From positions 124,001 to 188,000 of the forward strand of contig NZ_PJRN01000004.1 of NCBI RefSeq assembly GCF_002930105.1: DNA of 64,000 nucleotides. Direction: 5' to 3'. This DNA is from Billgrantia saliphila (GTDB taxonomy: Bacteria > Pseudomonadota > Gammaproteobacteria > Pseudomonadales > Halomonadaceae). The notes beneath the pieces are model-generated. The model did not search any database. It was not told where the DNA came from and was given only the letters and a program-made list of their open reading frames with translations. Positions 1 through 64,000 of the stretch are shown here, one piece after another. Numbering within the stretch: the stretch's first letter is position 1; every line of letters starts with the position of its first letter. The translations under genes and the position numbers were made by a program.

Positions 1-934
1 GGTCACCCTCGGAAACCGTGTCGCCCTCCTTGACGCTGAGTTCGATCAGCTTGCCCTTGTAGGGGCTCGGCACGTCCATGGAGGCCTTGTCGGACTCCAG
101 GGTGATCAGCGGATCCTCTTCGTCGACCTCGTCACCAGCGCTGACGGCGATCTCGATGATCGGCACGTCGCTCGAGCCGGAGAGGTCGGGCACGCGGATC
201 TCCTTGCGCTCGGGCTCACCGCTGATGGCCTCCTCTTCGGCCGGCGCCTCGGCTTGCTCGGCGGGCTCCTGAGTGGTTTCCACCGCATCGGGCTCGGCCT
301 GATCGCCTTCGTCGCCTTCCCCCGCGATCTCCATGGTGCCGATCACGTCGCCTTCGGAGACGGTATCGCCCTCCTTGACGGTGAGAGAGGCCAGCTTGCC
401 GCTATAGGGGCTGGGCACGTCCATGGAGGCCTTGTCGGACTCCAGAGTGATCAGCGGATCCTCCTCGCTCACCTCGTCGCCTTCGGAGACGGCGACTTCG
501 ATTACCTCGACGTTCTCCGAACCGCCCAGGTCGGGTACCTTGATCTCGACGGTGCGCTTGCCGCCGCCGGAGGATTTCCCGGCCGCCGGTTTCTCATCGG
601 AAGCCTGGGACGTCGACTCCTTGGGAGCTTCCTCGCGCTTGGTCTCGGCCTCCCCTTCGCCCTTGTCCTCGGAACCGGCATCGTCGCTACCGCCCCCTTC
701 GACGTCGAGCTCGACGATGTCGTCGCCTTCGGAGACGGTGTCGCCCTCCTTCACCAGCACCTTCACGACCTTGCCGCCCTTGGGCGACGGCACGTCCATG
801 CTGGCCTTGTCGGACTCCAGCGTGATCAGGGTGTCCTCGGGCTCGATGACATCCCCTTCGGATACGGCGATTTCGATGATTTCGACATCTTCACTGCCGC
901 CGATGTCGGGAACTTTGATGATTTCGCTACTCAA
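1..934 (-). CDS. aceF: Pyruvate dehydrogenase E2 (dihydrolipoamide acetyltransferase), N-terminal part
   Basis: Transfers acetyl groups from E1 to CoA on swinging lipoyl arms in the cytoplasmic pyruvate dehydrogenase complex. The gene is cut by the left window edge, so only the N-terminal 311 codons are seen. Three lipoyl domains are visible, each with the ESDKASMDVPSP signature; the lipoylated Lys codons lie at about 806-808, 431-433 and 86-88. Acidic Ala/Glu/Pro linkers separate them. The start is a TTG (934-932) behind a good AAGGAGC ribosome site; no ATG fits, because the protein begins SSEIIKVPDIG as the family does. It follows aceE by 61 bp, in one operon. The E1-binding and catalytic domains must lie outside the window. 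Identification is secure. Confidence 0.95.
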   Translation of the reverse strand, partial: MSSEIIKVPDIGGSEDVEIIEIAVSEGDVIEPEDTLITLESDKASMDVPSPKGGKVVKVLVKEGDTVSEGDDIVELDVEGGGSDDAGSEDKGEGEAETKREEAPKESTSQASDEKPAAGKSSGGGKRTVEIKVPDLGGSENVEVIEVAVSEGDEVSEEDPLITLESDKASMDVPSPYSGKLASLTVKEGDTVSEGDVIGTMEIAGEGDEGDQAEPDAVETTQEPAEQAEAPAEEEAISGEPERKEIRVPDLSGSSDVPIIEIAVSAGDEVDEEDPLITLESDKASMDVPSPYKGKLIELSVKEGDTVSEGD

Positions 935-995
935 GGTCGCGCTCCTTCCAAATCGTGCCTGGAACAGGCGGGCTCGCGCCCGCCTGGCCACCGGA

Positions 996-3668
996 TCAAC
1001 TCGTCAGCGGATTGGGCTTGTTGGGATCAATGCCGTACTTCTTGATCGCCTCGGCGACGACCTTGCGATCCAGCTCGCCGCGGTCGGCCAGCGCCTTGAG
1101 CGCCGCTACGGTGACGAAGTAACGATCGACCTCGAAGAAGTGGCGCAGCTTCTCGCGCGTGTCGGAGCGGCCATAGCCGTCGGTCCCCAATACATGGTAG
1201 TCGGTCGGCACCCAGGCACGAACCTGGTCGGCGAACAACCGCATGTAGTCGGTCGAGGCGATCGCCGGCCCCTTGCGACCTTCCAGGCAACGCGTGACGT
1301 GCGGCTTGACCGGCTCGTCGGCCGCATTGAGGAATGCCTCGCGCTCGAGCAGCAGCGCTTCGCGGCGCAGCTCGTTGAAGCTGGTGACACTCCACACGTC
1401 GGCGCCCACGCCCCACTCATCGGCGAGCAGTTGGGCGGCGGCCTCGACCTCGCGCAGGATGGTACCGGAGCCGAGCAGCTGCACATGCCCCTTGTCGCCC
1501 TGATGCTCGCGAAGCAGGTACATGCCCTTGATGATGTCTTCGGTCGGCACCTCCTCGAGTTCGGGGTGCTCGTAGTTCTCGTTCATCACCGTCAGGTAGT
1601 AGAAGCAATTTTCCTTGTCGGAGAACATGCGCTTCAGGCCATCCTGCACGATCACCGCCAGCTCATGGGCGTAAGTGGGATCGTAGCTGCGGCAGTTGGG
1701 GATGGTCGCCGCCTGCAAGTGGCTATGGCCGTCCTGGTGTTGCAGACCCTCGCCGTTCAGCGTAGTGCGTCCCGCGGTGCCGCCGACCAGGAAGCCGCGC
1801 GCCTGCAGGTCGCCGGCGGCCCAGGCCAGGTCGCCGATGCGCTGGAAACCGAACATCGAGTAGTAGATGTAGAACGGCAGCAGCGTCAGGTTGTGGTTGC
1901 TGTAGGAGGTGGCCGCCGCCATCCACGCCGACATGGCGCCCGCCTCGGTGATGCCCTCCTCGAGGATCTGACCTTTCTTGTCCTCGCGATAGAACATGAT
2001 CTGGCCCTTGTCGACAGGCTCGTACTTCTGGCCTTCCGACGTGTAGATGCCGAGCTGGCGGAACATCCCCTCCATACCGAAGGTGCGCGCCTCGTCGGGT
2101 ACGATGGGCACCACCTGCTTGCCGATCTTCTTGTCCTTCACCAGGCCGTTGAGAACGCGCACGAACGCCATGGTGGTGGAGATCTCACGCCCCTTGGAGC
2201 CGGCCAGTTGGGTGGCGAAGGTCTTGTCCTCGAGCGAGGGGATCGGCAGCGCCTCGAAGTCGCTGCGACGCTGGGGCAGATAGCCGCCCAGACGCTCGCG
2301 CTGCAGGTGCATGTACTTGAGCTCGGGCGAATCGTCTTCCGGCTTGTAGTAGGGCACTTCCTTGAGCTGTTCGTCGGACAGCGGAATGCCGAAGCGATCG
2401 CGGAACTTCCGCAGCGCCTCGTATTCCATGGTCTTGACCTGGTGAGCCTCCATGGAAGCCTCGCCCTCACCGCTGCCCATGCCGTAACCCTTGACGGTGT
2501 GTGCCAGGATCACGGTGGGACGGCCATTGGCGCTGTTCACCGCCTCGTGATAGGCCGCATAGACCTTGAACGGATCGTGGCCGCCACGATTCAGGCGCCA
2601 GATGTCCTCGTCGGACATGTCCTTGACCATCTCGGCGGTCTCGGGGTACTTGCCGAAGAAGTGCTCACGAGTGTAGCCGCCATCGATGGCCTTGTAGTTC
2701 TGATACTCGCCGTCGACCGCCTCGTCCATGCGTTTCTGCAGGATGCCCTTCTTGTCCTTCTCGAACAGCGGATCCCACAGCCGGCCCCAGACCACCTTGA
2801 GCACGTTCCAGCCGGCACCGCGGAAGACGCCCTCGAGCTCGTCCATGATGCGACCGTTGCCGCGCACCGGGCCGTCGAGACGCTGAAGATTACAGTTGAC
2901 CACGAAGATCAGGTTGTCGAGTTTCTCGCGGCTGGCCAGATGAATGGCGCCCAGCGACTCCGGCTCGTCACATTCGCCGTCGCCCATGAAGCACCAGATC
3001 TTGCGATCGTGCATTGCCCTGAGCTCGCGCGAATCGAGGTACTTCATGACGTGGGCCTGATAGATCGCCTGGATCGGCCCGAGGCCCATGGAAACCGTGG
3101 GGAACTGCCAGAAGTCCGGCATCAGCCAAGGGTGCGGATAGGACGACAGACCATCGCCGTCGACTTCCTGGCGATACTTGTCCATCTGCGCCTCGGTGAG
3201 GCGGCCTTCGAGATAAGCCCGGGCGTAGACGCCGGGAGCGACGTGTCCCTGGATGTAGACCAGGTCGCCTTCGAAGTCGCCGTTGGGCGCGCGGAAGAAA
3301 TGATTGAAGCCCACGTCGTAGAGCGTGGCGGCGGACATGAAGCTGGCGATGTGGCCACCCAGGCCCGGGTTGGCACGGTTGTTGCGAATGACCTGGGCGA
3401 TCGCGTTGTAGCGGATCAGCGAGCGAATTCTCCGCTCCATGAACAGATCACCCGGCATCGGCGCCTCGCGGTGCACCGGGATGGTGTTGCGATGCGGTGT
3501 GGACACCGAGAAGGGTGCCTGCATGCCGTCACGGCGCAGCCGGTCGGCCAGGCGTGTCAGCAGGTACCGAGCGCGTTCCTCGCCCTCACGATCCAGGACC
3601 GACTCCAGGGAATCCAGCCATTCCGTGGTTTCGACCGGATCGAAATCTTCTCTTGCCTCCAGACTCAT
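996..3668 (-). CDS. aceE: Pyruvate dehydrogenase E1 component, homodimeric type
   Basis: Thiamine-diphosphate enzyme that decarboxylates pyruvate and reductively acetylates the lipoyl groups of E2. The product is 890 aa, close to the 887 aa of E. coli AceE, and is recognisable throughout (for example WCFMGDGECDEPES, the ThDP/Mg region, and GRTTLNGEGLQHQDGHSH). The open frame extends upstream to 3734, but the ATG at 3668 starts the family-typical MSLEAREDFDPVET and has GGAGA at the right distance. aceF follows on the same strand. No pdhR-like regulator gene is adjacent. Confidence 0.97.
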   Translation of the reverse strand: MSLEAREDFDPVETTEWLDSLESVLDREGEERARYLLTRLADRLRRDGMQAPFSVSTPHRNTIPVHREAPMPGDLFMERRIRSLIRYNAIAQVIRNNRANPGLGGHIASFMSAATLYDVGFNHFFRAPNGDFEGDLVYIQGHVAPGVYARAYLEGRLTEAQMDKYRQEVDGDGLSSYPHPWLMPDFWQFPTVSMGLGPIQAIYQAHVMKYLDSRELRAMHDRKIWCFMGDGECDEPESLGAIHLASREKLDNLIFVVNCNLQRLDGPVRGNGRIMDELEGVFRGAGWNVLKVVWGRLWDPLFEKDKKGILQKRMDEAVDGEYQNYKAIDGGYTREHFFGKYPETAEMVKDMSDEDIWRLNRGGHDPFKVYAAYHEAVNSANGRPTVILAHTVKGYGMGSGEGEASMEAHQVKTMEYEALRKFRDRFGIPLSDEQLKEVPYYKPEDDSPELKYMHLQRERLGGYLPQRRSDFEALPIPSLEDKTFATQLAGSKGREISTTMAFVRVLNGLVKDKKIGKQVVPIVPDEARTFGMEGMFRQLGIYTSEGQKYEPVDKGQIMFYREDKKGQILEEGITEAGAMSAWMAAATSYSNHNLTLLPFYIYYSMFGFQRIGDLAWAAGDLQARGFLVGGTAGRTTLNGEGLQHQDGHSHLQAATIPNCRSYDPTYAHELAVIVQDGLKRMFSDKENCFYYLTVMNENYEHPELEEVPTEDIIKGMYLLREHQGDKGHVQLLGSGTILREVEAAAQLLADEWGVGADVWSVTSFNELRREALLLEREAFLNAADEPVKPHVTRCLEGRKGPAIASTDYMRLFADQVRAWVPTDYHVLGTDGYGRSDTREKLRHFFEVDRYFVTVAALKALADRGELDRKVVAEAIKKYGIDPNKPNPLTS

Positions 3669-3979
3669 AGACGTCTCTCCGAGTGACAATGTGATGTCAG
3701 ATGGCCCCAGGCGTGCCGATGGGGCGGGTCGCACTACTGACGATCAGGGGAATGCCAGGCCGCGACGCGGCTCTTGTAGTCATATTACAGACGCGTATAC
3801 AACGAATGGCGTAGAACATACCGTAAAGTGGCCTCCCTGCCAATCGGATAGGAATGGAATTTTTTTCCATATTTTCGATATTGCATTGCAACACAAGATG
3901 TTACGACAACTATCCCGCTAATAGGGTGCCTCGAATGCCGAATGTAATAAAACTACCGTATGAATAATCGCTATGCGTT
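3669..3979. other. Intergenic region upstream of aceEF (311 bp)
   Basis: No credible gene is present. Most of it is AT-richer than its surroundings, notably 3775-3970. It lies between the end of ampD and the start of aceE, both on the minus strand, so it must carry the aceEF promoter. I could not find a pair of -35/-10 boxes that stands out, nor a clear PdhR-type operator. Confidence 0.6.
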
Positions 3980-4549
3980 TCAGCTCCCATTTCTCAACGC
4001 CTTGAGACACTGGCGGAAGTAGGCCCAGTCGAAGGCGGGGCCGGGATCGCTCTTGCGCAGTGGCGCCACCCTCGCGTGGCTGGTGATGCGCGCGGGATTC
4101 ATTTCAGGGTAGTCCACCATCAGCGCTCTCGTGGCCAGCGCCAGGGTCCGATACTGCGGGTCACGATAGGCGTGGACCTCATCCCCTTCCAGTTCGATGC
4201 CCACGGTGAAATCGTTAAGCCCTCGACGCGCCTGACCACCGTCGATCCAGCACGAACGCCCCGCGTGCCAGGCACGCCGATCGAAGGGCACGAACTGCAC
4301 GCACTCGCCATCGCGGCGGATCAACAGGTGTGCGGAAACGCGCATCCCCGCGATGGTGGCAAAGTACGGGTGGGAGTCCGGATCGAGCGAGTTGGTGAAG
4401 AGAGACTCGATGTGCTCGCCGCCGAACTGGCCGGGCGGCAGGCTGATGGAATGCAGCACGATCGCCGAGACCTCGCCGGCGGGACGCTCGTCCTGGTTGG
4501 GCGACGGCACGCGGCGCGCCGCCTCCAGCCAGCCCTTGTCGATTCGCAT
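3980..4549 (-). CDS. ampD: 1,6-anhydro-N-acetylmuramyl-L-alanine amidase
   Basis: Cytoplasmic zinc amidase that removes the peptide from anhydro-muropeptides during cell-wall recycling; in many bacteria it also keeps ampC beta-lactamase induction low. The product is 189 aa, near the usual 183-190. The zinc ligands fit AmpD: His in IVLHSISLPPG, and His and Asp in HARVAPLRKSDPGPAFDW. The reading frame opens at 4633, but the ATG at 4549 starts MRIDKGWLEAARRVPSPNQDERP, the normal AmpD N-terminus, and is preceded by AGGGGAG. It is divergent from nadC, as in Pseudomonas and E. coli. Confidence 0.95.
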   Translation of the reverse strand: MRIDKGWLEAARRVPSPNQDERPAGEVSAIVLHSISLPPGQFGGEHIESLFTNSLDPDSHPYFATIAGMRVSAHLLIRRDGECVQFVPFDRRAWHAGRSCWIDGGQARRGLNDFTVGIELEGDEVHAYRDPQYRTLALATRALMVDYPEMNPARITSHARVAPLRKSDPGPAFDWAYFRQCLKALRNGS

Positions 4550-4558
4550 GGTACTCCC

Positions 4559-4588
4559 CTGACGTCCTCGCTGATGTTTCCCTATAAT
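4559..4588 (+). promoter_or_regulatory. Predicted sigma-70 promoter of nadC
   Basis: CTGACG (4559-4564), an 18-bp spacer and a perfect TATAAT (4583-4588) lie about 40 bp before the nadC start, in the divergent ampD-nadC gap. It is seen by eye only. Confidence 0.6.
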
Positions 4589-4609
4589 GGCGGTCCCGAC
4601 GCTCCATGA

Positions 4610-5482
<873 letters not shown>

Positions 5483-5489
5483 ACGCATA

Positions 5490-5519
5490 GAGCCGCGCTC
5501 GCCGACACGCGCTCGGCTC
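5490..5519. terminator. Possible bidirectional terminator between nadC and the GNAT gene
   Basis: GAGCCG (5490-5495) pairs with CGGCTC (5514-5519), with a further CGC/GCG step inside. It sits between two convergent genes and touches the stop codon of the minus-strand gene. There is no clear T-run. Confidence 0.35.
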
Positions 5520-6054
5520 AGGTCTCGACAGCCGAGAGGCGCCTCTCAAGGCGTCTCCTTTCGAGGCGTACACCCTCCCGCGTCACCCATTCGACGCCGA
5601 GGTCGTGCCAGCCGCGGCGCAGCAGGCTTTCGGCCAGCATCAGGCTGGCGTCGACGGTCACTTTGTCGGTGCCGTGCTCGATCAGCATGCGCTCGGCATG
5701 CACCAGCAGCGTCGAGCCGATACCCCGTCGCGCCAGCGAGGGCCACACGTAGAGCGTCTCGACGTGGGCTCGGGGAAGGTCGACCTCCAGGAACCCCACG
5801 CAACGACCGTCGCAGGTGGCCACCAGCGTCGTATAAAACGCCTGGCGTGCCGCCCAGGCGCTGGCCTCACGCGGCATCGAGCCGGCCCATGCCTCGCGCT
5901 CGGGCACACTATAATGGGTCGCAGCGCCCTGCATCACGGCGTGATGAAAGACTTCCGCCTGGTCGGCACCGTCACGCGCCTGGGCCTGGCGGTAGAGTAC
6001 CCGCGGCGTCCGAGCCTCACGCGACGAAGCTTCACTTGTCGTCATCGATTCCAT
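5518..6054 (-). CDS. GNAT-family N-acetyltransferase
   Basis: Predicted acetyl-CoA-dependent acetyltransferase of about 178 aa with unknown substrate. Acetyl-CoA-binding motif A is clear: VETLYVWPSLARRGIGSTLL, with the R-x2-G-x-G loop. A preceding beta-strand (CVGFLEVDLP) and a C-terminal segment (ESLLRRGWHDLG) fit the GNAT fold. The frame stays open far upstream (to 6447), but that part runs antisense through trmO and is not coding; the ATG at 6054, with AGGG nine bases before it, gives a normal length. It is divergent from trmO and convergent with nadC. Confidence 0.85.
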   Translation of the reverse strand: MESMTTSEASSREARTPRVLYRQAQARDGADQAEVFHHAVMQGAATHYSVPEREAWAGSMPREASAWAARQAFYTTLVATCDGRCVGFLEVDLPRAHVETLYVWPSLARRGIGSTLLVHAERMLIEHGTDKVTVDASLMLAESLLRRGWHDLGVEWVTREGVRLERRRLERRLSAVET

Positions 6055-6135
6055 CTGTTCATGCCCTGAGTGAATTACCCGGCATGCAGGGTACACAAGC
6101 TCGCCGCCGCGGCCAATGGAAGGCATACTCGTCCC

Positions 6136-6888
6136 ATGACGCCCCCTTCTCCTTCCGCCGGCCACTACGCGATGCAGCCCATCGGCCATATCGCGAGCGA
6201 CTTTCCCGACAAGTTCGGCGTGCCTCGTCAACCCGGCCTGGCGCCGGCCGCCCATGCCTCGCTGGTCTTCGTCCCGCCCTTCGACGACCCCTTGGCGATA
6301 CGCGGCCTGGACGCCTTCAGCCACCTGTGGCTGACCTTCGTCTTCCATCTGAGCCCGGAACCCGGCACGGCATGGTCGCCACTGGTGCGTCCGCCACGGC
6401 TCGGTGGCAACGCCAAGGTCGGCGTGTTCGCCAGTCGCAGTACCCATCGACCCAACCGGCTGGGGCTATCGCTGGTGGAACTCCGCAGTGTCGATACTCA
6501 CCGCGGCGTACGTCTGGTGCTGGGCGGTTGCGATCTGGTCGACGGCACACCGGTGCTTGACATCAAACCTTATCTGCCCTGGACCGAGTCTCGCCCCGAT
6601 GCCCGTGCCGGCTTCGCCCCCGAGCCACCTCCCCAGCATTCGGTGTCGTTCAGTGCCGAGGCCGAGAGCACCCTCGCCGCCCGCTCCGATGGCGACTCGC
6701 TGCGCGAACTGATCCGCCAGGTGCTGGCCCAGGATCCCCGGCCGGCCTATCACCGACGGATGACGGAACGGACCTATGGCGTGCGGCTGCGCGACGTGGA
6801 CGTACGCTTCCAGGCCATGGTCGACGCATTGGGGCAAACCGTTCTGCGGGTAGTCGACATCGTGCCTCCCCCGCCCGCTGCGCTGTGA
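6136..6888 (+). CDS. trmO: tRNA (N6-threonylcarbamoyladenosine(37)-N6)-methyltransferase TrmO
   Basis: SAM-dependent methylase of the TsaA/VirR-like beta-barrel family that methylates t6A37 in tRNA-Thr. Family features: IGHIASDFPDKFGVPRQPGL at the N-terminus, FVFHLSPEP, the core GVFASRSTHRPNRLGLSLVEL, and DGTPVLDIKPYLPWTES. About 250 aa, slightly longer than the 235 aa of E. coli. An in-frame start at 6070 exists, but the family N-terminus (MQPIGHIAS) lies at 6172, so the start is 6136 or 6172. The ribosome site for 6136 (GGAAGG) is somewhat far. Confidence 0.93.
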   Translation: MTPPSPSAGHYAMQPIGHIASDFPDKFGVPRQPGLAPAAHASLVFVPPFDDPLAIRGLDAFSHLWLTFVFHLSPEPGTAWSPLVRPPRLGGNAKVGVFASRSTHRPNRLGLSLVELRSVDTHRGVRLVLGGCDLVDGTPVLDIKPYLPWTESRPDARAGFAPEPPPQHSVSFSAEAESTLAARSDGDSLRELIRQVLAQDPRPAYHRRMTERTYGVRLRDVDVRFQAMVDALGQTVLRVVDIVPPPPAAL

Positions 6889-6956
6889 CAGCAACTCCGT
6901 TTGACCTACGCTGATCAGCATGAGCCCCGACAACACACGCGCTAGAGGATCTGGCC

Positions 6957-7298
6957 ATGCCTTTGACACTGGAAGGCTTCGTCGCACTGAGGATCAGCGG
7001 CGACGGCAAGGAGAGCATTCGCATAGAGGCCGATGACTTCACTTATCGGGAAGGCGGCATGAGGGTTCTGGGCGATCAATGCACCAAGCATGAATTTCTC
7101 TATACCTACGAAGAGGACCCGCGCTTCGAACTCACGCTCACGGCGACGGCCCTGAACGGCGTCGTGGAAGGAAGCAGCCTGCTCATCGACGCGAGCGAGG
7201 ATATCGAAGTCGAAGAGGAGCAGAACACGATCGTCGCCACCTTCGATCATGATCCGGATCAGGACGACGAACCGCTGACGCCGGTTTCCAGCAACTGA
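6957..7298 (+). CDS. Conserved-looking hypothetical protein, 113 aa
   Basis: I do not recognise it. It is an acidic 113-aa protein (about 25% Asp/Glu) without signal peptide or membrane segment. It reads as alternating beta-strands (ALRISGD, SIRIEADDFTYRE, RFELTLTATAL, NTIVATFDH), which suggests a small beta-barrel or sandwich. A GAGGA ribosome site precedes the ATG, and codon use resembles the neighbours, so it is probably a real gene. It lies between trmO and a large nested palindrome that separates it from purC. Acidic bias is common in halophile proteins. Confidence 0.7.
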   Translation: MPLTLEGFVALRISGDGKESIRIEADDFTYREGGMRVLGDQCTKHEFLYTYEEDPRFELTLTATALNGVVEGSSLLIDASEDIEVEEEQNTIVATFDHDPDQDDEPLTPVSSN

Positions 7299-7355
7299 AA
7301 CGGCGCGCTCCCGCCGACGAGCCGGCGACTCGTCGGGCTCTGGAAGGGCGCCGTT
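7299..7355. terminator. Nested palindrome, likely bidirectional terminator
   Basis: Two concentric inverted repeats: outer arms AACGGCGC (7299-7306) and GCGCCGTT (7348-7355), inner arms CCGACGAG (7314-7321) and CTCGTCGG (7329-7336). It starts directly after the stop codon at 7298 and faces the end of purC, so it would stop transcription from both sides. There is no long T-run. Confidence 0.6.
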
Positions 7356-7418
7356 GGTATGACTGGGGCAGTAGACTGCTGCCCAGGCCGGGACTCGCAG
7401 AACTTCAGGCAGCGACGT

Positions 7419-8132
7419 TCAGTCGAAGCCGATCCCGATGCGCCGGCCCACTTCCTCGTAGGCCTCGATCACCCCGCCCAGGCCTTGGCGGAATCGATCT
7501 TTGTCCATCTTGTTGCGCGTTTCGGCATCCCAGAGACGACAGCCATCCGGCGAGAACTCATCACCCAGCACGATCTGGCCCTTGAACAGGCCGAACTCGA
7601 GCTTGTAATCCACCAGCAGCAGGCCGCCGTCGGCGAAGAGCTGCTTGAGTACTTCGTTGACTCTGAAGGTCAGCGCCTTCATTTCGGCGAGCTGCTCGGG
7701 CGTGGCCCAACCGAATGTCTCGGCCAACGACTCGTTGATCATCGGGTCGTGCAGCGCATCGTTCTTGAGGAACAGCTCGAAGGTGGGCGGCACGAGTTCC
7801 TTGCCCTCCTCGACGCCAAGGCGCCTGACCAGGCCACCGGCCGCGAGGTTGCGCACCACACACTCCACCGGAATCATCTCGAGCTTCTTGACCAGGCTCT
7901 CGGTGTCGGAGAGACGCTTGACGAAGTGAGTGGGAATGCCCGCCGCCTGCAGCCTCTCCATGATGAAGGCATTGAAGCGGTTGTTGACCATGCCCTTGCG
8001 CGCCAGGGACTCCATGCGCTCGCCGTCAAAGGCGCTGGTGTCGTCGCGGAAGTGCAGCACGAGCAGGTCGGGGTCGTCGGTGGCGTACACCGACTTGGCC
8101 TTGCCGGCGTAGAGTTCTTGGCGCTTTTCCAT
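7419..8132 (-). CDS. purC: Phosphoribosylaminoimidazole-succinocarboxamide synthase (SAICAR synthetase)
   Basis: ATP-dependent ligation of aspartate to CAIR in purine synthesis. The product is 237 aa, the same length as E. coli PurC. It starts [24 protein letters not shown], and has [44 protein letters not shown] and LVDYKLEFG, all typical. The frame opens at 8174, but the ATG at 8132 follows GGAGA and gives the standard N-terminus. It is the last gene of dapA-bamC-MBL-purC, the order known from Pseudomonas. Confidence 0.97.
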
Positions 8133-8175
8133 GGGAGTCTCCAAAGGATGAAGGCATGACCTGAAAGGTGGCAAT

Positions 8176-8988
8176 TCAGTTGATCGCCTGCCAGTGCAGC
8201 CCGCTGTCCTGGGCGGCGACGATCAGGCGCGACGCATCGCCGTCGAGCAGTGGCGACAAGGCCTCGAGGGCAAGCTCGGGACGATTGTTGTGCTCGGACA
8301 GATGCGAACAGACGATGTATTGCAGCCGGTCGAGGCCCAACCGCTTGAGCAGCATGGAGGCCTGGCTGTTGGCCAGGTGGCCCCAGTTGCCGCCAACCCG
8401 GCGCTTGAGCCGTGGCGGATAGGGCCCTATCTCGAGCAGGTGGCGATCGTGGTTGCATTCGAGTATCAGCGCATCGCAGCCGCTGAAGGCTTCGATCACG
8501 TGATCGGTGGGATGCCCCAGGTCGGTCAGCACCCCTAGGCGACGATCTCGCGATTCGAAGCGAAACTGAACGGGCTCGCGAGCATCGTGGGGCACGGTGA
8601 TCGGATCGATCACCAGGCTCTTGATGGCGAAGCGCGACTGGGGAGTGATCCAGTAACGCTGCGGGACCTCGCCAAGCCGCCCCGAGAGCCAGGTGCCGGG
8701 AGTGATGTATACCGGCACTCCGTGGCGGCGAGCCAGCGGCCCCACCCCGCGCAGGTGATCGCCGTGTTCGTGGGTGACCAGCACCGCATCGAGCTGACGC
8801 GGATGCACGCCGAGCCTTGCCAGACGGCGCTCGGCCTCGCGCAGACCGAAACCGCAATCCACCAGTACCTGCGTCTCACCATCGCTGACCAGCGTGGCGT
8901 TGCCCTTGCTGCCGCTACCCAGCGAGGCGAAATTGAGCTTGCTCGTATCCTCGGCCGATGCCGCCTCGATGGATTGCAGAAGACTCAT
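8176..8988 (-). CDS. MBL-fold metallohydrolase (YycJ/WalJ-like)
   Basis: Metallo-beta-lactamase-fold hydrolase of 270 aa. It begins with the [15 protein letters not shown] signature seen in YycJ-type exonuclease-like proteins. The metal-binding motif [10 protein letters not shown] is intact, and further His/Asp ligands lie in [10 protein letters not shown] and CSHLSEHNN. No signal peptide, so cytoplasmic. Its ATG overlaps the bamC stop (TGATG). The family is found between bamC and purC in pseudomonads, but the substrate here is not known. Confidence 0.88.
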
Positions 8989-9956
8989 CAGCGCAGCAGG
9001 CCCGACACCCGCTCGAGCAGCTCACGCGCGTCCTCGTCTGAGAAGGCGCGCTCACTTTCATTGACGGCCCGCAGCACGGTGCGCTGCGGCCCCGCGGACT
9101 CGAGCACCAGGCGAATGTTCTGCGACATCTGGCGTACGTCCGGACTGAAGATGATCTGCAGCGGATTGCGGTCGCGCTCGGTAAGCGTCATGTAATCGAC
9201 TAGGAAGTCGTGCCGTTCGGGACTCTGCTCGAGCAGTTCGCGACGCCCCTCCACGGTGAAGTCGGCTTCGAGCTGGTGACTCAGCTCGGCCCAGACGCGG
9301 TCGATGTCGAGCGGAATGATCACTCCCCATTCGCCGTCGGGAAGCCGCTCGATGCGCAGGCGATCCTCGCCGGCGATCTGCTGGCCGGCCAGCGAAGCGG
9401 CACTTGCCGTGGCGGTGCGTGCGCTGAAGTGCTGCTCCAGCGCATCGAGGCAGGCTTCCACCGAGCGTCCATTCTGATCACAGCGCACTTCGCTATCGCC
9501 GGCACGCAGCCCGGGACGGACACTCAGCCGGCCTTGGCTGGTCTCCAGCACGCCACGGCGGTCGTCGCTGGCCTGTACCTGCAGCCCCCGTGCGCGGGCG
9601 AAATCCTGCAGCTGCGGCCACACCATGCCCGGGTCGGCGCCCACCACCAGCCAGCGGTCGTTACCGATCTCGCGCCGCTCGACGAAGTCGCGCTCCGCAC
9701 CGCCCGACGACAGGCGCTCGGGGCTCGGCGCGCGAAAGCGCTTGTCGCTTCGATGCAGGTCACTGCTGGCTTCCGGTACCGGCATGGCATCCCGGTAACG
9801 CTGCTCGTTGCGTCCCTCCGGCAGGACCAGGGGCGCACTGCGCTGGGCCTCCACATAGTCGATGTTACGATCGTCATAGAAGCCTTCTCGGGCACAGCCG
9901 GCGGTAGCCAAGGCAACGGCCGCCACCAGCGGCATCCATTTCAGCGCAGAATTCAT
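8988..9956 (-). CDS. bamC: Outer-membrane assembly lipoprotein BamC (NlpB)
   Basis: Lipoprotein subunit of the BAM complex that inserts beta-barrel proteins in the outer membrane. The product is 322 aa with a signal peptide ending in a lipobox (LATAGC; Cys21). The unstructured N-terminal segment after the Cys (REGFYDDRNIDYVEAQ) matches the part of BamC that binds BamD. Two helix-grip domains follow, WLVVGADPGMVWPQL and WGVIIPLDIDRVWAEL. It lies 51 bp after dapA, as in E. coli and Pseudomonas. Confidence 0.92.
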   Translation of the reverse strand: MNSALKWMPLVAAVALATAGCAREGFYDDRNIDYVEAQRSAPLVLPEGRNEQRYRDAMPVPEASSDLHRSDKRFRAPSPERLSSGGAERDFVERREIGNDRWLVVGADPGMVWPQLQDFARARGLQVQASDDRRGVLETSQGRLSVRPGLRAGDSEVRCDQNGRSVEACLDALEQHFSARTATASAASLAGQQIAGEDRLRIERLPDGEWGVIIPLDIDRVWAELSHQLEADFTVEGRRELLEQSPERHDFLVDYMTLTERDRNPLQIIFSPDVRQMSQNIRLVLESAGPQRTVLRAVNESERAFSDEDARELLERVSGLLR

Positions 9957-10007
9957 GCTTCCACCTTGCAGTCAGTTATCGGGACCTCGGGGATCTACCC
10001 GCGAGCG

Positions 10008-10892
10008 TCAGTCTTCGATGACGCCAGCCAGTTGCAGGGCCTCGTCCACCGTCGCATGGTACTTCTCGGACAGCCATGTGAGTGGCAGGCGTATGCCCGG
10101 CTCGATCAGCCCCATGCGATGCAGTGCCCACTTGACCGGGATCGGGTTCGATTCGATTCCCAGATTGGTATGCAGCGGCATCAGTCGAGTATTGATCTGG
10201 TGAGCTCGGTCGGCGTCTCCCGCCACCGCGGCGACACATAGCTCATGCATGGCCTTGGGAGCGACGTTGGCGGTCACCGAGATATCGCCATTGCCTCCCA
10301 TCAGCATGAACTCGCAGGCGGTACCGTCATCGCCGGAGTAGAGCATGAAGCCGCTGCCCTTGAGGCGAGCGATGAGATCCTCGGCACGCTCCAGGTTGCC
10401 GGTGGCGTCCTTGAGCCCGATGATGCCGTCGACCTCGGCCAGGCGCATGACGGTCTCGTTGTAAAGGTCGGAGCAGGTGCGGCCGGGCACGTTGTAGAGG
10501 ATGACCGGCAGTCGGCTGCCTTCGGCCACGGCCTTGAAGTGGCGGTAGAGACCTTCCTGAGTCGGCTTGTTGTAGTAGGGGCACACCGACAGGCAGTAGT
10601 CGGCCCCCACTTCGCTGGCATAGCGCGCCAACTCCACGGCTTCGGATGTCGCGTTGGCACCGGTACCGGCGATCACCGGAATGCGCCCATTGACCTCTTC
10701 CACCACGGCCCGAATCACGTCGAAGTGTTCGGCGAACGACATGGTGGTGGGTTCACCTGTGGTGCCGGCTGCAACGATGCCGTCGGTGCCGTTGTCCAGG
10801 TGGAAATTCACCAAGCGGCGCAACGCCTCCCAGTCGATGTCGCCATTGGCCTTCATCGGCGTCGCCAGGGCGACGATACTGCCAGTGATCAT
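10008..10892 (-). CDS. dapA: 4-hydroxy-tetrahydrodipicolinate synthase
   Basis: Condenses pyruvate and aspartate semialdehyde, the first committed step to lysine and diaminopimelate. Length 294 aa is typical. The TIM-barrel landmarks are present: GTTGEPTTM near the N-terminus, [14 protein letters not shown], the tyrosine loop YNVPGRT, and the Schiff-base lysine in GLKDATGN. The ATG at 10892 is preceded by GAGGAACGACAGG. It is first in the dapA-bamC-MBL-purC operon and divergent from bcp. Confidence 0.97.
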
Positions 10893-11016
10893 CCTGTCGT
10901 TCCTCTACGCATGAGCCGCTCTGCTGCACTCGGGCGCCGCTCTGCAATGCACCCTCGATGCAAAGGGTAAATGGTACTCAGGCGGCACAAGCGTGTACAG
11001 CGCGGCGGTTGGCTCT

Positions 11017-11045
11017 TTGACAGCTCGGGCCGGGTTGCGTGTAAT
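11017..11045 (+). promoter_or_regulatory. Strong predicted sigma-70 promoter of bcp
   Basis: Perfect TTGACA (11017-11022), a 17-bp spacer and TGTAAT (11040-11045; five of six consensus positions), in the dapA-bcp divergent gap about 80 bp before the bcp ATG. Confidence 0.7.
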
Positions 11046-11121
11046 CGGGCCTCGCGAGCCGGTATCTACGCGCCGGCCCTCCCCGTCCGTCCAACATCGG
11101 TCATCATCGAAAGGAGCGCCC

Positions 11122-11598
11122 ATGACGCTTGCCATCGGCCAGCCCGTGCCCGACTTCACCGCCCCCGCCACCGGCGACACCACGATCACTCTCTCCGAGC
11201 TGAAGGGACGCCAGGTGGTCGTCTATTTCTATCCCAAGGCCAGCACACCCGGCTGCACGACCGAAGGCGGCGACTTCCGCGATCGCAAGGCGGACTTCGA
11301 GGCGGTCAATACGGTCGTGCTGGGTGTCTCCCGCGACGGCATCCGTGCCCAGGAAAACTTCAAGGCCAAGCAGGGTTTCAACTTCACCCTGATCTCCGAC
11401 AAGGACGAAACGGTCTGCCGGCTGTTCGACGTCATCAAGCTCAAGAAGCTCTACGGCAAGGAGCATCTCGGCATCGAGCGCAGCACTTTCCTGATCGATG
11501 CCGAAGGCAAGCTGGCCCGCGAATGGCGCGGGGTCAAGGTGAAGGGGCACGCCGACGAGGTACTGCAGGCCGCCCAGACACTCCACGCCGGCGGCTGA
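11122..11598 (+). CDS. bcp: Peroxiredoxin of the BCP/PrxQ family
   Basis: Thiol peroxidase that reduces hydrogen peroxide and organic peroxides in the cytoplasm. The product is 158 aa with the family opening (IGQPVPDFTAPATGDTTITL), and the peroxidatic Cys in YPKASTPGCTTEG. The resolving Cys normally five residues later (PGCT-x2-AC) is absent: the position is Gly. The only other Cys is in ETVCRLFDV, where some PrxQ proteins carry an alternative resolving residue. The ATG at 11122 follows AAGGAG; the longer open frame (from 10993) is rejected. It is divergent from dapA. Confidence 0.93.
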   Translation: MTLAIGQPVPDFTAPATGDTTITLSELKGRQVVVYFYPKASTPGCTTEGGDFRDRKADFEAVNTVVLGVSRDGIRAQENFKAKQGFNFTLISDKDETVCRLFDVIKLKKLYGKEHLGIERSTFLIDAEGKLAREWRGVKVKGHADEVLQAAQTLHAGG

Positions 11599-11633
11599 CC
11601 CCGCCACCCCGGCCGGCTGGAGGTGCGCCCTGC

Positions 11634-12743
11634 CTACTTGCCGGCCGGCTCCTCCAGCTCCAGCGCCCCGCGCGAATCATAGTAATGCCGAATCCCCCGC
11701 GGCCAGGCATAGACCAGCGCCTTGAGCAAGGTGGCCAGCGGAATGGCGAAGAAAATTCCCCAGAACCCCCACACGCCACCAAAGAACAGCACCGCCAGGA
11801 TGATCGATACCGGATGCAGGTTGACCGCCTCCGAGAACAGAATCGGTACCAGCACGTTGCCATCGAGCGCCTGGATCACGCCATAGGCGACCAGCACGTA
11901 GAGGAACTGCTCGGTCATGCCGAAGTGGAAGCCGGCCACCGCCGCCACCGGTAGCGTAGCCACCGCCGCCCCGATGTAGGGCACCAGTACCGAGAACCCC
12001 ACCAGTACCGCCAGCAGCGCCGAATAGGGCAGTCCGAAGAAGGCGAAGGTAAAGAACGACACCGTGCCGACGATAAGTATCTCGATGAATTTGCCGCGAA
12101 CGTAGTTGGCGATCTGAGCGTCCATTTCCTGCCAGATACGCGTCATTAGTGTGCGCTGCTGAGGCAATAGCGAGAGCGTGAAGCCCACGAGCTGCTGGCG
12201 ATCCTTGAGCAGGAAGAACACCAGGATTGGCACCAGCACCAAGTAGATGATCAGCGCCAGAATGTTACCCAGCGACGCCAGCGACAGCGTCAGAGCACGC
12301 TGTCCGAACTGAGTGAATTCGCGCCCGGCCACGGCGATCCACTCCTGGACCTGATCGGGAGTCACCAGGTTGGGATAACGCTCCTGCACCTCATCCAGCC
12401 AGCGCTGCCCGCTGGCGAACATGCGCGGCGTCTCCTGAACCAGCCCCACGAGCTGATTCCAGATCAACGGCATCAGGATGAAGGCCAACGTCAGCAGCAC
12501 ACCGATGAAGGCGAGAAAGACGATGATCACCGCCAGTAGGTGCGGCACGCCCTGCCGCGTCAACGCATTGACCGCGCCCTGCAGCAGGAAGGCGATCACC
12601 AGAGCGGTGAAGAAAGGCGCCAGCATGCGACCGAACAGAATTACCGCGGCAAACCCCAGCACCAGCAGCACCAGGAGGATGACCGCCTCCTCATCGGAGA
12701 AATAGTGATCGATCCAACCCTTGAATACCTGGCGTAGGGTCAT
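11634..12743 (-). CDS. AI-2E family transporter (PerM/YdiK-like permease)
   Basis: Integral membrane protein of 369 aa with seven or eight predicted helices (for example VILLVLLVLGFAAVILFG, LLAVIIVFLAFIGVLLTLAFIL, IIYLVLVPILVFFLL). It has the typical cytoplasmic LLPQQRTLMTRIWQEMDAQIA segment and the C-terminal GGVWGFWGIFFAIPLATLLKAL signature of the AI-2E/PerM family. Substrates of this family are debated: autoinducer-2, cations or protons. The ATG overlaps the tusA stop by 4 bp (ATGA), so both are translated together. Confidence 0.9.
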   Translation of the reverse strand: MTLRQVFKGWIDHYFSDEEAVILLVLLVLGFAAVILFGRMLAPFFTALVIAFLLQGAVNALTRQGVPHLLAVIIVFLAFIGVLLTLAFILMPLIWNQLVGLVQETPRMFASGQRWLDEVQERYPNLVTPDQVQEWIAVAGREFTQFGQRALTLSLASLGNILALIIYLVLVPILVFFLLKDRQQLVGFTLSLLPQQRTLMTRIWQEMDAQIANYVRGKFIEILIVGTVSFFTFAFFGLPYSALLAVLVGFSVLVPYIGAAVATLPVAAVAGFHFGMTEQFLYVLVAYGVIQALDGNVLVPILFSEAVNLHPVSIILAVLFFGGVWGFWGIFFAIPLATLLKALVYAWPRGIRHYYDSRGALELEEPAGK

Positions 12744-12988
12744 GTGGTGGGCTCCGCGCCCTTGCGCAGCCAGTAGTGATAGATCTCGCCGCGCTCCTCG
12801 CGCGCCACCAGCTCATGGATGCTGTTCTCGGCGAAGGTCTCGAAGTCCCGCCAGGAACCGGCATCGGTCGCCATGACCTCAAGGAGCTGCCCGCCGCTCA
12901 GTCGGGCCAGCGCCTGTTTGGCCTTGAGCAGCGGCAGCGGACAAGGCAGGCCGCAGGCATCGAGCACGTCATCTGGTTGCAGCGCCAT
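12740..12988 (-). CDS. TusA-family sulfurtransferase
   Basis: 82-aa sulfur carrier protein of the TusA/SirA/YedF family. The catalytic Cys is in LDACGLPCPLPLLKAK, which gives the CPxP motif with an extra upstream Cys. These proteins pass persulfide sulfur, for example to TusBCD for tRNA thiolation. It could also be a YedF-like relative, since both occur in this neighbourhood. A GGGGGA ribosome site precedes the ATG, and it overlaps the permease gene by 4 bp. The bcp-perM-tusA-bepA neighbourhood is shared with Pseudomonas. Confidence 0.88.
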   Translation of the reverse strand: MALQPDDVLDACGLPCPLPLLKAKQALARLSGGQLLEVMATDAGSWRDFETFAENSIHELVAREERGEIYHYWLRKGAEPTT

Positions 12989-13024
12989 GGTGTCCCCCGG
13001 GAAAATGAACGAACTGCCGCAATG

Positions 13025-13049
13025 GCCCTTTGTGCTTGCACAAAAGGGC
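13025..13049. promoter_or_regulatory. Hairpin in the tusA-bepA divergent gap
   Basis: GCCCTTTGTG (13025-13034), a CTTG loop and CACAAAAGGGC (13039-13049) form an inverted repeat with one bulged base, 37 bp before the tusA start. It could be a leader hairpin of the tusA mRNA or an operator. The function is not known. Confidence 0.35.
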
Positions 13050-13131
13050 GAAACCCCTGAGATTTAAAGGCACTTTGCAGGCCGAATCAATGTCGGATAG
13101 TTAACCGACTGCCGCTTCGAAGAGACAGCAC

Positions 13132-14592
13132 ATGCTGCGCAACCCACGAACACAGTTGAGCCGCGGCGCCCTCGCGCTGACCCTGAGCTTGACGCTGACC
13201 GCCCCTGCCCCTGCCGCCGCGGCAGACGACTATGGCTTGCCAAGTCTCACCGGCAGCAGCCAGGCCGTGACCGGCGAGGAGTTTCGCCTCGGTCGTGCCT
13301 GGCTGCGCCAATTCCGCGCCCGGGCTCCCCTCTGGCAGGACGCCATTGCCCAGGATTACCTCGAAGCACTGGTGACGCGTTTGCTGCCTCACAGCGAGCT
13401 CACCGACACACGCCCGGTGGTGACCCTGGTGGATAGCCGCGCCCTGAACGCCTTCGCCGTGCCGGGCGGTGTGATCGGCGTGAATGCCGGATTGTTCGCC
13501 TTCGCCGACGAGGAGGATGCTGTCGCCTCGGTGATGGCACATGAGCTCGGCCACCTGTCGCAGCGCCACTATGCGCGCGGCCAGGCACGCGCCGAGCAGA
13601 CCCAGCTGCCCGCCATGGCGGCCATGCTCGCCGGCATGCTGATCGCCGCCAGCGGCGGCGGCGATGCCGGCATCGCCGCCGCCATGGGCTCCCAAGCCGC
13701 CTTCATTCAGGACCAGCTGGCCTACTCGCGGCGCTTCGAACAGGAAGCCGACCGCCTTGGGCTGCAGGCCATGGCCCAGGCAGGGTACGACCCACAGGCG
13801 ATGGTACGGATGTTCCGCGCCATGCAGCGCCAGGTCAGCCTGCAGGGCGGCAATCCGCCGGAATTTTTGCTGACGCACCCACTCACCGAATCGCGCATTA
13901 GCGACGCCGAGTCGCGCGCCTCCCAGCTCGAGCCCACCCATAGTCGCGAAGGCGATCCGACCTATCATCTGGTTCGCGCGCGGGCGCTGCTGACGGTACA
14001 TGAACGCGACCCGCAGCAAGCCGCCACGCGCCTGGCCCAGGATGACGCCCCGGCAGCGGCCAGACGCTACCTGGATGCCTTGATCGCCGCCGAACGTGGC
14101 CAGGTCGATAGCGCACTCGGTGAGCTCGACGCCCTGGCCCGCGAGCTACCCGACCTCGCCATGATCCCGGCCAGCGCAGCCGAAATCGCCTTCGAGGCGG
14201 GACGCTACGACGATGCCATCGAGCGCAGCCGGCGCCTGCTGCGGCTGATGCCGGGCTATGTGCCAGCTACCCAGCTGCTCGGCGAAGCGATGCTGCAGCG
14301 AGACCCCAACGAGGCGTATCGCATCTTGCGCGAACTGGCCGATCGCCGGCCCGAGGACCCGCAGGTCTTCACCCTGCTGGCTGAAGCCGCCGGACGCAGC
14401 GGTCGTGAAGCCTGGGGCCACCTGGCCCGGGCCGAACACATGCAGCTTACCGGCGAGATCGATCGCGCCATTCGCCAGCTCGATGTGGCCCGTCGTGTTG
14501 CGGAACAGAGCGGGGACAGCAACGCCCTGGCGCGCATCGAGCAGCGACGGGAGGATTTCGTGGGTTATCGCGAGACGATGGAGAAGTTCTGA
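13132..14592 (+). CDS. bepA: M48-family metalloprotease with TPR domain (BepA-like)
   Basis: Periplasmic zinc protease and chaperone for outer-membrane assembly, which degrades misfolded LptD and assists the BAM complex. The product is 486 aa (E. coli BepA 487). A signal peptide ends near APAAAA (residues 1-28). The catalytic motif is MAHELGHLSQRHYARGQ, with the third zinc ligand Glu in FEQEADRLGLQAM. The C-terminal half has TPR-like helices. The ATG is weakly preceded by AGAGA. It is divergent from tusA, and its stop runs straight into a 7-bp tandem repeat. Confidence 0.93.
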   Translation: MLRNPRTQLSRGALALTLSLTLTAPAPAAAADDYGLPSLTGSSQAVTGEEFRLGRAWLRQFRARAPLWQDAIAQDYLEALVTRLLPHSELTDTRPVVTLVDSRALNAFAVPGGVIGVNAGLFAFADEEDAVASVMAHELGHLSQRHYARGQARAEQTQLPAMAAMLAGMLIAASGGGDAGIAAAMGSQAAFIQDQLAYSRRFEQEADRLGLQAMAQAGYDPQAMVRMFRAMQRQVSLQGGNPPEFLLTHPLTESRISDAESRASQLEPTHSREGDPTYHLVRARALLTVHERDPQQAATRLAQDDAPAAARRYLDALIAAERGQVDSALGELDALARELPDLAMIPASAAEIAFEAGRYDDAIERSRRLLRLMPGYVPATQLLGEAMLQRDPNEAYRILRELADRRPEDPQVFTLLAEAAGRSGREAWGHLARAEHMQLTGEIDRAIRQLDVARRVAEQSGDSNALARIEQRREDFVGYRETMEKF

Positions 14593-14629
14593 GCCGCGAG
14601 CCGCGAGCCGCGAGCCGCGAGCCGCGAGC
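14591..14629. repeat. Tandem repeat (GAGCCGC) x5.6
   Basis: Five perfect 7-bp copies and a partial one begin inside the bepA stop codon (TGA at 14590-14592). A 7-bp unit is prone to slippage, but lies after the stop codon, so length changes would not alter BepA. Confidence 0.9.
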
Positions 14630-14638
14630 AATTTATAA

Positions 14639-14673
14639 GGCAAAAGCCAGTGACAACGTCACGGGCTTTTGCC
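14639..14673. terminator. Bidirectional intrinsic terminator, bepA / nadA
   Basis: GGCAAAAGCC (14639-14648) pairs with GGCTTTTGCC (14664-14673), and inside this GTGAC (14650-14654) pairs with GTCAC (14658-14662) around an AAC loop. The arms carry the A/T-runs needed for termination in both directions. It sits between convergent bepA and nadA. Confidence 0.85.
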
Positions 14674-14686
14674 CGAAGCCCGAAGC

Positions 14687-15715
14687 TCAAGAATTGAAAT
14701 TGAGCATGCGCTCCAGCGGCTTGAGTGCGCGGGCGCGCAAGTCGGCATTGACGAAGATCTCCCCGCTGCCCTCGCGCAGGGCGCCGGCCAGGTTGTCCAG
14801 CGCGTTCATCGCCATCCACGGGCAGTGTGCGCAGCTGCGACAGGTGGCGCCATTGCCGGCGGTGGGCGCCTCGAACAGGATCTTCTCGGGCACCATCTGC
14901 TGCATTTTGTAGAAAATGCCGCGGTCGGTGGCGACGATCAGCTTGTCGTTCGGCAGCGTCTGAGCCGCCTTGATCAGCTGCGAGGTCGAGCCGGCGACGT
15001 CGGCCAGCGCCACCACCGAGGCGGGCGACTCCGGGTGCACCAGCACGGCGGCGTCGGGATAGAGCCCCTTCAGGTCCTCGATGCCCTTGGCCTTGAACTC
15101 CTCGTGCACGATGCACGCCCCGTCCCACAACAGCATGTCGGCGCCGGTTTTCTGCTGGATATACCCCCCCAGGTGCTTGTCCGGCGCCCACAGGACCTTC
15201 TCGCCGCGAGCCTGCAGATGCTCGATGACGTCCACCGCGATGGAAGAAGTCACCACCCAGTCGGCGCGCGCCTTCACCGCCGCCGATGTGTTGGCATAAA
15301 CCACCACGGTACGGTCGGGATGCTGGTCGCAGAAGGCGCTGAACTCGTCGGCAGGACAGCCGACATCGAGCGAGCAGGTCGCTTCCAACGTCGGCATCAG
15401 CACGCGTTTTTCGGGGGACAGGATCTTGGCCGTCTCACCCATGAAGCGTACTCCGGCCACGACCAGGGTATCGGCCTCGTGGCGAGCGCCGAAGCGGGCC
15501 ATCTCCAAGGAGTCGGCGACGCAGCCACCGGTCTCCTCGGCCAACTGCTGAATGGCGTCGTCGGTGTAGTAATGCGCCACCAGTACCGCATTGTGGACCT
15601 TGAGCAGGCGCTTGATCTCGTCGATGCGAGCCTCGTCCTGGGCAGGAATGCGGGTGGGGCAATAGGCGCGGGCCAGGTGCTCGCGCACCTCGACTCGGGA
15701 AGTCATGATCGTCAT
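14687..15715 (-). CDS. nadA: Quinolinate synthase A
   Basis: 4Fe-4S enzyme that condenses iminoaspartate with dihydroxyacetone phosphate to quinolinate. About 342 aa, typical for the proteobacterial form. Cluster-binding Cys residues appear in [15 protein letters not shown] and [10 protein letters not shown], and there are family blocks [45 protein letters not shown] and VHPESPASV. The frame is open to 15838, but the family start is near [17 protein letters not shown] codons at 15715 and 15706 are both possible and neither has a strong ribosome site. Confidence 0.95.
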
Positions 15716-15914
15716 CGTGTCTACCACTGCGACTGGCAGGGGCTCCCCCTGCGTGTACCGGGTGCATCGCGGTTCGCGCGCTCCGCACGGACGATGCGCC
15801 TTGGGCCGGACGGCGTCTCTCGCCATCGTGCCCGTCACGCCATCTTACACCATACGCCAGGGACCTTGGATACCCTTTCCGATGCGCCAGCGTTGAAGTC
15901 AATCCAAACGCAAG

Positions 15915-15943
15915 GCGCCCCCGCCTCGAGGAGGCGGGGGCGC
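15915..15943 (-). terminator. Terminator hairpin after the tRNA-Lys pair
   Basis: A perfect 13-bp stem: GCGCCCCCGCCTC (15915-15927), GAG loop, and GAGGCGGGGGCGC (15931-15943). It begins 7 bp after the CCA end of the first tRNA. The T-rich tail is weak. Confidence 0.7.
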
Positions 15944-15949
15944 GGAAGC

Positions 15950-16025
15950 TGGTGGGTCGTGTAGGATTCGAACCTACGACCAATTGGTTAAAAGCCAACT
16001 GCTCTACCAACTGAGCTAACGACCC
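15950..16025 (-). tRNA. tRNA-Lys (UUU), copy 2 of the tandem
   Basis: 76 nt including encoded CCA. The acceptor GGGTCGT pairs with ACGACCC; D-arm, anticodon loop CTTTTAA (anticodon TTT) and T-arm GGTTCGAATCC are all intact. It is identical in sequence to the copy 92 bp upstream. Confidence 0.97.
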
Positions 16026-16041
16026 GATCACAGGCCCGGAA

Positions 16042-16117
16042 TGGTGGGTCGTGTAGGATTCGAACCTACGACCAATTGGTTAAAAGCCAACTGCTCTACC
16101 AACTGAGCTAACGACCC
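16042..16117 (-). tRNA. tRNA-Lys (UUU), copy 1 of the tandem
   Basis: Identical to the copy at 15950-16025, with CCA encoded, anticodon TTT and all arms intact. The two are separated by 16 bp and probably processed from one transcript. The spacer sequence gives no sign of an inserted element or a duplicated attachment site. Confidence 0.97.
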
Positions 16118-16204
16118 TTCCGAACGGGTGCAGATATTACTGATCGCCCCCTTGGCTGGCAAGGACTTTTTGACTTTAGGCGACCATTCCGTCCCAGGGA
16201 AGCA

Positions 16205-16335
16205 CTGGACAAATCGGCGAGCGAAATGAAGCGCTAGGCGCGAGGAGCGCAAGGCCTGAAGCATATGGGGTATATGTGACGGGCCTGAGCACCACAGCAA
16301 CACAGCGATTCGCTCGCACAGACATTTGTGAGCGT
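16205..16335. other. Structured intergenic element, candidate ncRNA or dispersed repeat
   Basis: Several inverted repeats are nested here. The outer stem GCGAGCGAA (16217-16225) pairs with TTCGCTCGC (16309-16317). Inside are GCGC/GCGC (around 16231-16250), AGGCC (about 16252) with GGCCT (about 16281), and a CATAT...ATATG hairpin (16262-16276). A competing hairpin of CGCTCGCACA (16311-16320) with TGTGAGCG (16327-16334) would exclude the outer stem. It lies just after rluB. No reading frame here looks coding. I cannot name the element. Confidence 0.45.
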
Positions 16336-16339
16336 TTAT

Positions 16340-17197
16340 CTAGCGGCCCTTGGGATTCCTGGGCTTGCGCATCGCCTGCACCGGGCGACGCTTGTTCTTG
16401 TCGCGGCTCCAGCGGTTCTTCTCGTCGGGGGTCAGCTCGGGCACCTTGCGTGGCGCCAGGCCGGCGGAGAGGGCCAGATCGTCGATCTCGTCCTGTGAAA
16501 GCTCCACCCACTCCCCGGCCTTGGCCCGCTTGTCGAGGAAGATATTGCCGTAGCGCACCCGCTTGAGCCGACTGACGGTGAGGCCCTGGGATTCCCACAG
16601 CCGGCGAACCTCGCGGTTGCGTCCCTCCATGATCACCACGTGAAACCAGGTATTGATGCCTTCGCCACCGAACTCCTGCACGTCGGTAAAACGCGCCGGA
16701 CCGTCATCCAGCATCACGCCCTCGACCATGGCCTTCACGTGCTCCTTGCGCACCTCTCCCATCACGCGCACGGCGTATTCGCGTTCGATCTGGGTGGAGG
16801 GGTGCATCAGCCGGTTGGCCAGCTCGCCGTCGGTGGTGAACAGCAGCAGCCCGCTGGTATTGATATCCAACCGGCCAATGGCAATCCAGCGTTCACCCTT
16901 CAGGCGCGGCAGACGCTCGAACACGGTGCGCCGTCCTTCCGGGTCCTTGCGTGTACACAGCTCGCCTTCCGGCTTGTTGTACATGATCACGCGACGGGGC
17001 GTTTCCTCGGCCCCGCGCAGGGTCACCGGGCGATCGTCGAAGGTCACCTTGTCGCGCATCTCGATGCGATCGCCGAGCGTGGCGACCTTGCCGTTGACCT
17101 TGATGCGGCCGGCTTCGATAGCCGTTTCCATCTCGCGACGCGAACCCAGCCCGGCACGGGCCAGGACCTTCTGCAGCTTTTCTGAATGGCTCGTCAT
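16340..17197 (-). CDS. rluB: 23S rRNA pseudouridine(2605) synthase
   Basis: Pseudouridine synthase of the RsuA/RluB family. An N-terminal S4 RNA-binding domain ([25 protein letters not shown]) is followed by the catalytic domain with Asp in [17 protein letters not shown], and the family block [15 protein letters not shown]. 285 aa; a basic tail of Lys/Arg residues follows the fold, as in other RluB proteins. The ATG overlaps the scpB stop by 4 bp. RluB downstream of scpAB is a common gammaproteobacterial arrangement. Confidence 0.95.
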
Positions 17198-18099
17198 GTG
17201 TTGTCGGGCTTCTCATCATCGGTGGATTCCGCCCCCGCTCCGCCGTCATCGTCGACGCTGGTGCGGGCACGTTCGGCCAGGCGCGCTTCGAGATCGGCGA
17301 AGCTCAACCCTGGCCTGTCGGACGCCTTCCCGGCGTGTGTCGCGTCGGCCGTCCCGGCCGTCGTCTCGCTAGCACTCTTTTCCCTTCCCGCTTCCGCGGC
17401 AACCTCGCCCGCAGCCGCAGGTTCGTTTTGCTCCCCCGCGTCCCAGGCCGAGGCGCCGAGTTCCTCGACATTCGTCTCTTCGTCCTCTTCGCCCGCCTCG
17501 TCGGCCTGGGCCAGCAAGCGGTTCGGCGGCGGCGGCGCCTCGTCTTCGAATATCGGCTCCGCCATTCCCTTGAGTTCATGCATGGGCGGCAATTCATCCA
17601 GTGTCTTCAGGCCGAAGTCGTCGAGAAACTGGCGCGTGGTGGCATAGACCGACGGGCGGCCCGGCACGTCGCGCTGTCCGACCACGCGAATCCAGCCACG
17701 TTCGGCCAGCGTACGCATGATCGAGCTGCTCACCGCCACCCCGCGCACCTCCTCGATATCGCCACGGGTCACCGGTTGACGATAGGCGATCAGCGCCAGG
17801 GTCTCCAGCAGGGCGCGAGAGTAGCGCTGTGGACGCTCGTCCCACAAACGCGAGATCCACGGCGAGAGCCGTGAGCGAATGCGCAGCTGGTAACCCGAAG
17901 CCGTCTCGAGCAGTTCCAAGGCGCCGCGCTCATGTCGTGCCGCGACCCGCTCCAGCGCTTCCCTCAAGTGGCGACGCTGCGGCCGCTCATGGTCGTCGAA
18001 CAGGCCCTCGAGGCGTTCCAGCGAGAGCGGCTCGGCCGCCGCCAGCAGCGCCGCCTCGAGAATATCGTCGAGGCTGTCGGGCAGTTCCATGGCAGTCAT
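17194..18099 (-). CDS. scpB: Segregation and condensation protein B
   Basis: Kleisin-associated winged-helix protein of the SMC-ScpAB chromosome condensation complex. The fold ends around residue 185 ([21 protein letters not shown] ... [23 protein letters not shown] ... [18 protein letters not shown]). About 110 residues follow that are acidic and Ala-rich ([21 protein letters not shown]), low in complexity and probably disordered. It has ATGA overlaps at both ends, with scpA upstream and rluB downstream. Confidence 0.94.
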
Positions 18100-19046
18100 G
18101 CTCGATCGTTCCCCTGCGACAGGTCCGCCGCTCCCGCATCTTCGGCGAAGGGGCTTTCGACATCGTATTCTTCGCCTTCCAGCATCTCGTCTTCTTTGGT
18201 GTCGCGCGGCGTTCGGGCGCGCACGTGGATCGGCGACAGAGGCGCGTTCTGCACGATCTCGATCATCGCCTCCTTGGCCAGCTCGAGGATGGCCATGAAT
18301 GTGACGATCACGCCGGCGCGTCCCTCCTCCAGGGTGAACAGCGCCTCGAACGGCGTGTAGTGCTCGTGATTCAAGCGCTCCATGATCGCCAGCATGCGCT
18401 CTCGGGTCGAGAGCACCTCACGGCCGACATGGTGGGCCTGGTTGAGCTCGGCCCGGCGCAGGATGCCGGCGAGCGCCCCTAACAGCTCGTCGAGTTCGAC
18501 ATCGGGATGAATCACCCGCGCCTGCAGCGGCGGCAGCGCGGCCCGGGCCGGAAACCAGTCGCGCCCTACCCGGGGGAGTTCCGCCAGCGCCTCGGCAGCA
18601 CTCTTGAGCTGCTCGTACTCCTGCAAGCGACGGATCAGCTCGGCGCGGGGATCCTCCTCGTCGTCCTCGTTCCCCTCCTTCGGTGGACGCGGCAGCAGCG
18701 TACGCGACTTGATCTCGGCCAGCATGGCGGCCATCAACAGGTATTCGCCGGCCAGCTCGATCTCCATCGCTTTCATCAGCTCGACGTACTCGATGTACTG
18801 CCGGGTGATGGCGGCCACGTCGATGGCGAGAATATCCAGGTTCTGACGACGGATCAGGTAGAGCAGAAGATCGAGCGGCCCCTCGAAGGCCTCGAGAAAG
18901 ATCCGCAGCGCCTCCGGCGGGATGTAGAGATCCTCGGGGAGTTCAGTGATCGGCTCGTCGAACAGCCTGGCGAGCGCCTCCGTCCGGACGGCGGCGTCAG
19001 GCGTAGCATGCTGCTCGGGGGCAGCCGTATGGGGCGTCTCGCTCAC
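18096..19046 (-). CDS. scpA: Segregation and condensation protein A (kleisin)
   Basis: Kleisin subunit that bridges the SMC heads. The family core starts at LYIPPEALRIFLEAFEGPLDLLLYLIRRQNLDIL and continues through LMKAMEIELAGEYLLMAAMLAEIKSRTLLP. No ATG fits: an open frame continues to 19184 but that part is antisense to the bactofilin gene. A GTG at 19046 with GGGAGG eleven bases before it gives 316 aa and a plausible N-terminus, so I chose it; this is the uncertain point. Stop overlaps the scpB start by 4 bp. Confidence 0.9.
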   Translation of the reverse strand: MSETPHTAAPEQHATPDAAVRTEALARLFDEPITELPEDLYIPPEALRIFLEAFEGPLDLLLYLIRRQNLDILAIDVAAITRQYIEYVELMKAMEIELAGEYLLMAAMLAEIKSRTLLPRPPKEGNEDDEEDPRAELIRRLQEYEQLKSAAEALAELPRVGRDWFPARAALPPLQARVIHPDVELDELLGALAGILRRAELNQAHHVGREVLSTRERMLAIMERLNHEHYTPFEALFTLEEGRAGVIVTFMAILELAKEAMIEIVQNAPLSPIHVRARTPRDTKEDEMLEGEEYDVESPFAEDAGAADLSQGNDRA

Positions 19047-19129
19047 GCGGGGGATGGCCTCCCGGCTGGACTCGTCTGAAGATCGATCACGCAGTCTACC
19101 AAGAGCGTGAGGGAGAGGGTAAGTCCGGT

Positions 19130-19681
19130 TCAGCCAACCGTCAGCCGAACGACTTCCCCTTGGAGGCTCGCGCCGGCAAGACACTCCAGGCGCCTGGCTT
19201 CAATGACACCCCGTACACGAGCCCGCGACCGTAGCGTGATCTTGTCGCCGGCCTTGAGCATTCCCGCCACCTGCCCATCGACGCTGATCTCGCGCCCTTC
19301 CAGATATGACGCCACTCTTCCGTTCACGGTCACCGTGACGTGATGGTCCTTGGCGATAACGGCTCCTTCTATACTGCCCTTGACCATCACCGGCTCATTG
19401 GCAATGAGCTTGCCCGTCACTCGCGTAGCCACACCGATACGACTCCCTTCGTCGCCACTCCGGGCAACGGATATCCCCCCGGCGCTTTCCGTCCCGATAA
19501 TCGGTTCACTCATCGTCGCGGCCGGCAATAGGCCTTGCTGGGACATGCAGGCAACCGATGCAGCGCTCCCCGGTGTAGCGGAACCCGCGGCGCGGCTTTT
19601 CAACTTGCGCCGCCCTCCATCCCAGATGATCAAGGTCATGACAACCACGCCAAGAAAGATAAGCCAAGTCTGAATACCCAT
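19130..19681 (-). CDS. Bactofilin with N-terminal membrane anchor
   Basis: 183 aa. A single membrane segment (TWLIFLGVVVMTLIIW, residues 4-20) is followed by a linker and a beta-helical bactofilin domain (residues 80-170), recognisable by its regular six-residue hydrophobic rungs: RVTGKLIANEPVMVKGSIEGAVI, VASYLEGREISVDGQVAGML, ARVRGVIEARRLECLAG. Bactofilins polymerise into cytoskeletal filaments that place other proteins. A GGAG ribosome site is present. It ends 83 bp before the scpA start and is divergent from a second bactofilin. Confidence 0.85.
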   Translation of the reverse strand: MGIQTWLIFLGVVVMTLIIWDGGRRKLKSRAAGSATPGSAASVACMSQQGLLPAATMSEPIIGTESAGGISVARSGDEGSRIGVATRVTGKLIANEPVMVKGSIEGAVIAKDHHVTVTVNGRVASYLEGREISVDGQVAGMLKAGDKITLRSRARVRGVIEARRLECLAGASLQGEVVRLTVG

Positions 19682-19915
19682 TTTCCTTCTCCATGCTCTG
19701 CATGTCCCTTATAGGCGCCCAACCCCGAGCATAGTGACGAGAATAGGGCACCGGATCTCGCACAGCTCCGCGCTTTGCTATCTCTGGAAGCGAGCTAGGC
19801 TGCTTGGCTATTCGTCGATACGACGACATGCCCTTCAGAAAAGGTTCGGTGCCACGAGGAAAGGACCGTCCGAGCATGACGCGGGGCATCAAGACTCTTA
19901 CTGCCAGGAGGCTGC

Positions 19916-20458
19916 ATGTTCCACAAGGCAAAGCAACGACAGCCGGAAGCAACGGCGACAAGTGCCGTCGCAACCGATACCAGCCGGCCCCCATCGCCTC
20001 GGCAGGAGATGTCCTCCGTAACACGGCCTGGCGTTTCGGTGGTCGGCAGCCATACCCGAGTGCAGGGAGACATCGATGCCGACGAGGACCTGACCGTGGA
20101 GGGATACGTCAAGGGAACGATCACCTGCAAACAGAACACCGTCACCCTGGGAACTAGCGGCCAGATCATAGGTGACGTATATGCTCACACCCTGCATGTC
20201 TCTGGCGAGGTCGAGGGCAACCTCGTGGCATCGCATCGCGCCACGATCCACAAGGGCGCAAACGTCAAAGGCACGATCGTCGCGCCATGCCTGGTGCTCG
20301 AGGACGGCAGTGCTTTCCATGGCAGTATCGACATGGATCCCGACAGCGATGCCCTCAAGAGTGCTTTCAGCGGGATTGCCGACAGCGGCCAGACGCTCGC
20401 CTCGTTTGATTGCGACGACAGCGACTCCGACGCACCCGACGCAACACCCGCGCCATGA
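19916..20458 (+). CDS. Bactofilin (soluble type)
   Basis: 180 aa, no membrane segment. A disordered N-terminal tail (residues 1-38) is followed by SVVGSHTRVQGDIDADEDLTVEGYVKGTI and further rungs GQIIGDVYAHTLHVSGEVEGNLV and GANVKGTIVAPCLVLEDGS, a canonical bactofilin core. The tail is acidic (DCDDSDSDAPD). Strong ribosome site AGGAGG, 5 bp before the ATG. It faces the membrane-anchored bactofilin across 234 bp, so the two could form one filament with a membrane tether. Confidence 0.88.
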   Translation: MFHKAKQRQPEATATSAVATDTSRPPSPRQEMSSVTRPGVSVVGSHTRVQGDIDADEDLTVEGYVKGTITCKQNTVTLGTSGQIIGDVYAHTLHVSGEVEGNLVASHRATIHKGANVKGTIVAPCLVLEDGSAFHGSIDMDPDSDALKSAFSGIADSGQTLASFDCDDSDSDAPDATPAP

Positions 20459-20530
20459 CGCCATGATGCGATGTCCGGCAGGCCGAGCGACCGATCTTAA
20501 CCGACGCTTGGCGGCGAACGGATCGCCCCC

Positions 20531-22324
20531 TCACTCCGCCGCTTCGGCCTTGCGATAGCGCCCGGTGTAATCGAACAACTTCTCGTGCACCTGCCAGTGA
20601 CGGCCAACCTTGCGCCCCACCACGAAGTCCGGCGCGCGCAGCCGTCGGCGCTCGGCGATCACCTCTTCCGGCGTCGTCGGCTGCCAGCGTACCCCCGGGG
20701 CGCGTAGATGATCGCGCAGGAATATGGCGCTGAAGGCAGCGCGCTGGGCCGCCGTCTCCAAGGCGAACCATTCGGCCAGGGTCACACCGTCCTCGTCGTG
20801 GTAGGTCACCTTGAGCCGCGGCAGGCCGCGTCCGTTGACGGTGGCCTCGAGCTGCATGCCGCTGACACGAAGCACCCTGGCATCCCTGAGACGCAGCGCC
20901 TCCTTGAGCTTGTCGTCGGCGTCGACCAGCAGTGTCTGGCAGCCGTGGCAACGGCGCGCGGCGATGTCGTTCTGGGTGCCGCAGCTATCGCATACCTTGA
21001 AGCGAAAACGAAAATCGCATTGTTGTCGCCTGTTCGATGCGTCATCAACCAGCCCTTGGCAGCGGCGGCCGAAGTGCTCGATGACGATTTCACCGTCGCG
21101 CCGTCCCCAGAACAGGTTGGCGTGGCCGCAGGCGGGGCATTCGACCTGCACCGGCTCGGTGTCCGAGGCCGGCCGCGGGCTGCCCACCTCGGGCGCGTAA
21201 AGATCCCAGGGGTTGCCGGCGTAGTCGAGGATCAGGCAATCGGTCTTGCCCGGCGACAGGCGCAGTCCTCTTCCGACGATCTGCTGGTAAAGGCTCACCG
21301 ACTCGGTAGGTCGCAGGATCGCGATCAGGTCCACGTGGGGCGCATCGAAGCCGGTAGTGAGCACCGCGACGTTGACCAGGTACTTGAGCCTGCGCGCCTT
21401 GAAGTCGGCGATCACTCGCTCGCGCTCGGACAGGTGCGTCTCGCCCGTTACCAAGGCCGACTGCCCGGCCGGCAGATAGCCCAGTATTTCCTCAGCATGG
21501 GCGACACTGGCGGCAAACAGCATCACGCCCCCGCGATCACGGGCGCGCTCGACGATCTCGGCAACGATGCCCGGCGTGGCGCGGCTACCCCCCACCACCC
21601 GGTTGAGTTCCTCCTCGCGAAACACGCCGCTGGATGCCGGACGCAGTGCCGAGAAATCGTAGCGCTCGACGGCTGCATCGATGCGCACCGGACGCGCCAG
21701 GTAGCCCTGCTTGACCATCAGCCGCAGCGGCTGCTCGAACACGCAGTCGCGAAAGAAGCAGTCATCATCGCCGCGCACCATGCCATGGTGATGGCGGTGA
21801 TAGATAAAACCCTGCCCCAGGCGATAGGGCGTGGCGGTCAGCCCCAGCACCTTGAGGCGTGGATTGGCCTGTCGCAGCGATTCGATCACGCGACGATAGC
21901 TGGCGTCTTTTTCCGGCGAGACCCGATGGCATTCGTCGATCACCAGCAGCGTGAAATTGCTGTCGTCGAAGAGCGCCAGGTGACGCACCACCGACTGCAC
22001 CGAGCCGAAAACCACTTGACGCCCGCTCTCCTTGCGCCCCAGCCCCGCGCTGAAGATATCCGCCTCGAGGCCGTAGGCCAGGAACTTGGCATGATTCTGC
22101 TCGACCAGTTCGCGCACATGAGCCAGTACCAGTACCCGCCCCCGCGCCAGGCGCGCCAGCTCGGCGATCACCAACGACTTGCCGCTGCCGGTGGGCAACA
22201 CGACCACCGCCGTCTCGTCGGAGCCGCGGAAGTGCGCAACCACCCGCTCGACCGCCTCCTGCTGGTAGGGACGCAGGGTCGGCAGCGGATGGGCGCTCAT
22301 GGTAGGTACGGTCGGCAGGGGCAT
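20531..22324 (-). CDS. radD: DNA repair helicase RadD (YejH)
   Basis: SF2 helicase-like ATPase. The product reads closely with E. coli RadD/YejH from end to end, as far as I recall that sequence: [13 protein letters not shown], Walker [20 protein letters not shown], Walker [18 protein letters not shown], then [18 protein letters not shown], and motif [18 protein letters not shown]-terminal zinc region has [13 protein letters not shown] and CDSCGTQND...CHGC. RadD helps resolve recombination intermediates with RecA. Starts at 22324 and 22300 are both possible; 22300 ([14 protein letters not shown]) looks closer to the family N-terminus. Confidence 0.93.
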
Positions 22325-22379
22325 GAAACGGCCGGACAGAAATACGGGATCGCCATCTTACCTGTCGCCGCGCCCCGCG

Positions 22380-23183
22380 TCAGGGCCCGTCGGAGCCGGG
22401 AAAGCGAGGCGGCCTGCCCTCCCACCGAGCGGCGACAGCCTCGAGCTGCTCATCGCCACCGAGCAGTCCTCGCTGAAGGTGCGCTTCCAGCGCCAGGCGC
22501 TCACGCTCCGTCATGCCCGGTGCGCGAGTGAAGAGTTCGCGTGCGGCGGCCACCGCCCTGGGCGAGTGCGCCGCCACCGCCATGGCGATATCGCGTGCGG
22601 TGCGTCGCGGCTCGTCGGAAAGCCGTGTGGCCAGACCGAGCGTGACTGCCTCGCGTCCTTCGACCTTACGCCCCGTCCAAGCCAACTCGCGCAGCACATC
22701 GCCGCGAATGCCCTCGGCCGTCACGCTGACCCCCATGTCGGGGATGATGCCCCAGACGATCTCAAGCAAGGCCAGCCGAGCCTGAGAATGCACCACGCGG
22801 ATGTCGGCGCCCAGCGCGATCTGCAGGCCGCCGCCATAGACGTGTCCATGTAGGGCGGCGATCACCGGCACGCCAGCCGCGCGCCAGCCCAGGGCCAGGC
22901 GCTGCACCGGATTGACACCCCCATTGTCGGCTGCCAACAGTGTTGGCAAGCGCTCGGGACGTGCCAGGATCGCCGCCATGTCGAGCCCGGCACAAAAGCT
23001 CTCCCCCTCACCCGCCAAAACCACGGCACGCAGCCCTTCACTCTCGACCAGACGACGCTGCACCGCCAGCAGACCCTCAATCATCGCCCAGTCCAGACCG
23101 TTATGTTCACGCGGCCGGCTCAGCACGACCTCGGCCACATGGTCCTCGACGCTCAGCGTCACCCGGTCGTGAAATTTTTCCAT
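22380..23183 (-). CDS. Enoyl-CoA hydratase/isomerase family protein (crotonase)
   Basis: 267 aa crotonase-superfamily enzyme, acting on a CoA thioester. The oxyanion-hole elements are VVLAGEGESFCAGLDM and AALHGHVYGGGLQIALGADI; a conserved IVWGIIPDMGVS follows. Of the two catalytic positions of enoyl-CoA hydratases, this region does not carry both Glu residues in the usual GGGCELA context (it has GGGLQIA), so isomerase or another activity is possible. AGGAG lies 8 bp before the ATG. No fatty-acid oxidation genes are adjacent. Confidence 0.85.
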   Translation of the reverse strand: MEKFHDRVTLSVEDHVAEVVLSRPREHNGLDWAMIEGLLAVQRRLVESEGLRAVVLAGEGESFCAGLDMAAILARPERLPTLLAADNGGVNPVQRLALGWRAAGVPVIAALHGHVYGGGLQIALGADIRVVHSQARLALLEIVWGIIPDMGVSVTAEGIRGDVLRELAWTGRKVEGREAVTLGLATRLSDEPRRTARDIAMAVAAHSPRAVAAARELFTRAPGMTERERLALEAHLQRGLLGGDEQLEAVAARWEGRPPRFPGSDGP

Positions 23184-23411
23184 GCCGTTGGCTCCTGATT
23201 ATGTTGGGAAAACCCGCTCCTCCAAGGCATATTCAAACACACGTTTTAGCGTAGAGCAGGTAGATTCCGTACGCCTCGTCTATATTGAGCATTCAGAGCC
23301 GTGTCAGACGAAGGCCTAAGCCACGACTGGGCAATGGGGTGTCGGTGGGATTGGTTTTCGTCATACCTGTGAATGGACTTGCTGGGAATTCGCGCTGGAA
23401 TTACGCGAAAC

Positions 23412-23425
23412 TTGATGAAAATCAT
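23412..23425 (+). promoter_or_regulatory. FNR/Anr-like box
   Basis: TTGAT-GAAA-ATCAT differs from the FNR/Anr consensus TTGAT-N4-ATCAA at one base, and lies 79 bp before the start of the 164-aa gene. The surrounding 321-bp gap (23184-23504) holds no gene. I did not find a clear -10 box at class II spacing, so this is suggestive only. Confidence 0.5.
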
Positions 23426-23504
23426 GTGATTTGGAGGCACCGTCGGGACAGGATGCGCCCGAGGGGAAGCATTGACGCTTCGCTCCGTCAAAGAGGACAC
23501 CGCC

Positions 23505-23999
23505 ATGTCGGAAATACCAACAAAAATTGCCAGATTGGTGCTGGTGCTCGATGAGCTGTTGACGTTGGCAGAGGCTCACGAACGAGCCGAACTGACACGC
23601 TATCGACGACTTGCTTTCAGCTTCCTGCCCTACGATACCGCCGTCAGCCGCCTGATGGCCTCCCTCGGGATTCAGTGCGAGATGCGCATTGATGAGTTGC
23701 GTCGTGTCTCGCACCAACTGGGGCTGACCGACTCCGCCATGGCGCAGGGTTCATCGAGCTCCGCCATACCCCACGCTTTCGTCAGTGATCCGGTCATGGC
23801 GCTGGAGACTCTGCGCCAGGCCGTCCACGACGCCGATTATTCGCTGCGCTTCCACAAGCACCTTCGCGAGGCCAGCGCCGTTCCTTCCCTGTTCCCGGTG
23901 ATGACCGCCATCATCAAGCAGAAACAGGCAGAGCACGCTGTCCTGGAGGGCTTCCTGGCCACCCGCGACGACGCCGAGCAGGAAGGAATGCGCGCCTAG
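23505..23999 (+). CDS. Hypothetical helical protein, 164 aa
   Basis: Not recognised. It is predicted to be mostly alpha-helical, with four long amphipathic stretches (TKIARLVLVLDELLTLAEAHERAEL, YDTAVSRLMASLGIQCEMRIDEL, VMALETLRQAVHDADYSLRFHKHL, PVMTAIIKQKQAEHAVLEGFL), a pattern like ferritin-like four-helix bundles. Glu/His residues at EAH, RID, DAD, FHKH and AEH could bind metal, but no standard E-x2-H pair is obvious. The start at 23505 follows GAGGA; an upstream ATG-less extension is ignored. An FNR/Anr-like box precedes it, suggesting oxygen control. Confidence 0.65.
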   Translation: MSEIPTKIARLVLVLDELLTLAEAHERAELTRYRRLAFSFLPYDTAVSRLMASLGIQCEMRIDELRRVSHQLGLTDSAMAQGSSSSAIPHAFVSDPVMALETLRQAVHDADYSLRFHKHLREASAVPSLFPVMTAIIKQKQAEHAVLEGFLATRDDAEQEGMRA

Positions 24000-24091
24000 T
24001 GGTCCGGCACTGCCGGTAGATGGCTAGGCCGAGCGCCTCGCGGGAAAAGCAACGCAACGAATCCATGCAGCGTACCCAACGCAGCATATCA

Positions 24092-24123
24092 ACGAAGAGG
24101 CGGCCCGCAGGCCGCCTCTTCGT
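24092..24123. terminator. Intrinsic terminator, purL / hypothetical gene
   Basis: A perfect 14-bp stem (24092-24105 with 24110-24123) with a CGCA loop, ACGAAGAGGCGGCC on one side. It lies between convergent genes. It ends 13 bp before the purL stop. Confidence 0.8.
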
Positions 24124-24136
24124 CTTCGTCGCTAGC

Positions 24137-27100
24137 TCAGCCCAGCCAGACCCGGGCGTTGCGGAACAGGCGCATCCAGGCTCCGTCACGGGTCCAGTCG
24201 GCCGGCCGCCAGGAGTTGGTCACCGCCCGCACCACCCGCTCGGGGTGAGGCATCATGATGGTGACGCGGCCATCCGGCGTGGTCAGCCCGGTAATGCCCG
24301 ACGGTGAGCCATTGGGATTGGTCGGGTATTGGGTGGTCACCTGACCGTAGTTGTCGACGTAGCGCAGCGTCACCTGTGCACTACCCTGCATGCTGCGCAG
24401 GTGCGCGCTGTCGCGGAACTCGGCGCGCCCCTCACCATGGGCCACGGCGATCGGCAAGCGCGACCCCTCCATGCCGGCCAGCAGAATCGACGGGCTCTTC
24501 TCCACCTGCACCATCGCCACCCTGGCTTCGAACTGCTCGGACTCGTTGCGCACGAAGCGCGGCCAGTTCTCGGCGCCGGGAATCATCTCCTTGAGCTGGG
24601 AGAACATCTGGCAGCCATTGCATACGCCCAGCGCGAAGCTGTCGCTGCGGGCGAAGAACGCAGCGAACTGTTCCCGCGCGCGAGCGTTGAACAGTACCGA
24701 CTTGGCCCAGCCACCGCCGGCGCCCAGCACGTCGCCGTAGGAGAAGCCACCGCAGGCCACCAGCCCCTTGAAGCTCTCGAGATCGACACGCCCCTCGAGA
24801 AGGTCGCTCATGTGTACGTCCACCGCCTCGAAACCGGCATGGTCGAAGGCCCAGGCCATCTCCAGCTGGCCGTTGACGCCCTGCTCGCGCATGATTGCCA
24901 CCGCCGGGCGCGCCACGTTGACGTACGGCGCGGCGATATCCTCGTCGACGTCGAAGGTGGGGCTGGCCGAGAGGCCCGGGTCGCGGCCGTCGAGCAGGCC
25001 GTCGAACTCGTTCTTGGCGCACTCGGGGTTGTCGCGCAGGGCCTGCATGCGATAGCTGGTCTCGGTCCAGGTGCGCTGGGCCAGCAGCCGGGTGGTCTCG
25101 AGCAGCGGTTCCTCGAACAGGGTCACCCGCACCTGGTCGTCGTAACGCGGACGGGCGATCACGCCGCAGGTCTCGATGCCAGCCGCGGCGAACTGCGCCA
25201 GCACTTCCTCGGTATGCCGACGATTGATCTGGATCACCGCGCCGAGCTCCTCGGCGAACAGCGCATCCACCGCCTGGGTGGGCTCGTCGATCAACCAATC
25301 GAGCTTGATCTCGAGGCCGGCATGCGCGGCAAAGGCCATCTCCAGCAGCGTGACCAGCAGGCCGCCGTCGCTGCGGTCGTGATAGGCGAGCAGCTTGCCG
25401 TCGGCGTTGAGTCCCTGGATCACGGCGAAGAACGCCTTGAGATCCTCCGGGTCGTCGAGGTCGGGGCACTCATTGCCGAGCTGTCCGTAGACCTGGGCCA
25501 GCGCCGAGCCGCCCAGACGATTACGACCACCGCCCAGGTCGATCAGGATAAGGTCGCTCTCGTCCTGCTCCAGGTTGATCTGCGGCGTCAGCGTACACAG
25601 CGCATCGGTGACCGGGGCAAAGCCGGTGACCGCCAGCGTGAGCGGCGAGGTCACGCTCTTCTCCTCGGCCTCGTCGTCGCCGGCCTGCCAGGCGGTGCGC
25701 ATCGACATGGAATCCTTGCCAACCGGGATGGCGATGCCGAGCTGGGGACAAAGCTCCATGCCCACCGCATGCACGGCGTCGTACAGCGCCTGATTCTCGC
25801 CCATGTGATCGGCGGCACTCATCCAGTTGGCGGAAAGCTTGATGTCACCGAGCTTGGCGATGGGTGCCGCAGCCAGGTTGGTGATGGTCTCGGCCACCGC
25901 CAGGCGGGCGCTCGCCGCCGGGTCGATCAGCGCCACCGGAGACCGCTCGCCCATGGCCATCGCTTCGCCGGCATGGGTGTCGTAGCTCGCCGTGGTCACC
26001 GCGACGTCGGCCACCGGCACCTGCCAAGGGCCTACCATCTGGTCCCGGGCCACCATGCCGGTGATGGAACGGTCACCGATAGTGATCAAGAAGCTCTTGG
26101 AGGCCACCGTGGGCAGGCGCAGCACCCGCTCCATGGCCTCGCGCAGGTCGAGGTTGTCGAGCATCACCCCGGGCAGGTCGAGTCTCTCGCGCTGGAATTC
26201 ACGCTGCATCTTTGGCGGCTTGCCGAACAGCACGCTCATCGGCAGGTCGACCGGCTTCGTCGCGAAGTGACCGTCGCGCACCTCCAGATGATGCGCCTCG
26301 GTCGCCTCACCGACCACGGCGTAGGGGCATCTCTCTCGCGCGCAAAGTGCATCGAAGGTGTCGAGATCCTCCGGCGCCACCGCCAGCACGTAGCGCTCCT
26401 GAGCCTCATTGCACCAGATCTCCAACGGGCTCATGCCCGGCTCGGCATTGGGTACCGCGCGCAGCTCGAAGCGGCCTCCGCGCTCGCCGTCCTTGACCAG
26501 CTCCGGCAGGGCGTTGGAAAGCCCGCCGGCGCCCACGTCGTGGATGAAGCGGATGGGATTGGTGTCGCCCAGCGCCCAGCAGCGATCAATCACTTCCTGG
26601 GCGCGCCGCTCGATCTCGGCATTCTCGCGCTGCACCGAGGCGAAATCGAGATCGGCGCTGGAAACACCGGAAGCCATCGATGAGGCCGCGCCGCCACCCA
26701 GGCCGATCAGCATGGCCGGCCCGCCCATCACGATCAGCTTACCGCCGACCGGGATTTCGCCCTTGGCGACGTGCCCTTCGCGAATGTTGCCGTAGCCGCC
26801 GGCAATCATGATCGGCTTGTGGTAGCCACGGCGTTCGATGCCACCCAAACCCAGCGTGTCCTGCTCGTAGGTGCGGAAATAGCCGGTGAGATTGGGACGG
26901 CCGAACTCGTTGTTGAAGGAGGCGCCCCCGATGGGGCCTTCCAGCATGATGTCCAGTGCCGACTGCATGCGTTCGGGCTTGCCGTAATCGAATGCCTCCC
27001 AGGGCTGGACGAACTCGGGAATGCGCAGGTTGGAGACGGTGAAACCGGTCAGGCCGGCCTTGGGCTTGCCGCCGATGCCGGTGGCTCCCTCGTCGCGGAT

Positions 27101-28081
27101 CTCGCCGCCGGCGCCGGTGGCCGCTCCCGGATAGGGAGCGATGGCCGTCGGATGGTTGTGAGTCTCCACCTTCATCAGGATATGGATCGGCTCGCGATGC
27201 GCGCCGTAGGTGGCACGCTCTGCGGCTTTGCCGGTCAGCGGCGCGGCGAAGAAACGTCCCGCCTCGCTGCCCTCGATGACCGCGGCGTTATCGCTGTAGG
27301 CGGACAGGATGCCATCGGGCGAGGCCCGGTGAGTGTTCTTGATCATCTTGAACAGTGAATGGCGCTGCGCCTCGCCGTCGATTACCCAGTCGGCGTTGAA
27401 GATCTTGTGCCGGCAGTGCTCCGAGTTGGCCTGGGCGAACATCATCAATTCGACATCGGTGGGGTCGCGACCCAAATCGCGAAAAGCATCGACCAGGTAA
27501 TCGATCTCGTCGTCGGCCAGCGCAAGGCCCAGTCCGACGTTGGCTTTCTCCAGTGCCTCCCGGCCCCCCTCCAGGATAGCCACCTGCCCCAGCGGCGCCG
27601 GTTCATGATGCGCGAACAGCCGGGCGGCATCGGAGGCATCGGTAAGCACGGTCTCGGTCATGCGGTCGTGCAGGGTATGCAGGATCGCGGTGAAGGCCGC
27701 TTCCGACATCGGCGCCTTGAGCGCAACCCGATAGGCGATGCCCCGCTCGATACGGCGCACCCGGCCCAGGCCGCAGTTGTGGGCGATATCGGTGGCCTTG
27801 GACGACCACGGCGACAGGGTGCCGATACGCGGCACCACCAGGAACAGCTGGCCCTCGCCGTCCGCGGAACTCTGAGGGGACTCGTCCTCGTGCCTGGCCC
27901 CGTAGTCGAGCAGTTGGTCGAGCACGTCCCGCTCGTCTTCGGTCAGTTCACCTTCATGATCCACGAAATGCACATAGGCGGCATGCAGGGACTCGACCTC
28001 GGGAACCCGTGCGCGCAGGGCAGCCAGCAGCTTGTCGTGACGGAAAGCGGAAAGGGCAGGCGCGCCTCGAAGTTCGAGCAT
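24137..28081 (-). CDS. purL: Phosphoribosylformylglycinamidine synthase
   Basis: Large single-chain FGAM synthetase (1,314 aa; E. coli 1,295 aa): converts FGAR and glutamine to FGAM in purine synthesis. N-terminal PurS-like and linker domains are followed by two AIRS-like halves ([58 protein letters not shown]). The glutaminase domain has the nucleophile in [14 protein letters not shown] and the catalytic HPER near the C-terminus ([10 protein letters not shown]). Start at ATG 28081 gives [19 protein letters not shown], matching the family; a TTG at 28102 is rejected. It is divergent from mltF, as in Pseudomonas and E. coli. Confidence 0.97.
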
Positions 28082-28168
28082 GTCTTGAAGCCTCTGAAGC
28101 AAGCGGAGGAAGGGCCGCAGGGCGGCGCAGAAAGCCGCTATGATACTGGAAACGGAGGGTGGGACGAA

Positions 28169-29701
28169 ATGCGGCGGATGACAGTCGCGGCTCGGGCCGT
28201 TATGGTGGAGCTCTCATCGCCGATCACCGTCCGGATGCCTGTATTTTCGAGCCGTCTCTCACCGAGTCGCCTGCGTCTCGCTGCCCTGCTGTTGCTGGGG
28301 GGCGTGCTGTGCCTGTTTCCCTACCGTCATTACCATTCAGCCGACAACCTGCTGGAAACGGTGCGCGAGCGCGATTTCATCAGCATTCATACGCGCAACA
28401 CGCCCACGACTTATTACGAGGGCCGTCACGGCCCCATCGGCTTCGAGTACGAGCTGATGCGGCGCTTCGCCGACCACCTCGGCGTGAGCCTGGCGTTGGA
28501 TGCCCGGCACAATGCCGATAGCGTGCTGAACGCCGTGCGCGAGGAAGGCGACCTGGGCGCCGCCGCCCTGCCGCTCGATCCCACTCAGCAGGGGCTGCTC
28601 TTCAGCCGTCCCATTCTGGAACTGCAGCCCGTGCTGGTCTATCGCCGCGGCCTGCCTCCGGTCAGCGAGCCGGAGTCGCTCGCCGGGCTCTCGATCGGCA
28701 CCATCCGCGGCTCGGGCACCGACCGCGTGCTGCGCGAGCTGCAGGCCGAGCACCCCGAGCTGGGTTGGCGCGAGTCATCGGAGCTGGAAGTGGCCGAGCT
28801 GCTCAGTCGGGTAGAGGATGGCCGGCTGGATGCGGCAGTCGTCTATGAACACCAGTTCCGCACCAATCGCATCTTCTTCCCCGGCGTCGAGCGCGGCTTC
28901 CTTCTCGGCAAGCCGCTCTCCATGGCCTGGGCCTTTCCCGCTCGCGGCGGCCTGGGGTTGCAGCAGGAAGCCAACCGCTTCCTCGACGAGCTGAAGCACG
29001 AAGGTGAGCTCGACCGGCTGGTTGCCCAGCACTTCGGCCATGACGACTATCTCGAGTACGTCGGTGCGAGAGTCTTCATCTCGCAGCTCAACGAGCACCT
29101 ACCCACCTATGCCGAGCTGTTTCGCGAAGCGGCCCGCAACACCGGCTTCGACTGGAAGCTGCTGGCGGCGCTAGCCTATCAGGAATCTCACTGGGATCCG
29201 CAGGCCACCTCGCCTACCGGGGTGCGCGGGCTGATGATGCTGACCCAGCCCACCGCCAACGAGCTTGGCGTGGACGACCGCCTCGACCCGGCCGAGAGCG
29301 TCAATGGCGGGGCGCGCTATCTGCGACAATTGATGGACCGGCTACCCGAATCGATCCAGGGCGAGGATCGGCTGTACATGGCCATGGCAGCCTATAACGT
29401 CGGTCTCGGTCATCTCTACGATGCGCGCAAGATCACCGAGGAGCTCGGCGGCGATCCCGATCGCTGGGCCGACGTGCGCGAAGCCCTGCCGCTACTGCAG
29501 CAGCAGGCGTGGCACAGCAAGACCCGCCACGGCTATGCCCGCGGCGGCGAACCGGTCATCTACGTACGCAACATTCGCCGCTATTACGAGATTCTGACCT
29601 ACGTCGACCGCAGCCAGCAGCAGTATCTTCAGCTCGCCGAACCGGGATCGGGCGAGGCCGCCTCCCCCCCACTCTTCGATATCATCGATCCCATTCTCTA
29701 G
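28169..29701 (+). CDS. mltF: Membrane-bound lytic murein transglycosylase F
   Basis: Peptidoglycan lytic transglycosylase with an N-terminal solute-binding-like domain ([32 protein letters not shown]) and a C-terminal SLT domain. The catalytic Glu is in [27 protein letters not shown], and [15 protein letters not shown] follows. One hydrophobic segment ([17 protein letters not shown]) anchors it; there is no classical lipobox. The open frame begins at 27359 but this part is antisense to purL. ATG 28169 has GGAGG ten bases before it; ATG 28235 would give a more usual short N-terminus but lacks a ribosome site. Confidence 0.93.
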
Positions 29702-29725
29702 CGCTGAGCATTTTCCAGCCGAAGA

Positions 29726-31099
<1,374 letters not shown>

Positions 31100-31159
31100 C
31101 GTAGGCGACCAACGGTTGATATACGCCTAATGTCGTAGCCTCCGCAGGCCTGGAGGACC

Positions 31160-31186
31160 TCAAGAATCGGCGAAATCCGCCGAAGT
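31160..31186 (+). promoter_or_regulatory. Sigma-28 (FliA)-like promoter
   Basis: TCAAGAAT (31160-31167), 11 bp, then GCCGAAGT (31179-31186), close to the Pseudomonas-type FliA consensus TCAAG...GCCGATA. It lies about 58 bp before the chemoreceptor ATG, which fits a flagellar/chemotaxis regulon gene. Confidence 0.6.
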
Positions 31187-31243
31187 TAGTGAGTGCTTGC
31201 CACCCGTTTCTGCAGCACTCCTTCTTCTTCCGAGGTTCCCGCA

Positions 31244-33001
31244 ATGAAAGCATCGGTTCCCAAAACCTCATTCGCCTTGAGCCTTCAGGCCCGCCTCCTG
31301 ATGCTGGTCTTGCTGCCCCTATTGCTGACCACCCTCAGCTTGGTGGTCATCGAGGCCTATACCCGCATCCAGGACAATCGAGTCAACCTGGAGCATCAGC
31401 GTCAGCTGCTCATCGAGACCCGCAAGGCCGGGGTGCGCGACGTGGTCGAGAGTGCTCATACGGCCATCGAGCCCATTCTGAAGGCAGCCGACCTCAGCGA
31501 CGCCGAGCGGCGCGAGCGTGCCGCCGAGATCCTGCGCGCCATCCGCTTCGAGGGAGGCAACTACGTCTTCGCCTACCAGTACGATGGTCTCAACGTGGTC
31601 ACCGCGCCCATGCCCGAGCGCGAAGGCACCAACATGTACGATCTCCAGGCCCCGGATGGCTCCTATATCCTGCGTGACTTGATCGCAGCGGCACAGCGGG
31701 GAGGCGACTTCTACGAGTACCCGTGGGAGCACCCGGGCACAGGAACCGTCGAGCCCAAGTACTCCTACGCGGCAAACGTACCCGAGTTTGGCTGGATGAT
31801 CGGCGCCGGGGTCTATGCCACCGAAATCGACGCCGCCATGGCGAGCGCCGAGACGCAGGCGGCCGCCGAACTGCGCCACTCCATCCTGACCTCGACGCTG
31901 CTGGGGCTGGGACTTTTTGTCGGCGTGGCGATCGTGTCGATCTGGCTGGTGCGCCGCACCGTGCGCCCGATCCGGCGCACCGCCGAAGCCATGCGCGACA
32001 TCGCCAAGGGCCAGGGCGACCTGACTCGCCGGCTGAAGGTGGAGAGCCGCGACGAGATCGGCGAGCTGGCCCGCCAGTTCAACGCCTTCGTCTCGCGCAT
32101 GCAGGATACGCTGCGCGACGTACGCCGCAGCACTACAAGCGTGAACCAGGCCGCCGAGGAGATCGCCCAGGGCAGCGACGAGCTCGCCACCCGCACCGAG
32201 CAGGCCGCCGCCAACCTGCAGGAGACTTCCGCCTCGATGGAGGAAATCACCGCCACGGTGAACCACAGCACCGAGTCGGCTGAACAGGCCAACCAGCTGG
32301 TAGTGGCCACCACCCAGGTCGCCCGCGACGGCGAGAGCGCCATGCAGCGGGTCGAGCGCACCATGGCCGACATCGATGCCTCGTCCAGCCGCATCGCCGA
32401 GATCGTCAGCCTGATCGATGGCATCGCCTTCCAGACCAACATCCTGGCGCTCAACGCCTCGGTGGAAGCGGCGCGCGCCGGCGAGCATGGGCGCGGCTTC
32501 GCCGTGGTCGCCCAGGAAGTGCGCACCCTGGCCAGTCGCTCCGGCGAAGCGGCCAAGGAGATCCGCGCCTTGATCAACACCTCCGTGGCCCACGCCCGCG
32601 ACGGCAGCGAGATCGTCCAGCGTGCCGGTGCCACCATGCAGGAGATCGTCTCCAGCGTGGCCCGAGTCAGCGACGTAATCGCCGAGATCAGCGCCGGGGC
32701 GCGCGAGCAGAATGCCGGCATCGGCCAGATCAACACCGCCGTGGCCGAGATGGACACCATGACCCAGCAGAACGCCGCCATGGTCCAGCAGTCCTCCACC
32801 GCCGCCGCCGAGATGCGTCGTCATGCCCAGCACCTCAGCAATCTGATCGGTACCTTCATCCTCGGCGAGGATGCCCCTGCGGCGGCGAAGGCGCCACAGC
32901 GCGCCGCCCCCACTGCCCGACTCGCCTCGCTGCCGCGGCCCGCGACGGATCCCAAGCCGCGCAAGGCGCACGCCGGCGAGGAGGAATGGGAAACCTTCTG
33001 A
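31244..33001 (+). CDS. Methyl-accepting chemotaxis protein
   Basis: 585-aa chemoreceptor. TM1 (about residues 14-36, [22 protein letters not shown]) and TM2 (about 214-237) flank a periplasmic Cache-type sensor ([44 protein letters not shown]; looks like sCache_2). HAMP follows ([24 protein letters not shown]), then the signalling domain with hairpin tip [21 protein letters not shown] at about 385-410. The C-terminus is EWETF, close to the NWETF pentapeptide that docks CheR/CheB. The start at 31244 follows GAGG; the upstream ATG at 31193 is ignored. The ligand is unknown; no che genes are adjacent. Confidence 0.95.
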
Positions 33002-33006
33002 TGGAA

Positions 33007-33037
33007 GTAGGCGCCCTGGCCACACCGGGGCGCCTAC
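33007..33037. terminator. Terminator after the chemoreceptor
   Basis: A 10-bp perfect stem, GTAGGCGCCC (33007-33016) and GGGCGCCTAC (33028-33037), with an 11-nt loop, 6 bp after the mcp stop and before the convergent PAP2 gene. Confidence 0.7.
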
Positions 33038-33059
33038 CCCTTGCTGAGTAATTTCTCGA

Positions 33060-33812
33060 TCAAGGGCCGGCCTGACTCGCCCCATCCGACTCCATCTGCC
33101 CGCGCCGTTGGAGCCACCTCATCGCAAGCCAGCATAGCGCCGCCCAGGCCGCTCCGGCCGTCCAGCCGGCAAGCACATCCGTCGGCCAGTGAACGCCGAG
33201 ATAGACACGGCTCGCACCCACCAGCAGGGTGAGCAGTATCGCCATCGTCAACAAATAGGCCTTCAAACGCATTTCGGCCTGCACCCGACTGAGCAGGGCC
33301 GCGAGCGTGAGATAGGTCACCGCCGACATCATGGCATGGCCGCTGGGGAAACTCGCGGTATAGACGAGCGACTCATGGGGGACCAGGTCGGGGCGAGGAC
33401 GATCGTAGCCTATCTTCATCAGCGTACTGAGCAGCATGCCACCGGGTACGGCAACGGACGTGAACAGAGCGGCCCGGAAACGGCGTGCGAGCAGCAGATA
33501 TCCCAGTGCACCGACCGTGATCATGACAAGCACTCCGACACCACCGAGCGCAGTGAAGTCCCGCCCCATCTCCTCGACCCAGCCAGGGCCGAGAGGGTCG
33601 GCATGATCGGCCGGGTTGCGCAGCATCAGCAGAACGGTTTCGTCGACGCTCAAGGTGTCGCCCTCGGTGACTTCGTCCGCCAGTTCGACGAATGTCCAGA
33701 TGCCGCCGGAGAGCACCAGCACCGAGAGCAGAGTTGAGAACTCGTGCTGCCCCAGCCAGGCCAGCACCGATGAGGCACGGCGCCTCAGATCGGCTCCTGC
33801 GAATCCCTTCAT
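33060..33812 (-). CDS. PAP2-family membrane phosphatase
   Basis: 250-aa integral membrane phosphatase, likely acting on lipid phosphates such as undecaprenyl diphosphate or phosphatidate. The three signature motifs are complete: KIGYDRPRP (KX6RP), SFPSGHAM and SRVYLGVHWPTD. Six membrane segments are likely, with a long hydrophilic N-terminal loop (residues 45-90). The frame opens at 33839, but the ATG at 33812 follows AAGGAGA. It is convergent with mcp. Which lipid it uses cannot be told from sequence. Confidence 0.9.
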   Translation of the reverse strand: MKGFAGADLRRRASSVLAWLGQHEFSTLLSVLVLSGGIWTFVELADEVTEGDTLSVDETVLLMLRNPADHADPLGPGWVEEMGRDFTALGGVGVLVMITVGALGYLLLARRFRAALFTSVAVPGGMLLSTLMKIGYDRPRPDLVPHESLVYTASFPSGHAMMSAVTYLTLAALLSRVQAEMRLKAYLLTMAILLTLLVGASRVYLGVHWPTDVLAGWTAGAAWAALCWLAMRWLQRRGQMESDGASQAGP

Positions 33813-33921
33813 GCGTTCTCCTTGCCAAGATATGCCCAACGTTATAGTTATTCGGTTCGCTCACTCAGAGCAAGCCGATCAGGTACTGAGCCGATCGACG
33901 CCAATGGACTGACAGAAATAA

Positions 33922-33949
33922 GGCCGCCACGGCTAATGCCGTGACGGCC
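33922..33949 (-). terminator. Terminator of the KGG gene
   Basis: GGCCGCCACGGC (33922-33933), TAAT loop, GCCGTGACGGCC (33938-33949): a 12-bp stem with one mismatch. On the minus strand it is followed by TTATTTCTG, and it lies 25 bp after the KGG-protein stop. Confidence 0.75.
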
Positions 33950-33973
33950 TCGTTCTGCAAATTTCAAGCAGCG

Positions 33974-34321
33974 TTAGCGGTTTCCGCCTCCGCTGTTCTT
34001 GCCGCCTTTCTGACCGGCTTCGGAAGCCTTCTGCGGATCGTTGGCAAAATTGCCGCTGCTCTGCTGGCCGCCTTTCTGGCCGGCTTCAGAAGCTTTCTGC
34101 GGATCATTGGCAAAATTGCCGCCGCTTTGCTGACCGCCTTTCTGGCCGGCCTCCGAGGCGCGCTCAGGATCGTTGGCGAAGTTGCCACCGCTCTGCTGAC
34201 CGCCCTTGTGACCGATATCCTCGTAGAATTCGCGATCATGGGTCTTGGCAGTGGTTTCACCGCCTTTCTTACCCGCTTCGTTGACTGACATCTTGTCTTG
34301 ATCGTTGCGCTTATCCGCCAT
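33974..34321 (-). CDS. KGG-repeat general stress protein (GsiB/YciG-like)
   Basis: 115 aa, very hydrophilic. It opens MADKRNDQDKMSVNEAGKKGGETT, then carries KGG...HDREFYEDIGHKGG and three near-identical 22-residue repeats (39-60, 61-82, 83-104; KGGQQSGGNFANDP...), ending KGGKNSGGGNR. Such proteins are LEA-like and are often induced by osmotic or desiccation stress, which suits a halophile; their molecular role is not settled. The ATG at 34321 has GGAGG six bases before it. The frame continues to 34510 without a good start. A hairpin terminator follows it. Confidence 0.88.
   Translation of the reverse strand: MADKRNDQDKMSVNEAGKKGGETTAKTHDREFYEDIGHKGGQQSGGNFANDPERASEAGQKGGQQSGGNFANDPQKASEAGQKGGQQSSGNFANDPQKASEAGQKGGKNSGGGNR
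34010..34207 (-). repeat. Three 66-bp in-frame tandem repeats in the KGG gene
   Basis: Units of 22 codons differing at only a few positions, for example PERASEAGQ against PQKASEAGQ. Unit number could change by slippage or recombination without a frameshift. Confidence 0.85.
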
Positions 34322-34385
34322 GATTTGCCTCCTTTCCGTTTCACACGGCTTCGTGAATGGCGATACATCCTTGCTGTGCGCCTTC

Positions 34386-34415
34386 AACATAGAGAGCGCT
34401 GTGCACTTCTTGCAA
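34386..34415 (-). promoter_or_regulatory. Possible promoter of the KGG gene
   Basis: TTGCAA (34415-34410) and TATGTT (34391-34386) are 18 bp apart on the minus strand, about 65 bp before the KGG start. Matches are only four of six at each box. Confidence 0.3.
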
Positions 34416-34593
34416 GCCAGCGCGCGCGTCTTTCTGTGAGGCTTTGTTATCTTTACCTTCTCTTCTTTGCACCATCCTTTGTCCGTACCTTTCTGCAGCG
34501 TATTACCCATTGAAGCGGACAGCAGTCATGCCTGAAACACGGCTGGTGGAGACCTGCCACAACTCTTGCCCCTCAAGCTAACACTTACCCCAT

Positions 34594-35871
34594 CTACCCC
34601 GTCCGGACCCGCATCAGTTCGTCCCAGCGCGTGGTATAGCGCCCGGTGCGCCGCTGGCAGCGCAGCGCCCAGGCACTGTCGGCATGAGGCAGGCCGAAAC
34701 GCACGGTGTCTCGTCCCATCTCGCGGTTGAGCCGGTCGAGCGTAGCCATCAACCGCCGGCTGCGGTCGCGGCGCCATTCGTCCGCAGGATCGTCCAGCAG
34801 CGAAAGCTGGCGCCGCTCGGCGTTCACCAGATCGAGCAGTATCACGCCGCATTTCTGATAGCGATGCCCCTCGAGAAAGATCGCCGCCAGCGCCCGGCGG
34901 GCCGCCTCGAGCAAGGCCGGCGTGGAATCGCTGGGTTCCTCAAGCGCCACGACCTGGCTGTTGGCGTACTGCGGATCGCTAAGCCGATGGGGATCGGTGC
35001 GCAGGAAGACCAGCACCGCCCGCGCCAGGCTCCCCTGGCGGCGCAGCTTCTCGGCGGCGCGCGTCGCATGCTGGCGAACGGCCGCCTGCAGGTCGTCGAG
35101 CTCACCACTCAGCCGGCCGAAGGAGCGCGATACCAGGATGCGCTGACGCGGCGCGTTCACATCCTCCAGCTCGATGGCCGAATGGCCGCGCAGTTCCCAG
35201 ACGATTCGCTCCAGCACCACCGAGAAGGCGTCACGAATCTGCTTGGGGTCGGCCTGGCGCAGCTGCCAGGCCGTCTCGATGCCCATCAGGGCGAGCCGTT
35301 CACCGGTGCGCCGCGCCACCCCCCACAGTTGGGTAACCGGCAGCTGTTCCAGGACATGGCGGGTCACGTCGCCATCGGCATCGAGACGGCAGACCCCCTC
35401 GTAGGCCGGGATCCGCTTGGTCAGACGATTGGCCACCTTGGCCAGCACTCGGGTCGGTGCCACCCCCACCCCAACCGGAATTCCGGTCCACTGTCGCACC
35501 GTATCGCGCAGCCGATGACAGTGGGCTTCCAGCGCATCGGGGGCGAAGCCGGCGAAACCGACGAAACTCTCGTCGATGGAGTAGGGTTCCACATCGGGGG
35601 AGAAATCGGCCAATACACGATTCACCCGTCGCGAGACATCACCATAAAGGGCATAGTTGCTCGACAGCAGTACCGACTGGCGGCGAATGGCGGGCGGCAG
35701 CAGATGCAGCGGCGCTCCCATCGCCACACCCAGCGCCTTGAGCTCGCGGGAACGTGCCACCACACAGCCATCGTTGTTCGACAGCACGCCCACCGGCAGG
35801 CCTTCCAGCCGCGGGTTGAAGGCCCGCTCGCAGCTGACGTAGAAACTGTCTCCGTCGACCATGGCGATCAT
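34594..35871 (-). CDS. umuC: DNA polymerase V catalytic subunit UmuC
   Basis: Y-family translesion DNA polymerase of 425 aa, normal for UmuC. Catalytic acidic residues sit in [15 protein letters not shown] and [31 protein letters not shown] and the helix-hairpin-helix region around [12 protein letters not shown] are typical. Its ATG overlaps the umuD stop by 4 bp, so they form one SOS operon. The open frame upstream of 35871 runs through umuD and is not coding. Confidence 0.96.
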
Positions 35872-36326
35872 GACGACGCTCCCGGCAGCGCATGGATCAC
35901 GTAGGTCACCACGCCCCAGACATGGCACTCGCGCCCTTCCAGCGGGATCGGGGCGAAGCGTGGATTGCTGGCCAGCAGTACGGTACGCCCGCCCCGGCGT
36001 GCCAATCGCTTGACGGTGGGCTCGCCATCCACGGCGATTACCACCACGCGACCGGAGCGAGGTTCCAGGCCGCGGTCCACCACCAGCAGGTCGCCGTCAT
36101 GGATACCGTCGCCCAGCATCGAGTCGCCCTCGGCACGCACGAAGTAGGTGGACGCAGGGCGCCGCACCACGTAATCGTGCAGATTGAGGTCGACATCGAG
36201 ATGATCGTCGGCGGGACTGGGAAAACCGGCCCGAACCCGACATCCCAGCAGGGGCAGGCCATGAGCGCCGGTGGGCGCCGAGGCCCGGCCGACGACAGGC
36301 AGCGCGGGGGGTGGAGCGAGCGTCAT
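35868..36326 (-). CDS. umuD: DNA polymerase V accessory protein UmuD
   Basis: 152 aa. LexA-like self-cleaving S24 peptidase: cleavage site AGFPSP (the Ala-Gly bond), nucleophile Ser in [12 protein letters not shown] and general-base Lys in [13 protein letters not shown]. RecA-stimulated cleavage gives UmuD', which joins UmuC as Pol V. A perfect SOS box lies 19-34 bp before the start. The downstream gene is umuC. Confidence 0.95.
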
Positions 36327-36344
36327 GGAAGCACCTCACGATAA

Positions 36345-36360
36345 CTGTATTTCCATACAG
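36345..36360 (-). promoter_or_regulatory. LexA (SOS) box of umuDC
   Basis: CTGTATTTCCATACAG is a perfect CTGTAT-N4-ATACAG palindrome, extended by A/T at 36344 and 36361. It is placed to repress umuDC. Confidence 0.93.
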
Positions 36361-36471
36361 TATTCGACACCCCTCGTCGGAAGGCAACTGCCCACCGTCG
36401 CTGGCACCGGATTGATCAAGGCTTCGTTACAGACCACCCTGAAGGGCAGAACCTCCAGGGACAGGGATGTA

Positions 36472-37749
36472 ATGGAAGAAGCTACTCGTGAGTTTCTTTT
36501 TACTCATAAGGATTTCATCGAACTCGGCGTAGCGCTGTTACTGGGCGCCCTGATCGGCATCGAACGCGGCTGGGTCGCGCGTGAACGCGAGTGGGGCGAG
36601 CGCGTGGCCGGAGTACGCACCCACGCCCTGGTGGGGCTGCTTGGCGGCATCGCGGCACTGCTGGCGGAAAGCCTGACGCGCTGGGCCTTCCCGCTGATTT
36701 TCCTGGCCATGGCGATCATCGCCCTGGTCGCCTATCGCGAACGCATGGAACAGAGCCGGGACTACAGCATCACCGGCCTGGTCGGGTTGCTGCTCACCTT
36801 CTGTTTCGGCGCCCTGGCGGTTGCCGTGGACCTGGCCCTGGCCACGGCCTGTGCCGTGGTCACGGCGCTGATTCTCGACAATAAGCGCGAGATTCACGGC
36901 CTGCTGCACAAGCTGCAAGCCAACGAACTCGACGCTGGCCTCAAGCTGCTCCTGATCAGCGTGGTCGTGCTGCCCCTGCTGCCCAACGAGGACATGGGTC
37001 CCGGGGGCGTGCTCAACCCTTACGAGATCTGGTGGCTGGTGGTGCTGATCGCCTCGATCTCCTTCGTCGGCTACTTCGCCGTGCGGCTCGGCGGCACCGA
37101 AAAGGGCATCCTCTTCACCGGCCTGTTCGCCGGGTTGAGTTCGTCCACCGCGCTGACTTTGCAATATGCCCGCCAGGCGCAGCGCGATCCGTCGCTGTCA
37201 CCGATGCTCGCCGCGGGTATCCTGCTGGCCTGCGGCACCATGCTGCCGCGCATACTGCTCTATGCCGCCCTCGTCGGCCCCACTCTGCTGCCGCAGCTGA
37301 CGGTACCGGTTGCGGTTATGGGCGTCACTCTCTACCTTCCCGCTCTATGGTTGTGGCGCCGGCATCGCCGCGCGCTCAAGGCCGACCGCCCCATGACCCA
37401 GAACCCGCTGGAGCTGCGCCTGGCCCTTATGCTCGGCGCCCTGCTGGCCACGGTCATGCTGCTCGGCGAGTGGTTGCAGGCCTGGCTCGGCAGCGCCGGT
37501 ATCTTTCTGCTGTCCGCCGTCTCGGGTATCGCCGATGTGCACGCCATTACCCTGTCGCTGAGCCGTCTGGCGCTGACTTCCATCGAGGCCCACACCGCCA
37601 TGCTGGGCATCGTGCTGGCCGCCTCGGTGAACAACCTGTTCAAGGTGGTGCTAACCGCTACGGCCGGCAACGCTCGCCTGTCCCGCTACATCGCTTGGCC
37701 GATGCTGGCCTCGGCGACGGCGGGGCTCGCCTCGGCCTGGTTGGTATAG
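36472..37749 (+). CDS. MgtC/SapB-DUF4010 membrane protein
   Basis: 425-aa inner-membrane protein. The N-terminal part is the MgtC/SapB-type transmembrane domain (ELGVALLLGALIGIERGW, RVAGVRTHALVGLLGGIAALL), followed by a DUF4010-like half (EIWWLVVLIASISFVGYFAVRLGG, GLSSSTALTLQYAR, VSGIADVHAITLSLSRLAL). About 12 helices. The function is unknown, though MgtC relatives help survival at low magnesium. The ATG at 36472 is in frame and follows AGGGA; the longer open frame to 36271 is antisense to umuD. Confidence 0.8.
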   Translation: MEEATREFLFTHKDFIELGVALLLGALIGIERGWVAREREWGERVAGVRTHALVGLLGGIAALLAESLTRWAFPLIFLAMAIIALVAYRERMEQSRDYSITGLVGLLLTFCFGALAVAVDLALATACAVVTALILDNKREIHGLLHKLQANELDAGLKLLLISVVVLPLLPNEDMGPGGVLNPYEIWWLVVLIASISFVGYFAVRLGGTEKGILFTGLFAGLSSSTALTLQYARQAQRDPSLSPMLAAGILLACGTMLPRILLYAALVGPTLLPQLTVPVAVMGVTLYLPALWLWRRHRRALKADRPMTQNPLELRLALMLGALLATVMLLGEWLQAWLGSAGIFLLSAVSGIADVHAITLSLSRLALTSIEAHTAMLGIVLAASVNNLFKVVLTATAGNARLSRYIAWPMLASATAGLASAWLV

Positions 37750-37764
37750 CGAACCGTCGAAGGC

Positions 37765-38970
37765 TTAGCTCCCCAGCACCTCGCCCAGACGGCGCTCGAG
37801 AAAGCGTCGCTCGGTATCGTGCGTCACCAAGGCGAGCGCCTCACGGTAATGCGCTGCGGCCTCGTCATGACGGCCCAGCCGGCGCAGCAGGTCGGCGCGG
37901 GTTGCCGGGAGCAGGTGGTAATGGGGTAAGTGGATCGCCTCGAGCAGCTCGAGACCGGCCTCCAGCCCGTCGGCCATGGCAATGGCTACCGCGCGATTGA
38001 GCGCCACCACGGGCGTCGGCTGAAGGGCATAGAGCAGGCTGTAAAGAGCGGCGATGCGCCGCCAGTCGGTTTCCTCCGGGGCCGTTGCCCTGGCATGCAA
38101 CGACGCGATGGCGGCCTGTACCGCGTAGGGGCCGAACGAGGCACCGCGCAACGCCTCCTGGACATGGGCGAGTCCCTCCTCAATGCCGTCCCGGTCCCAA
38201 CGTGAGCGATCCTGGTCCTCCAGCAGCACGATGTCGCCGTTGTCGTCGGTGCGGGCATCGCGCCGCGCGTCGTGCAGCAGCATCAGCGCCAGCAGGCCGC
38301 GCGCCTCGCGCTCGGCCGGCAGCAACCGCACCAGCATGCGCCCCAGGCGAATCGCCTCGCGGCATAGATCGGTGCGCACCCAGTCGTCGCCGAAGCTGGC
38401 GGCATAACCTTCGTTGAAGATCAGGTAGATCACCGCCAGCACCGCTTCCAGACGTTCGCCCAGGATGTCGTCGTCGGGCACCTCGAAGGGAATGCCGGCG
38501 TCGCGTATCTTGGCCTTGGCCCGTACCAGCCGTTGGGCCAGGGTCGGCACTGGCACCATGAAGGCGCGGGCGATCTCCTCGGTACGCAACCCGCCCAGGG
38601 TATGCAGTGTCAGTGCCACCTGGGCGGGTCGTGCCAGGGCCGGATGGCAGCAGGCGAAAATCAGCCGCAGGCTGTCGAGCGGCTCGGCCTCGAGGTCGCG
38701 TTCCAGCACCAGTTCCAGGTGCTGGCGCAGCTCGTCGCCCTTGCGCTCGCGCATCTGCTGATGGCGCAACTGATCGACCACCTTGTGGCGGGCGGTGGCG
38801 ATCAGCCACGAGGCTGGGTTCGGCGGCCAGCCCTGGACCGGCCACTGCACCATCGCCGCCTCGAAAGCCGCCTGCACGGCGTCCTCGGCCAGCTCGAAAT
38901 GGCCGAATCGACGAATCAGGCTGGCCAGCACGCGGCCATACTCGCGACGATAGATGTCGTCCAGGGTCAC
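37765..38970 (-). CDS. ECF sigma factor with C-terminal TPR-like extension (ECF42 type)
   Basis: 401 aa, much longer than a simple ECF sigma. Sigma-2 region: [27 protein letters not shown] ... [19 protein letters not shown]. Sigma-4 region: [29 protein letters not shown]. The C-terminal part (residues 180-400) is the long helical extension ([37 protein letters not shown]) typical of ECF42. It starts at GTG 38970 after GAGGG. The DGPF-domain gene lies 9 bp upstream in the same direction, the standard ECF42 partner; no anti-sigma factor is seen. Confidence 0.88.
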
Positions 38971-38979
38971 GCAAATCCC

Positions 38980-39339
38980 TCACAATCGATAGGCGGGGTC
39001 CACCGGTCGCACCTCGACCGAGCCGCCGACCCGCAGCGGCGGGATGCGCTGGGCCAGCCCCAAGGCCTCGTCCAGGTCGCGGCACTCCACCACGTGAAAG
39101 CCGCCCAGTTGTTCGCGACTCTCGGCGAAGGGCCCGTCCAGCGTCACCACCTTGCCGTTCTGCTCGCGCAGGGTGGTGGCGGCCGCGACCGACTGCAGGC
39201 GGGCACCGCCACGATAGTGCCCGCTGGTAACCATTTCCTGGATCAGGGCGTTGTAGTCGTTCATCACCGCATCACGTTCGGCATCGGGCAGTCCCTCCCA
39301 CAGCGCCTCGTCGATACAGCACATCAGCATGTATTGCAT
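38980..39339 (-). CDS. YCII/DGPF-domain protein
   Basis: 119 aa. YCII-related small alpha/beta-barrel with the signature TLDGPFAESREQLGGF. No enzymatic function is established. DGPF proteins are partners of ECF42 sigma factors and are thought to take part in their control. It is the first gene of the two-gene unit with the sigma factor; the stop is 9 bp before the GTG. Confidence 0.88.
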   Translation of the reverse strand: MQYMLMCCIDEALWEGLPDAERDAVMNDYNALIQEMVTSGHYRGGARLQSVAAATTLREQNGKVVTLDGPFAESREQLGGFHVVECRDLDEALGLAQRIPPLRVGGSVEVRPVDPAYRL

Positions 39340-39425
39340 GGCAGTTTCTCCTGGTCGTTCACAAGACTAGCTCATTGGCTGTCACTCATGAGTCGTACGA
39401 CCTTCCTCGGAATCGACATTTTCTT

Positions 39426-40475
39426 CTAGATCAACCCGGCCGCCACCAACTCGTCGGCGACCGCCTGGAACGTATCCTGAGGAACCGGCCCTCCGTTACC
39501 GGCCTGCTTGGCGATTCGGGCCGCCAGCCCTGGCCGATTCGCCACGGCAATCCCCTGGGCGGCAGCCGCCTCGAACAGCGCGGCGGACTGCTCGGGGGAA
39601 GCCTTGCATACCACCACCGGCACGGGTGTCTCGCCCTTGACGTAGCGCAGTCCCACCAGCCAGTCGCCGGCGGCACCCAGCATGAGCGAGGCGTGCTCCA
39701 GGCCGGTTCGCGCGGTGTGGGCGTACATGTCTCGCCGCTCGCGTTGACGGGCACGTCGAATCTCGGGGTCTCCCTCCATGTCCTTGCGTTCGCGCTTGTG
39801 CTCGGTTCGGGTCATGCGTTGGTCGCGCCGGAACAACCAACGCTGCATCAGCACGTCGATCGTCCCGACCGCGAGAAACGCGACCAGGGCGGTAATGATC
39901 AGCGGCTCGAGCAGCGCCATGAAGATGCCATCCAGGCAATCGAAGCCACAGCGCGGCGAGTCCATCAGGGTTTGCAACCCCAGCCGAAAGACGATCACGA
40001 ACGCCGTACCCAGCGCGGCCATCTTGATCAATGACTTGACGAATTCGATCACGCCGCGGGCCGAGAAGATTCGCTTGAAGCCCTCGGCGGGGTTGATGCG
40101 CTCGAACTTCGGCTTGACCGGGTCCACCGAGAATACCGGGCCGCGCATGATCAGGATGTTGGTAAGCACGGCGGCCACGACGGAGATGACGATGATCGGC
40201 AGTACCGAGCGCACCACGATTTCCGCTCCCAGCGCCAGCATGCGTGGCCACAGAGTGTCGAAAGGCTCGTGATAGAGGCGCGTAGTGGTGCTGATGAGGT
40301 GGCGCACTCGCTGTTCGATGCCGCCGGCGGCCATGACGAGATAGAGCGTGCAACCCAGCATCACCATGGCGGTAACCATGTCCGAACTCTTGCTTACCTG
40401 CCCCTTCTTGCGCGCGTCGCGCAGCTTCTTTTCGGAGGGCGGCAGCGATCTCTCTTCGCTGGGTTTTTCGCTCAT
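39426..40475 (-). CDS. sctU: T3SS export apparatus switch protein SctU (NPTH motif missing)
   Basis: 349 aa, FlhB/YscU/HrcU family. It has the usual SEKKLRDARKKGQVSKS N-terminus, four membrane segments (for example VTAMVMLGCTLYLVM and LIITALVAFLAVGTI) and the FKRIFSARGVIEFVKSLIK linker. The C-terminal cytoplasmic domain lacks the autocleavage NPTH: in the aligned position it reads AAGD (residues 268-271, bases 39663-39674), followed by the normal WLVGLRYVKGETPVPVVV. Cleavage of that motif switches substrate in canonical systems. ATGA overlap with sctT; last gene of the operon. Confidence 0.92.
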   Translation of the reverse strand: MSEKPSEERSLPPSEKKLRDARKKGQVSKSSDMVTAMVMLGCTLYLVMAAGGIEQRVRHLISTTTRLYHEPFDTLWPRMLALGAEIVVRSVLPIIVISVVAAVLTNILIMRGPVFSVDPVKPKFERINPAEGFKRIFSARGVIEFVKSLIKMAALGTAFVIVFRLGLQTLMDSPRCGFDCLDGIFMALLEPLIITALVAFLAVGTIDVLMQRWLFRRDQRMTRTEHKRERKDMEGDPEIRRARQRERRDMYAHTARTGLEHASLMLGAAGDWLVGLRYVKGETPVPVVVCKASPEQSAALFEAAAAQGIAVANRPGLAARIAKQAGNGGPVPQDTFQAVADELVAAGLI

Positions 40476-41317
40476 GCGCGCTCCTGTTCCCCAGGCAGCC
40501 AGAAGGTGCCACCCAGCAGCGTCTCGAGGCGTCGATAGCCATCACCCAGCGTGCCGAGTTCCTCTACCAGCAACGGTATCAGGAACACGATGTAGAGCAG
40601 CATCAGGAAGGTGAAGAGCAGGTTCTTGATTGCCAGCGACAGCGAAAATACGTTCAGGCTGGGCGCCATGCGTGCCAGGTAGGCGAGCATCAGGTCGGCG
40701 ACCAGCAGGGCGATCACCAGAGGAGCGACCATCATCACGCCCACCCGCATTACCTGGTCCAGCATACCCAGCATCGCCAAGGCGGCGCGTGACTCCAGCA
40801 CCGGCGCGAAGCGCTCGACTGGCCACAGCGCATAGCTTGCGTAGAACCCCTCGAGCATGATCATGAAGCCACCCGAGACGAAGAACAGCGCCACCAGAGT
40901 CACCACCAGCAGCGTGCTGGTGACGCCCGACTCGGTGCTGCCCATCGGATCGAGCAACTGCCCCATGGTCGAGGCACGCTGCAGGTCGACCACTTCCCCC
41001 GCCACCTCCGCCGCCCAGAACGGAATGCCGAATACCACACCGATGACGGCGCCGATCATCAGTTCCTTGATCAGCAGGGCGGCGAGACCGAAGGCCGACA
41101 ATGGCCCCAGCGCCGGCAGCGCGGAAAAGATGAACGGTATCGCCGGCAAGGCAATGGTCACGGCCACGGCGGAGCGAATCATCCCGGTCAGGCCGAGCCG
41201 GTTGAAGGCCGGCGTGATCAGGATCACCCCCAATGCTCGGGTCATGCCGATGGAAGCGGCCACGAGCATGGGATAGACCAGCTCGACAAGGAGGGGAAAG
41301 AACTCGTCGAATGTCAT
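40472..41317 (-). CDS. sctT: T3SS export apparatus protein SctT
   Basis: 281 aa, FliR/YscT/HrcT family. Six or so membrane segments; conserved PAFNRLGLTGMIRSAVAVTIALP near the N-terminus and the GQLLDPMGSTESGVTSTLLVV loop. It sits in the inner-membrane export gate with SctR and SctS. The ATG at 41317 follows GAGGTCCC; the stop overlaps the sctU start by 4 bp. Confidence 0.95.
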   Translation of the reverse strand: MTFDEFFPLLVELVYPMLVAASIGMTRALGVILITPAFNRLGLTGMIRSAVAVTIALPAIPFIFSALPALGPLSAFGLAALLIKELMIGAVIGVVFGIPFWAAEVAGEVVDLQRASTMGQLLDPMGSTESGVTSTLLVVTLVALFFVSGGFMIMLEGFYASYALWPVERFAPVLESRAALAMLGMLDQVMRVGVMMVAPLVIALLVADLMLAYLARMAPSLNVFSLSLAIKNLLFTFLMLLYIVFLIPLLVEELGTLGDGYRRLETLLGGTFWLPGEQERA

Positions 41318-41323
41318 GGGACC

Positions 41324-41593
41324 TCAGCGCGACCAGGCGGCGAAGTTGTCCAGCACCTGGTCGGTCAGGTTGACGAGCTGCCCCACCAGCAGCGGCCCTC
41401 CTACGATCAGCACCAGCATGATCACGATGACCTTGACCGCCTGGGGCAGGGACTGATCCTGAATCTGCGTTAGCGCCTGAAGCAGGCCGATGCCGAAGCC
41501 GATCACGATCGCCGCCAGCAGCGCGGGTGCGGAGAGCAACAGCACGGTCCACAGGGCATTGTTCATCAGCGTGAGGAAGATCTCGCCGGACAC
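41324..41593 (-). CDS. sctS: T3SS export apparatus protein SctS
   Basis: 89 aa, FliQ/YscS/HrcS family, two membrane hairpin helices (ALWTVLLLSAPALLAAIVIGFGIGLLQALTQIQDQSL, VKVIVIMLVLIVGGPLLVGQL). It starts at GTG 41593 with GGAGG before it. Located 6 bp after sctR and 7 bp before sctT. Confidence 0.95.
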   Translation of the reverse strand: MSGEIFLTLMNNALWTVLLLSAPALLAAIVIGFGIGLLQALTQIQDQSLPQAVKVIVIMLVLIVGGPLLVGQLVNLTDQVLDNFAAWSR

Positions 41594-41598
41594 GGTGG

Positions 41599-42255
41599 CT
41601 AGCCTCCGTAGCTGAGGATCAGGCCGTGCATCAGGCGCGACCAGCCGTCCACGGCAACGAAAAGAAAGATCTTCAGCGGCACCGAGATCAGCGGCGGCGC
41701 GACCATCACCATGCCCATCGCCATCAGCACGTTGGCCACCACCAGATCGATGACCAGGAACGGGATGTAGATCAGAAAGCCGATCTCGAAGGCACGCACG
41801 AGTTCGGAGGTAACGAAGGCCGGAATCAGTACCACCAAGTCGTCATCCTGCAGATTCTCGCGCGCCTGCTCCGACCATATGTTCTGAGTGGCATCGATGA
41901 AGAAGACGCGCTCACGCTCGTTGGCGTATAGCGACAGGTACTCCTGTAGCGGCCCGCGCAGCAGCATACCGGTCTCACGTATGTCCTCGACGCTCTCCAG
42001 CGACCCACCGTGGTTCTCGAGCCGGTAGGCAATCTCGCCAACCAGTGGCGTGGTGATGTAGACCGTCAGCACCAGGGCGATGCCGTAGAGCACCAGGTTA
42101 GGCGGCGTCTGCTGGATGCCCAGGGCGTTGCGAATCAGGAACAACACCACGGCAATCTTGAGAAACGAGGTCATGGTCACCACCGCCAGGGGCAGCAGCC
42201 CCAGGCCGGCCATGACGATGATCATGCCGACCAGGTTGGGCTCGAACTCACTCAT
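41599..42255 (-). CDS. sctR: T3SS export apparatus protein SctR
   Basis: 218 aa, FliP/YscR/HrcR family. Four membrane helices with VVTMTSFLKIAVVLFLIRNALGIQQTPPN, LIPAFVTSELVRAFEIGFLIYIPFLVIDLVVANVLMAMGM and PLKIFLFVAVDGW. It forms the helical export-gate pore with SctS and SctT. Its start overlaps the sctQ stop by 8 bp. Confidence 0.96.
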   Translation of the reverse strand: MSEFEPNLVGMIIVMAGLGLLPLAVVTMTSFLKIAVVLFLIRNALGIQQTPPNLVLYGIALVLTVYITTPLVGEIAYRLENHGGSLESVEDIRETGMLLRGPLQEYLSLYANERERVFFIDATQNIWSEQARENLQDDDLVVLIPAFVTSELVRAFEIGFLIYIPFLVIDLVVANVLMAMGMVMVAPPLISVPLKIFLFVAVDGWSRLMHGLILSYGG

Positions 42256-43390
42256 CGCCCGTGAGCCTCACTATCTGCACACCCAGGCTATCGCCAATCT
42301 CCACCAGCCGCCCCCGCCCCATGAGCCGCCCATTGACCATCAGGTCCACGGCGCCCTCCGCCGGCCGAGACAGCGGCAGCACGCTCCCCGGCCCCAGCTC
42401 GCGCAGTTCACCGAGCGAAAGCTCCAGGCGGCCGAGTTCGCACACCAGACGCATCGGCAGGCCATCCAGGGCCGCCGCATCCGTGGGCGACGGTTTCGGG
42501 TTGCGAGGATTTTCTGCCATGTCGTCACGGCTCCTGTCGTTATTGAGGGGATAGTTACCGAGAGGATCGTTGCCGGCCCGCGCCGGCTGGGGCACATCGA
42601 GGTCGTCGCCATGCCCGGCGGTTGGTGTCGTAAGCAACTTCAGGCCATCTTTCTGCTCCACCACCACGGCCATCGGGCGCCCGGCGATCGCCAGTGCCTC
42701 GGCAGGCCGTTCGAGCAGCACCACGTCGCCGGGCATCAAGCTGCGCAGCTCGTCCAGCCGCAGCCGTTGATGGCCCGCGACCCACTGCACGGGAAGAGGC
42801 AGCGCCGAGCAGGGCCTGGGTTCGACGGGAGGAAGCGCGTCCAGCAGCGGCGTGACAGCCCGCATGGCGGCGGCGCCCAGCGACAGCATCAGTTGACCGG
42901 CGCGCCCGTCGGCCTCCAGGCGCAGCGAGATGCGTATGGCCGAGGCCTCCTCGGCCGAAGGGGCCGCCTCATCCAGGCGCAGAGCAACGCCCAGTCGCGC
43001 TTCCAGGGGCTCGATCCACTCCAGCAGGGCATACTCTAGCCACAGCGCCATGAGGTCGGGCTCGCACGTCTCCAGCCCAGCACGCAGCGCCAGGCGATCC
43101 GTCAAGAGCGCCAGGCTGTCGTGGCAGAGCTGCAGCAGCGCGGGGGCGCCGCCTATCGATAGTCCCAGCGCCACGGGCAAGGGAGGCGGTTCGGCCTCCG
43201 GGACGATGCTCAACCGCAGCGCCCGCTCGCCCAAGGAGAGAACGGGCGCGGGGCGGGGGCGGTGCAGTGCGTTGAGCATGGTCATCTGCTCCGGCGACAA
43301 CCGGGGCAGGCATGCGGTATTCATCGTGTCCCCTGTCCTCGCCACCGGACCCTGCCACTCCGTCACCGGCATCAGGTCTAGCTTCGTCAT
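42248..43390 (-). CDS. sctQ: T3SS C-ring (cytoplasmic sorting platform) protein SctQ
   Basis: 380 aa, FliM/FliN-like SctQ family. The C-terminal SpoA domains are recognisable: RLRLDELRSLMPGDVVLLERPAEALAIAGRPMAVV, and the last 75 residues LVCELGRLELSLGELRELGPGSVLPLSRPAEG...VDLMVNGRLMGRGRLVEIGDSLGVQI. A low-complexity link (residues 270-300) separates them. An internal start giving a short SctQ-C is possible (MAENPRNP near 42520), but not shown. The start at 43390 shares ATGA with the sctO stop. Confidence 0.88.
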   Translation of the reverse strand: MTKLDLMPVTEWQGPVARTGDTMNTACLPRLSPEQMTMLNALHRPRPAPVLSLGERALRLSIVPEAEPPPLPVALGLSIGGAPALLQLCHDSLALLTDRLALRAGLETCEPDLMALWLEYALLEWIEPLEARLGVALRLDEAAPSAEEASAIRISLRLEADGRAGQLMLSLGAAAMRAVTPLLDALPPVEPRPCSALPLPVQWVAGHQRLRLDELRSLMPGDVVLLERPAEALAIAGRPMAVVVEQKDGLKLLTTPTAGHGDDLDVPQPARAGNDPLGNYPLNNDRSRDDMAENPRNPKPSPTDAAALDGLPMRLVCELGRLELSLGELRELGPGSVLPLSRPAEGAVDLMVNGRLMGRGRLVEIGDSLGVQIVRLTGDE

Positions 43391-43866
43391 TCCGGCCCTC
43401 CGCGCGGCAGGGTGTCTTCGAGGTCCGCCTCGAGGCGGCCTTCCTGCACGATGCGGTCGGTTCCGCGGCGACGCTCGAACAGCTTCCCCAGTGCCTCCCG
43501 GGCATGGGAGCGCTGCTTCCAGACCTCGGCCTGCCGGGCACACTCCTCGAGCAGCCGGCATCGCTCCCGCTCGGCCACCGACCGCGCGTCGGTCAGTTCG
43601 GCCTGGCGCCGCTGATGGTCGTCGATGGCCTGGCGCGCCTGCTCCAGTTCCGCCGGAGACAGGGGGGAGCCCTCCGCCGCCTCGAACCAGGCCTGTTCGA
43701 GCCGATCGAAATCGTCCTGCTCACGCGCCAGGGTAAGGTCGAGCTCGTCGATGCGGCGCGCCTCGTCCCGACAGCGCCGCTGCTGCGCCATCAGGGCGGC
43801 CTCGGCCAGTCGCTCGCGCCGCTCACGCAGCGCCATGAGTTGCTCGAGTCGGAAGCGGTCGGTCAT
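43387..43866 (-). CDS. sctO: T3SS stalk protein SctO
   Basis: 159 aa, long alpha-helical coiled coil rich in Glu, Arg and Ala (RLEQLMALRERRERLAEAALMAQQRRCRDEARRI). It has the position, size and composition of SctO/YscO/HrpO, the FliJ-like stalk that links the ATPase to the export gate. Sequence similarity is low in this family, so the call rests on the position between sctN and sctQ. ATGA overlaps on both sides. Confidence 0.82.
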   Translation of the reverse strand: MTDRFRLEQLMALRERRERLAEAALMAQQRRCRDEARRIDELDLTLAREQDDFDRLEQAWFEAAEGSPLSPAELEQARQAIDDHQRRQAELTDARSVAERERCRLLEECARQAEVWKQRSHAREALGKLFERRRGTDRIVQEGRLEADLEDTLPRGGPE

Positions 43867-45200
43867 AGCAGCAGTTCATTCATGCGTTTCTGGGTCTCCT
43901 TGAAGTCGCTGTACTCCTTCTCGCTCTGGCGCAGGAAGGCTTCGATGGCGGCATGCCTGGCCACCGCCTCGTCGGTAAGAGGGTCGCTGCCCTCGCGGTA
44001 CTCACCGACCTGCAGCAGCAGCTCGACGTCGCGATGACGTGCCAGCAGGTCGCGAATCCGGCCGGCGTTGCATCGCTGCTCGTCCGAGATGACGGTATCC
44101 ATCAGGCGGCTGCGGCTGGCGAGGACGTCGATGGCTGGAAAGTGGTCGCGCTTGGCCAGGTCGGCGCTGAGCACGATGTGGCCATCGAGAATGGCCCGCG
44201 TCTCCTCGGCGACCGGATCGAGGCTGCCGTCGCCCTCAGTGAGCACGGTATAGAGCGCCGTAATGCTCCCGCTGGCCCCCGGTCCCGCCCGTTCCAGCAG
44301 GCGCGGCAGAGCGGCGAAGAGCGAAGGCGGATAGCCGCGCCGGGTTGGCGGTTCGCCGGCGGCCAGGCCGATCTCGCGCTGGGCGCGGGCAAAGCGGGTG
44401 ATGCTGTCGACCAGCAGCAGGACGTCGCGCCCCTGGTCGCGGAAGTACTCCGCCACGGTGGTAGCGACCATGGCGGCCCGCGCCCGCTCGATGGCCGGGC
44501 GATCGGACGTGGCCACCACGCAGACCGTGCGCTGCCGGGCCTTTGCATCGAGCTGCACGTCCAGCAGCTCGCGTACTTCGCGCCCGCGTTCGCCGACCAA
44601 TCCCAGCACGATGACCTCCGCCTCGCTGCCGCGCACGATGGCGGAGAGCAGCGACGACTTGCCCACCCCGGGCTCGCCGAAGATGCCGACGCGCTGGCCA
44701 CGCGCCACGGTCAGCAGGCCATCGATGGCACGAATGCCCAGCGCCAGCGGATGCTGGATCAGCTGCCGCGCCAGAGGACTGGGGGGCTCGGCATGTACGG
44801 GGCAGAGGCGCAGGGTATCGGTGTCGCGACCCGGTGCAGCATCGATGAAGGTGCCCAGCGGACTGATCACCCGCCCCAGCAGCGCCTCTCCCACCGGCAC
44901 GCCTTGTGGCCCTCCGGTGGCGATGACCTCGGCCCGGGTGGACATACCTTGCAGGTCGCCGATCGGAGAGAGGATGGCGTGCTCCTCCTCGAAGCCGATG
45001 ACCTCGGCGGCGACATGGCGCCCGCTGAGAGGATCCCGCAGATAGCACAGCTCACCGATGCCGGTGCCGTCGACGCTGGCATGCACCAGCAGACCGCGAA
45101 TGCGCCGCACCCGCCCGTGCACCGGGCGCAGTTCGGCATCTTCCAGCCGCGCGCCCAACCGCGGCAGCAGCGATTCGAGGTCGATCTCGGGGGGCGTCAT
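43863..45200 (-). CDS. sctN: T3SS ATPase SctN
   Basis: 445 aa, FliI/YscN/HrcN family, energises the unfolding and release of substrates from chaperones. Walker A VGIFGEPGVGKSSLL (near residue 172), LGLVGERGREVRELL, Walker B VLLLVDSITRFARAQREIGLAAGEPPTRRGYPPS, and ALYTVLTEGDGSLDPVAEETRAILDGHI are complete. The start at 45200 is chosen over the open frame to 45299, since it shares ATGA with the sctL stop. Confidence 0.97.
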   Translation of the reverse strand: MTPPEIDLESLLPRLGARLEDAELRPVHGRVRRIRGLLVHASVDGTGIGELCYLRDPLSGRHVAAEVIGFEEEHAILSPIGDLQGMSTRAEVIATGGPQGVPVGEALLGRVISPLGTFIDAAPGRDTDTLRLCPVHAEPPSPLARQLIQHPLALGIRAIDGLLTVARGQRVGIFGEPGVGKSSLLSAIVRGSEAEVIVLGLVGERGREVRELLDVQLDAKARQRTVCVVATSDRPAIERARAAMVATTVAEYFRDQGRDVLLLVDSITRFARAQREIGLAAGEPPTRRGYPPSLFAALPRLLERAGPGASGSITALYTVLTEGDGSLDPVAEETRAILDGHIVLSADLAKRDHFPAIDVLASRSRLMDTVISDEQRCNAGRIRDLLARHRDVELLLQVGEYREGSDPLTDEAVARHAAIEAFLRQSEKEYSDFKETQKRMNELLL

Positions 45201-45793
45201 CGACGCGGCTCCTGGCCACTCGCCAGCGCGCGGCGCAGGGCGGTCAACTGGGCATCGAGCCCGACGTCGACGATTGCCACCGGGCTGACCAGCAGGCACT
45301 GGCCCGAGCCCAGCTGCGCATCGCCTTCGACTCGATAGGCGGGGCCTTCGGGCAATGGCGGCCCCTGAGCCAACAGCGCCTCCACGGCCGCCACCCGCTC
45401 CGGCGCGACGCGCACGCTGACTCGCATGTCATGGCGCAATTCGCGCAGGGCCTGGCGCGCGCAGCGGCTCACCAGTTCGGCGTCGTCGAACTCGCCGAGT
45501 ACGCGACGCACCATGCGCAGGGAGAGCTCGGCCAGCGACTGGCCGAGCCCCGCCAGGTAGCGCTCGACCCGCTGGGTGGTCTGTGCCAGCAGTTCGGCCG
45601 CCTGGGCCTCGCCTTCCCGCCGCCCCTCTTCGAAGCCGTCGGCGTAGGCGCTGGCGGCGGTATGTCGCGTTCTCGACTCCATCTCCCTGGCATGCGCCTG
45701 GGCGCGCTCGAGAAAAGCGTAACCATCGATCCAGGCCTGGGCCTCGTCGCTACGCAGGATGACCTTACCCGGACGCGTCGGCAGTTCGTGCAT
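45197..45793 (-). CDS. sctL: T3SS stator protein SctL (NolV-like)
   Basis: 198 aa. FliH/SctL family: a helical N-terminal part (QAWIDGYAFLERAQAHAREMESRTR) and the C-terminal FliH-type domain (ERYLAGLGQSLAELSLRMVRRVLGEFDDAELV ... LGSGQCLLVSPVAIVDVGLDAQL). It regulates the ATPase and connects it to the SctQ pods. The ATG at 45793 lies inside sctK, overlapping its end by 29 bp. Confidence 0.9.
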   Translation of the reverse strand: MHELPTRPGKVILRSDEAQAWIDGYAFLERAQAHAREMESRTRHTAASAYADGFEEGRREGEAQAAELLAQTTQRVERYLAGLGQSLAELSLRMVRRVLGEFDDAELVSRCARQALRELRHDMRVSVRVAPERVAAVEALLAQGPPLPEGPAYRVEGDAQLGSGQCLLVSPVAIVDVGLDAQLTALRRALASGQEPRR

Positions 45794-46463
45794 GCTCTGA
45801 TTCCTTGATTTCTGCATCGACGATGGCGGCGGCACAGCGCACGATGCGCGGCCCCTGCCGGCGAACCTCGGGGGAGGCTGCCTCCAGCGCCTCCTCCTCC
45901 GGCAAGCCGGCGGCCAGCCCCAGCCTCAGCCAGGCGGCGAGCTCGGGCGGCTGCAGCGACAGCCAGGCCGAGACGCAGGCCTCCCCACCGCGCCTGACCT
46001 CCCGTGCCAGCGTTTCGATGTCGTCAGCGGCCGCTGTCGCCACCGCCAGCTCGCGGTTGGCCAGTGCGGCAGCGAAGGCGGCATCGCCGAAGCGCTGCTT
46101 GAGTGCCACCACGCGCGGTGCACGAATCTCGCGCACGAAAGCGGTGGCATGCCAGATCACGCCACAATAATGGGCCAGCGTGGCACCGGCCCGCGCCGGC
46201 AGCGCCAGCAACCGGGCGTCCTCTTCGGTGGGTACGGGCAGCGCTTCGGGCGGCGTCAGGCCATGCCGGTCAATCAACCGCTGCGCCAGACGGCGCTGAA
46301 AGCGAGGATGACGCATCAGCGCCTCCAGAATGGCGTCGTCGGCAATCCCCCCCAGGCAATCCTGCAGCCAGGGGCGCGCCATGCAGCGCGCCGGCGACTC
46401 GACGAAGGATCGCCATGCCGAGGCCGACGGTTCCCGTTCGGCGACGGTATGCGTTCCGCTCAT
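45765..46463 (-). CDS. sctK: T3SS sorting-platform protein SctK (NolU-like)
   Basis: 232 aa, no signal peptide or membrane segment. Poorly conserved family; the call comes mainly from position between sctJ and sctL and from the helical, Ala/Arg-rich make-up. It links the sorting platform to the SctD ring. The start at 46463 shares ATGA with the sctJ stop; the open frame upstream is not coding. Confidence 0.75.
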   Translation of the reverse strand: MSGTHTVAEREPSASAWRSFVESPARCMARPWLQDCLGGIADDAILEALMRHPRFQRRLAQRLIDRHGLTPPEALPVPTEEDARLLALPARAGATLAHYCGVIWHATAFVREIRAPRVVALKQRFGDAAFAAALANRELAVATAAADDIETLAREVRRGGEACVSAWLSLQPPELAAWLRLGLAAGLPEEEALEAASPEVRRQGPRIVRCAAAIVDAEIKESEHARTADASG

Positions 46464-47260
46464 GTCGGCGGCTCCAGGTCGTAGGGCGCGCGCCGACGCC
46501 GCTGCCAGGTCATCCACCCCACCGCCCCGACCAGCCCCAGCAGAGCGACGGCGACGATACCGAACAGCCAACTGACACGACCGACGCTGCTCGCCGGCAT
46601 GGCGATGCCGAGAAAGGCACTCGTCTGCGGTGGCAGTATTTGCACCCGAGGCTCCAGCCTGACCGCCGCCACCGGCACCACCGATACGTTGTCGTAGGAG
46701 AGCCCGGCAATGCCGTTGGCCACCAGGGTCTTGATCCGCGGGATCAGCGGTCCCACCTCGAGTTCGGGTGCGTGGCGAATGAACACCGAAGCCGACGAGG
46801 GTGTGCTGTCCTGGCGCACCAGGTCGTTCTCGGGAAGGACGACGTGCACCCGGGCCGTGAGAACGCCGTCGATCTGCGACACCGTATGCGACAGTTCTTC
46901 GCTGAGTGCATAGAGCATCTGTGCGCGCTCCTGCACCGGCGACGAGACCAGGCTGTTACCCTGGAAGACCTCGCCAAGATTGGAAAAGCGCTCCTGGGGC
47001 AACCCCAGGCGATCCAGTATCTCCACCGCTTCGGCAAAGCGATCCTCATCGACGGTGACTGTCATGCGGTCGCCATCTGCAGCGATCCGCTTGGCAGGAA
47101 TACCGTGCCTGGCCAGCGCCGCCGCCATGACGTTGGCCTCGCGCTCGCTGAGGTCGGTATACAGCTCGGTATCACACGCCTGCAGCAGCAGCGCCAGGGC
47201 GAGAATCGACAGCGCTCGGAGCAACCCCCTGCATCGTTGGGCGAGTGGCAAGCCGGTCAT
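46460..47260 (-). CDS. sctJ: T3SS inner-membrane ring lipoprotein SctJ
   Basis: 266 aa, FliF/YscJ/HrcJ family. Signal peptide with lipobox LLLQAC (Cys29). The periplasmic ring domain is normal: ELYTDLSEREANVMAAALARHGIPAKRI, FQGNSLVSSPVQERAQMLYALSEELSHTVSQIDGV and VLPENDLVRQDSTPSSASVFIRH. A C-terminal membrane helix (about 231-252, LFGIVAVALLGLVGAVGW) is followed by a short basic tail. It shares ATGA with both neighbours. Confidence 0.95.
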   Translation of the reverse strand: MTGLPLAQRCRGLLRALSILALALLLQACDTELYTDLSEREANVMAAALARHGIPAKRIAADGDRMTVTVDEDRFAEAVEILDRLGLPQERFSNLGEVFQGNSLVSSPVQERAQMLYALSEELSHTVSQIDGVLTARVHVVLPENDLVRQDSTPSSASVFIRHAPELEVGPLIPRIKTLVANGIAGLSYDNVSVVPVAAVRLEPRVQILPPQTSAFLGIAMPASSVGRVSWLFGIVAVALLGLVGAVGWMTWQRRRRAPYDLEPPT

Positions 47261-47670
47261 CCCCGTAGCAGCGTCGAGCAGGCGCCCGATGTCTGGGCAG
47301 CGCAGGATGCCATCAGCCGAGACTCGACCGCATGGTCGAACATCGAGCCGAACGCTTCGATCATGCGCTCGAACTGGGCGTCGCCCAGCGCCTCGGCATT
47401 GTCTCCCTCGGCACCCTCGCTGCCTGCCACGGGCTTGGAAGCGTCACTCCCCTCGCCGCCCTGCCCGGAGAACACCTGCATCCGCTCGAGGGTACCTTCC
47501 AGCCGATTGAGAATGTTCTCGCCCAGCTCGGCCGGGGTCACGGCTTGCAGAGTCGAGCCGGAAGCGCGTGCCATGTGCTCGAACAGATTCTGCTCGGCAA
47601 GCGTTCCGGAATTCACCATGCCCTCCGCCATTGGGGCGGGCGTTGTGCCTGTCGTCATCGTGGACATCAT
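47257..47670 (-). CDS. sctI: T3SS inner-rod protein SctI (NolB-like)
   Basis: 137 aa, helical, no signal peptide. The C-terminal half matches the SctI/HrpB/NolB style: TPAELGENILNRLEGTLERM and the end CAAQTSGACSTLLRG, like the -LLRG ending of inner-rod proteins. The position just before sctJ is the NolB-NolT order. Starts at 47670 (ATG, GAGG nine bases before) or GTG 47673. Confidence 0.78.
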   Translation of the reverse strand: MMSTMTTGTTPAPMAEGMVNSGTLAEQNLFEHMARASGSTLQAVTPAELGENILNRLEGTLERMQVFSGQGGEGSDASKPVAGSEGAEGDNAEALGDAQFERMIEAFGSMFDHAVESRLMASCAAQTSGACSTLLRG

Positions 47671-47732
47671 CACGAATTACCTCATAACGTGTGCCTGGAC
47701 GGCAGACAATCCCTGCCGTATTCGTGTCGACG

Positions 47733-47912
47733 TCAGCCTTCGTCCTTGAGCATGTCGCCGGCATAATCCATCAAGTGCATCATCGCCAAGGAACCCACTG
47801 CCTGACCGACGATGGCCTGGGCCTGGGCGTTCTCGACGGCGGCATCAAAAGCCTGCTGATCCGTGCTGGTGAGGTCGTTGCCACCGGGTGCACCCACGGC
47901 TTCAGTCGCCAT
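47733..47912 (-). CDS. Small T3SS-operon protein, 59 aa, unknown
   Basis: MATEAVGAPGGNDLTSTDQ at the N-terminus, then a helical segment (QAFDAAVENAQAQAIVGQAV) and the end GDMLKDEG. Not recognised. It has an excellent ribosome site (AAAAGGAGG, about 8 bp before the ATG), lies between the secretin N-domain gene and sctI, and is on the same strand. It is Ala/Gln rich with two helices and no Cys, similar in character to needle or pilin subunits (usually 60-90 aa). Equally possible: a chaperone or regulator. Gene reality is likely; function is not assigned. Confidence 0.7.
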   Translation of the reverse strand: MATEAVGAPGGNDLTSTDQQAFDAAVENAQAQAIVGQAVGSLAMMHLMDYAGDMLKDEG

Positions 47913-47965
47913 GTTCGCTTCCTCCTTTTCTTCTCTTCGTTTCGTCTACTTTCTTCGTTTCGCCA

Positions 47966-48559
47966 TCATTCGCTGACGGCTGTCTCGGTCGTTCCGCCGC
48001 GAAACACCCTGACAGCTGATGGACCGCGCGGGGTCGGTTGACGCAGGCGCTCGACTTGCCTTGCCACATTGTCTATCCACGCTGGCGGCCCCCAGGCCTG
48101 GAGCGTCGAACCGCCATCCACCAGCCGCACCCGCAGCGGCGTACCGATACGGGATGCTTCGATGTTTTCCATCAACTGCTGCGAGTCGATTCCATCGAGT
48201 TCGAAGCGGCGCTGCGACATCTCTCCCCGCGTGGCGACATGCAGTACACTGCCATCGAAGAACCAGGCCAGGCCGTTGGCTGCGCTGATTCTTTCGAGGA
48301 ACTCTTCGGCGGTACCGGCGCGTATATCGCCTCGCACCCGCCCCCTTACTTCATGCGAAATCTCCACGGGAAGGGACAGGTTGTGGCCCATCTCCCGGAG
48401 TACGTCACGCACATCCTGATCGATGATGACGTAGCGATACTCGCGCTCTTTCCACTCATCCACCGGCCAACTATTCACCTGCTCTTCCGCAACACAATTT
48501 CCTGCTGTAGCGGCCAGGCCCACGCCAAGAAGAGCGAATATTGCATAACCATTTCGCAT
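47966..48559 (-). CDS. sctC1: Stand-alone T3SS secretin N-terminal domain protein (NolW/RhcC1-like)
   Basis: 197 aa. Signal peptide (residues 1-25, GYAIFALLGVGLAATAGNCVA), then an N0 domain (YRYVIIDQDVRDVLREMGHNL, RVRGDIRAGTAEEFLERIS, WFFDGSVLHVATRGEM) and an N1-type domain (LMENIEASRIGTPLRVRLVDGG). This is the N-terminal part of SctC, but the protein ends with no pore domain. Rhizobial Rhc systems have the same split, with NolW/RhcC1 next to nolB, as here. It may adapt the outer-membrane secretin to the SctD/SctJ rings. The open frame beyond 48559 is antisense to the TPR gene. No strong ribosome site. Confidence 0.85.
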   Translation of the reverse strand: MRNGYAIFALLGVGLAATAGNCVAEEQVNSWPVDEWKEREYRYVIIDQDVRDVLREMGHNLSLPVEISHEVRGRVRGDIRAGTAEEFLERISAANGLAWFFDGSVLHVATRGEMSQRRFELDGIDSQQLMENIEASRIGTPLRVRLVDGGSTLQAWGPPAWIDNVARQVERLRQPTPRGPSAVRVFRGGTTETAVSE

Positions 48560-48737
48560 CGATATCGAAAGGTTTTTTCCTATACCAAGAAGAATAAAGG
48601 TGCAGTAGTATCGAAACGTATTTGCCTTACAAGGAGACAGGCTCCCTTGGAATACCCGCAACGGAAAGCTCCTTAAAAGGCGTATTTCACGACAAGCAAA
48701 CTTGGGGCGTGCATCCACATACGAGGAGGTTTCATTG

Positions 48738-49526
48738 GTGATGCGAAACGACATACGAATGGCCGCTCTCCTGCTCTCCTGTCTGACACTCGGTGCCTGC
48801 TCGACCATCGGCAGCGGCCAGGCCGGGGAGGAAGCCCGCCTGCTCAGCCTGGCGGACGACATCGGCCAGCGCGGCGACCACGCCACGGCCGCCGCCATGT
48901 ATGAAAGGGCGGCGGAGCTGTCCGCCGACGATCCGCAGATCCATGTGCGGCTCGGCAATGCCCGGCTCAACGCCGGCAACGCGGAGGCCGCCAAGGCCTC
49001 CTTCCGTACCGCCCTTACCCTCGATATCGAAAACACCGATGCCCTGCTGGGGCTGGGCACGGCCCAACTGCGCCTCGGCGAGGTCGAGAGTGCGGTACGC
49101 AACCTGCAGAAGGCGGCGCCGGAAATAGACACTCTGGCTGCCTGGAGCCGCCTGGGCGCCGCCCACGCCCTGATGGGCCAAGGCGAACCAGCGCAGCACG
49201 CCTTCTCCCAGGCGGCGGCACTCTCGCCGCATAGCCCCGATGCCCTTACCAACCTGGCGCTGGCACATTCGCTGACCGGAGAGGACGACGAGGCCATCGA
49301 GCTGATGCGTCGTGTCAGCGACTCACCGCTGGCCGAGGAACGCCACTTCCGCAATATGGTCCTGATATTGGTGCTGGCCCAGGAGCTGGAACAGGCCCAC
49401 AGCGTCACCCTTCCGGAAATGTCTCCCAGCCAGCGCCAATCACTGATCGAGCAGGCTTCGCGCATCGGCGAGATCGCCGACCCCGCCACCCGGGCCCGTG
49501 CCATGGGCCTGGCCATGGCGCGATAA
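48738..49526 (+). CDS. TadD-like TPR lipoprotein
   Basis: 262 aa. Signal peptide with lipobox LTLGAC, then about five TPR units (ATAAAMYERAAELSADDPQIHVRLGNARLNAGN, TALTLDIENTDALLGLGTAQLRLGE, WSRLGAAHALMGQGEPAQHAF, PHSPDALTNLALAHSLTGEDDEAIEL). It looks like TadD, the outer-membrane TPR lipoprotein of Tad pili. AGGAGG at 48724-48729 fits GTG 48738 best; ATG 48741 and TTG 48735 are alternatives. It is alone on the plus strand, between T3SS operons, so it may have its own promoter in the 178-bp gap upstream. Confidence 0.82.
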   Translation: MMRNDIRMAALLLSCLTLGACSTIGSGQAGEEARLLSLADDIGQRGDHATAAAMYERAAELSADDPQIHVRLGNARLNAGNAEAAKASFRTALTLDIENTDALLGLGTAQLRLGEVESAVRNLQKAAPEIDTLAAWSRLGAAHALMGQGEPAQHAFSQAAALSPHSPDALTNLALAHSLTGEDDEAIELMRRVSDSPLAEERHFRNMVLILVLAQELEQAHSVTLPEMSPSQRQSLIEQASRIGEIADPATRARAMGLAMAR

Positions 49527-49528
49527 AG

Positions 49529-49544
49529 CACCTGGGGCCAGGTG
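49529..49544. terminator. Possible hairpin between the TPR and CpaD-like genes
   Basis: CACCTGGGGCCAGGTG is an inverted repeat right after the stop of the plus-strand gene and before the end of the convergent lipoprotein gene. The stem is short. Confidence 0.3.
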
Positions 49545-49575
49545 TCTCGGGGAAGCAGTGGCTGCAGGTGCACGT

Positions 49576-50004
49576 TCACAAATCCCCCGTGGTGGCGCTG
49601 CGACTGGCAGAACCGCGCGCTTCCGACTCGAGCTGAATGCGACGGCTGTTGGCACGCTCACGATCTTCCAGGCGCTCACGGGCAGCCGCCGCTACCGGGG
49701 CGCCCCGTGCGGGCCCCATCTCGCGGCCGTGGAGCAGATCGCCGGGGCGCTCGACCATGGCCTGCAGGTTGAGGTCGTTGGCACAGCCGGGCGGCAGAGG
49801 GACGATGCCGGCCTGCCCGGGTGACACCCGACAGCTGTTGGGCGCAATGGCACGTCGCAGCGCCTCGGCATCGTTCCCCGCGGGCTCGTCCACCTGTCGA
49901 TAGCCGGTTTCCCAGGAGCTCGGCCCCATCGACGAGACGCAGCCACTCAGCAGCAGCGCCAGGGGGAGAAGTCGACAGGATCGCCAGCCCGTGTGATAGC
50001 GCAT
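49576..50004 (-). CDS. CpaD-like outer-membrane lipoprotein next to the secretin
   Basis: 142 aa. Signal peptide with lipobox LLSGC, then a domain typical of CpaD (Tad pilus): IVPLPPGCANDLNLQAMVERPGDL followed by a DP/AR-rich helix. It is the likely counterpart of rhizobial Y4xK, the gene after rhcC2, and may act as pilotin or partner of the secretin. ATG 50004 follows AAGGAG and gives a normal signal peptide; ATG 50025 overlaps the secretin stop (ATGA) and is the other possibility. Confidence 0.75.
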   Translation of the reverse strand: MRYHTGWRSCRLLPLALLLSGCVSSMGPSSWETGYRQVDEPAGNDAEALRRAIAPNSCRVSPGQAGIVPLPPGCANDLNLQAMVERPGDLLHGREMGPARGAPVAAAARERLEDRERANSRRIQLESEARGSASRSATTGDL

Positions 50005-50021
50005 ACCCTCGTTCTCCTTGT

Positions 50022-51359
50022 TCATTGCAGGTGAAAGCCGAAGGGGTCGTCACTCGCGACCCGGTAGGCGCTGCTCGTGTCGAGCATCCCCTCGTCCCCG
50101 ACGACCCGAGCATGGTCCATTGGCTGTCGCACCGACGACGGCGACGAGACGGGTTCGACGATGTAGGGGGTGATCAGGATCACCAGCTCGGTTTCGTTGC
50201 GCTGGAAGCGCCGCGAACGGAACAGATTGCCGAGAATCGGGACATCGCCCAGCACCGGGACACGCTCGATATTGTTGAAGGTGTCGCGCTGGAACAGGCC
50301 GGCGATGGCAAAGGTCTGTCCGCTGCCCACCTCCACCAGGGTATCGGCGCGCCGGACCTGCAGCCCCGGCACGCTGATGCCGCCGATCTCCACGCTGCTG
50401 CCGGTCAGACTGCTCACCTCGGGGCGCACCTGCAGCGAGATGCGGTCATTGGGCAGCAGTACCGGCGTGAACAGCAGCGAGACGCCGAACTGCTTGTACT
50501 CGATGCCGACCAGGTCGCGATTGACCGGCACCGGGATCGGGATCTCGCCACCGGCCAGGAAGCTGGCGGTTTCCCCGGTCACCGCGGTGATGTTGGGCTC
50601 GGCCAGGATCTGCAGTAGGCCGTTCTCCTGCAGTGCCTGCAGCAACCCATCGATGCTGTCACTACCGGCTCCCAGGGTGCCGAAGGACATGCCTGCCTGG
50701 GAGCCGGGCAGCACACCCAGCGACAGGGAACCGTTGTTGATCAACGCGCTCCAACTGACGCCGTACTGCAGCAATTCCTCGCGCGACACTTCAGCGAAGC
50801 GCACGCGCAAGTTGATCTGGGTGCTGCCCTGGTAAGTGGTGGCATCCAGCGCTCGCCCCTGTTCCGGCGTGTGGCTCTCGAGCGTCGACTGGATGGCGAT
50901 GGCGCTGTCGACATCCGCGCTTTCACCCTCCGCCACCAGCTGGTTGCCGGCCATGCGCAGCACGATCGGCGCCCCGCCTCCCGCTCCTTGCAGGGCCTGG
51001 TTGACCGCCTGGGCGCCGTCACGCACCTGCAGGCGCATCGACGCTTGGGTACGCTCGTCCGCTCCCAATACGATCAGGTTGGTGTCGCCCTGTGCCTTGC
51101 CAAAGAGGTAGAGCACACCGGGAGAAACGACCTGTACGTCGGCGATATCGGGGTCGGCCACGAACACCGACTCGGCCGGTTCACCGAAGCGCAGGATGCG
51201 TCCCTGCCCGGTTTCCAGCGTAAGCCCCTGTTCCCCGCCACTATCGGCATTCTGGGCCTGCGCGGAAGCCACCAGCACGAGCCAGGACAGCAGCGTTGCC
51301 AGGCAGCGAAAGAGTACCGAGCCGAGGGAGAGAGGAAAAATCGAGGGTCTGGCTGCCAT
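50022..51359 (-). CDS. sctC2: Tad/CpaC-type secretin (RhcC2-like) of the T3SS
   Basis: 445 aa. Signal peptide (to about residue 36, VASAQAQ). N-terminal domain of pilus-assembly type (LETGQGRILRFGEPAESVFVADPDIADVQV, LYLFGKAQGDTNLIVLG), a BON-like region, then the pore domain: INLRVRFAEVSREELLQYGV, LLQILAEPNITAVTGETASFLAGGEIPIPV, VGSGQTFAIAGLFQRDTFNNIERVPVLGDVPILGNLF and ETELVILITPYIVEP. This is CpaC/RcpA architecture, not the classical SctC. Start chosen at 51359; AGGAG is 11 bp away. It is 43 bp after sctV. Confidence 0.9.
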   Translation of the reverse strand: MAARPSIFPLSLGSVLFRCLATLLSWLVLVASAQAQNADSGGEQGLTLETGQGRILRFGEPAESVFVADPDIADVQVVSPGVLYLFGKAQGDTNLIVLGADERTQASMRLQVRDGAQAVNQALQGAGGGAPIVLRMAGNQLVAEGESADVDSAIAIQSTLESHTPEQGRALDATTYQGSTQINLRVRFAEVSREELLQYGVSWSALINNGSLSLGVLPGSQAGMSFGTLGAGSDSIDGLLQALQENGLLQILAEPNITAVTGETASFLAGGEIPIPVPVNRDLVGIEYKQFGVSLLFTPVLLPNDRISLQVRPEVSSLTGSSVEIGGISVPGLQVRRADTLVEVGSGQTFAIAGLFQRDTFNNIERVPVLGDVPILGNLFRSRRFQRNETELVILITPYIVEPVSSPSSVRQPMDHARVVGDEGMLDTSSAYRVASDDPFGFHLQ

Positions 51360-51402
51360 CGCAGTCACTGCTCCTTGACGGGAGGGTTGTCGTTCGAATT
51401 GC

Positions 51403-53604
51403 TCATTCCGCTTCACCCTTGGGCGCGTCGGCGGCTTCGCCATCGCCCCGCGAGTGCAATTGCGGCAACCTGACCTGGGCCAGCGACTGGAGGCTGAATT
51501 CCGGCGCCACCTCGGACCAGGCAATCACCGGCAGGTCCAGCTCGTGTCGTTTTACCCACTGCTGCAGCACCGGACGCACGTCGGCGGAAACCACCACTAC
51601 CGGCGATACATCGTTGTCCAGCGCCTCCAGGCGCTGCTGAAACCAGCGGTTCAAGGCGCGCGACAGCGATGCCGGTACGCTGCCACTCCTGGCGGGGCCA
51701 TCGGCACTGCGCTGCGTCGAGCGAATAGCCTCTTCGAGCTGACGAGTCACCACCCAGGCCGGCAATACCCGATCGGCCCGAGCGAAGCGATGACAGATCT
51801 GGCGCGACAGGGCGGCCCGAATCCGCTCAGTCAGCCGCGGCACGTTCGCTTCCTGGGGTCCCCAGGTCACCACCGCCTCGAGGATGGTGCGCAGCGCGCG
51901 CAGCGGAATACCCTCGTTCACCAGGCGGCGCAGTATGTCCGAAATCTTCTGCAGCGAAACCACGCGCACCGCCTCACCCACCAGCTCCGCATAGTCCTGC
52001 TCCATGCGCGACAACAGCGTCCGGGTCTCCTGAATACCGACGAACTCCCCGGCATAACGAGCCAGGGTGCGTTCCAGGCACAGGCACAGCACCTGGTCGT
52101 CCCGGCGATAGCCGATCCCGGCCTCATCCAGGCGCTCGACCTCCTGCACAGCCACCCAGCGCCCCGAGTGCCGACCCAACGGCGATGGATGCTCGACGGC
52201 CTCGACCTCCAGCAGCTCCAGATGCACAGGATCGTCGTCGAGCAGCACTCGCCCGGGGGGAAGCTCTCCCTGCATGATCGGGACTTCATCGAGTTCGATG
52301 GCGAAATGGGCGGTTTCCAGCGACGCATCGGCGCGCAGGCCGACGCTCGGCATCTCGATCCCCAGGCTCGCCCCGGCACGGCGACGCGCATCGTCGAGTT
52401 CCCAGCGCAGGGCATCGAGAGAGAGAGCCTCAGCCAGCGAGGTCGCCAGGCACAGCACCACACGATGCGATTCACCTGGCTCCGGCGCCGTGCCGGCGTC
52501 CGGCGCGGGCTCCTGGTCAGCCGGCGTTGCCGCCTCCCTGGCGGGGGCGGCGCTTGCCGGCATGGGCGCGGGGGACGACAGCTCCCCTCCGGTATCAACC
52601 TGCGCCAAGAGCCTGCGCTCCCGGCGACGTATCACGTAGGCCGCGAAGCCCAGCCCGGCCGCCAAGGTGAGGAAAACGCCGGGAGCGAACCCCGGGATGA
52701 AGGCAGCGAAGAGCAGGATGACGGCGGTCAGCCCCAGCGCCCGGGAACTCCTGCCGAGCTGGCCGACGATCTCGCTGCCCAGGTCACCGCTGTGGCCGGA
52801 GTTCGAGCTGACCCGCGTCACCACGGTACCGGCGCCGACGGCGATCAGCAGCGCCGGGATCTGGGCCACGAGTCCGTCGCCGACCGTCAGCAGCGAATAG
52901 GTATTCACCGCCTCGCCGAACGACATGCCCCGCTTGACCATGCCGATCGACAGGCCGCCGATCAGGTTGACGCAAAGGATCACCAGTCCGGCGATGGCAT
53001 CGCCCTTGACGAACTTCATCGCACCGTCCATCGCCCCGTAGAGCTGGCTCTCCTGCTCCAGGCGCTGACGCCGGTTGCGCGCCTCTCCCTGCTCGATATC
53101 TCCGTTGCGCAGGTCGTTGTCGATGCTCATCTGCTTGCCCGGCATCGCATCAAGAATGAAGCGGGCAGCCACTTCCGCGACCCGCTCGGCCCCTTTGGTG
53201 ATTACTAGGAACTGAGCCACGGTGATGATCAGAAACACCACCAGGCCAATCACCACTTCGCCGGCAATGACGAAATTACCGAACGCCGACACGATCTGCC
53301 CGGCATCGCCCTCGAGCAGGATCAGGCGCGTGGTGGTGATCGACAGCGCCAGGCGGAACAACGTGGCCAGCAGGATGATCGGCGGCAGTGAGGAGTACTC
53401 GACCGGGTGCGAGATGTAGAACGCCACGACGAGGATCAGCAGGCTGAAGCCGATGTTGATGCCGATCAGCGCATCCACCAGCGCCGTCGGCAGCGGGATG
53501 ATCATCATGACCACTGCCAGCACGATGAACAGCGCGATAACCACGTCGCTGCGCTGAGCGGCCCGCTGGGCAACGAGGTTGAGCTTCGACAGGGCCACGC
53601 TCAT
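51403..53604 (-). CDS. sctV: T3SS major export apparatus protein SctV
   Basis: 733 aa (most SctV are about 690-700). FlhA/YscV/HrcV family: N-terminal membrane domain with LIGINIGFSLLILVVAFYISHPVEYSSLPPIILLATLFRLALSITTTRLIL, the FHIPEP-like loop region VAEVAARFILDAMPGKQMSIDNDL, and the C-terminal nonameric ring domain after about residue 345. A long linker rich in Ala/Pro/Glu (residues 330-385) explains the extra length. ATGA overlap with the upstream TPR gene. Confidence 0.96.
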   Translation of the reverse strand: MSVALSKLNLVAQRAAQRSDVVIALFIVLAVVMMIIPLPTALVDALIGINIGFSLLILVVAFYISHPVEYSSLPPIILLATLFRLALSITTTRLILLEGDAGQIVSAFGNFVIAGEVVIGLVVFLIITVAQFLVITKGAERVAEVAARFILDAMPGKQMSIDNDLRNGDIEQGEARNRRQRLEQESQLYGAMDGAMKFVKGDAIAGLVILCVNLIGGLSIGMVKRGMSFGEAVNTYSLLTVGDGLVAQIPALLIAVGAGTVVTRVSSNSGHSGDLGSEIVGQLGRSSRALGLTAVILLFAAFIPGFAPGVFLTLAAGLGFAAYVIRRRERRLLAQVDTGGELSSPAPMPASAAPAREAATPADQEPAPDAGTAPEPGESHRVVLCLATSLAEALSLDALRWELDDARRRAGASLGIEMPSVGLRADASLETAHFAIELDEVPIMQGELPPGRVLLDDDPVHLELLEVEAVEHPSPLGRHSGRWVAVQEVERLDEAGIGYRRDDQVLCLCLERTLARYAGEFVGIQETRTLLSRMEQDYAELVGEAVRVVSLQKISDILRRLVNEGIPLRALRTILEAVVTWGPQEANVPRLTERIRAALSRQICHRFARADRVLPAWVVTRQLEEAIRSTQRSADGPARSGSVPASLSRALNRWFQQRLEALDNDVSPVVVVSADVRPVLQQWVKRHELDLPVIAWSEVAPEFSLQSLAQVRLPQLHSRGDGEAADAPKGEAE

Positions 53605-53933
53605 GCCTCCCTCCGCTGCTGCAGGTAAACGCGGAAAAGACGTCGGGCCTCATCCTTCTGCCCAGCCGCCCACAGCACCCGGCTCTGCAGCAATATCAGC
53701 CCGGACGAGGCTCCCTGTAGACGCTCGAGGCGCTCGATCGCCTCGAGCGCCCTCGGCGTGTCGCCTACCGCGATGAAGGCCCGGGTCAGCGTGTGCAGGA
53801 TGCCGGCATGATCGGGGGCGATATGCGCCGCGATCAGCAATAGCACCAGACCACGCTTCGTTTCGCCGCTCTTGAGATAAAGATGCCCCATCATGTGCAT
53901 CAGCTCCGCCGCTCCCTGGTCACCATCCCTCAT
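53601..53933 (-). CDS. T3SS TPR protein (Y4yS-like)
   Basis: 110 aa with two or three TPR-like helical hairpins (LMHMMGHLYLKSGETKRGLVLLLIAAHIAPDHAGILHTL, GDTPRALEAIERLERLQ, VLWAAGQKDEARRLFRVYL), no signal peptide. Position next to sctV matches Y4yS of rhizobial systems; SctG/SctY-type chaperones are alternatives. ATGA overlaps on both sides. Confidence 0.72.
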   Translation of the reverse strand: MRDGDQGAAELMHMMGHLYLKSGETKRGLVLLLIAAHIAPDHAGILHTLTRAFIAVGDTPRALEAIERLERLQGASSGLILLQSRVLWAAGQKDEARRLFRVYLQQRREA

Positions 53934-54328
53934 CGCTCGAACTCCTCGGCCTCGGCACGGCGTTCCGCCCACTCCAGGCGCTGCGCGATCTCCTCGTTGA
54001 GCAGTTGCGCTGCCATCTCGACGACCTCGGTCTGCGTGTCCATCTCGGGCAACACCGCATCGACCACGTGCTGCAGCAGCCCGATGCTGCGTTCATCGGC
54101 ATAAAGCGAAGGATCGCCGGCAGCGGGCTGCGCCATGCGCTCGATTTGCTCACGCAGCGTGCCGCCCTCCTGGCGACGCGCCTGGCTGCCCTCCACCGCT
54201 CTGGCGAAATCGGCTTGTCGCTCCGGATCGACGGGCTTGCTGCCGCCGGCTTCGCCGACATGGGGCACCGTCCCTGCGCTGGTGCGAAGACGATGATCGT
54301 CATGAACACGATCGGCGGTAACTCTCAT
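53930..54328 (-). CDS. Hypothetical T3SS-operon protein, 132 aa
   Basis: Not recognised. Hydrophilic and helical, with no signal peptide; a disordered, basic first third (residues 1-50) and a Glu/Gln-rich second half (LREQIERMAQPAAGD, LLQHVVDAVLPEMDTQTEVVEMAAQLLNEEIAQRLEWAERRAEAEEFER). It lies between sctD and the TPR gene and has a strong ribosome site (GGAGG, 7 bp before the ATG). It might be a chaperone, gatekeeper or regulator; nothing in the sequence decides. Confidence 0.65.
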   Translation of the reverse strand: MRVTADRVHDDHRLRTSAGTVPHVGEAGGSKPVDPERQADFARAVEGSQARRQEGGTLREQIERMAQPAAGDPSLYADERSIGLLQHVVDAVLPEMDTQTEVVEMAAQLLNEEIAQRLEWAERRAEAEEFER

Positions 54329-54365
54329 GGCGTCGCCTCCATGGCAAGATGCCGGCAGCGTTTCG

Positions 54366-55604
54366 CTACAGCGTCAGGGAGAATTCATCACTGCCACGGC
54401 GTACCGTGACGCGGTTGTCGGCGATCTCGGCCAGCACCCAGCCCTCCTGCAGGGCGGCACCGGGGTAGAGGCGTTCCCCCCGGGGGCCAACGACATAAGG
54501 ATTCTCACCGAACCACACCGCCTGAAACTGCAGGGCTGGCGAATCGGTCGACAGCTGCGGACGGGCTTCGCTGATCAGCAACTGGCTACCGCCATAGTGC
54601 TGATCGAACCAGAGCTGCACGTCGCGCCACTCGTCATAGCGTTCGGGGGGGAACTCACCGTCGACGACCAGATGATTACCGGCATCTCGGACCTGCAGCC
54701 CCTCCAACCCGACCTCGGCGAGCCGCTGGACCAATGCCTCGCCGGGTGGCGTATCGACGACCATCAGCGAGCGGGCCGCCTCGGCTGCCTGTGGATGCAG
54801 CATGCCCGTGGAATGGAGCGCGCTGGCAGAGATGTTGGCCCCTGCCGTGCCGACGCCAACGAGCTGATAGATACCAACGATCGCCAGGGTCGTGCAGAGT
54901 GCCGTCACCGCGGCGCTGCGCCTGGCCAAAACATGCGCCGGACCCTGGCGCGCCTGAGCCAGGCGTTGGCGCCAGTGCGCCGGGATCGGCGCCCGACGCC
55001 ATTGATGGGAGACGAAGCTTCCCAACGGTGCGAACCAGGCACCGAGGCGCTGACTCACCGGTGCCAGGGCTTGCCCAGTGCGTGACCACAACCACACCAG
55101 TCTGCCTAGAAGAGTCAATGCGATGGGTAGAGCGAAGCGCTGCAGGGCGGCTTGCAAAGGAGCAAGCCGACGATTCAGGGCTGCCCTTACTACGGGCACG
55201 CTTGCCTGCACACGACGTTGAAGCGTGCCCACCCCTCGCAGGGCGCTCTGCAGAGCTGGCGGAAGCAACAGCTCAGGGCGGGTAAGCGTGAGCTTCACTT
55301 CGCCAATGGCAAGGGTGACCGGTATAGGCGTACGCCAACCGGTACCTTGCGCCAGCGGTTTACCGTTGGCCTCGACAGCGCCACCGACCGCCTCGATGGC
55401 CACCATGCGCGCGTGAAAGCGCAGAATGACATGCTCACCGACAACGTCGGCATCGCTCAGTATTACGTCGCAGCGGGTCGCGGAGCCGATACGGCAGACC
55501 GGCTGCTCGAGCGGCACGGACACTCCCGCATGAAGGCCGCTCCTCACTTCCAGCGTGGAGAACACCTCGGTCGTCGGCATCAAGAACGAAGTCACGGAAG
55601 CCAT
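54366..55604 (-). CDS. sctD: T3SS inner-membrane ring protein SctD
   Basis: 412 aa. N-terminal FHA-like domain (FSTLEVRSGLHAGVSVPLEQPVCRIGSATRCDVILSD...), a long basic cytoplasmic linker, one membrane segment (about 225-250, AAVTALCTTLAIVGIYQLVG) and a periplasmic part with BON-like folds (LVQRLAEVGLEGLQVRDAGNHLVVDGEFP). It is the SctD ring that joins the secretin side to SctJ. ATG 55604 follows AGGTGG; a GTG at 55613 and ATG 55580 are alternatives. Confidence 0.9.
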   Translation of the reverse strand: MASVTSFLMPTTEVFSTLEVRSGLHAGVSVPLEQPVCRIGSATRCDVILSDADVVGEHVILRFHARMVAIEAVGGAVEANGKPLAQGTGWRTPIPVTLAIGEVKLTLTRPELLLPPALQSALRGVGTLQRRVQASVPVVRAALNRRLAPLQAALQRFALPIALTLLGRLVWLWSRTGQALAPVSQRLGAWFAPLGSFVSHQWRRAPIPAHWRQRLAQARQGPAHVLARRSAAVTALCTTLAIVGIYQLVGVGTAGANISASALHSTGMLHPQAAEAARSLMVVDTPPGEALVQRLAEVGLEGLQVRDAGNHLVVDGEFPPERYDEWRDVQLWFDQHYGGSQLLISEARPQLSTDSPALQFQAVWFGENPYVVGPRGERLYPGAALQEGWVLAEIADNRVTVRRGSDEFSLTL

Positions 55605-55697
55605 GGACGCCACCTGTCATGAAATACCATCAAGCCCGAGCCCCCATCTCGAACATGACAGCAGCCAAGATACGCAGCCTGGATTGCGAAAGCCTGG

Positions 55698-55725
55698 ACG
55701 GACGCTGGTGCCCGCCAGCGTCCGT
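55698..55725 (-). terminator. Strong hairpin after the 65-aa gene
   Basis: ACGGACGCTGG (55698-55708), TGCCCG loop, CCAGCGTCCGT (55715-55725): an 11-bp perfect stem. It lies 10 bp after the stop of the 65-aa gene and 94 bp before the sctD start, so it may cut transcript levels into sctD. There is no strong T-run. Confidence 0.7.
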
Positions 55726-55735
55726 CGTGGCAATG

Positions 55736-55933
55736 TCAGTTATTGGGACGTGCCGCCCTGGCCGTATCGACCTCGGTGTTTCCCTCGGTCTTGACCTTAC
55801 TGACCTCCATCGATTTCTTGGCGGCTTGATCGAAGACGTCTTTTAGCTGCTGTACATCGATGCCACCGCCGCCGCCAGCACCTGAAACACCATCAGCAGC
55901 CTTTTTCTTTTCCTTGATCTTGAAGATCGCCAT
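55736..55933 (-). CDS. Small T3SS-operon leader protein, 65 aa, unknown
   Basis: MAIFKIKEKKKAADG, a Gly-rich stretch (AGGGGG), then a helix (VQQLKDVFDQAAKKSMEVSK) and a polar tail ending ARPNN. No signal peptide. Very strong ribosome site (AAAAAGGAG, 7 bp before the ATG) and a strong hairpin after it, which is the usual design of an abundantly made subunit. It is the first gene of the sctD operon. Needle or pilin subunit (SctF/NopA-like role) is an inference; the sequence does not match a family I can name. Confidence 0.68.
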   Translation of the reverse strand: MAIFKIKEKKKAADGVSGAGGGGGIDVQQLKDVFDQAAKKSMEVSKVKTEGNTEVDTARAARPNN

Positions 55934-56399
55934 GCCATGTCTCCTTTTTAGGATGGAAAATCTGAGTAGCGGCTACCTACTCCCCAACTCGTATCAGCGC
56001 GCCGAGGAAGAAGAACTGGATCGAATGGGTTACCGCTCCACCAAATCATAGACAAACGAACAGCTAGTGCAATGCAAGAAAGGAGAAAAAAACGACTTAA
56101 AACCACTTATCACGAAACTCAATAAAAACATATAAAGCATGTCGAGAAATACAATAACGCCCCGCAATGAATTGTTAAAAACCCCTCTCAAGCACATAAA
56201 AGCTACAGTTTAATTAAGCTTTTCACACGCCATAAAATAAATAATTTTCTTTAATCCATACCACTGAATTCAGAAAAAATCAGGCGCACAGAAAATAACT
56301 CTGAGAAAGTGCAGAAATTCGATAAAAACCCTAGTAGCGCCACCCTATCCCATGGTGGCGAAGTGCCAACCGTGCCTCCTGCGAACAGCGGCCTCTCTG
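55934..56399. other. AT-rich intergenic stretch (466 bp)
   Basis: No gene seen. Bases 56040-56330 are markedly AT-rich (for example runs like AAAATAAATAATTTTC) in a GC-rich genome. It separates the T3SS operon from the methyltransferase gene and must contain the promoter of the 65-aa gene. An H-NS-type silenced promoter or an acquisition boundary would fit. Short hairpins occur, including the one at 56338-56360. Confidence 0.6.
56338..56360 (-). terminator. Possible terminator of the methyltransferase gene
   Basis: CGCCACC (56338-56344) pairs with GGTGGCG (56354-56360), about 40 bp after the stop; the minus strand then reads CTACTAGGGTTTTTATC, with a T5 run 9 bp after the stem. Confidence 0.5.
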
Positions 56400-57968
56400 C
56401 TATTGCTTAGTCTCACCAAGCAGGCAACCCTGAACACAGGGTCCACAGCAGGTGACCGACTCGCCACGATCCAAGTGATTCTTCATCTCGGGCGCTGAGA
56501 GACAAGTAATTACGATATATGTGTCATGAGCAGCACGCACCCTAAGGCCATCGGGCCAGAGGATGCGACCATCCCTTCCGATGCACCCACTACAGATTAC
56601 TTTGCCCCGGCGGAACGAAGACAAATTGATATCCATGTTGGGAAGCTGCATGAAATGAACGTAGTAGCCAGCCGGAAATTTTCCTCGCCGCGATATGTCG
56701 TTCAACGCCGGGATATCGCCAAGGCGATAGACGTGAGCACTTTCTTTATGCCGAACTGGTGGCATCCTAGAAAGAGGGTCTTTCCGGCTGGCTCTTTTGT
56801 CAGGGCCTGAAAGCTGGCGAGTTTTTCTCTGAACCAAGGCAAAGAAATTGGAATAATCTTTTCCTAACAGTCTCAAGCCCCTATTCCGCCTAATGGAATC
56901 TTTCTCTCTACGCAGGCTTTCCCTCAATCCATACGCTTCCAGAAATGCAGGCTGGGCATATACCCCCTGAGGAGCTTTAGCGGTAGCTATGGGTTCCAGC
57001 CCTTCACCAGATCCGATCTTGGCAAGGATGATTGGGTCAACATGCGAAGTCATGTCGACCGCACCGGGATATTGGTAGCCTATGTTCAAAGGATACTGCT
57101 CCCAGTCAAAGACGGTGTAGGGGGCTTTCCTGATGGCGCCCGGCTCTCCGTAGTCGAAAGTCAGCACATAGCCCTCATCGAGAGCCATTCCTAGCTCGCG
57201 CATCCAATGCATGGCCCTGACATTGACCGTCAACCGCTCGCCCTCTGGCTGTGCAGCGATCGGGAACACCTTGTTCAGGTCCATGAGCACGGCGGCGAGA
57301 GCCGCACTCGGCGATCGCTCCTCTTCGCTGAAGTTCCCATGCGAATCGAGGGTGACGTAAATTTCCTTGAGCTCCCCACGCCGAATCACGGCACGGTGCA
57401 CCGGAAAGGCATCAGGGAGTTCGTTGGAGAGAAACACGCCTCGGACCCTCCGCAACGGCAAACTGTCTGCGCCTGCGTGGAGCCAGCGAACCCGTGGCCG
57501 CTCCGCCAGGATGCCCTGTTGACGCACAATCAAGGCCCGGCTGCGCTCGACAATCGTATAGCGAAGTGCGTCATGAAGCTCGATATGCTCGACCTGCAAG
57601 GTTTCGATGATATCGCGAGCCAGCGTCCCATTACCCGCCCCCATCTCGACCACATCGAAGCGCCGGGGACGGCCCATCGCCGTATGCATATCGACCAGCG
57701 CTTTCGCAAGCGTACGGCCAAAGTAACGGCTTCGCTCCGGTGCCGTGACAAAATCGTCGTCCCTCGCATTGCCGATCGAGACGACTCCCGAATTGTAATA
57801 TCCCCCTTCACCATCGAGCCCATAGAGAGAGCGGTCCATGAACTCGGCAAAGGAAATCCCCCCCTTCGCCCTGACATACTCGATCAACACACCGACAAAG
57901 CGAGGATCGAGCCGTAACCCCAGTGCCGGATATGGATTCGCTTCACTCTTGGCAATAGCAGAATGCAT
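56400..57968 (-). CDS. MidA-family SAM-dependent methyltransferase with extra C-terminal domain
   Basis: 522 aa. Residues 1-about 400 are a class I SAM methyltransferase of the MidA/NDUFAF7 family (COG1565): FDVVEMGAGNGTLARDII (motif I), FLSNELPDAFPVH and LTFDYGEPG. Human/eukaryotic relatives methylate arginine in complex I. The last about 105 residues are not part of MidA; they hold FPAGYYVH, SGCIGRDGRILWPD, YIVITCLSA and a Cys-rich end (CCGPCVQGC). The same domain occurs in the upstream giant protein. ATG 57968 (or TTG 57971); GGGAAG lies 8-9 bp before. 30 bp after the giant gene, same strand. Confidence 0.85.
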   Translation of the reverse strand: MHSAIAKSEANPYPALGLRLDPRFVGVLIEYVRAKGGISFAEFMDRSLYGLDGEGGYYNSGVVSIGNARDDDFVTAPERSRYFGRTLAKALVDMHTAMGRPRRFDVVEMGAGNGTLARDIIETLQVEHIELHDALRYTIVERSRALIVRQQGILAERPRVRWLHAGADSLPLRRVRGVFLSNELPDAFPVHRAVIRRGELKEIYVTLDSHGNFSEEERSPSAALAAVLMDLNKVFPIAAQPEGERLTVNVRAMHWMRELGMALDEGYVLTFDYGEPGAIRKAPYTVFDWEQYPLNIGYQYPGAVDMTSHVDPIILAKIGSGEGLEPIATAKAPQGVYAQPAFLEAYGLRESLRREKDSIRRNRGLRLLGKDYSNFFALVQRKTRQLSGPDKRASRKDPLSRMPPVRHKESAHVYRLGDIPALNDISRRGKFPAGYYVHFMQLPNMDINLSSFRRGKVICSGCIGRDGRILWPDGLRVRAAHDTYIVITCLSAPEMKNHLDRGESVTCCGPCVQGCLLGETKQ

Positions 57969-57998
57969 CAACTGGGCTTCCCGTCGTTCTCGATAGCG

Positions 57999-60900
57999 CT
58001 AAGCCATCTCCCGCTTTGGTAGATAAACCCGGTCTCCTGGCTGCAGGGCGCTGGGATCACCAATATGGCCGAGGTTAAGCTCCACCACTTCCGCGACATC
58101 GTGTCCCCGGCTGATGGCGATGCTTCCCAGCGACAGGTGTGACTCGACCTCGACCCAGTCATGCCCCTGCCCCTCGAGAGCCGGGTTGGTGCGCCTGTTC
58201 TCTGCTACAGCGTAAGTGTACTGTCGCGTCGAAGCAGGTGTCGGGGATGGAGAGGAATCTGGTGATGGCGTAGATTCCAGCGATGGTGAAGACTCCGCCG
58301 ATGACGAAGGCTCCGGCGACGGAAAGAATTCCGGCGATGGAGAAGAGTCCGGCGACGGTGAGGGAGGTTGAGTTTCGGCAGGCTCCTGCTCGGGCTCTTG
58401 TTCCTCTTCCTCGACCGGCTCCTCAGTCTCCAGTCGCTGACTACGTAGCCAGCTTTCGATGGCGGCGGGGATTGCCATACTTAAAAACAGAGTACTACCG
58501 ACGCCTCTCCATATTTTTTGTTCATCGTTCGCCACCCATAAAGGGGCTGTATCTTCCGTATGAAGTCTGCCGCGCCAGTCAGTTCGGTTCCCCTCCGCTA
58601 GCCAATCGAATCCATGCATGTGAAAGTTCAATGGCTTGAACTTCAATCCATAGATGTACGCAAGAAAGCTGGCCTGCATGGCAGTGGCCGCTGCCAGAGT
58701 GCTTCCTAGCAGGATCGAACCATCCTGAGAAAAAAATTGATTAAGAGACTCCCCCATGGTAAGGGCGGACAGTCCTGTAACAGGGAGGCCAGCTAAATGC
58801 TGTGCAAGCCAAGTCCTGCCTTTTGGACTTAACCAGGCTCTGTCAGGATCGCGATTCAGGGAGAGCCAGCTTCTTTCTGGTGCAAAAACAGCCTTGCTAT
58901 TGGGCCACTTTGATGCAATGACATCGCGCCACACGTTACGCATGGCGATGGAGTCATCGCGAAGGCCTTTCAAGCCATAATAGCCCAAAAAAACTTGGGG
59001 GATAGTCGCGCTAGCATAGGACAATGCAAGCCAATGATTACCACTGGCGAGGGCATTGGCTGCCATCACGGCAGTAGCACTACCGGCCCAGGACGGAGTC
59101 AGAATGCCGTAGAAATAAGAACCATTGGTCGTAGCGCTCTGAATCCACGCCTTTCGCAGGGGACTCGACGTTGGATCAATGTTGCGTAGGCCAGCCCCCA
59201 GCTTGGCCGCCGCACTCATACCTAGCGTCAAGTTGGCAATCATGAAGCCTGCAAGCCCGGCATTGTCGGCGACCATCAACCACGGCGAATCATTCGAAAA
59301 GAGATGGGGGAAAACGCCCCCGCTAGTAAGAAACTGCCAGGATACGGCGACATTCAGCAGATGGGTCAGTGATATTCCACCCAGGAATGCACGCCCCGCC
59401 CCCAGGCGAGGATCGAGTGCTTTCAAAAACAGCGCCTCCTCCCCCACTGCTTCCTTGAGACGTTTTTGATATTCATTGGCTGCCTCCCGAATGGCAAATG
59501 CTTGCTCGGATTGAGTCCAGCCCTGTTGAGCCGAGCCTTCCTGGGTCGGAAGATTTTTCAGCAGTTGATAGCCAAGCCAGAATTCTTCGGTCGCATTGCT
59601 GGCTGCCAACAAACTATCATTGTTTAGGTTAAAGGCTTTCCTGGCCGCGTAAATACGGCTTACCCCCCAGTTCAGCAACTCCCCAGTAATACTTTCTCCC
59701 GTTTCGATTCTTTCTCTCTTTGAATCAAACTTAAGCTTATAGCTGGAATCACTGAAGATCCCCAGACCGCGAGTCGCAGCCGCCACACTGGAAATCACCA
59801 TGGCAGGGGCCAGTACATCCAGGCGATTCAAAGGCTCGGCGACCAAAGGTACATGCCGATGCAGTTCGGCCGCCCCCAGGAACAGGCCGGCCGAAATACC
59901 GGCGGCCCAGCTCCCTTGCCGCTCTGATGGGGACATGGAGGAAACTAACCGAGACAACCAGCCTAGTGGCTTGGGTTCACTCAGAGTATTCGCCTCCCGG
60001 ACTTGAGGTGTTGTTCCCTTAGGCGATAAGGGGTCACGCACCATCTGTACCCGGACGTTTTGCGGATCAATCTCAGACAAGATACTACGGGCATCAGGGC
60101 TTAATGCTCTCAACAGTGCACCGTGAATATTATCGTCGAGGGGGATGCTGTTCAGTATCTCTGCACTGCTTTTCTTTGCCGCCAGGTTGTATGCCGACAG
60201 CCTGGATGCCTGCAGGACGAAGAGCTCGCTGCTGGATCTCCCTAGCACTGGGCGCGTATCAATATTCTTTCTATTTCCATTGTCTATCCCGTGAACCAAC
60301 ACGACCTTTGCGTTTCCTGAGCCATCCCTGACCAAGGAAATCGTACCTTGGCGCGCAGCGTTCTCCAATGCCGTCGGTGTCGCATGCTGCTGCAACAACG
60401 AGGTGCTGATCCGATCGAGTTGAGGCCTCAGGAGAGCATCCCACTGGGAATGCGTGAATGCCCCTTGTTGGCTGTCGCTCATCGCTCCGATCTGATCGGC
60501 CGTCAATATCCGAATCCGCCCCCCTAGCGCTCGGATCTGGTCATCGGTCAATGACTGAATGTGGCTATCGGTCAATGACTCAAGTTGAGCATCGTTTAAC
60601 GCCCCAACCTGATCTTCCGTCAGATGCGGCACCTGTTCAGGCCTTAGCATTCCGGACAGCTTGTCCACCTGTGCCAGATGGGAGGGGGGAATGAACACAA
60701 TAGCCTCCCCTGGTAATTTCCCGATGTCGAGAGTCGTTGCCTCTGGCCTCGTGGGAACATTCCAGCCACTGGCACGATCACTGTCATACTCGGCAATATA
60801 TAACCGCCCCTGGTCATGCCTGAAACGGTCTCGTATGGCACCCGCCGACAACTCGGATACGACAATGTAAACATCCTCGTTATACTTTACATCCTTCGCA

Positions 60901-63900
60901 TGAGAACTTCCGTCACTTTTTACACTCTCGATCCGAATCACTGCCTGATTTTCGTTGTTAGTAGTGACGGCAATATTCTCTACTGACCCAGTACGGCGGG
61001 CTGGCCAGACAATTTCCCCATCGCCTTGTATTGTTCCGCTCAACGGTATCGTTCCATCGGTCAAGACAAATTCACCAGGCTTTCTCTGAGAGCGAATAAT
61101 GTGGACATGATATCCTGCTGGCAACTCCCCATTGGTGATTGCTCGGCTTATCGCCTCGATGTGATTCTGGCGCGCATGCCCAGGATGATAAAGCCACGCA
61201 CGACCCTCAGTTGAAGGAATCGCTTGACTGGTGTGCGATTTCGTCGAGTTCGGTGAGCCCCCCAGCCACGGAATTAGAAGATCGAAGCGCACAGCCCCCT
61301 CATCCCCTAGCCGGGAGTTCTGCTGGACTAAATACCAAACGAAATCCCGGAACTTTGTGAGAGTATTACCCTTTGTACTAGTGTCAGGGATGTTCTGGTA
61401 AGCGGCCGATACTTCCTCCCCTGGAAATGAGCGTGTTGTCAATGGGAGCAATGCCCGCTGTTCGCTGGGCAGCCTCTCCAGTTGCCAGGAGCGTAGCGCA
61501 TCTCCTTGGTCTTCGGTCAGCTTGCTCAGCTGCCTTGTCGACAGCGAGGCGAATTTCTCCGGCGCTAGCTTGCCAAGCACTTGAGGATCCAGCGCTGCAA
61601 CTTGTTCGGGTGTGAACGCTGCGAGCTGATCATTCGACAAAGCGTTCAGTTGTGAGGCACGAACAGTCCTCATCTGTGCAAGACTAAAACGTGCCAGTTG
61701 GAAAAATGAAAAATCTGAAAATTGCGTCGACGTCAACCGAGCCACACTCTGTGGATCGGTCGACGCGACTGCCAATTCTTGGCGAGAGATCCGCGGGAAG
61801 GCAGCTTCTGGCATATGGCCAGGGAAAGGGCCAGCCAGACTATCGGGAACATGAGGGGGATGGTTGGCCGTGGTAGGCGTAGGGGACTCCCCTCCTAAGC
61901 TGGCCTGCAACGCTGCGGTATCGATGGCCTCCGAGCCGGCACGCATGTGTGCCGTCGGGTAGAGCCTCGTCGTCGTGGAAAACTCCCCGGACGTACTCCA
62001 AGGGGTAGAAGTGCGGTTGAGTTCCGGTAAGGCGGGGGGCGCTTGCTCCCTCGCCCCCCTCTGATTCGGCCACGAGGCCCGCAACCCCCGGTAACCCATC
62101 CCGGTACCATAGATGCCGCTGGCAACGCCTAGCCAAGCGTCGGTTCGCTCAAGGCTCGACATCTCGCCCCCGTGCGCCGCGATGTTATAAACGGAGTAGC
62201 CCAATAGCGGCGTACCTATCCCCATGGCACCGACATCCGACCAGCGGGCCGCCGCGAAGACCCCACCCGGCTGGGAGAGCATCTGCGATGCCTGGCGATA
62301 CTCCAAACTATAATTAGCGTGCCTTGGGTTCAGTCTGTTGGCATTGAACGCGCCAATGCTGGTACGTGCCGCCACCGTTCCCTCGACTCCGCGCGCCGTC
62401 ATTCCGGCGAGACGTAGACCGCTCGATGCCATCGGCAGCACAGACGTCGCCAGCATGGCGCCTTGCATCAGGCCTTCCGTGCTGGCCCAGGACCGGCCAT
62501 GCCGTTGCATGTTGGCGAGGTTGCCGACACTGCGCGCAGCAAAGTAGGCACCGCCCGCAACGGCTAGCGGTGCAGCGACCGGTGCCAAGACCGGAATGAA
62601 GGAAGCAAGGGTGGCAATGCTGGTACCGATGCCAATCACCGGGTCGAGCCACTCTTCGGTAAAGCTCTTCTCACGAGCCTGCTCCCACTCGTACTGAATG
62701 TCGCCGCTGATATTAGCGATCTCGGCGAAGTTCTCCGGTACATAGACCTGGCCATTCTCGGACAGATAATTGTTGTACTGGAAGTCCGCAAAGTTTCGAT
62801 AGCGGCTGCCGCTGTCGTCGATGAGCCAGGGATGGGTATCGTCTTCGCTCATACGGAACAGGGCTGTGTCGTAAGTGGAGCCACTCTCCTGATAGAGAAT
62901 CGGGATGATCTCAACCTCGTCTCCCTTATCGCCAAGCTCACGGATTTGGTCGGCCACCGGGTCGATCAGCTCGGCGTCGTCCGTCCCGAGCACCGCGCTC
63001 AGATTTGCGTCCAGCTCCTCGTCGATGGTGATGACACGCTCCTCCGGCAGGTCGTCCAACCCCGCCTCGACACGCGCCTCATCGGCCTCCTGATCCCTGA
63101 ATGCCGTAGCAATCGCCGGCCAGTTGTCCGGATCGAGGCGATGCGCCTCCTCCTGTCCCAGCAGGTGCGCGTTGAACCGACTGGCCCTCTCGATGTTTAG
63201 TCGGTGGTCAGCGTTCTCATCCAAGGCCTCTAGGAGAGCCTTTGCCTTATCTTCCAGGAGGTCCAGTTCATCGGCTAGATCCAACTCCGGATGCTGTTCC
63301 TTCCACTCTTCCGGCGCCTTCTCCATGAATGAAACACCGGCCCGTATGATGCCCAGCTGAGTGAGGATACGCGCCTCGCGACTGTCGGAGAGGTGTTGCT
63401 GGGCCTCAAGATACCCTCCCTCCAGTTCGAGGTAGTCATTCTCCCACTGCCAGGATTCTGCGGGCCCAGGCCCTTCCTGTGCTGGCCCGGCCGAGGTCCC
63501 GCCGTCGAGCAGTTGCCAGGTCGACGGCTGGGAAGCACGATAGGCTTCCATTCGTGCGTGCCACTCACCCGCCTTGAGAGAGTCACGTTGCCTCTCAAGC
63601 AACACCAACTCCTCCTGCGCCGCCGCCACTTCGGGATGCACCCAGCGCATCCCCTCTCCCATCTCTTCATCAATGATCGGCACCAGCACCGGATCCACGT
63701 CATCGGGCAGGGAGCCGGTGAGCTTCTCCGTCCCGCCGAGGCCATACTCCTCGACGGTATCGTCATAGGATGTCTGAGCCTCCTCTACGGCCGTCCTGGC
63801 CTCCTCCAGGCTGCCTTCGACGATCCAGTCCGCCCACTGCCGATCGAGCTGCTGCTCTGCCTCGGTACGCTCCATCCACTCCGGAGCTTCATCGGGGGTA

Positions 63901-64000
63901 TAGGTCAGTTCATCTTCCAGTGTGTAGTTTTCATAGACGATAGTCAGATGTAGCTGGCCGTCCTCAACAGTGACAGTGACGTCGTTCTCACTGAACCTCC
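57999..64000 (-). CDS. Giant repeat protein with LysM-like C-terminus, N-terminal end outside the window
   Basis: At least 2,000 aa: the frame is open to the window edge and reads as protein past the first in-window ATG (63875), so the true start lies outside. Order seen: Glu-rich helical N-terminal region (about 63000-64000); hydrophobic segments at about 62500-62660; Leu/Gln repeat array 1 (61446-61744); the domain shared with the methyltransferase (about 60800-61170); repeat array 2 (60412-60657); several hydrophobic helices (58450-60000); a Ser/Pro/Glu linker (58236-58370); and a C-terminal LysM-like domain (58002-58165, AISRGHDVAEVVELN ... DPSALQPGDRVYLP). No known enzyme motif. T3SS effector, surface protein or polymorphic toxin are open options. 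GC looks lower than in the T3SS genes. Confidence 0.85.
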   Translation of the reverse strand, partial: RFSENDVTVTVEDGQLHLTIVYENYTLEDELTYTPDEAPEWMERTEAEQQLDRQWADWIVEGSLEEARTAVEEAQTSYDDTVEEYGLGGTEKLTGSLPDDVDPVLVPIIDEEMGEGMRWVHPEVAAAQEELVLLERQRDSLKAGEWHARMEAYRASQPSTWQLLDGGTSAGPAQEGPGPAESWQWENDYLELEGGYLEAQQHLSDSREARILTQLGIIRAGVSFMEKAPEEWKEQHPELDLADELDLLEDKAKALLEALDENADHRLNIERASRFNAHLLGQEEAHRLDPDNWPAIATAFRDQEADEARVEAGLDDLPEERVITIDEELDANLSAVLGTDDAELIDPVADQIRELGDKGDEVEIIPILYQESGSTYDTALFRMSEDDTHPWLIDDSGSRYRNFADFQYNNYLSENGQVYVPENFAEIANISGDIQYEWEQAREKSFTEEWLDPVIGIGTSIATLASFIPVLAPVAAPLAVAGGAYFAARSVGNLANMQRHGRSWASTEGLMQGAMLATSVLPMASSGLRLAGMTARGVEGTVAARTSIGAFNANRLNPRHANYSLEYRQASQMLSQPGGVFAAARWSDVGAMGIGTPLLGYSVYNIAAHGGEMSSLERTDAWLGVASGIYGTGMGYRGLRASWPNQRGAREQAPPALPELNRTSTPWSTSGEFSTTTRLYPTAHMRAGSEAIDTAALQASLGGESPTPTTANHPPHVPDSLAGPFPGHMPEAAFPRISRQELAVASTDPQSVARLTSTQFSDFSFFQLARFSLAQMRTVRASQLNALSNDQLAAFTPEQVAALDPQVLGKLAPEKFASLSTRQLSKLTEDQGDALRSWQLERLPSEQRALLPLTTRSFPGEEVSAAYQNIPDTSTKGNTLTKFRDFVWYLVQQNSRLGDEGAVRFDLLIPWLGGSPNSTKSHTSQAIPSTEGRAWLYHPGHARQNHIEAISRAITNGELPAGYHVHIIRSQRKPGEFVLTDGTIPLSGTIQGDGEIVWPARRTGSVENIAVTTNNENQAVIRIESVKSDGSSHAKDVKYNEDVYIVVSELSAGAIRDRFRHDQGRLYIAEYDSDRASGWNVPTRPEATTLDIGKLPGEAIVFIPPSHLAQVDKLSGMLRPEQVPHLTEDQVGALNDAQLESLTDSHIQSLTDDQIRALGGRIRILTADQIGAMSDSQQGAFTHSQWDALLRPQLDRISTSLLQQHATPTALENAARQGTISLVRDGSGNAKVVLVHGIDNGNRKNIDTRPVLGRSSSELFVLQASRLSAYNLAAKKSSAEILNSIPLDDNIHGALLRALSPDARSILSEIDPQNVRVQMVRDPLSPKGTTPQVREANTLSEPKPLGWLSRLVSSMSPSERQGSWAAGISAGLFLGAAELHRHVPLVAEPLNRLDVLAPAMVISSVAAATRGLGIFSDSSYKLKFDSKRERIETGESITGELLNWGVSRIYAARKAFNLNNDSLLAASNATEEFWLGYQLLKNLPTQEGSAQQGWTQSEQAFAIREAANEYQKRLKEAVGEEALFLKALDPRLGAGRAFLGGISLTHLLNVAVSWQFLTSGGVFPHLFSNDSPWLMVADNAGLAGFMIANLTLGMSAAAKLGAGLRNIDPTSSPLRKAWIQSATTNGSYFYGILTPSWAGSATAVMAANALASGNHWLALSYASATIPQVFLGYYGLKGLRDDSIAMRNVWRDVIASKWPNSKAVFAPERSWLSLNRDPDRAWLSPKGRTWLAQHLAGLPVTGLSALTMGESLNQFFSQDGSILLGSTLAAATAMQASFLAYIYGLKFKPLNFHMHGFDWLAEGNRTDWRGRLHTEDTAPLWVANDEQKIWRGVGSTLFLSMAIPAAIESWLRSQRLETEEPVEEEEQEPEQEPAETQPPSPSPDSSPSPEFFPSPEPSSSAESSPSLESTPSPDSSPSPTPASTRQYTYAVAENRRTNPALEGQGHDWVEVESHLSLGSIAISRGHDVAEVVELNLGHIGDPSALQPGDRVYLPKREMA
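58236..58370 (-). repeat. Low-complexity Ser/Pro/Glu-coding repeats in the giant gene
   Basis: Irregular repeats of about 24 bp (variants of TCCGGCGATGGAGAAGAG on the plus strand) code for SPSPD/SPSPE/SSP units. A flexible linker between the membrane-rich region and the LysM-like end is likely. Length may vary between strains. Confidence 0.75.
60412..60657 (-). repeat. Leu/Gln helical repeat array 2 in the giant gene
   Basis: About seven or eight units of 10-11 residues of the type LTxDQIxAL (LRPEQVPHL, LTEDQVGAL, LNDAQLESL, LTDSHIQSL, LTDDQIRAL, LTADQIGAM, FTHSQWDAL). Probably a stacked helical solenoid or coil. Confidence 0.85.
61446..61744 (-). repeat. Leu/Gln helical repeat array 1 in the giant gene
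   Basis: About nine units of 10-11 residues of the same kind, more diverged (LTSTQFSDF, VRASQLNAL, LSNDQLAAF, FTPEQVAAL, LAPEKFASL, LSTRQLSKL, LTEDQGDAL). It is separated from array 2 by the domain shared with the methyltransferase. Confidence 0.8.

What the first reader, a model, noticed from the sequence alone, without database searches (positions are those of the whole stretch)
56400..61170. A shared domain links a MidA-like methyltransferase and a giant repeat protein
The last about 105 residues of the methyltransferase and a middle segment of the giant protein (DNA about 60800-61170) have the same series of motifs: G-x-PAGY-x-VH, then SG-x-I-x2-DG-x-I-x-WP, then D-x-YIV followed by LSA. 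The two genes are adjacent, same strand, 30 bp apart. Sharing of a domain between neighbours suggests they act on a common target or bind each other. I know of no family name for this domain.
Basis: seen in the sequence. Interest (0 to 1): 0.8.

Follow-up and report, generated by a model that had tools for sequence, protein, structure and literature searches.

The report
Methyltransferase carrying a giant protein's module
In some salt-loving Halomonas bacteria, an enzyme that adds methyl groups carries a small unnamed protein module also found in giant proteins encoded beside a protein-injection machine, and the enzyme travels between strains together with one type of giant, which suggests it works as that giant's partner.

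Summary
The C-terminal ~100 residues of the MidA-like methyltransferase (PF02636) and a ~140-residue segment of the adjacent 3093-residue giant are homologous: profile-profile probability 99.8, score 157 against at most 17 in 40 column shuffles. No Pfam, NCBIfam or PHROG family matches the segment.

The setting explains more than the pair does. The window is Halomonas/Billgrantia; both genes sit just upstream of a type III secretion (T3SS) operon. The module occurs in 13 of 275 Halomonadaceae genomes, all SctD-positive, always in giants except for four methyltransferase tails. Those tails form one clade: most simply one fusion. PF02636 occurs in 4 of 90 genus genomes, exactly these four. On the T3SS tree the carriers are scattered (4 changes; one clade rejected, p-AU 2e-8); on the tree of the giant's central region they form one clade (100/100). 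The enzyme thus travels with one giant type across T3SS lineages, while the giant's C-terminal part and module copy are exchanged independently.

Best reading: a companion enzyme of a T3SS-locus giant, docked by its module to a partner. Matched binding between the two copies is not supported. Secretion, activity and target are untested.

The parts
56445..56741 (-). Shared module, compact copy: residues 411-509 of the methyltransferase (tail)
   Evidence: Profile hits E 3e-29 and 7e-6 in two pieces around the missing segment (profile includes this copy); hhalign 99.8 against giant copies only; dN/dS 0.20-0.34 in six pairs
56400..57971 (-). MidA/NDUFAF7-like methyltransferase (PF02636) with C-terminal module, 523 aa
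   Evidence: Pfam PF02636 151.3 bits against cut-off 23.3, residues 87-326; PDB relatives 4f3n, 1zkd, 5ztz
57999..64000 (-). Giant protein, C-terminal 2000 of 3093 residues (gene runs on to 67280 in extended coordinates, locus L002)
   Evidence: Open frame 3100 aa; DUF4781 PF16013 30.8 bits against cut-off 27.9; ALTTAQ_rpt PF20080 47.1 bits against cut-off 26.4
60786..61211 (-). Shared module, long copy: residues 2024-2165 of the giant
57999..58208 (-). Conserved last 70 residues of the giant, LysM-like
   Evidence: 44-94% identical in 15 of 15 other loci compared; LysM Pfam hits in 6 of 9 relatives' C-terminal segments scanned, only one above cut-off, none in the window copy
54366..55613 (-). 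SctD (T3SS inner ring), first large gene of the T3SS operon downstream
   Evidence: Yop-YscD_cpl, Yop-YscD_ppl_3rd, Y4YQ_C
51403..53604 (-). SctV (T3SS export gate)
   Evidence: FHIPEP 670 bits
42248..51524 (-). Further T3SS genes examined: secretin SctC, SctJ, SctL, SctN, SctQ-like and others
   Evidence: Secretin, YscJ_FliF, T3SS_SCTL, ATP-synt_ab/T3SS_ATPase_C, FliMN_C

Best explanation
The shared segment is an autonomous, probably mostly beta module of about 100-140 residues that belongs to the giant proteins encoded beside a Halomonas T3SS. A COG1565 (MidA/NDUFAF7-type) methyltransferase gained a compact copy of it, most simply once, by fusion, next to one giant type ('type A', defined by residues 706-1760 with DUF4781). 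The methyltransferase has since travelled with that giant type into different T3SS loci (shown by the trees). Most likely (inferred) it is a dedicated companion enzyme: made together with the giant, held by its module to a partner that the giants' modules also recognise, and methylating an arginine or other side chain on the giant or on that partner. Not shown: methyltransferase activity, its substrate, whether enzyme or giant is secreted, and what the module binds.
For: Homology of the two segments. The four tails are one clade (100/99). PF02636 in exactly 4 of 90 genus genomes, the four with the tail, so this is not a housekeeping MidA (G149 and G954 are the Billgrantia and H. maura records). 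MTase present in 4 of 4 type A loci and in 0 of the 12 other loci, which hold 13 module-bearing giants. T3SS tree of 15 loci needs 4 label changes (one clade p-AU 1.8e-8) against one clade on the giant central-region tree of 22 rows. SAM-binding and NE-x2-DA-x-PV blocks retained. Core dN/dS 0.14-0.25 and tail 0.20-0.34 in six pairs each. Same strand, 15-159 bp apart in all four loci. Giant next upstream of sctD, or of the methyltransferase before sctD, in 13 of 13 T3SS-linked loci with the module.
Against: Tight physical linkage alone could explain co-transfer; only four carriers are known, probably from one fusion. Tail and cognate giant module do not co-vary, so no matched pairing is visible. 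The 27-codon linker's dN/dS (0.32-1.47, five computable pairs) overlaps the tail's at its low end, so the contrast is rough. Two tail rows have an unusual letter make-up in the module tree. Nothing computed here shows secretion, interaction or activity. The structure predictions were too weak to give the module's fold.
Confidence: 0.5

Rival explanations
1. The methyltransferase is itself a second T3SS-delivered effector. The module is a targeting device that sends both enzyme and giant to the same place in a eukaryotic cell.
For: Encoded between giant and T3SS operon; the module is found only in SctD-positive genomes (13 of 13); a DUF4781 protein in B. cenocepacia T3SS clusters carries an effector-like HopBF1 domain (PMC12580581, passages seen); the enzyme is optional, as effectors are.
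Against: No obvious separate N-terminal extension: the first 30 residues are as conserved as the rest of the enzyme in the three-row alignment (judged by eye). No secretion data; not testable here.
Confidence: 0.27
2. Hitch-hiking: a COG1565 gene landed beside the giant and captured a module fragment. It persists mainly because it is linked to the giant and has no joint function with it.
For: Probably one fusion, four carriers, short intergenic distance; poorly conserved end after residue 505 (11-72% identity); co-transfer expected from linkage alone.
Against: Core and tail both under purifying selection; open frame kept in four genomes that fall in four places of the T3SS tree.
Confidence: 0.18
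3. The module in both proteins is a site for a shared T3SS chaperone or sorting factor and has no role after secretion.
For: Restricted to SctD-positive genomes; the operon holds a small TPR protein at window 53601-53972 that could be a chaperone (guess).
Against: T3SS chaperone sites are typically near the N-terminus (recalled), whereas here the module is internal or C-terminal. A giant without the module stands beside a closely similar T3SS (G111, SctD 89%).
Confidence: 0.05

Closest known systems
COG1565 / MidA / NDUFAF7 methyltransferases (PF02636; PDB 4f3n, 1zkd, 5ztz)
   Same: Whole methyltransferase domain with SAM-binding glycine motif, NE-x2-DA-x-PV and YPG-x2-D-x-T-x-HV blocks.
   Different: No match to the module: the three PDB matches end by query residue 355 and the 19 plasmid matches by residue 380. 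Within this genus the family occurs only beside a type A giant.
DUF4781 giant proteins beside T3SS in Phyllobacterium and Burkholderia cenocepacia
   Same: DUF4781 region, size above 2000 aa, T3SS neighbourhood (PMC12580581 passages).
   Different: The two Phyllobacterium proteins lack the module, and the genes listed around them, from a gene table that the tool calls incomplete, include no methyltransferase. The Burkholderia protein's sequence was not looked at.
Modular type III effectors that exchange C-terminal parts ('terminal reassortment')
   Same: A conserved front part joined to exchangeable C-terminal segments.
   Different: The module-bearing giants are about 2,290-3,850 residues long with a conserved LysM-like end after the variable part. 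The precedent is known to me from recall and a search listing; I read no paper on it.

Membership tests
COG1565 / MidA-NDUFAF7 methyltransferase (PF02636) | Pfam PF02636 above curated cut-off | tested here: met
   151.3 bits against 23.3
COG1565 / MidA-NDUFAF7 methyltransferase (PF02636) | SAM-binding glycine motif and NE-x2-DA-x-P motif | tested here: met
   EMGAGNG and NELPDAFPV align to EFGAGTG and NEVLDAMPV of 4f3n; that these are the family's functional motifs is recalled
COG1565 / MidA-NDUFAF7 methyltransferase (PF02636) | Protein arginine methylation (NDUFAF7: Arg85 of NDUFS2) | not testable with these tools
   Activity reported for NDUFAF7 (PMC3829151, start of abstract in listing); nothing measured for this protein
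T3SS substrate / effector | Genetic linkage to and co-occurrence with a T3SS | tested here: met
   13 T3SS-linked loci with module-bearing giant next to the operon; all 13 module genomes have SctD; three further module-bearing giants are not linked
T3SS substrate / effector | T3SS-dependent secretion or translocation | not testable with these tools
   No experiment
DUF4781 (PF16013) | Pfam hit above cut-off in the giant | tested here: met
   27.9 bits, equal to the cut-off, in the 1999-residue fragment and 30.8 in a 666-residue fragment
ALTTAQ_rpt (PF20080) | Pfam hit above cut-off in the giant | tested here: met
   47.1 bits against 26.4, four stretches; repeats not general among module-bearing giants
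Any named domain family for the shared module | Pfam, NCBIfam or PHROG match of the module alone or in its proteins | tested here: not met
   No Pfam match to either copy alone at E 10; NCBIfam hits to the two proteins all weak and outside the module; one PHROG hit at E 0.26
Any solved fold for the shared module | Structural or profile match in PDB | tested here: inconclusive

The most novel reading that the evidence does not exclude
A NDUFAF7/MidA-type protein methyltransferase has been recruited into a T3SS effector cassette. A module taken from a giant T3SS-locus protein docks the enzyme, which methylates either the giant before or during export, or the giant's target in a eukaryotic host. 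That would be a methyltransferase activity new to T3SS biology.
Probability: 0.35. Interest if true: 0.72.

Novelty: new variant of a known kind. Interest (0 to 1): 0.5.

Why it matters
It defines an unnamed module confined, as far as sampled, to giants of Halomonadaceae that carry a T3SS. In the two searches made I saw no title devoted to the T3SS of that family (15 of 33 and 10 of 10 papers listed). It also ties a COG1565 enzyme, a family that includes the complex I assembly methyltransferase NDUFAF7, to that system. The carriers come with natural controls: closely similar T3SS loci with and without the enzyme, and one enzyme with three different giant C-terminal parts. The partner hypothesis is therefore directly testable.

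Tried and rejected
Matched docking between the two module copies: rejected as the leading idea, because tail and cognate giant copy do not co-vary and the tails form their own clade apart from the window's giant copy.

Housekeeping MidA: rejected, since PF02636 is absent from 86 of 90 genus genomes.

Module as part of the ALTTAQ repeat array: rejected as a general rule. 15 of 17 module-bearing giants have 0-1 strict repeat cores, and proline/threonine-rich stretches follow the module in several. A looser pattern was written in that script but not used. A strict pattern can miss diverged repeats.

Wider occurrence: the A2 profile found the module only in the window's own genome among 390 order genomes and 369 class genomes. 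These searches scored at most 10 and 11 first-look candidates per genome, so misses are possible. tblastn of one giant copy in plasmids gave nothing significant (best E 0.9). A scan of viral contigs gave none. Ten fetched regions searched with the 21-row profile (G111, G038, G160, G003, G1003 and five plasmid regions) gave no convincing hit; the best was E 0.015 on a 468-aa frame of G003, not followed up.

Structure: the AlphaFold model of the methyltransferase (mean pLDDT 39) was unusable. The giant segment (mean 48, module better) matched no fold. I read a beta-alpha-beta(6)-alpha-beta order from it, to be taken as provisional. The absence of a match is not evidence of a new fold.

Literature: ALTTAQ with repeat, 0 papers; DUF4781, 3; Halomonas with T3SS and effector, 33 of which 15 listed; Halomonadaceae with T3SS, 10; NDUFAF7/effector/T3SS at two of three terms gave 9,780, of which the 10 listed did not mention NDUFAF7; terminal reassortment with type III effector, 34 of which 8 listed; NDUFAF7 with MidA, 12 of which 8 listed. 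None of the listed titles or abstract starts describes this pair. I opened one paper, PMC12580581, and saw only the found passages.

Circularity: the profiles were built from 15 of the 21 copies finally known. Six giant copies not in them (G940, two of G942, two of G972, G975) matched at E 8e-52 to 7e-44. A6 holds 10 of the 17 giant copies; the H. maura giant copy and those six were not in it.

Tree caveats: 'one clade' of the tails does not by itself prove one fusion (the tool's note). In the central-region tree the program warned of long branches that meet, the stem of the carrier clade among them, and 10 of 22 rows fill under half of the columns. The carriers' own grouping rests on 80-92% identity to the window over about 1050 residues. 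In the T3SS tree the label was no more clustered than in shuffles (500 of 500 as low). The G975 SctD is a partial frame there.
Full report
OBSERVATION. The window's last two large genes, both on the minus strand, are a 523-residue methyltransferase (56400-57971) and a giant whose frame runs out of the window. With the adjoining stretch of the same contig the giant is 3093 residues long, starting at extended coordinate 67280. BLASTP aligns methyltransferase residues 416-473 with the giant (34.7 bits, E 3e-5). The local score of the tail against the giant is 76, against a maximum of 50 in 300 shuffles of the giant. Built separately, a profile of the four known methyltransferase tails and a profile of 10 of the 17 giant copies align over 99 columns with probability 99.8 and score 157.2. 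The best of 40 column-shuffled controls scored 16.6. The methyltransferase copy is a compact form, lacking about 27-30 residues in the middle; the H. maura giant copy lacks them too.

WHERE IT IS. The nearest named relatives found are Billgrantia zhangzhouensis (80% identity to the enzyme) and Halomonas maura (70%). These are the genomes G149 and G954 of the searches (identical DNA). Downstream on the same strand lies a type III secretion operon: SctD, a small TPR protein, SctV, a secretin, SctJ, SctL, SctN, an SctQ-like protein and others. In 13 T3SS-linked loci carrying the module the giant ends 614-946 bp before sctD (9 loci), or precedes the methyltransferase, which ends 751-786 bp before sctD (4 loci). 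G975's giant is split over three frames and was used only in pieces. Three further module-bearing giants (second copies in G105, G942 and G972) lie in stretches of 28-40 kb where none of the six T3SS proteins queried was found.

DISTRIBUTION. The profile A2 hits 12 of 90 genus genomes, 13 of 275 family genomes, and only the window genome itself in samples of 390 order and 369 class genomes. Every hit is a giant or a piece of one, except four methyltransferase tails. A SctD query hits 34 of 275 family genomes, including all 13 with the module; 21 have a SctD match without the module, one of them weak (G095, E 9e-5). Two of those 21 were looked at closely and have a giant without the module at the same place: G111 (five T3SS proteins 89-95% identical to the window's) and G038. 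Three more (G160, G003, G1003) showed no frame above 900 aa in the 20-kb stretch fetched; the other 16 were not looked at. One of the three tandem giants of G029 also lacks the module. The module is therefore an optional part of giants that accompany one branch of Halomonadaceae T3SS.

THE ENZYME. PF02636 matches at 151 bits. The solved relatives are 4f3n, 1zkd and an NDUFAF7 homologue, 5ztz, and the glycine and NE-x2-DA-x-PV blocks are kept. In 90 genus genomes PF02636 occurs four times, each time in this protein. This genus, as sampled, thus has no ordinary MidA. The core has dN/dS 0.14-0.25 and the tail 0.20-0.34 in six pairs each, so both are under purifying selection. The 27-codon linker between them gives 0.32-1.47 in the five pairs where a ratio could be computed, one pair having undefined dS; the ranges touch, so the contrast is rough.

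HISTORY. In a tree of all 21 copies the four tails are one clade (100/99), within a group (96/92) that also holds the H. maura, G029 and window-type giant copies; branching inside that group is open, and two tail rows have an odd letter make-up. The simplest reading is one fusion, from a giant-type module. In the concatenated SctV-SctC-SctD tree of 15 loci each carrier of the methyltransferase has non-carriers as sister: H. maura with G159, Billgrantia with G975, G147 with G155, and the window with G940 plus G111. Four changes are forced by well-supported branches, and one clade is rejected with p-AU 1.8e-8. In the tree of the giants' central region (residues 706-1760 of the window giant; 22 rows) the four carriers are one clade at 100/100. 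That tree has gappy rows and long branches, the stem of the carrier clade among those the program warns of. The carriers' grouping does not depend on them: the three others are 80-92% identical to the window over this region, and the best match in each other locus is 27-41% over the parts that align. Yet the part after residue ~1760 is exchanged even among carriers: over residues 2170-3020, 78% between window and Billgrantia, 36% between window and G147, 21% (not recognisably related) with H. maura. The module copy in the giant goes with that exchangeable part: 31% between window and G147, where the enzyme tails are 85% identical. The last 70 residues of the giant (LysM-like) are again conserved among carriers, 77-89%.

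WHAT IT MOST LIKELY DOES. Shown: homologous module, tails of one clade, confinement of the enzyme in this genus to loci with a type A giant, co-transfer of enzyme and giant across T3SS lineages, conserved enzyme motifs, selection on both domains. Inferred: the enzyme serves the giant/T3SS cassette; the module holds it to a partner that giants' modules also meet; the product is a methylated residue on the giant or on that partner. Tight linkage (15-159 bp) weakens the inference from co-transfer. That the tail does not follow the cognate giant copy speaks against specific copy-to-copy binding and leaves a shared third partner, or a tolerant interaction, as the docking options. The main rival is that the enzyme is a delivered effector in its own right; the duller rival is hitch-hiking. 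A DUF4781 protein with a HopBF1 domain in Burkholderia cenocepacia T3SS clusters (PMC12580581, passages read through find) and DUF4781 giants beside the T3SS of two Phyllobacterium plasmids fit the view that such giants are T3SS cargo; I saw no test of it.

COMPARISON. The enzyme is a member of the COG1565/PF02636 family by sequence; arginine methylation is reported for NDUFAF7 (PMC3829151, start of abstract in a listing) and untested here. The giant has DUF4781 and ALTTAQ repeats by Pfam. The module has no family in Pfam, NCBIfam or PHROGs and no fold that these weak models could find. I rate the whole a new variant of a known kind: a T3SS-locus modular giant with a companion enzyme.

Noticed in passing
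window 55736-55933 (-): A 65-aa frame between the methyltransferase and sctD is found in the same gap in all 13 loci compared (E 1e-6 or better, nearly identical in G155 and G940). No Pfam family above cut-off; a candidate needle or other small T3SS subunit (guess).
   Followed up: partly
L072/L073 (G975), stretch positions 10884-19176: The G975 giant is split over three frames, and its sctD over two; either real breaks or sequencing errors. Left as it is.
   Followed up: no
L028-L030 (G029), stretch positions 14283-41809: Three giants in tandem (2945, 2229 and 3848 aa) upstream of one T3SS; two carry the module.
   Followed up: partly
L061 (Rhodovastum atsumiense plasmid) and L076 (Pseudorhizobium flavum plasmid): Very large ALTTAQ-like repeat proteins near flagellar genes; in Rhodovastum followed by a glycosyltransferase and a class I methyltransferase gene.
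   Followed up: no
L026, L066, L070 (second giants of G105, G942, G972): Module-bearing giants of one central-region type in stretches without the T3SS proteins queried, in genomes that also have a T3SS-linked giant.
   Followed up: no
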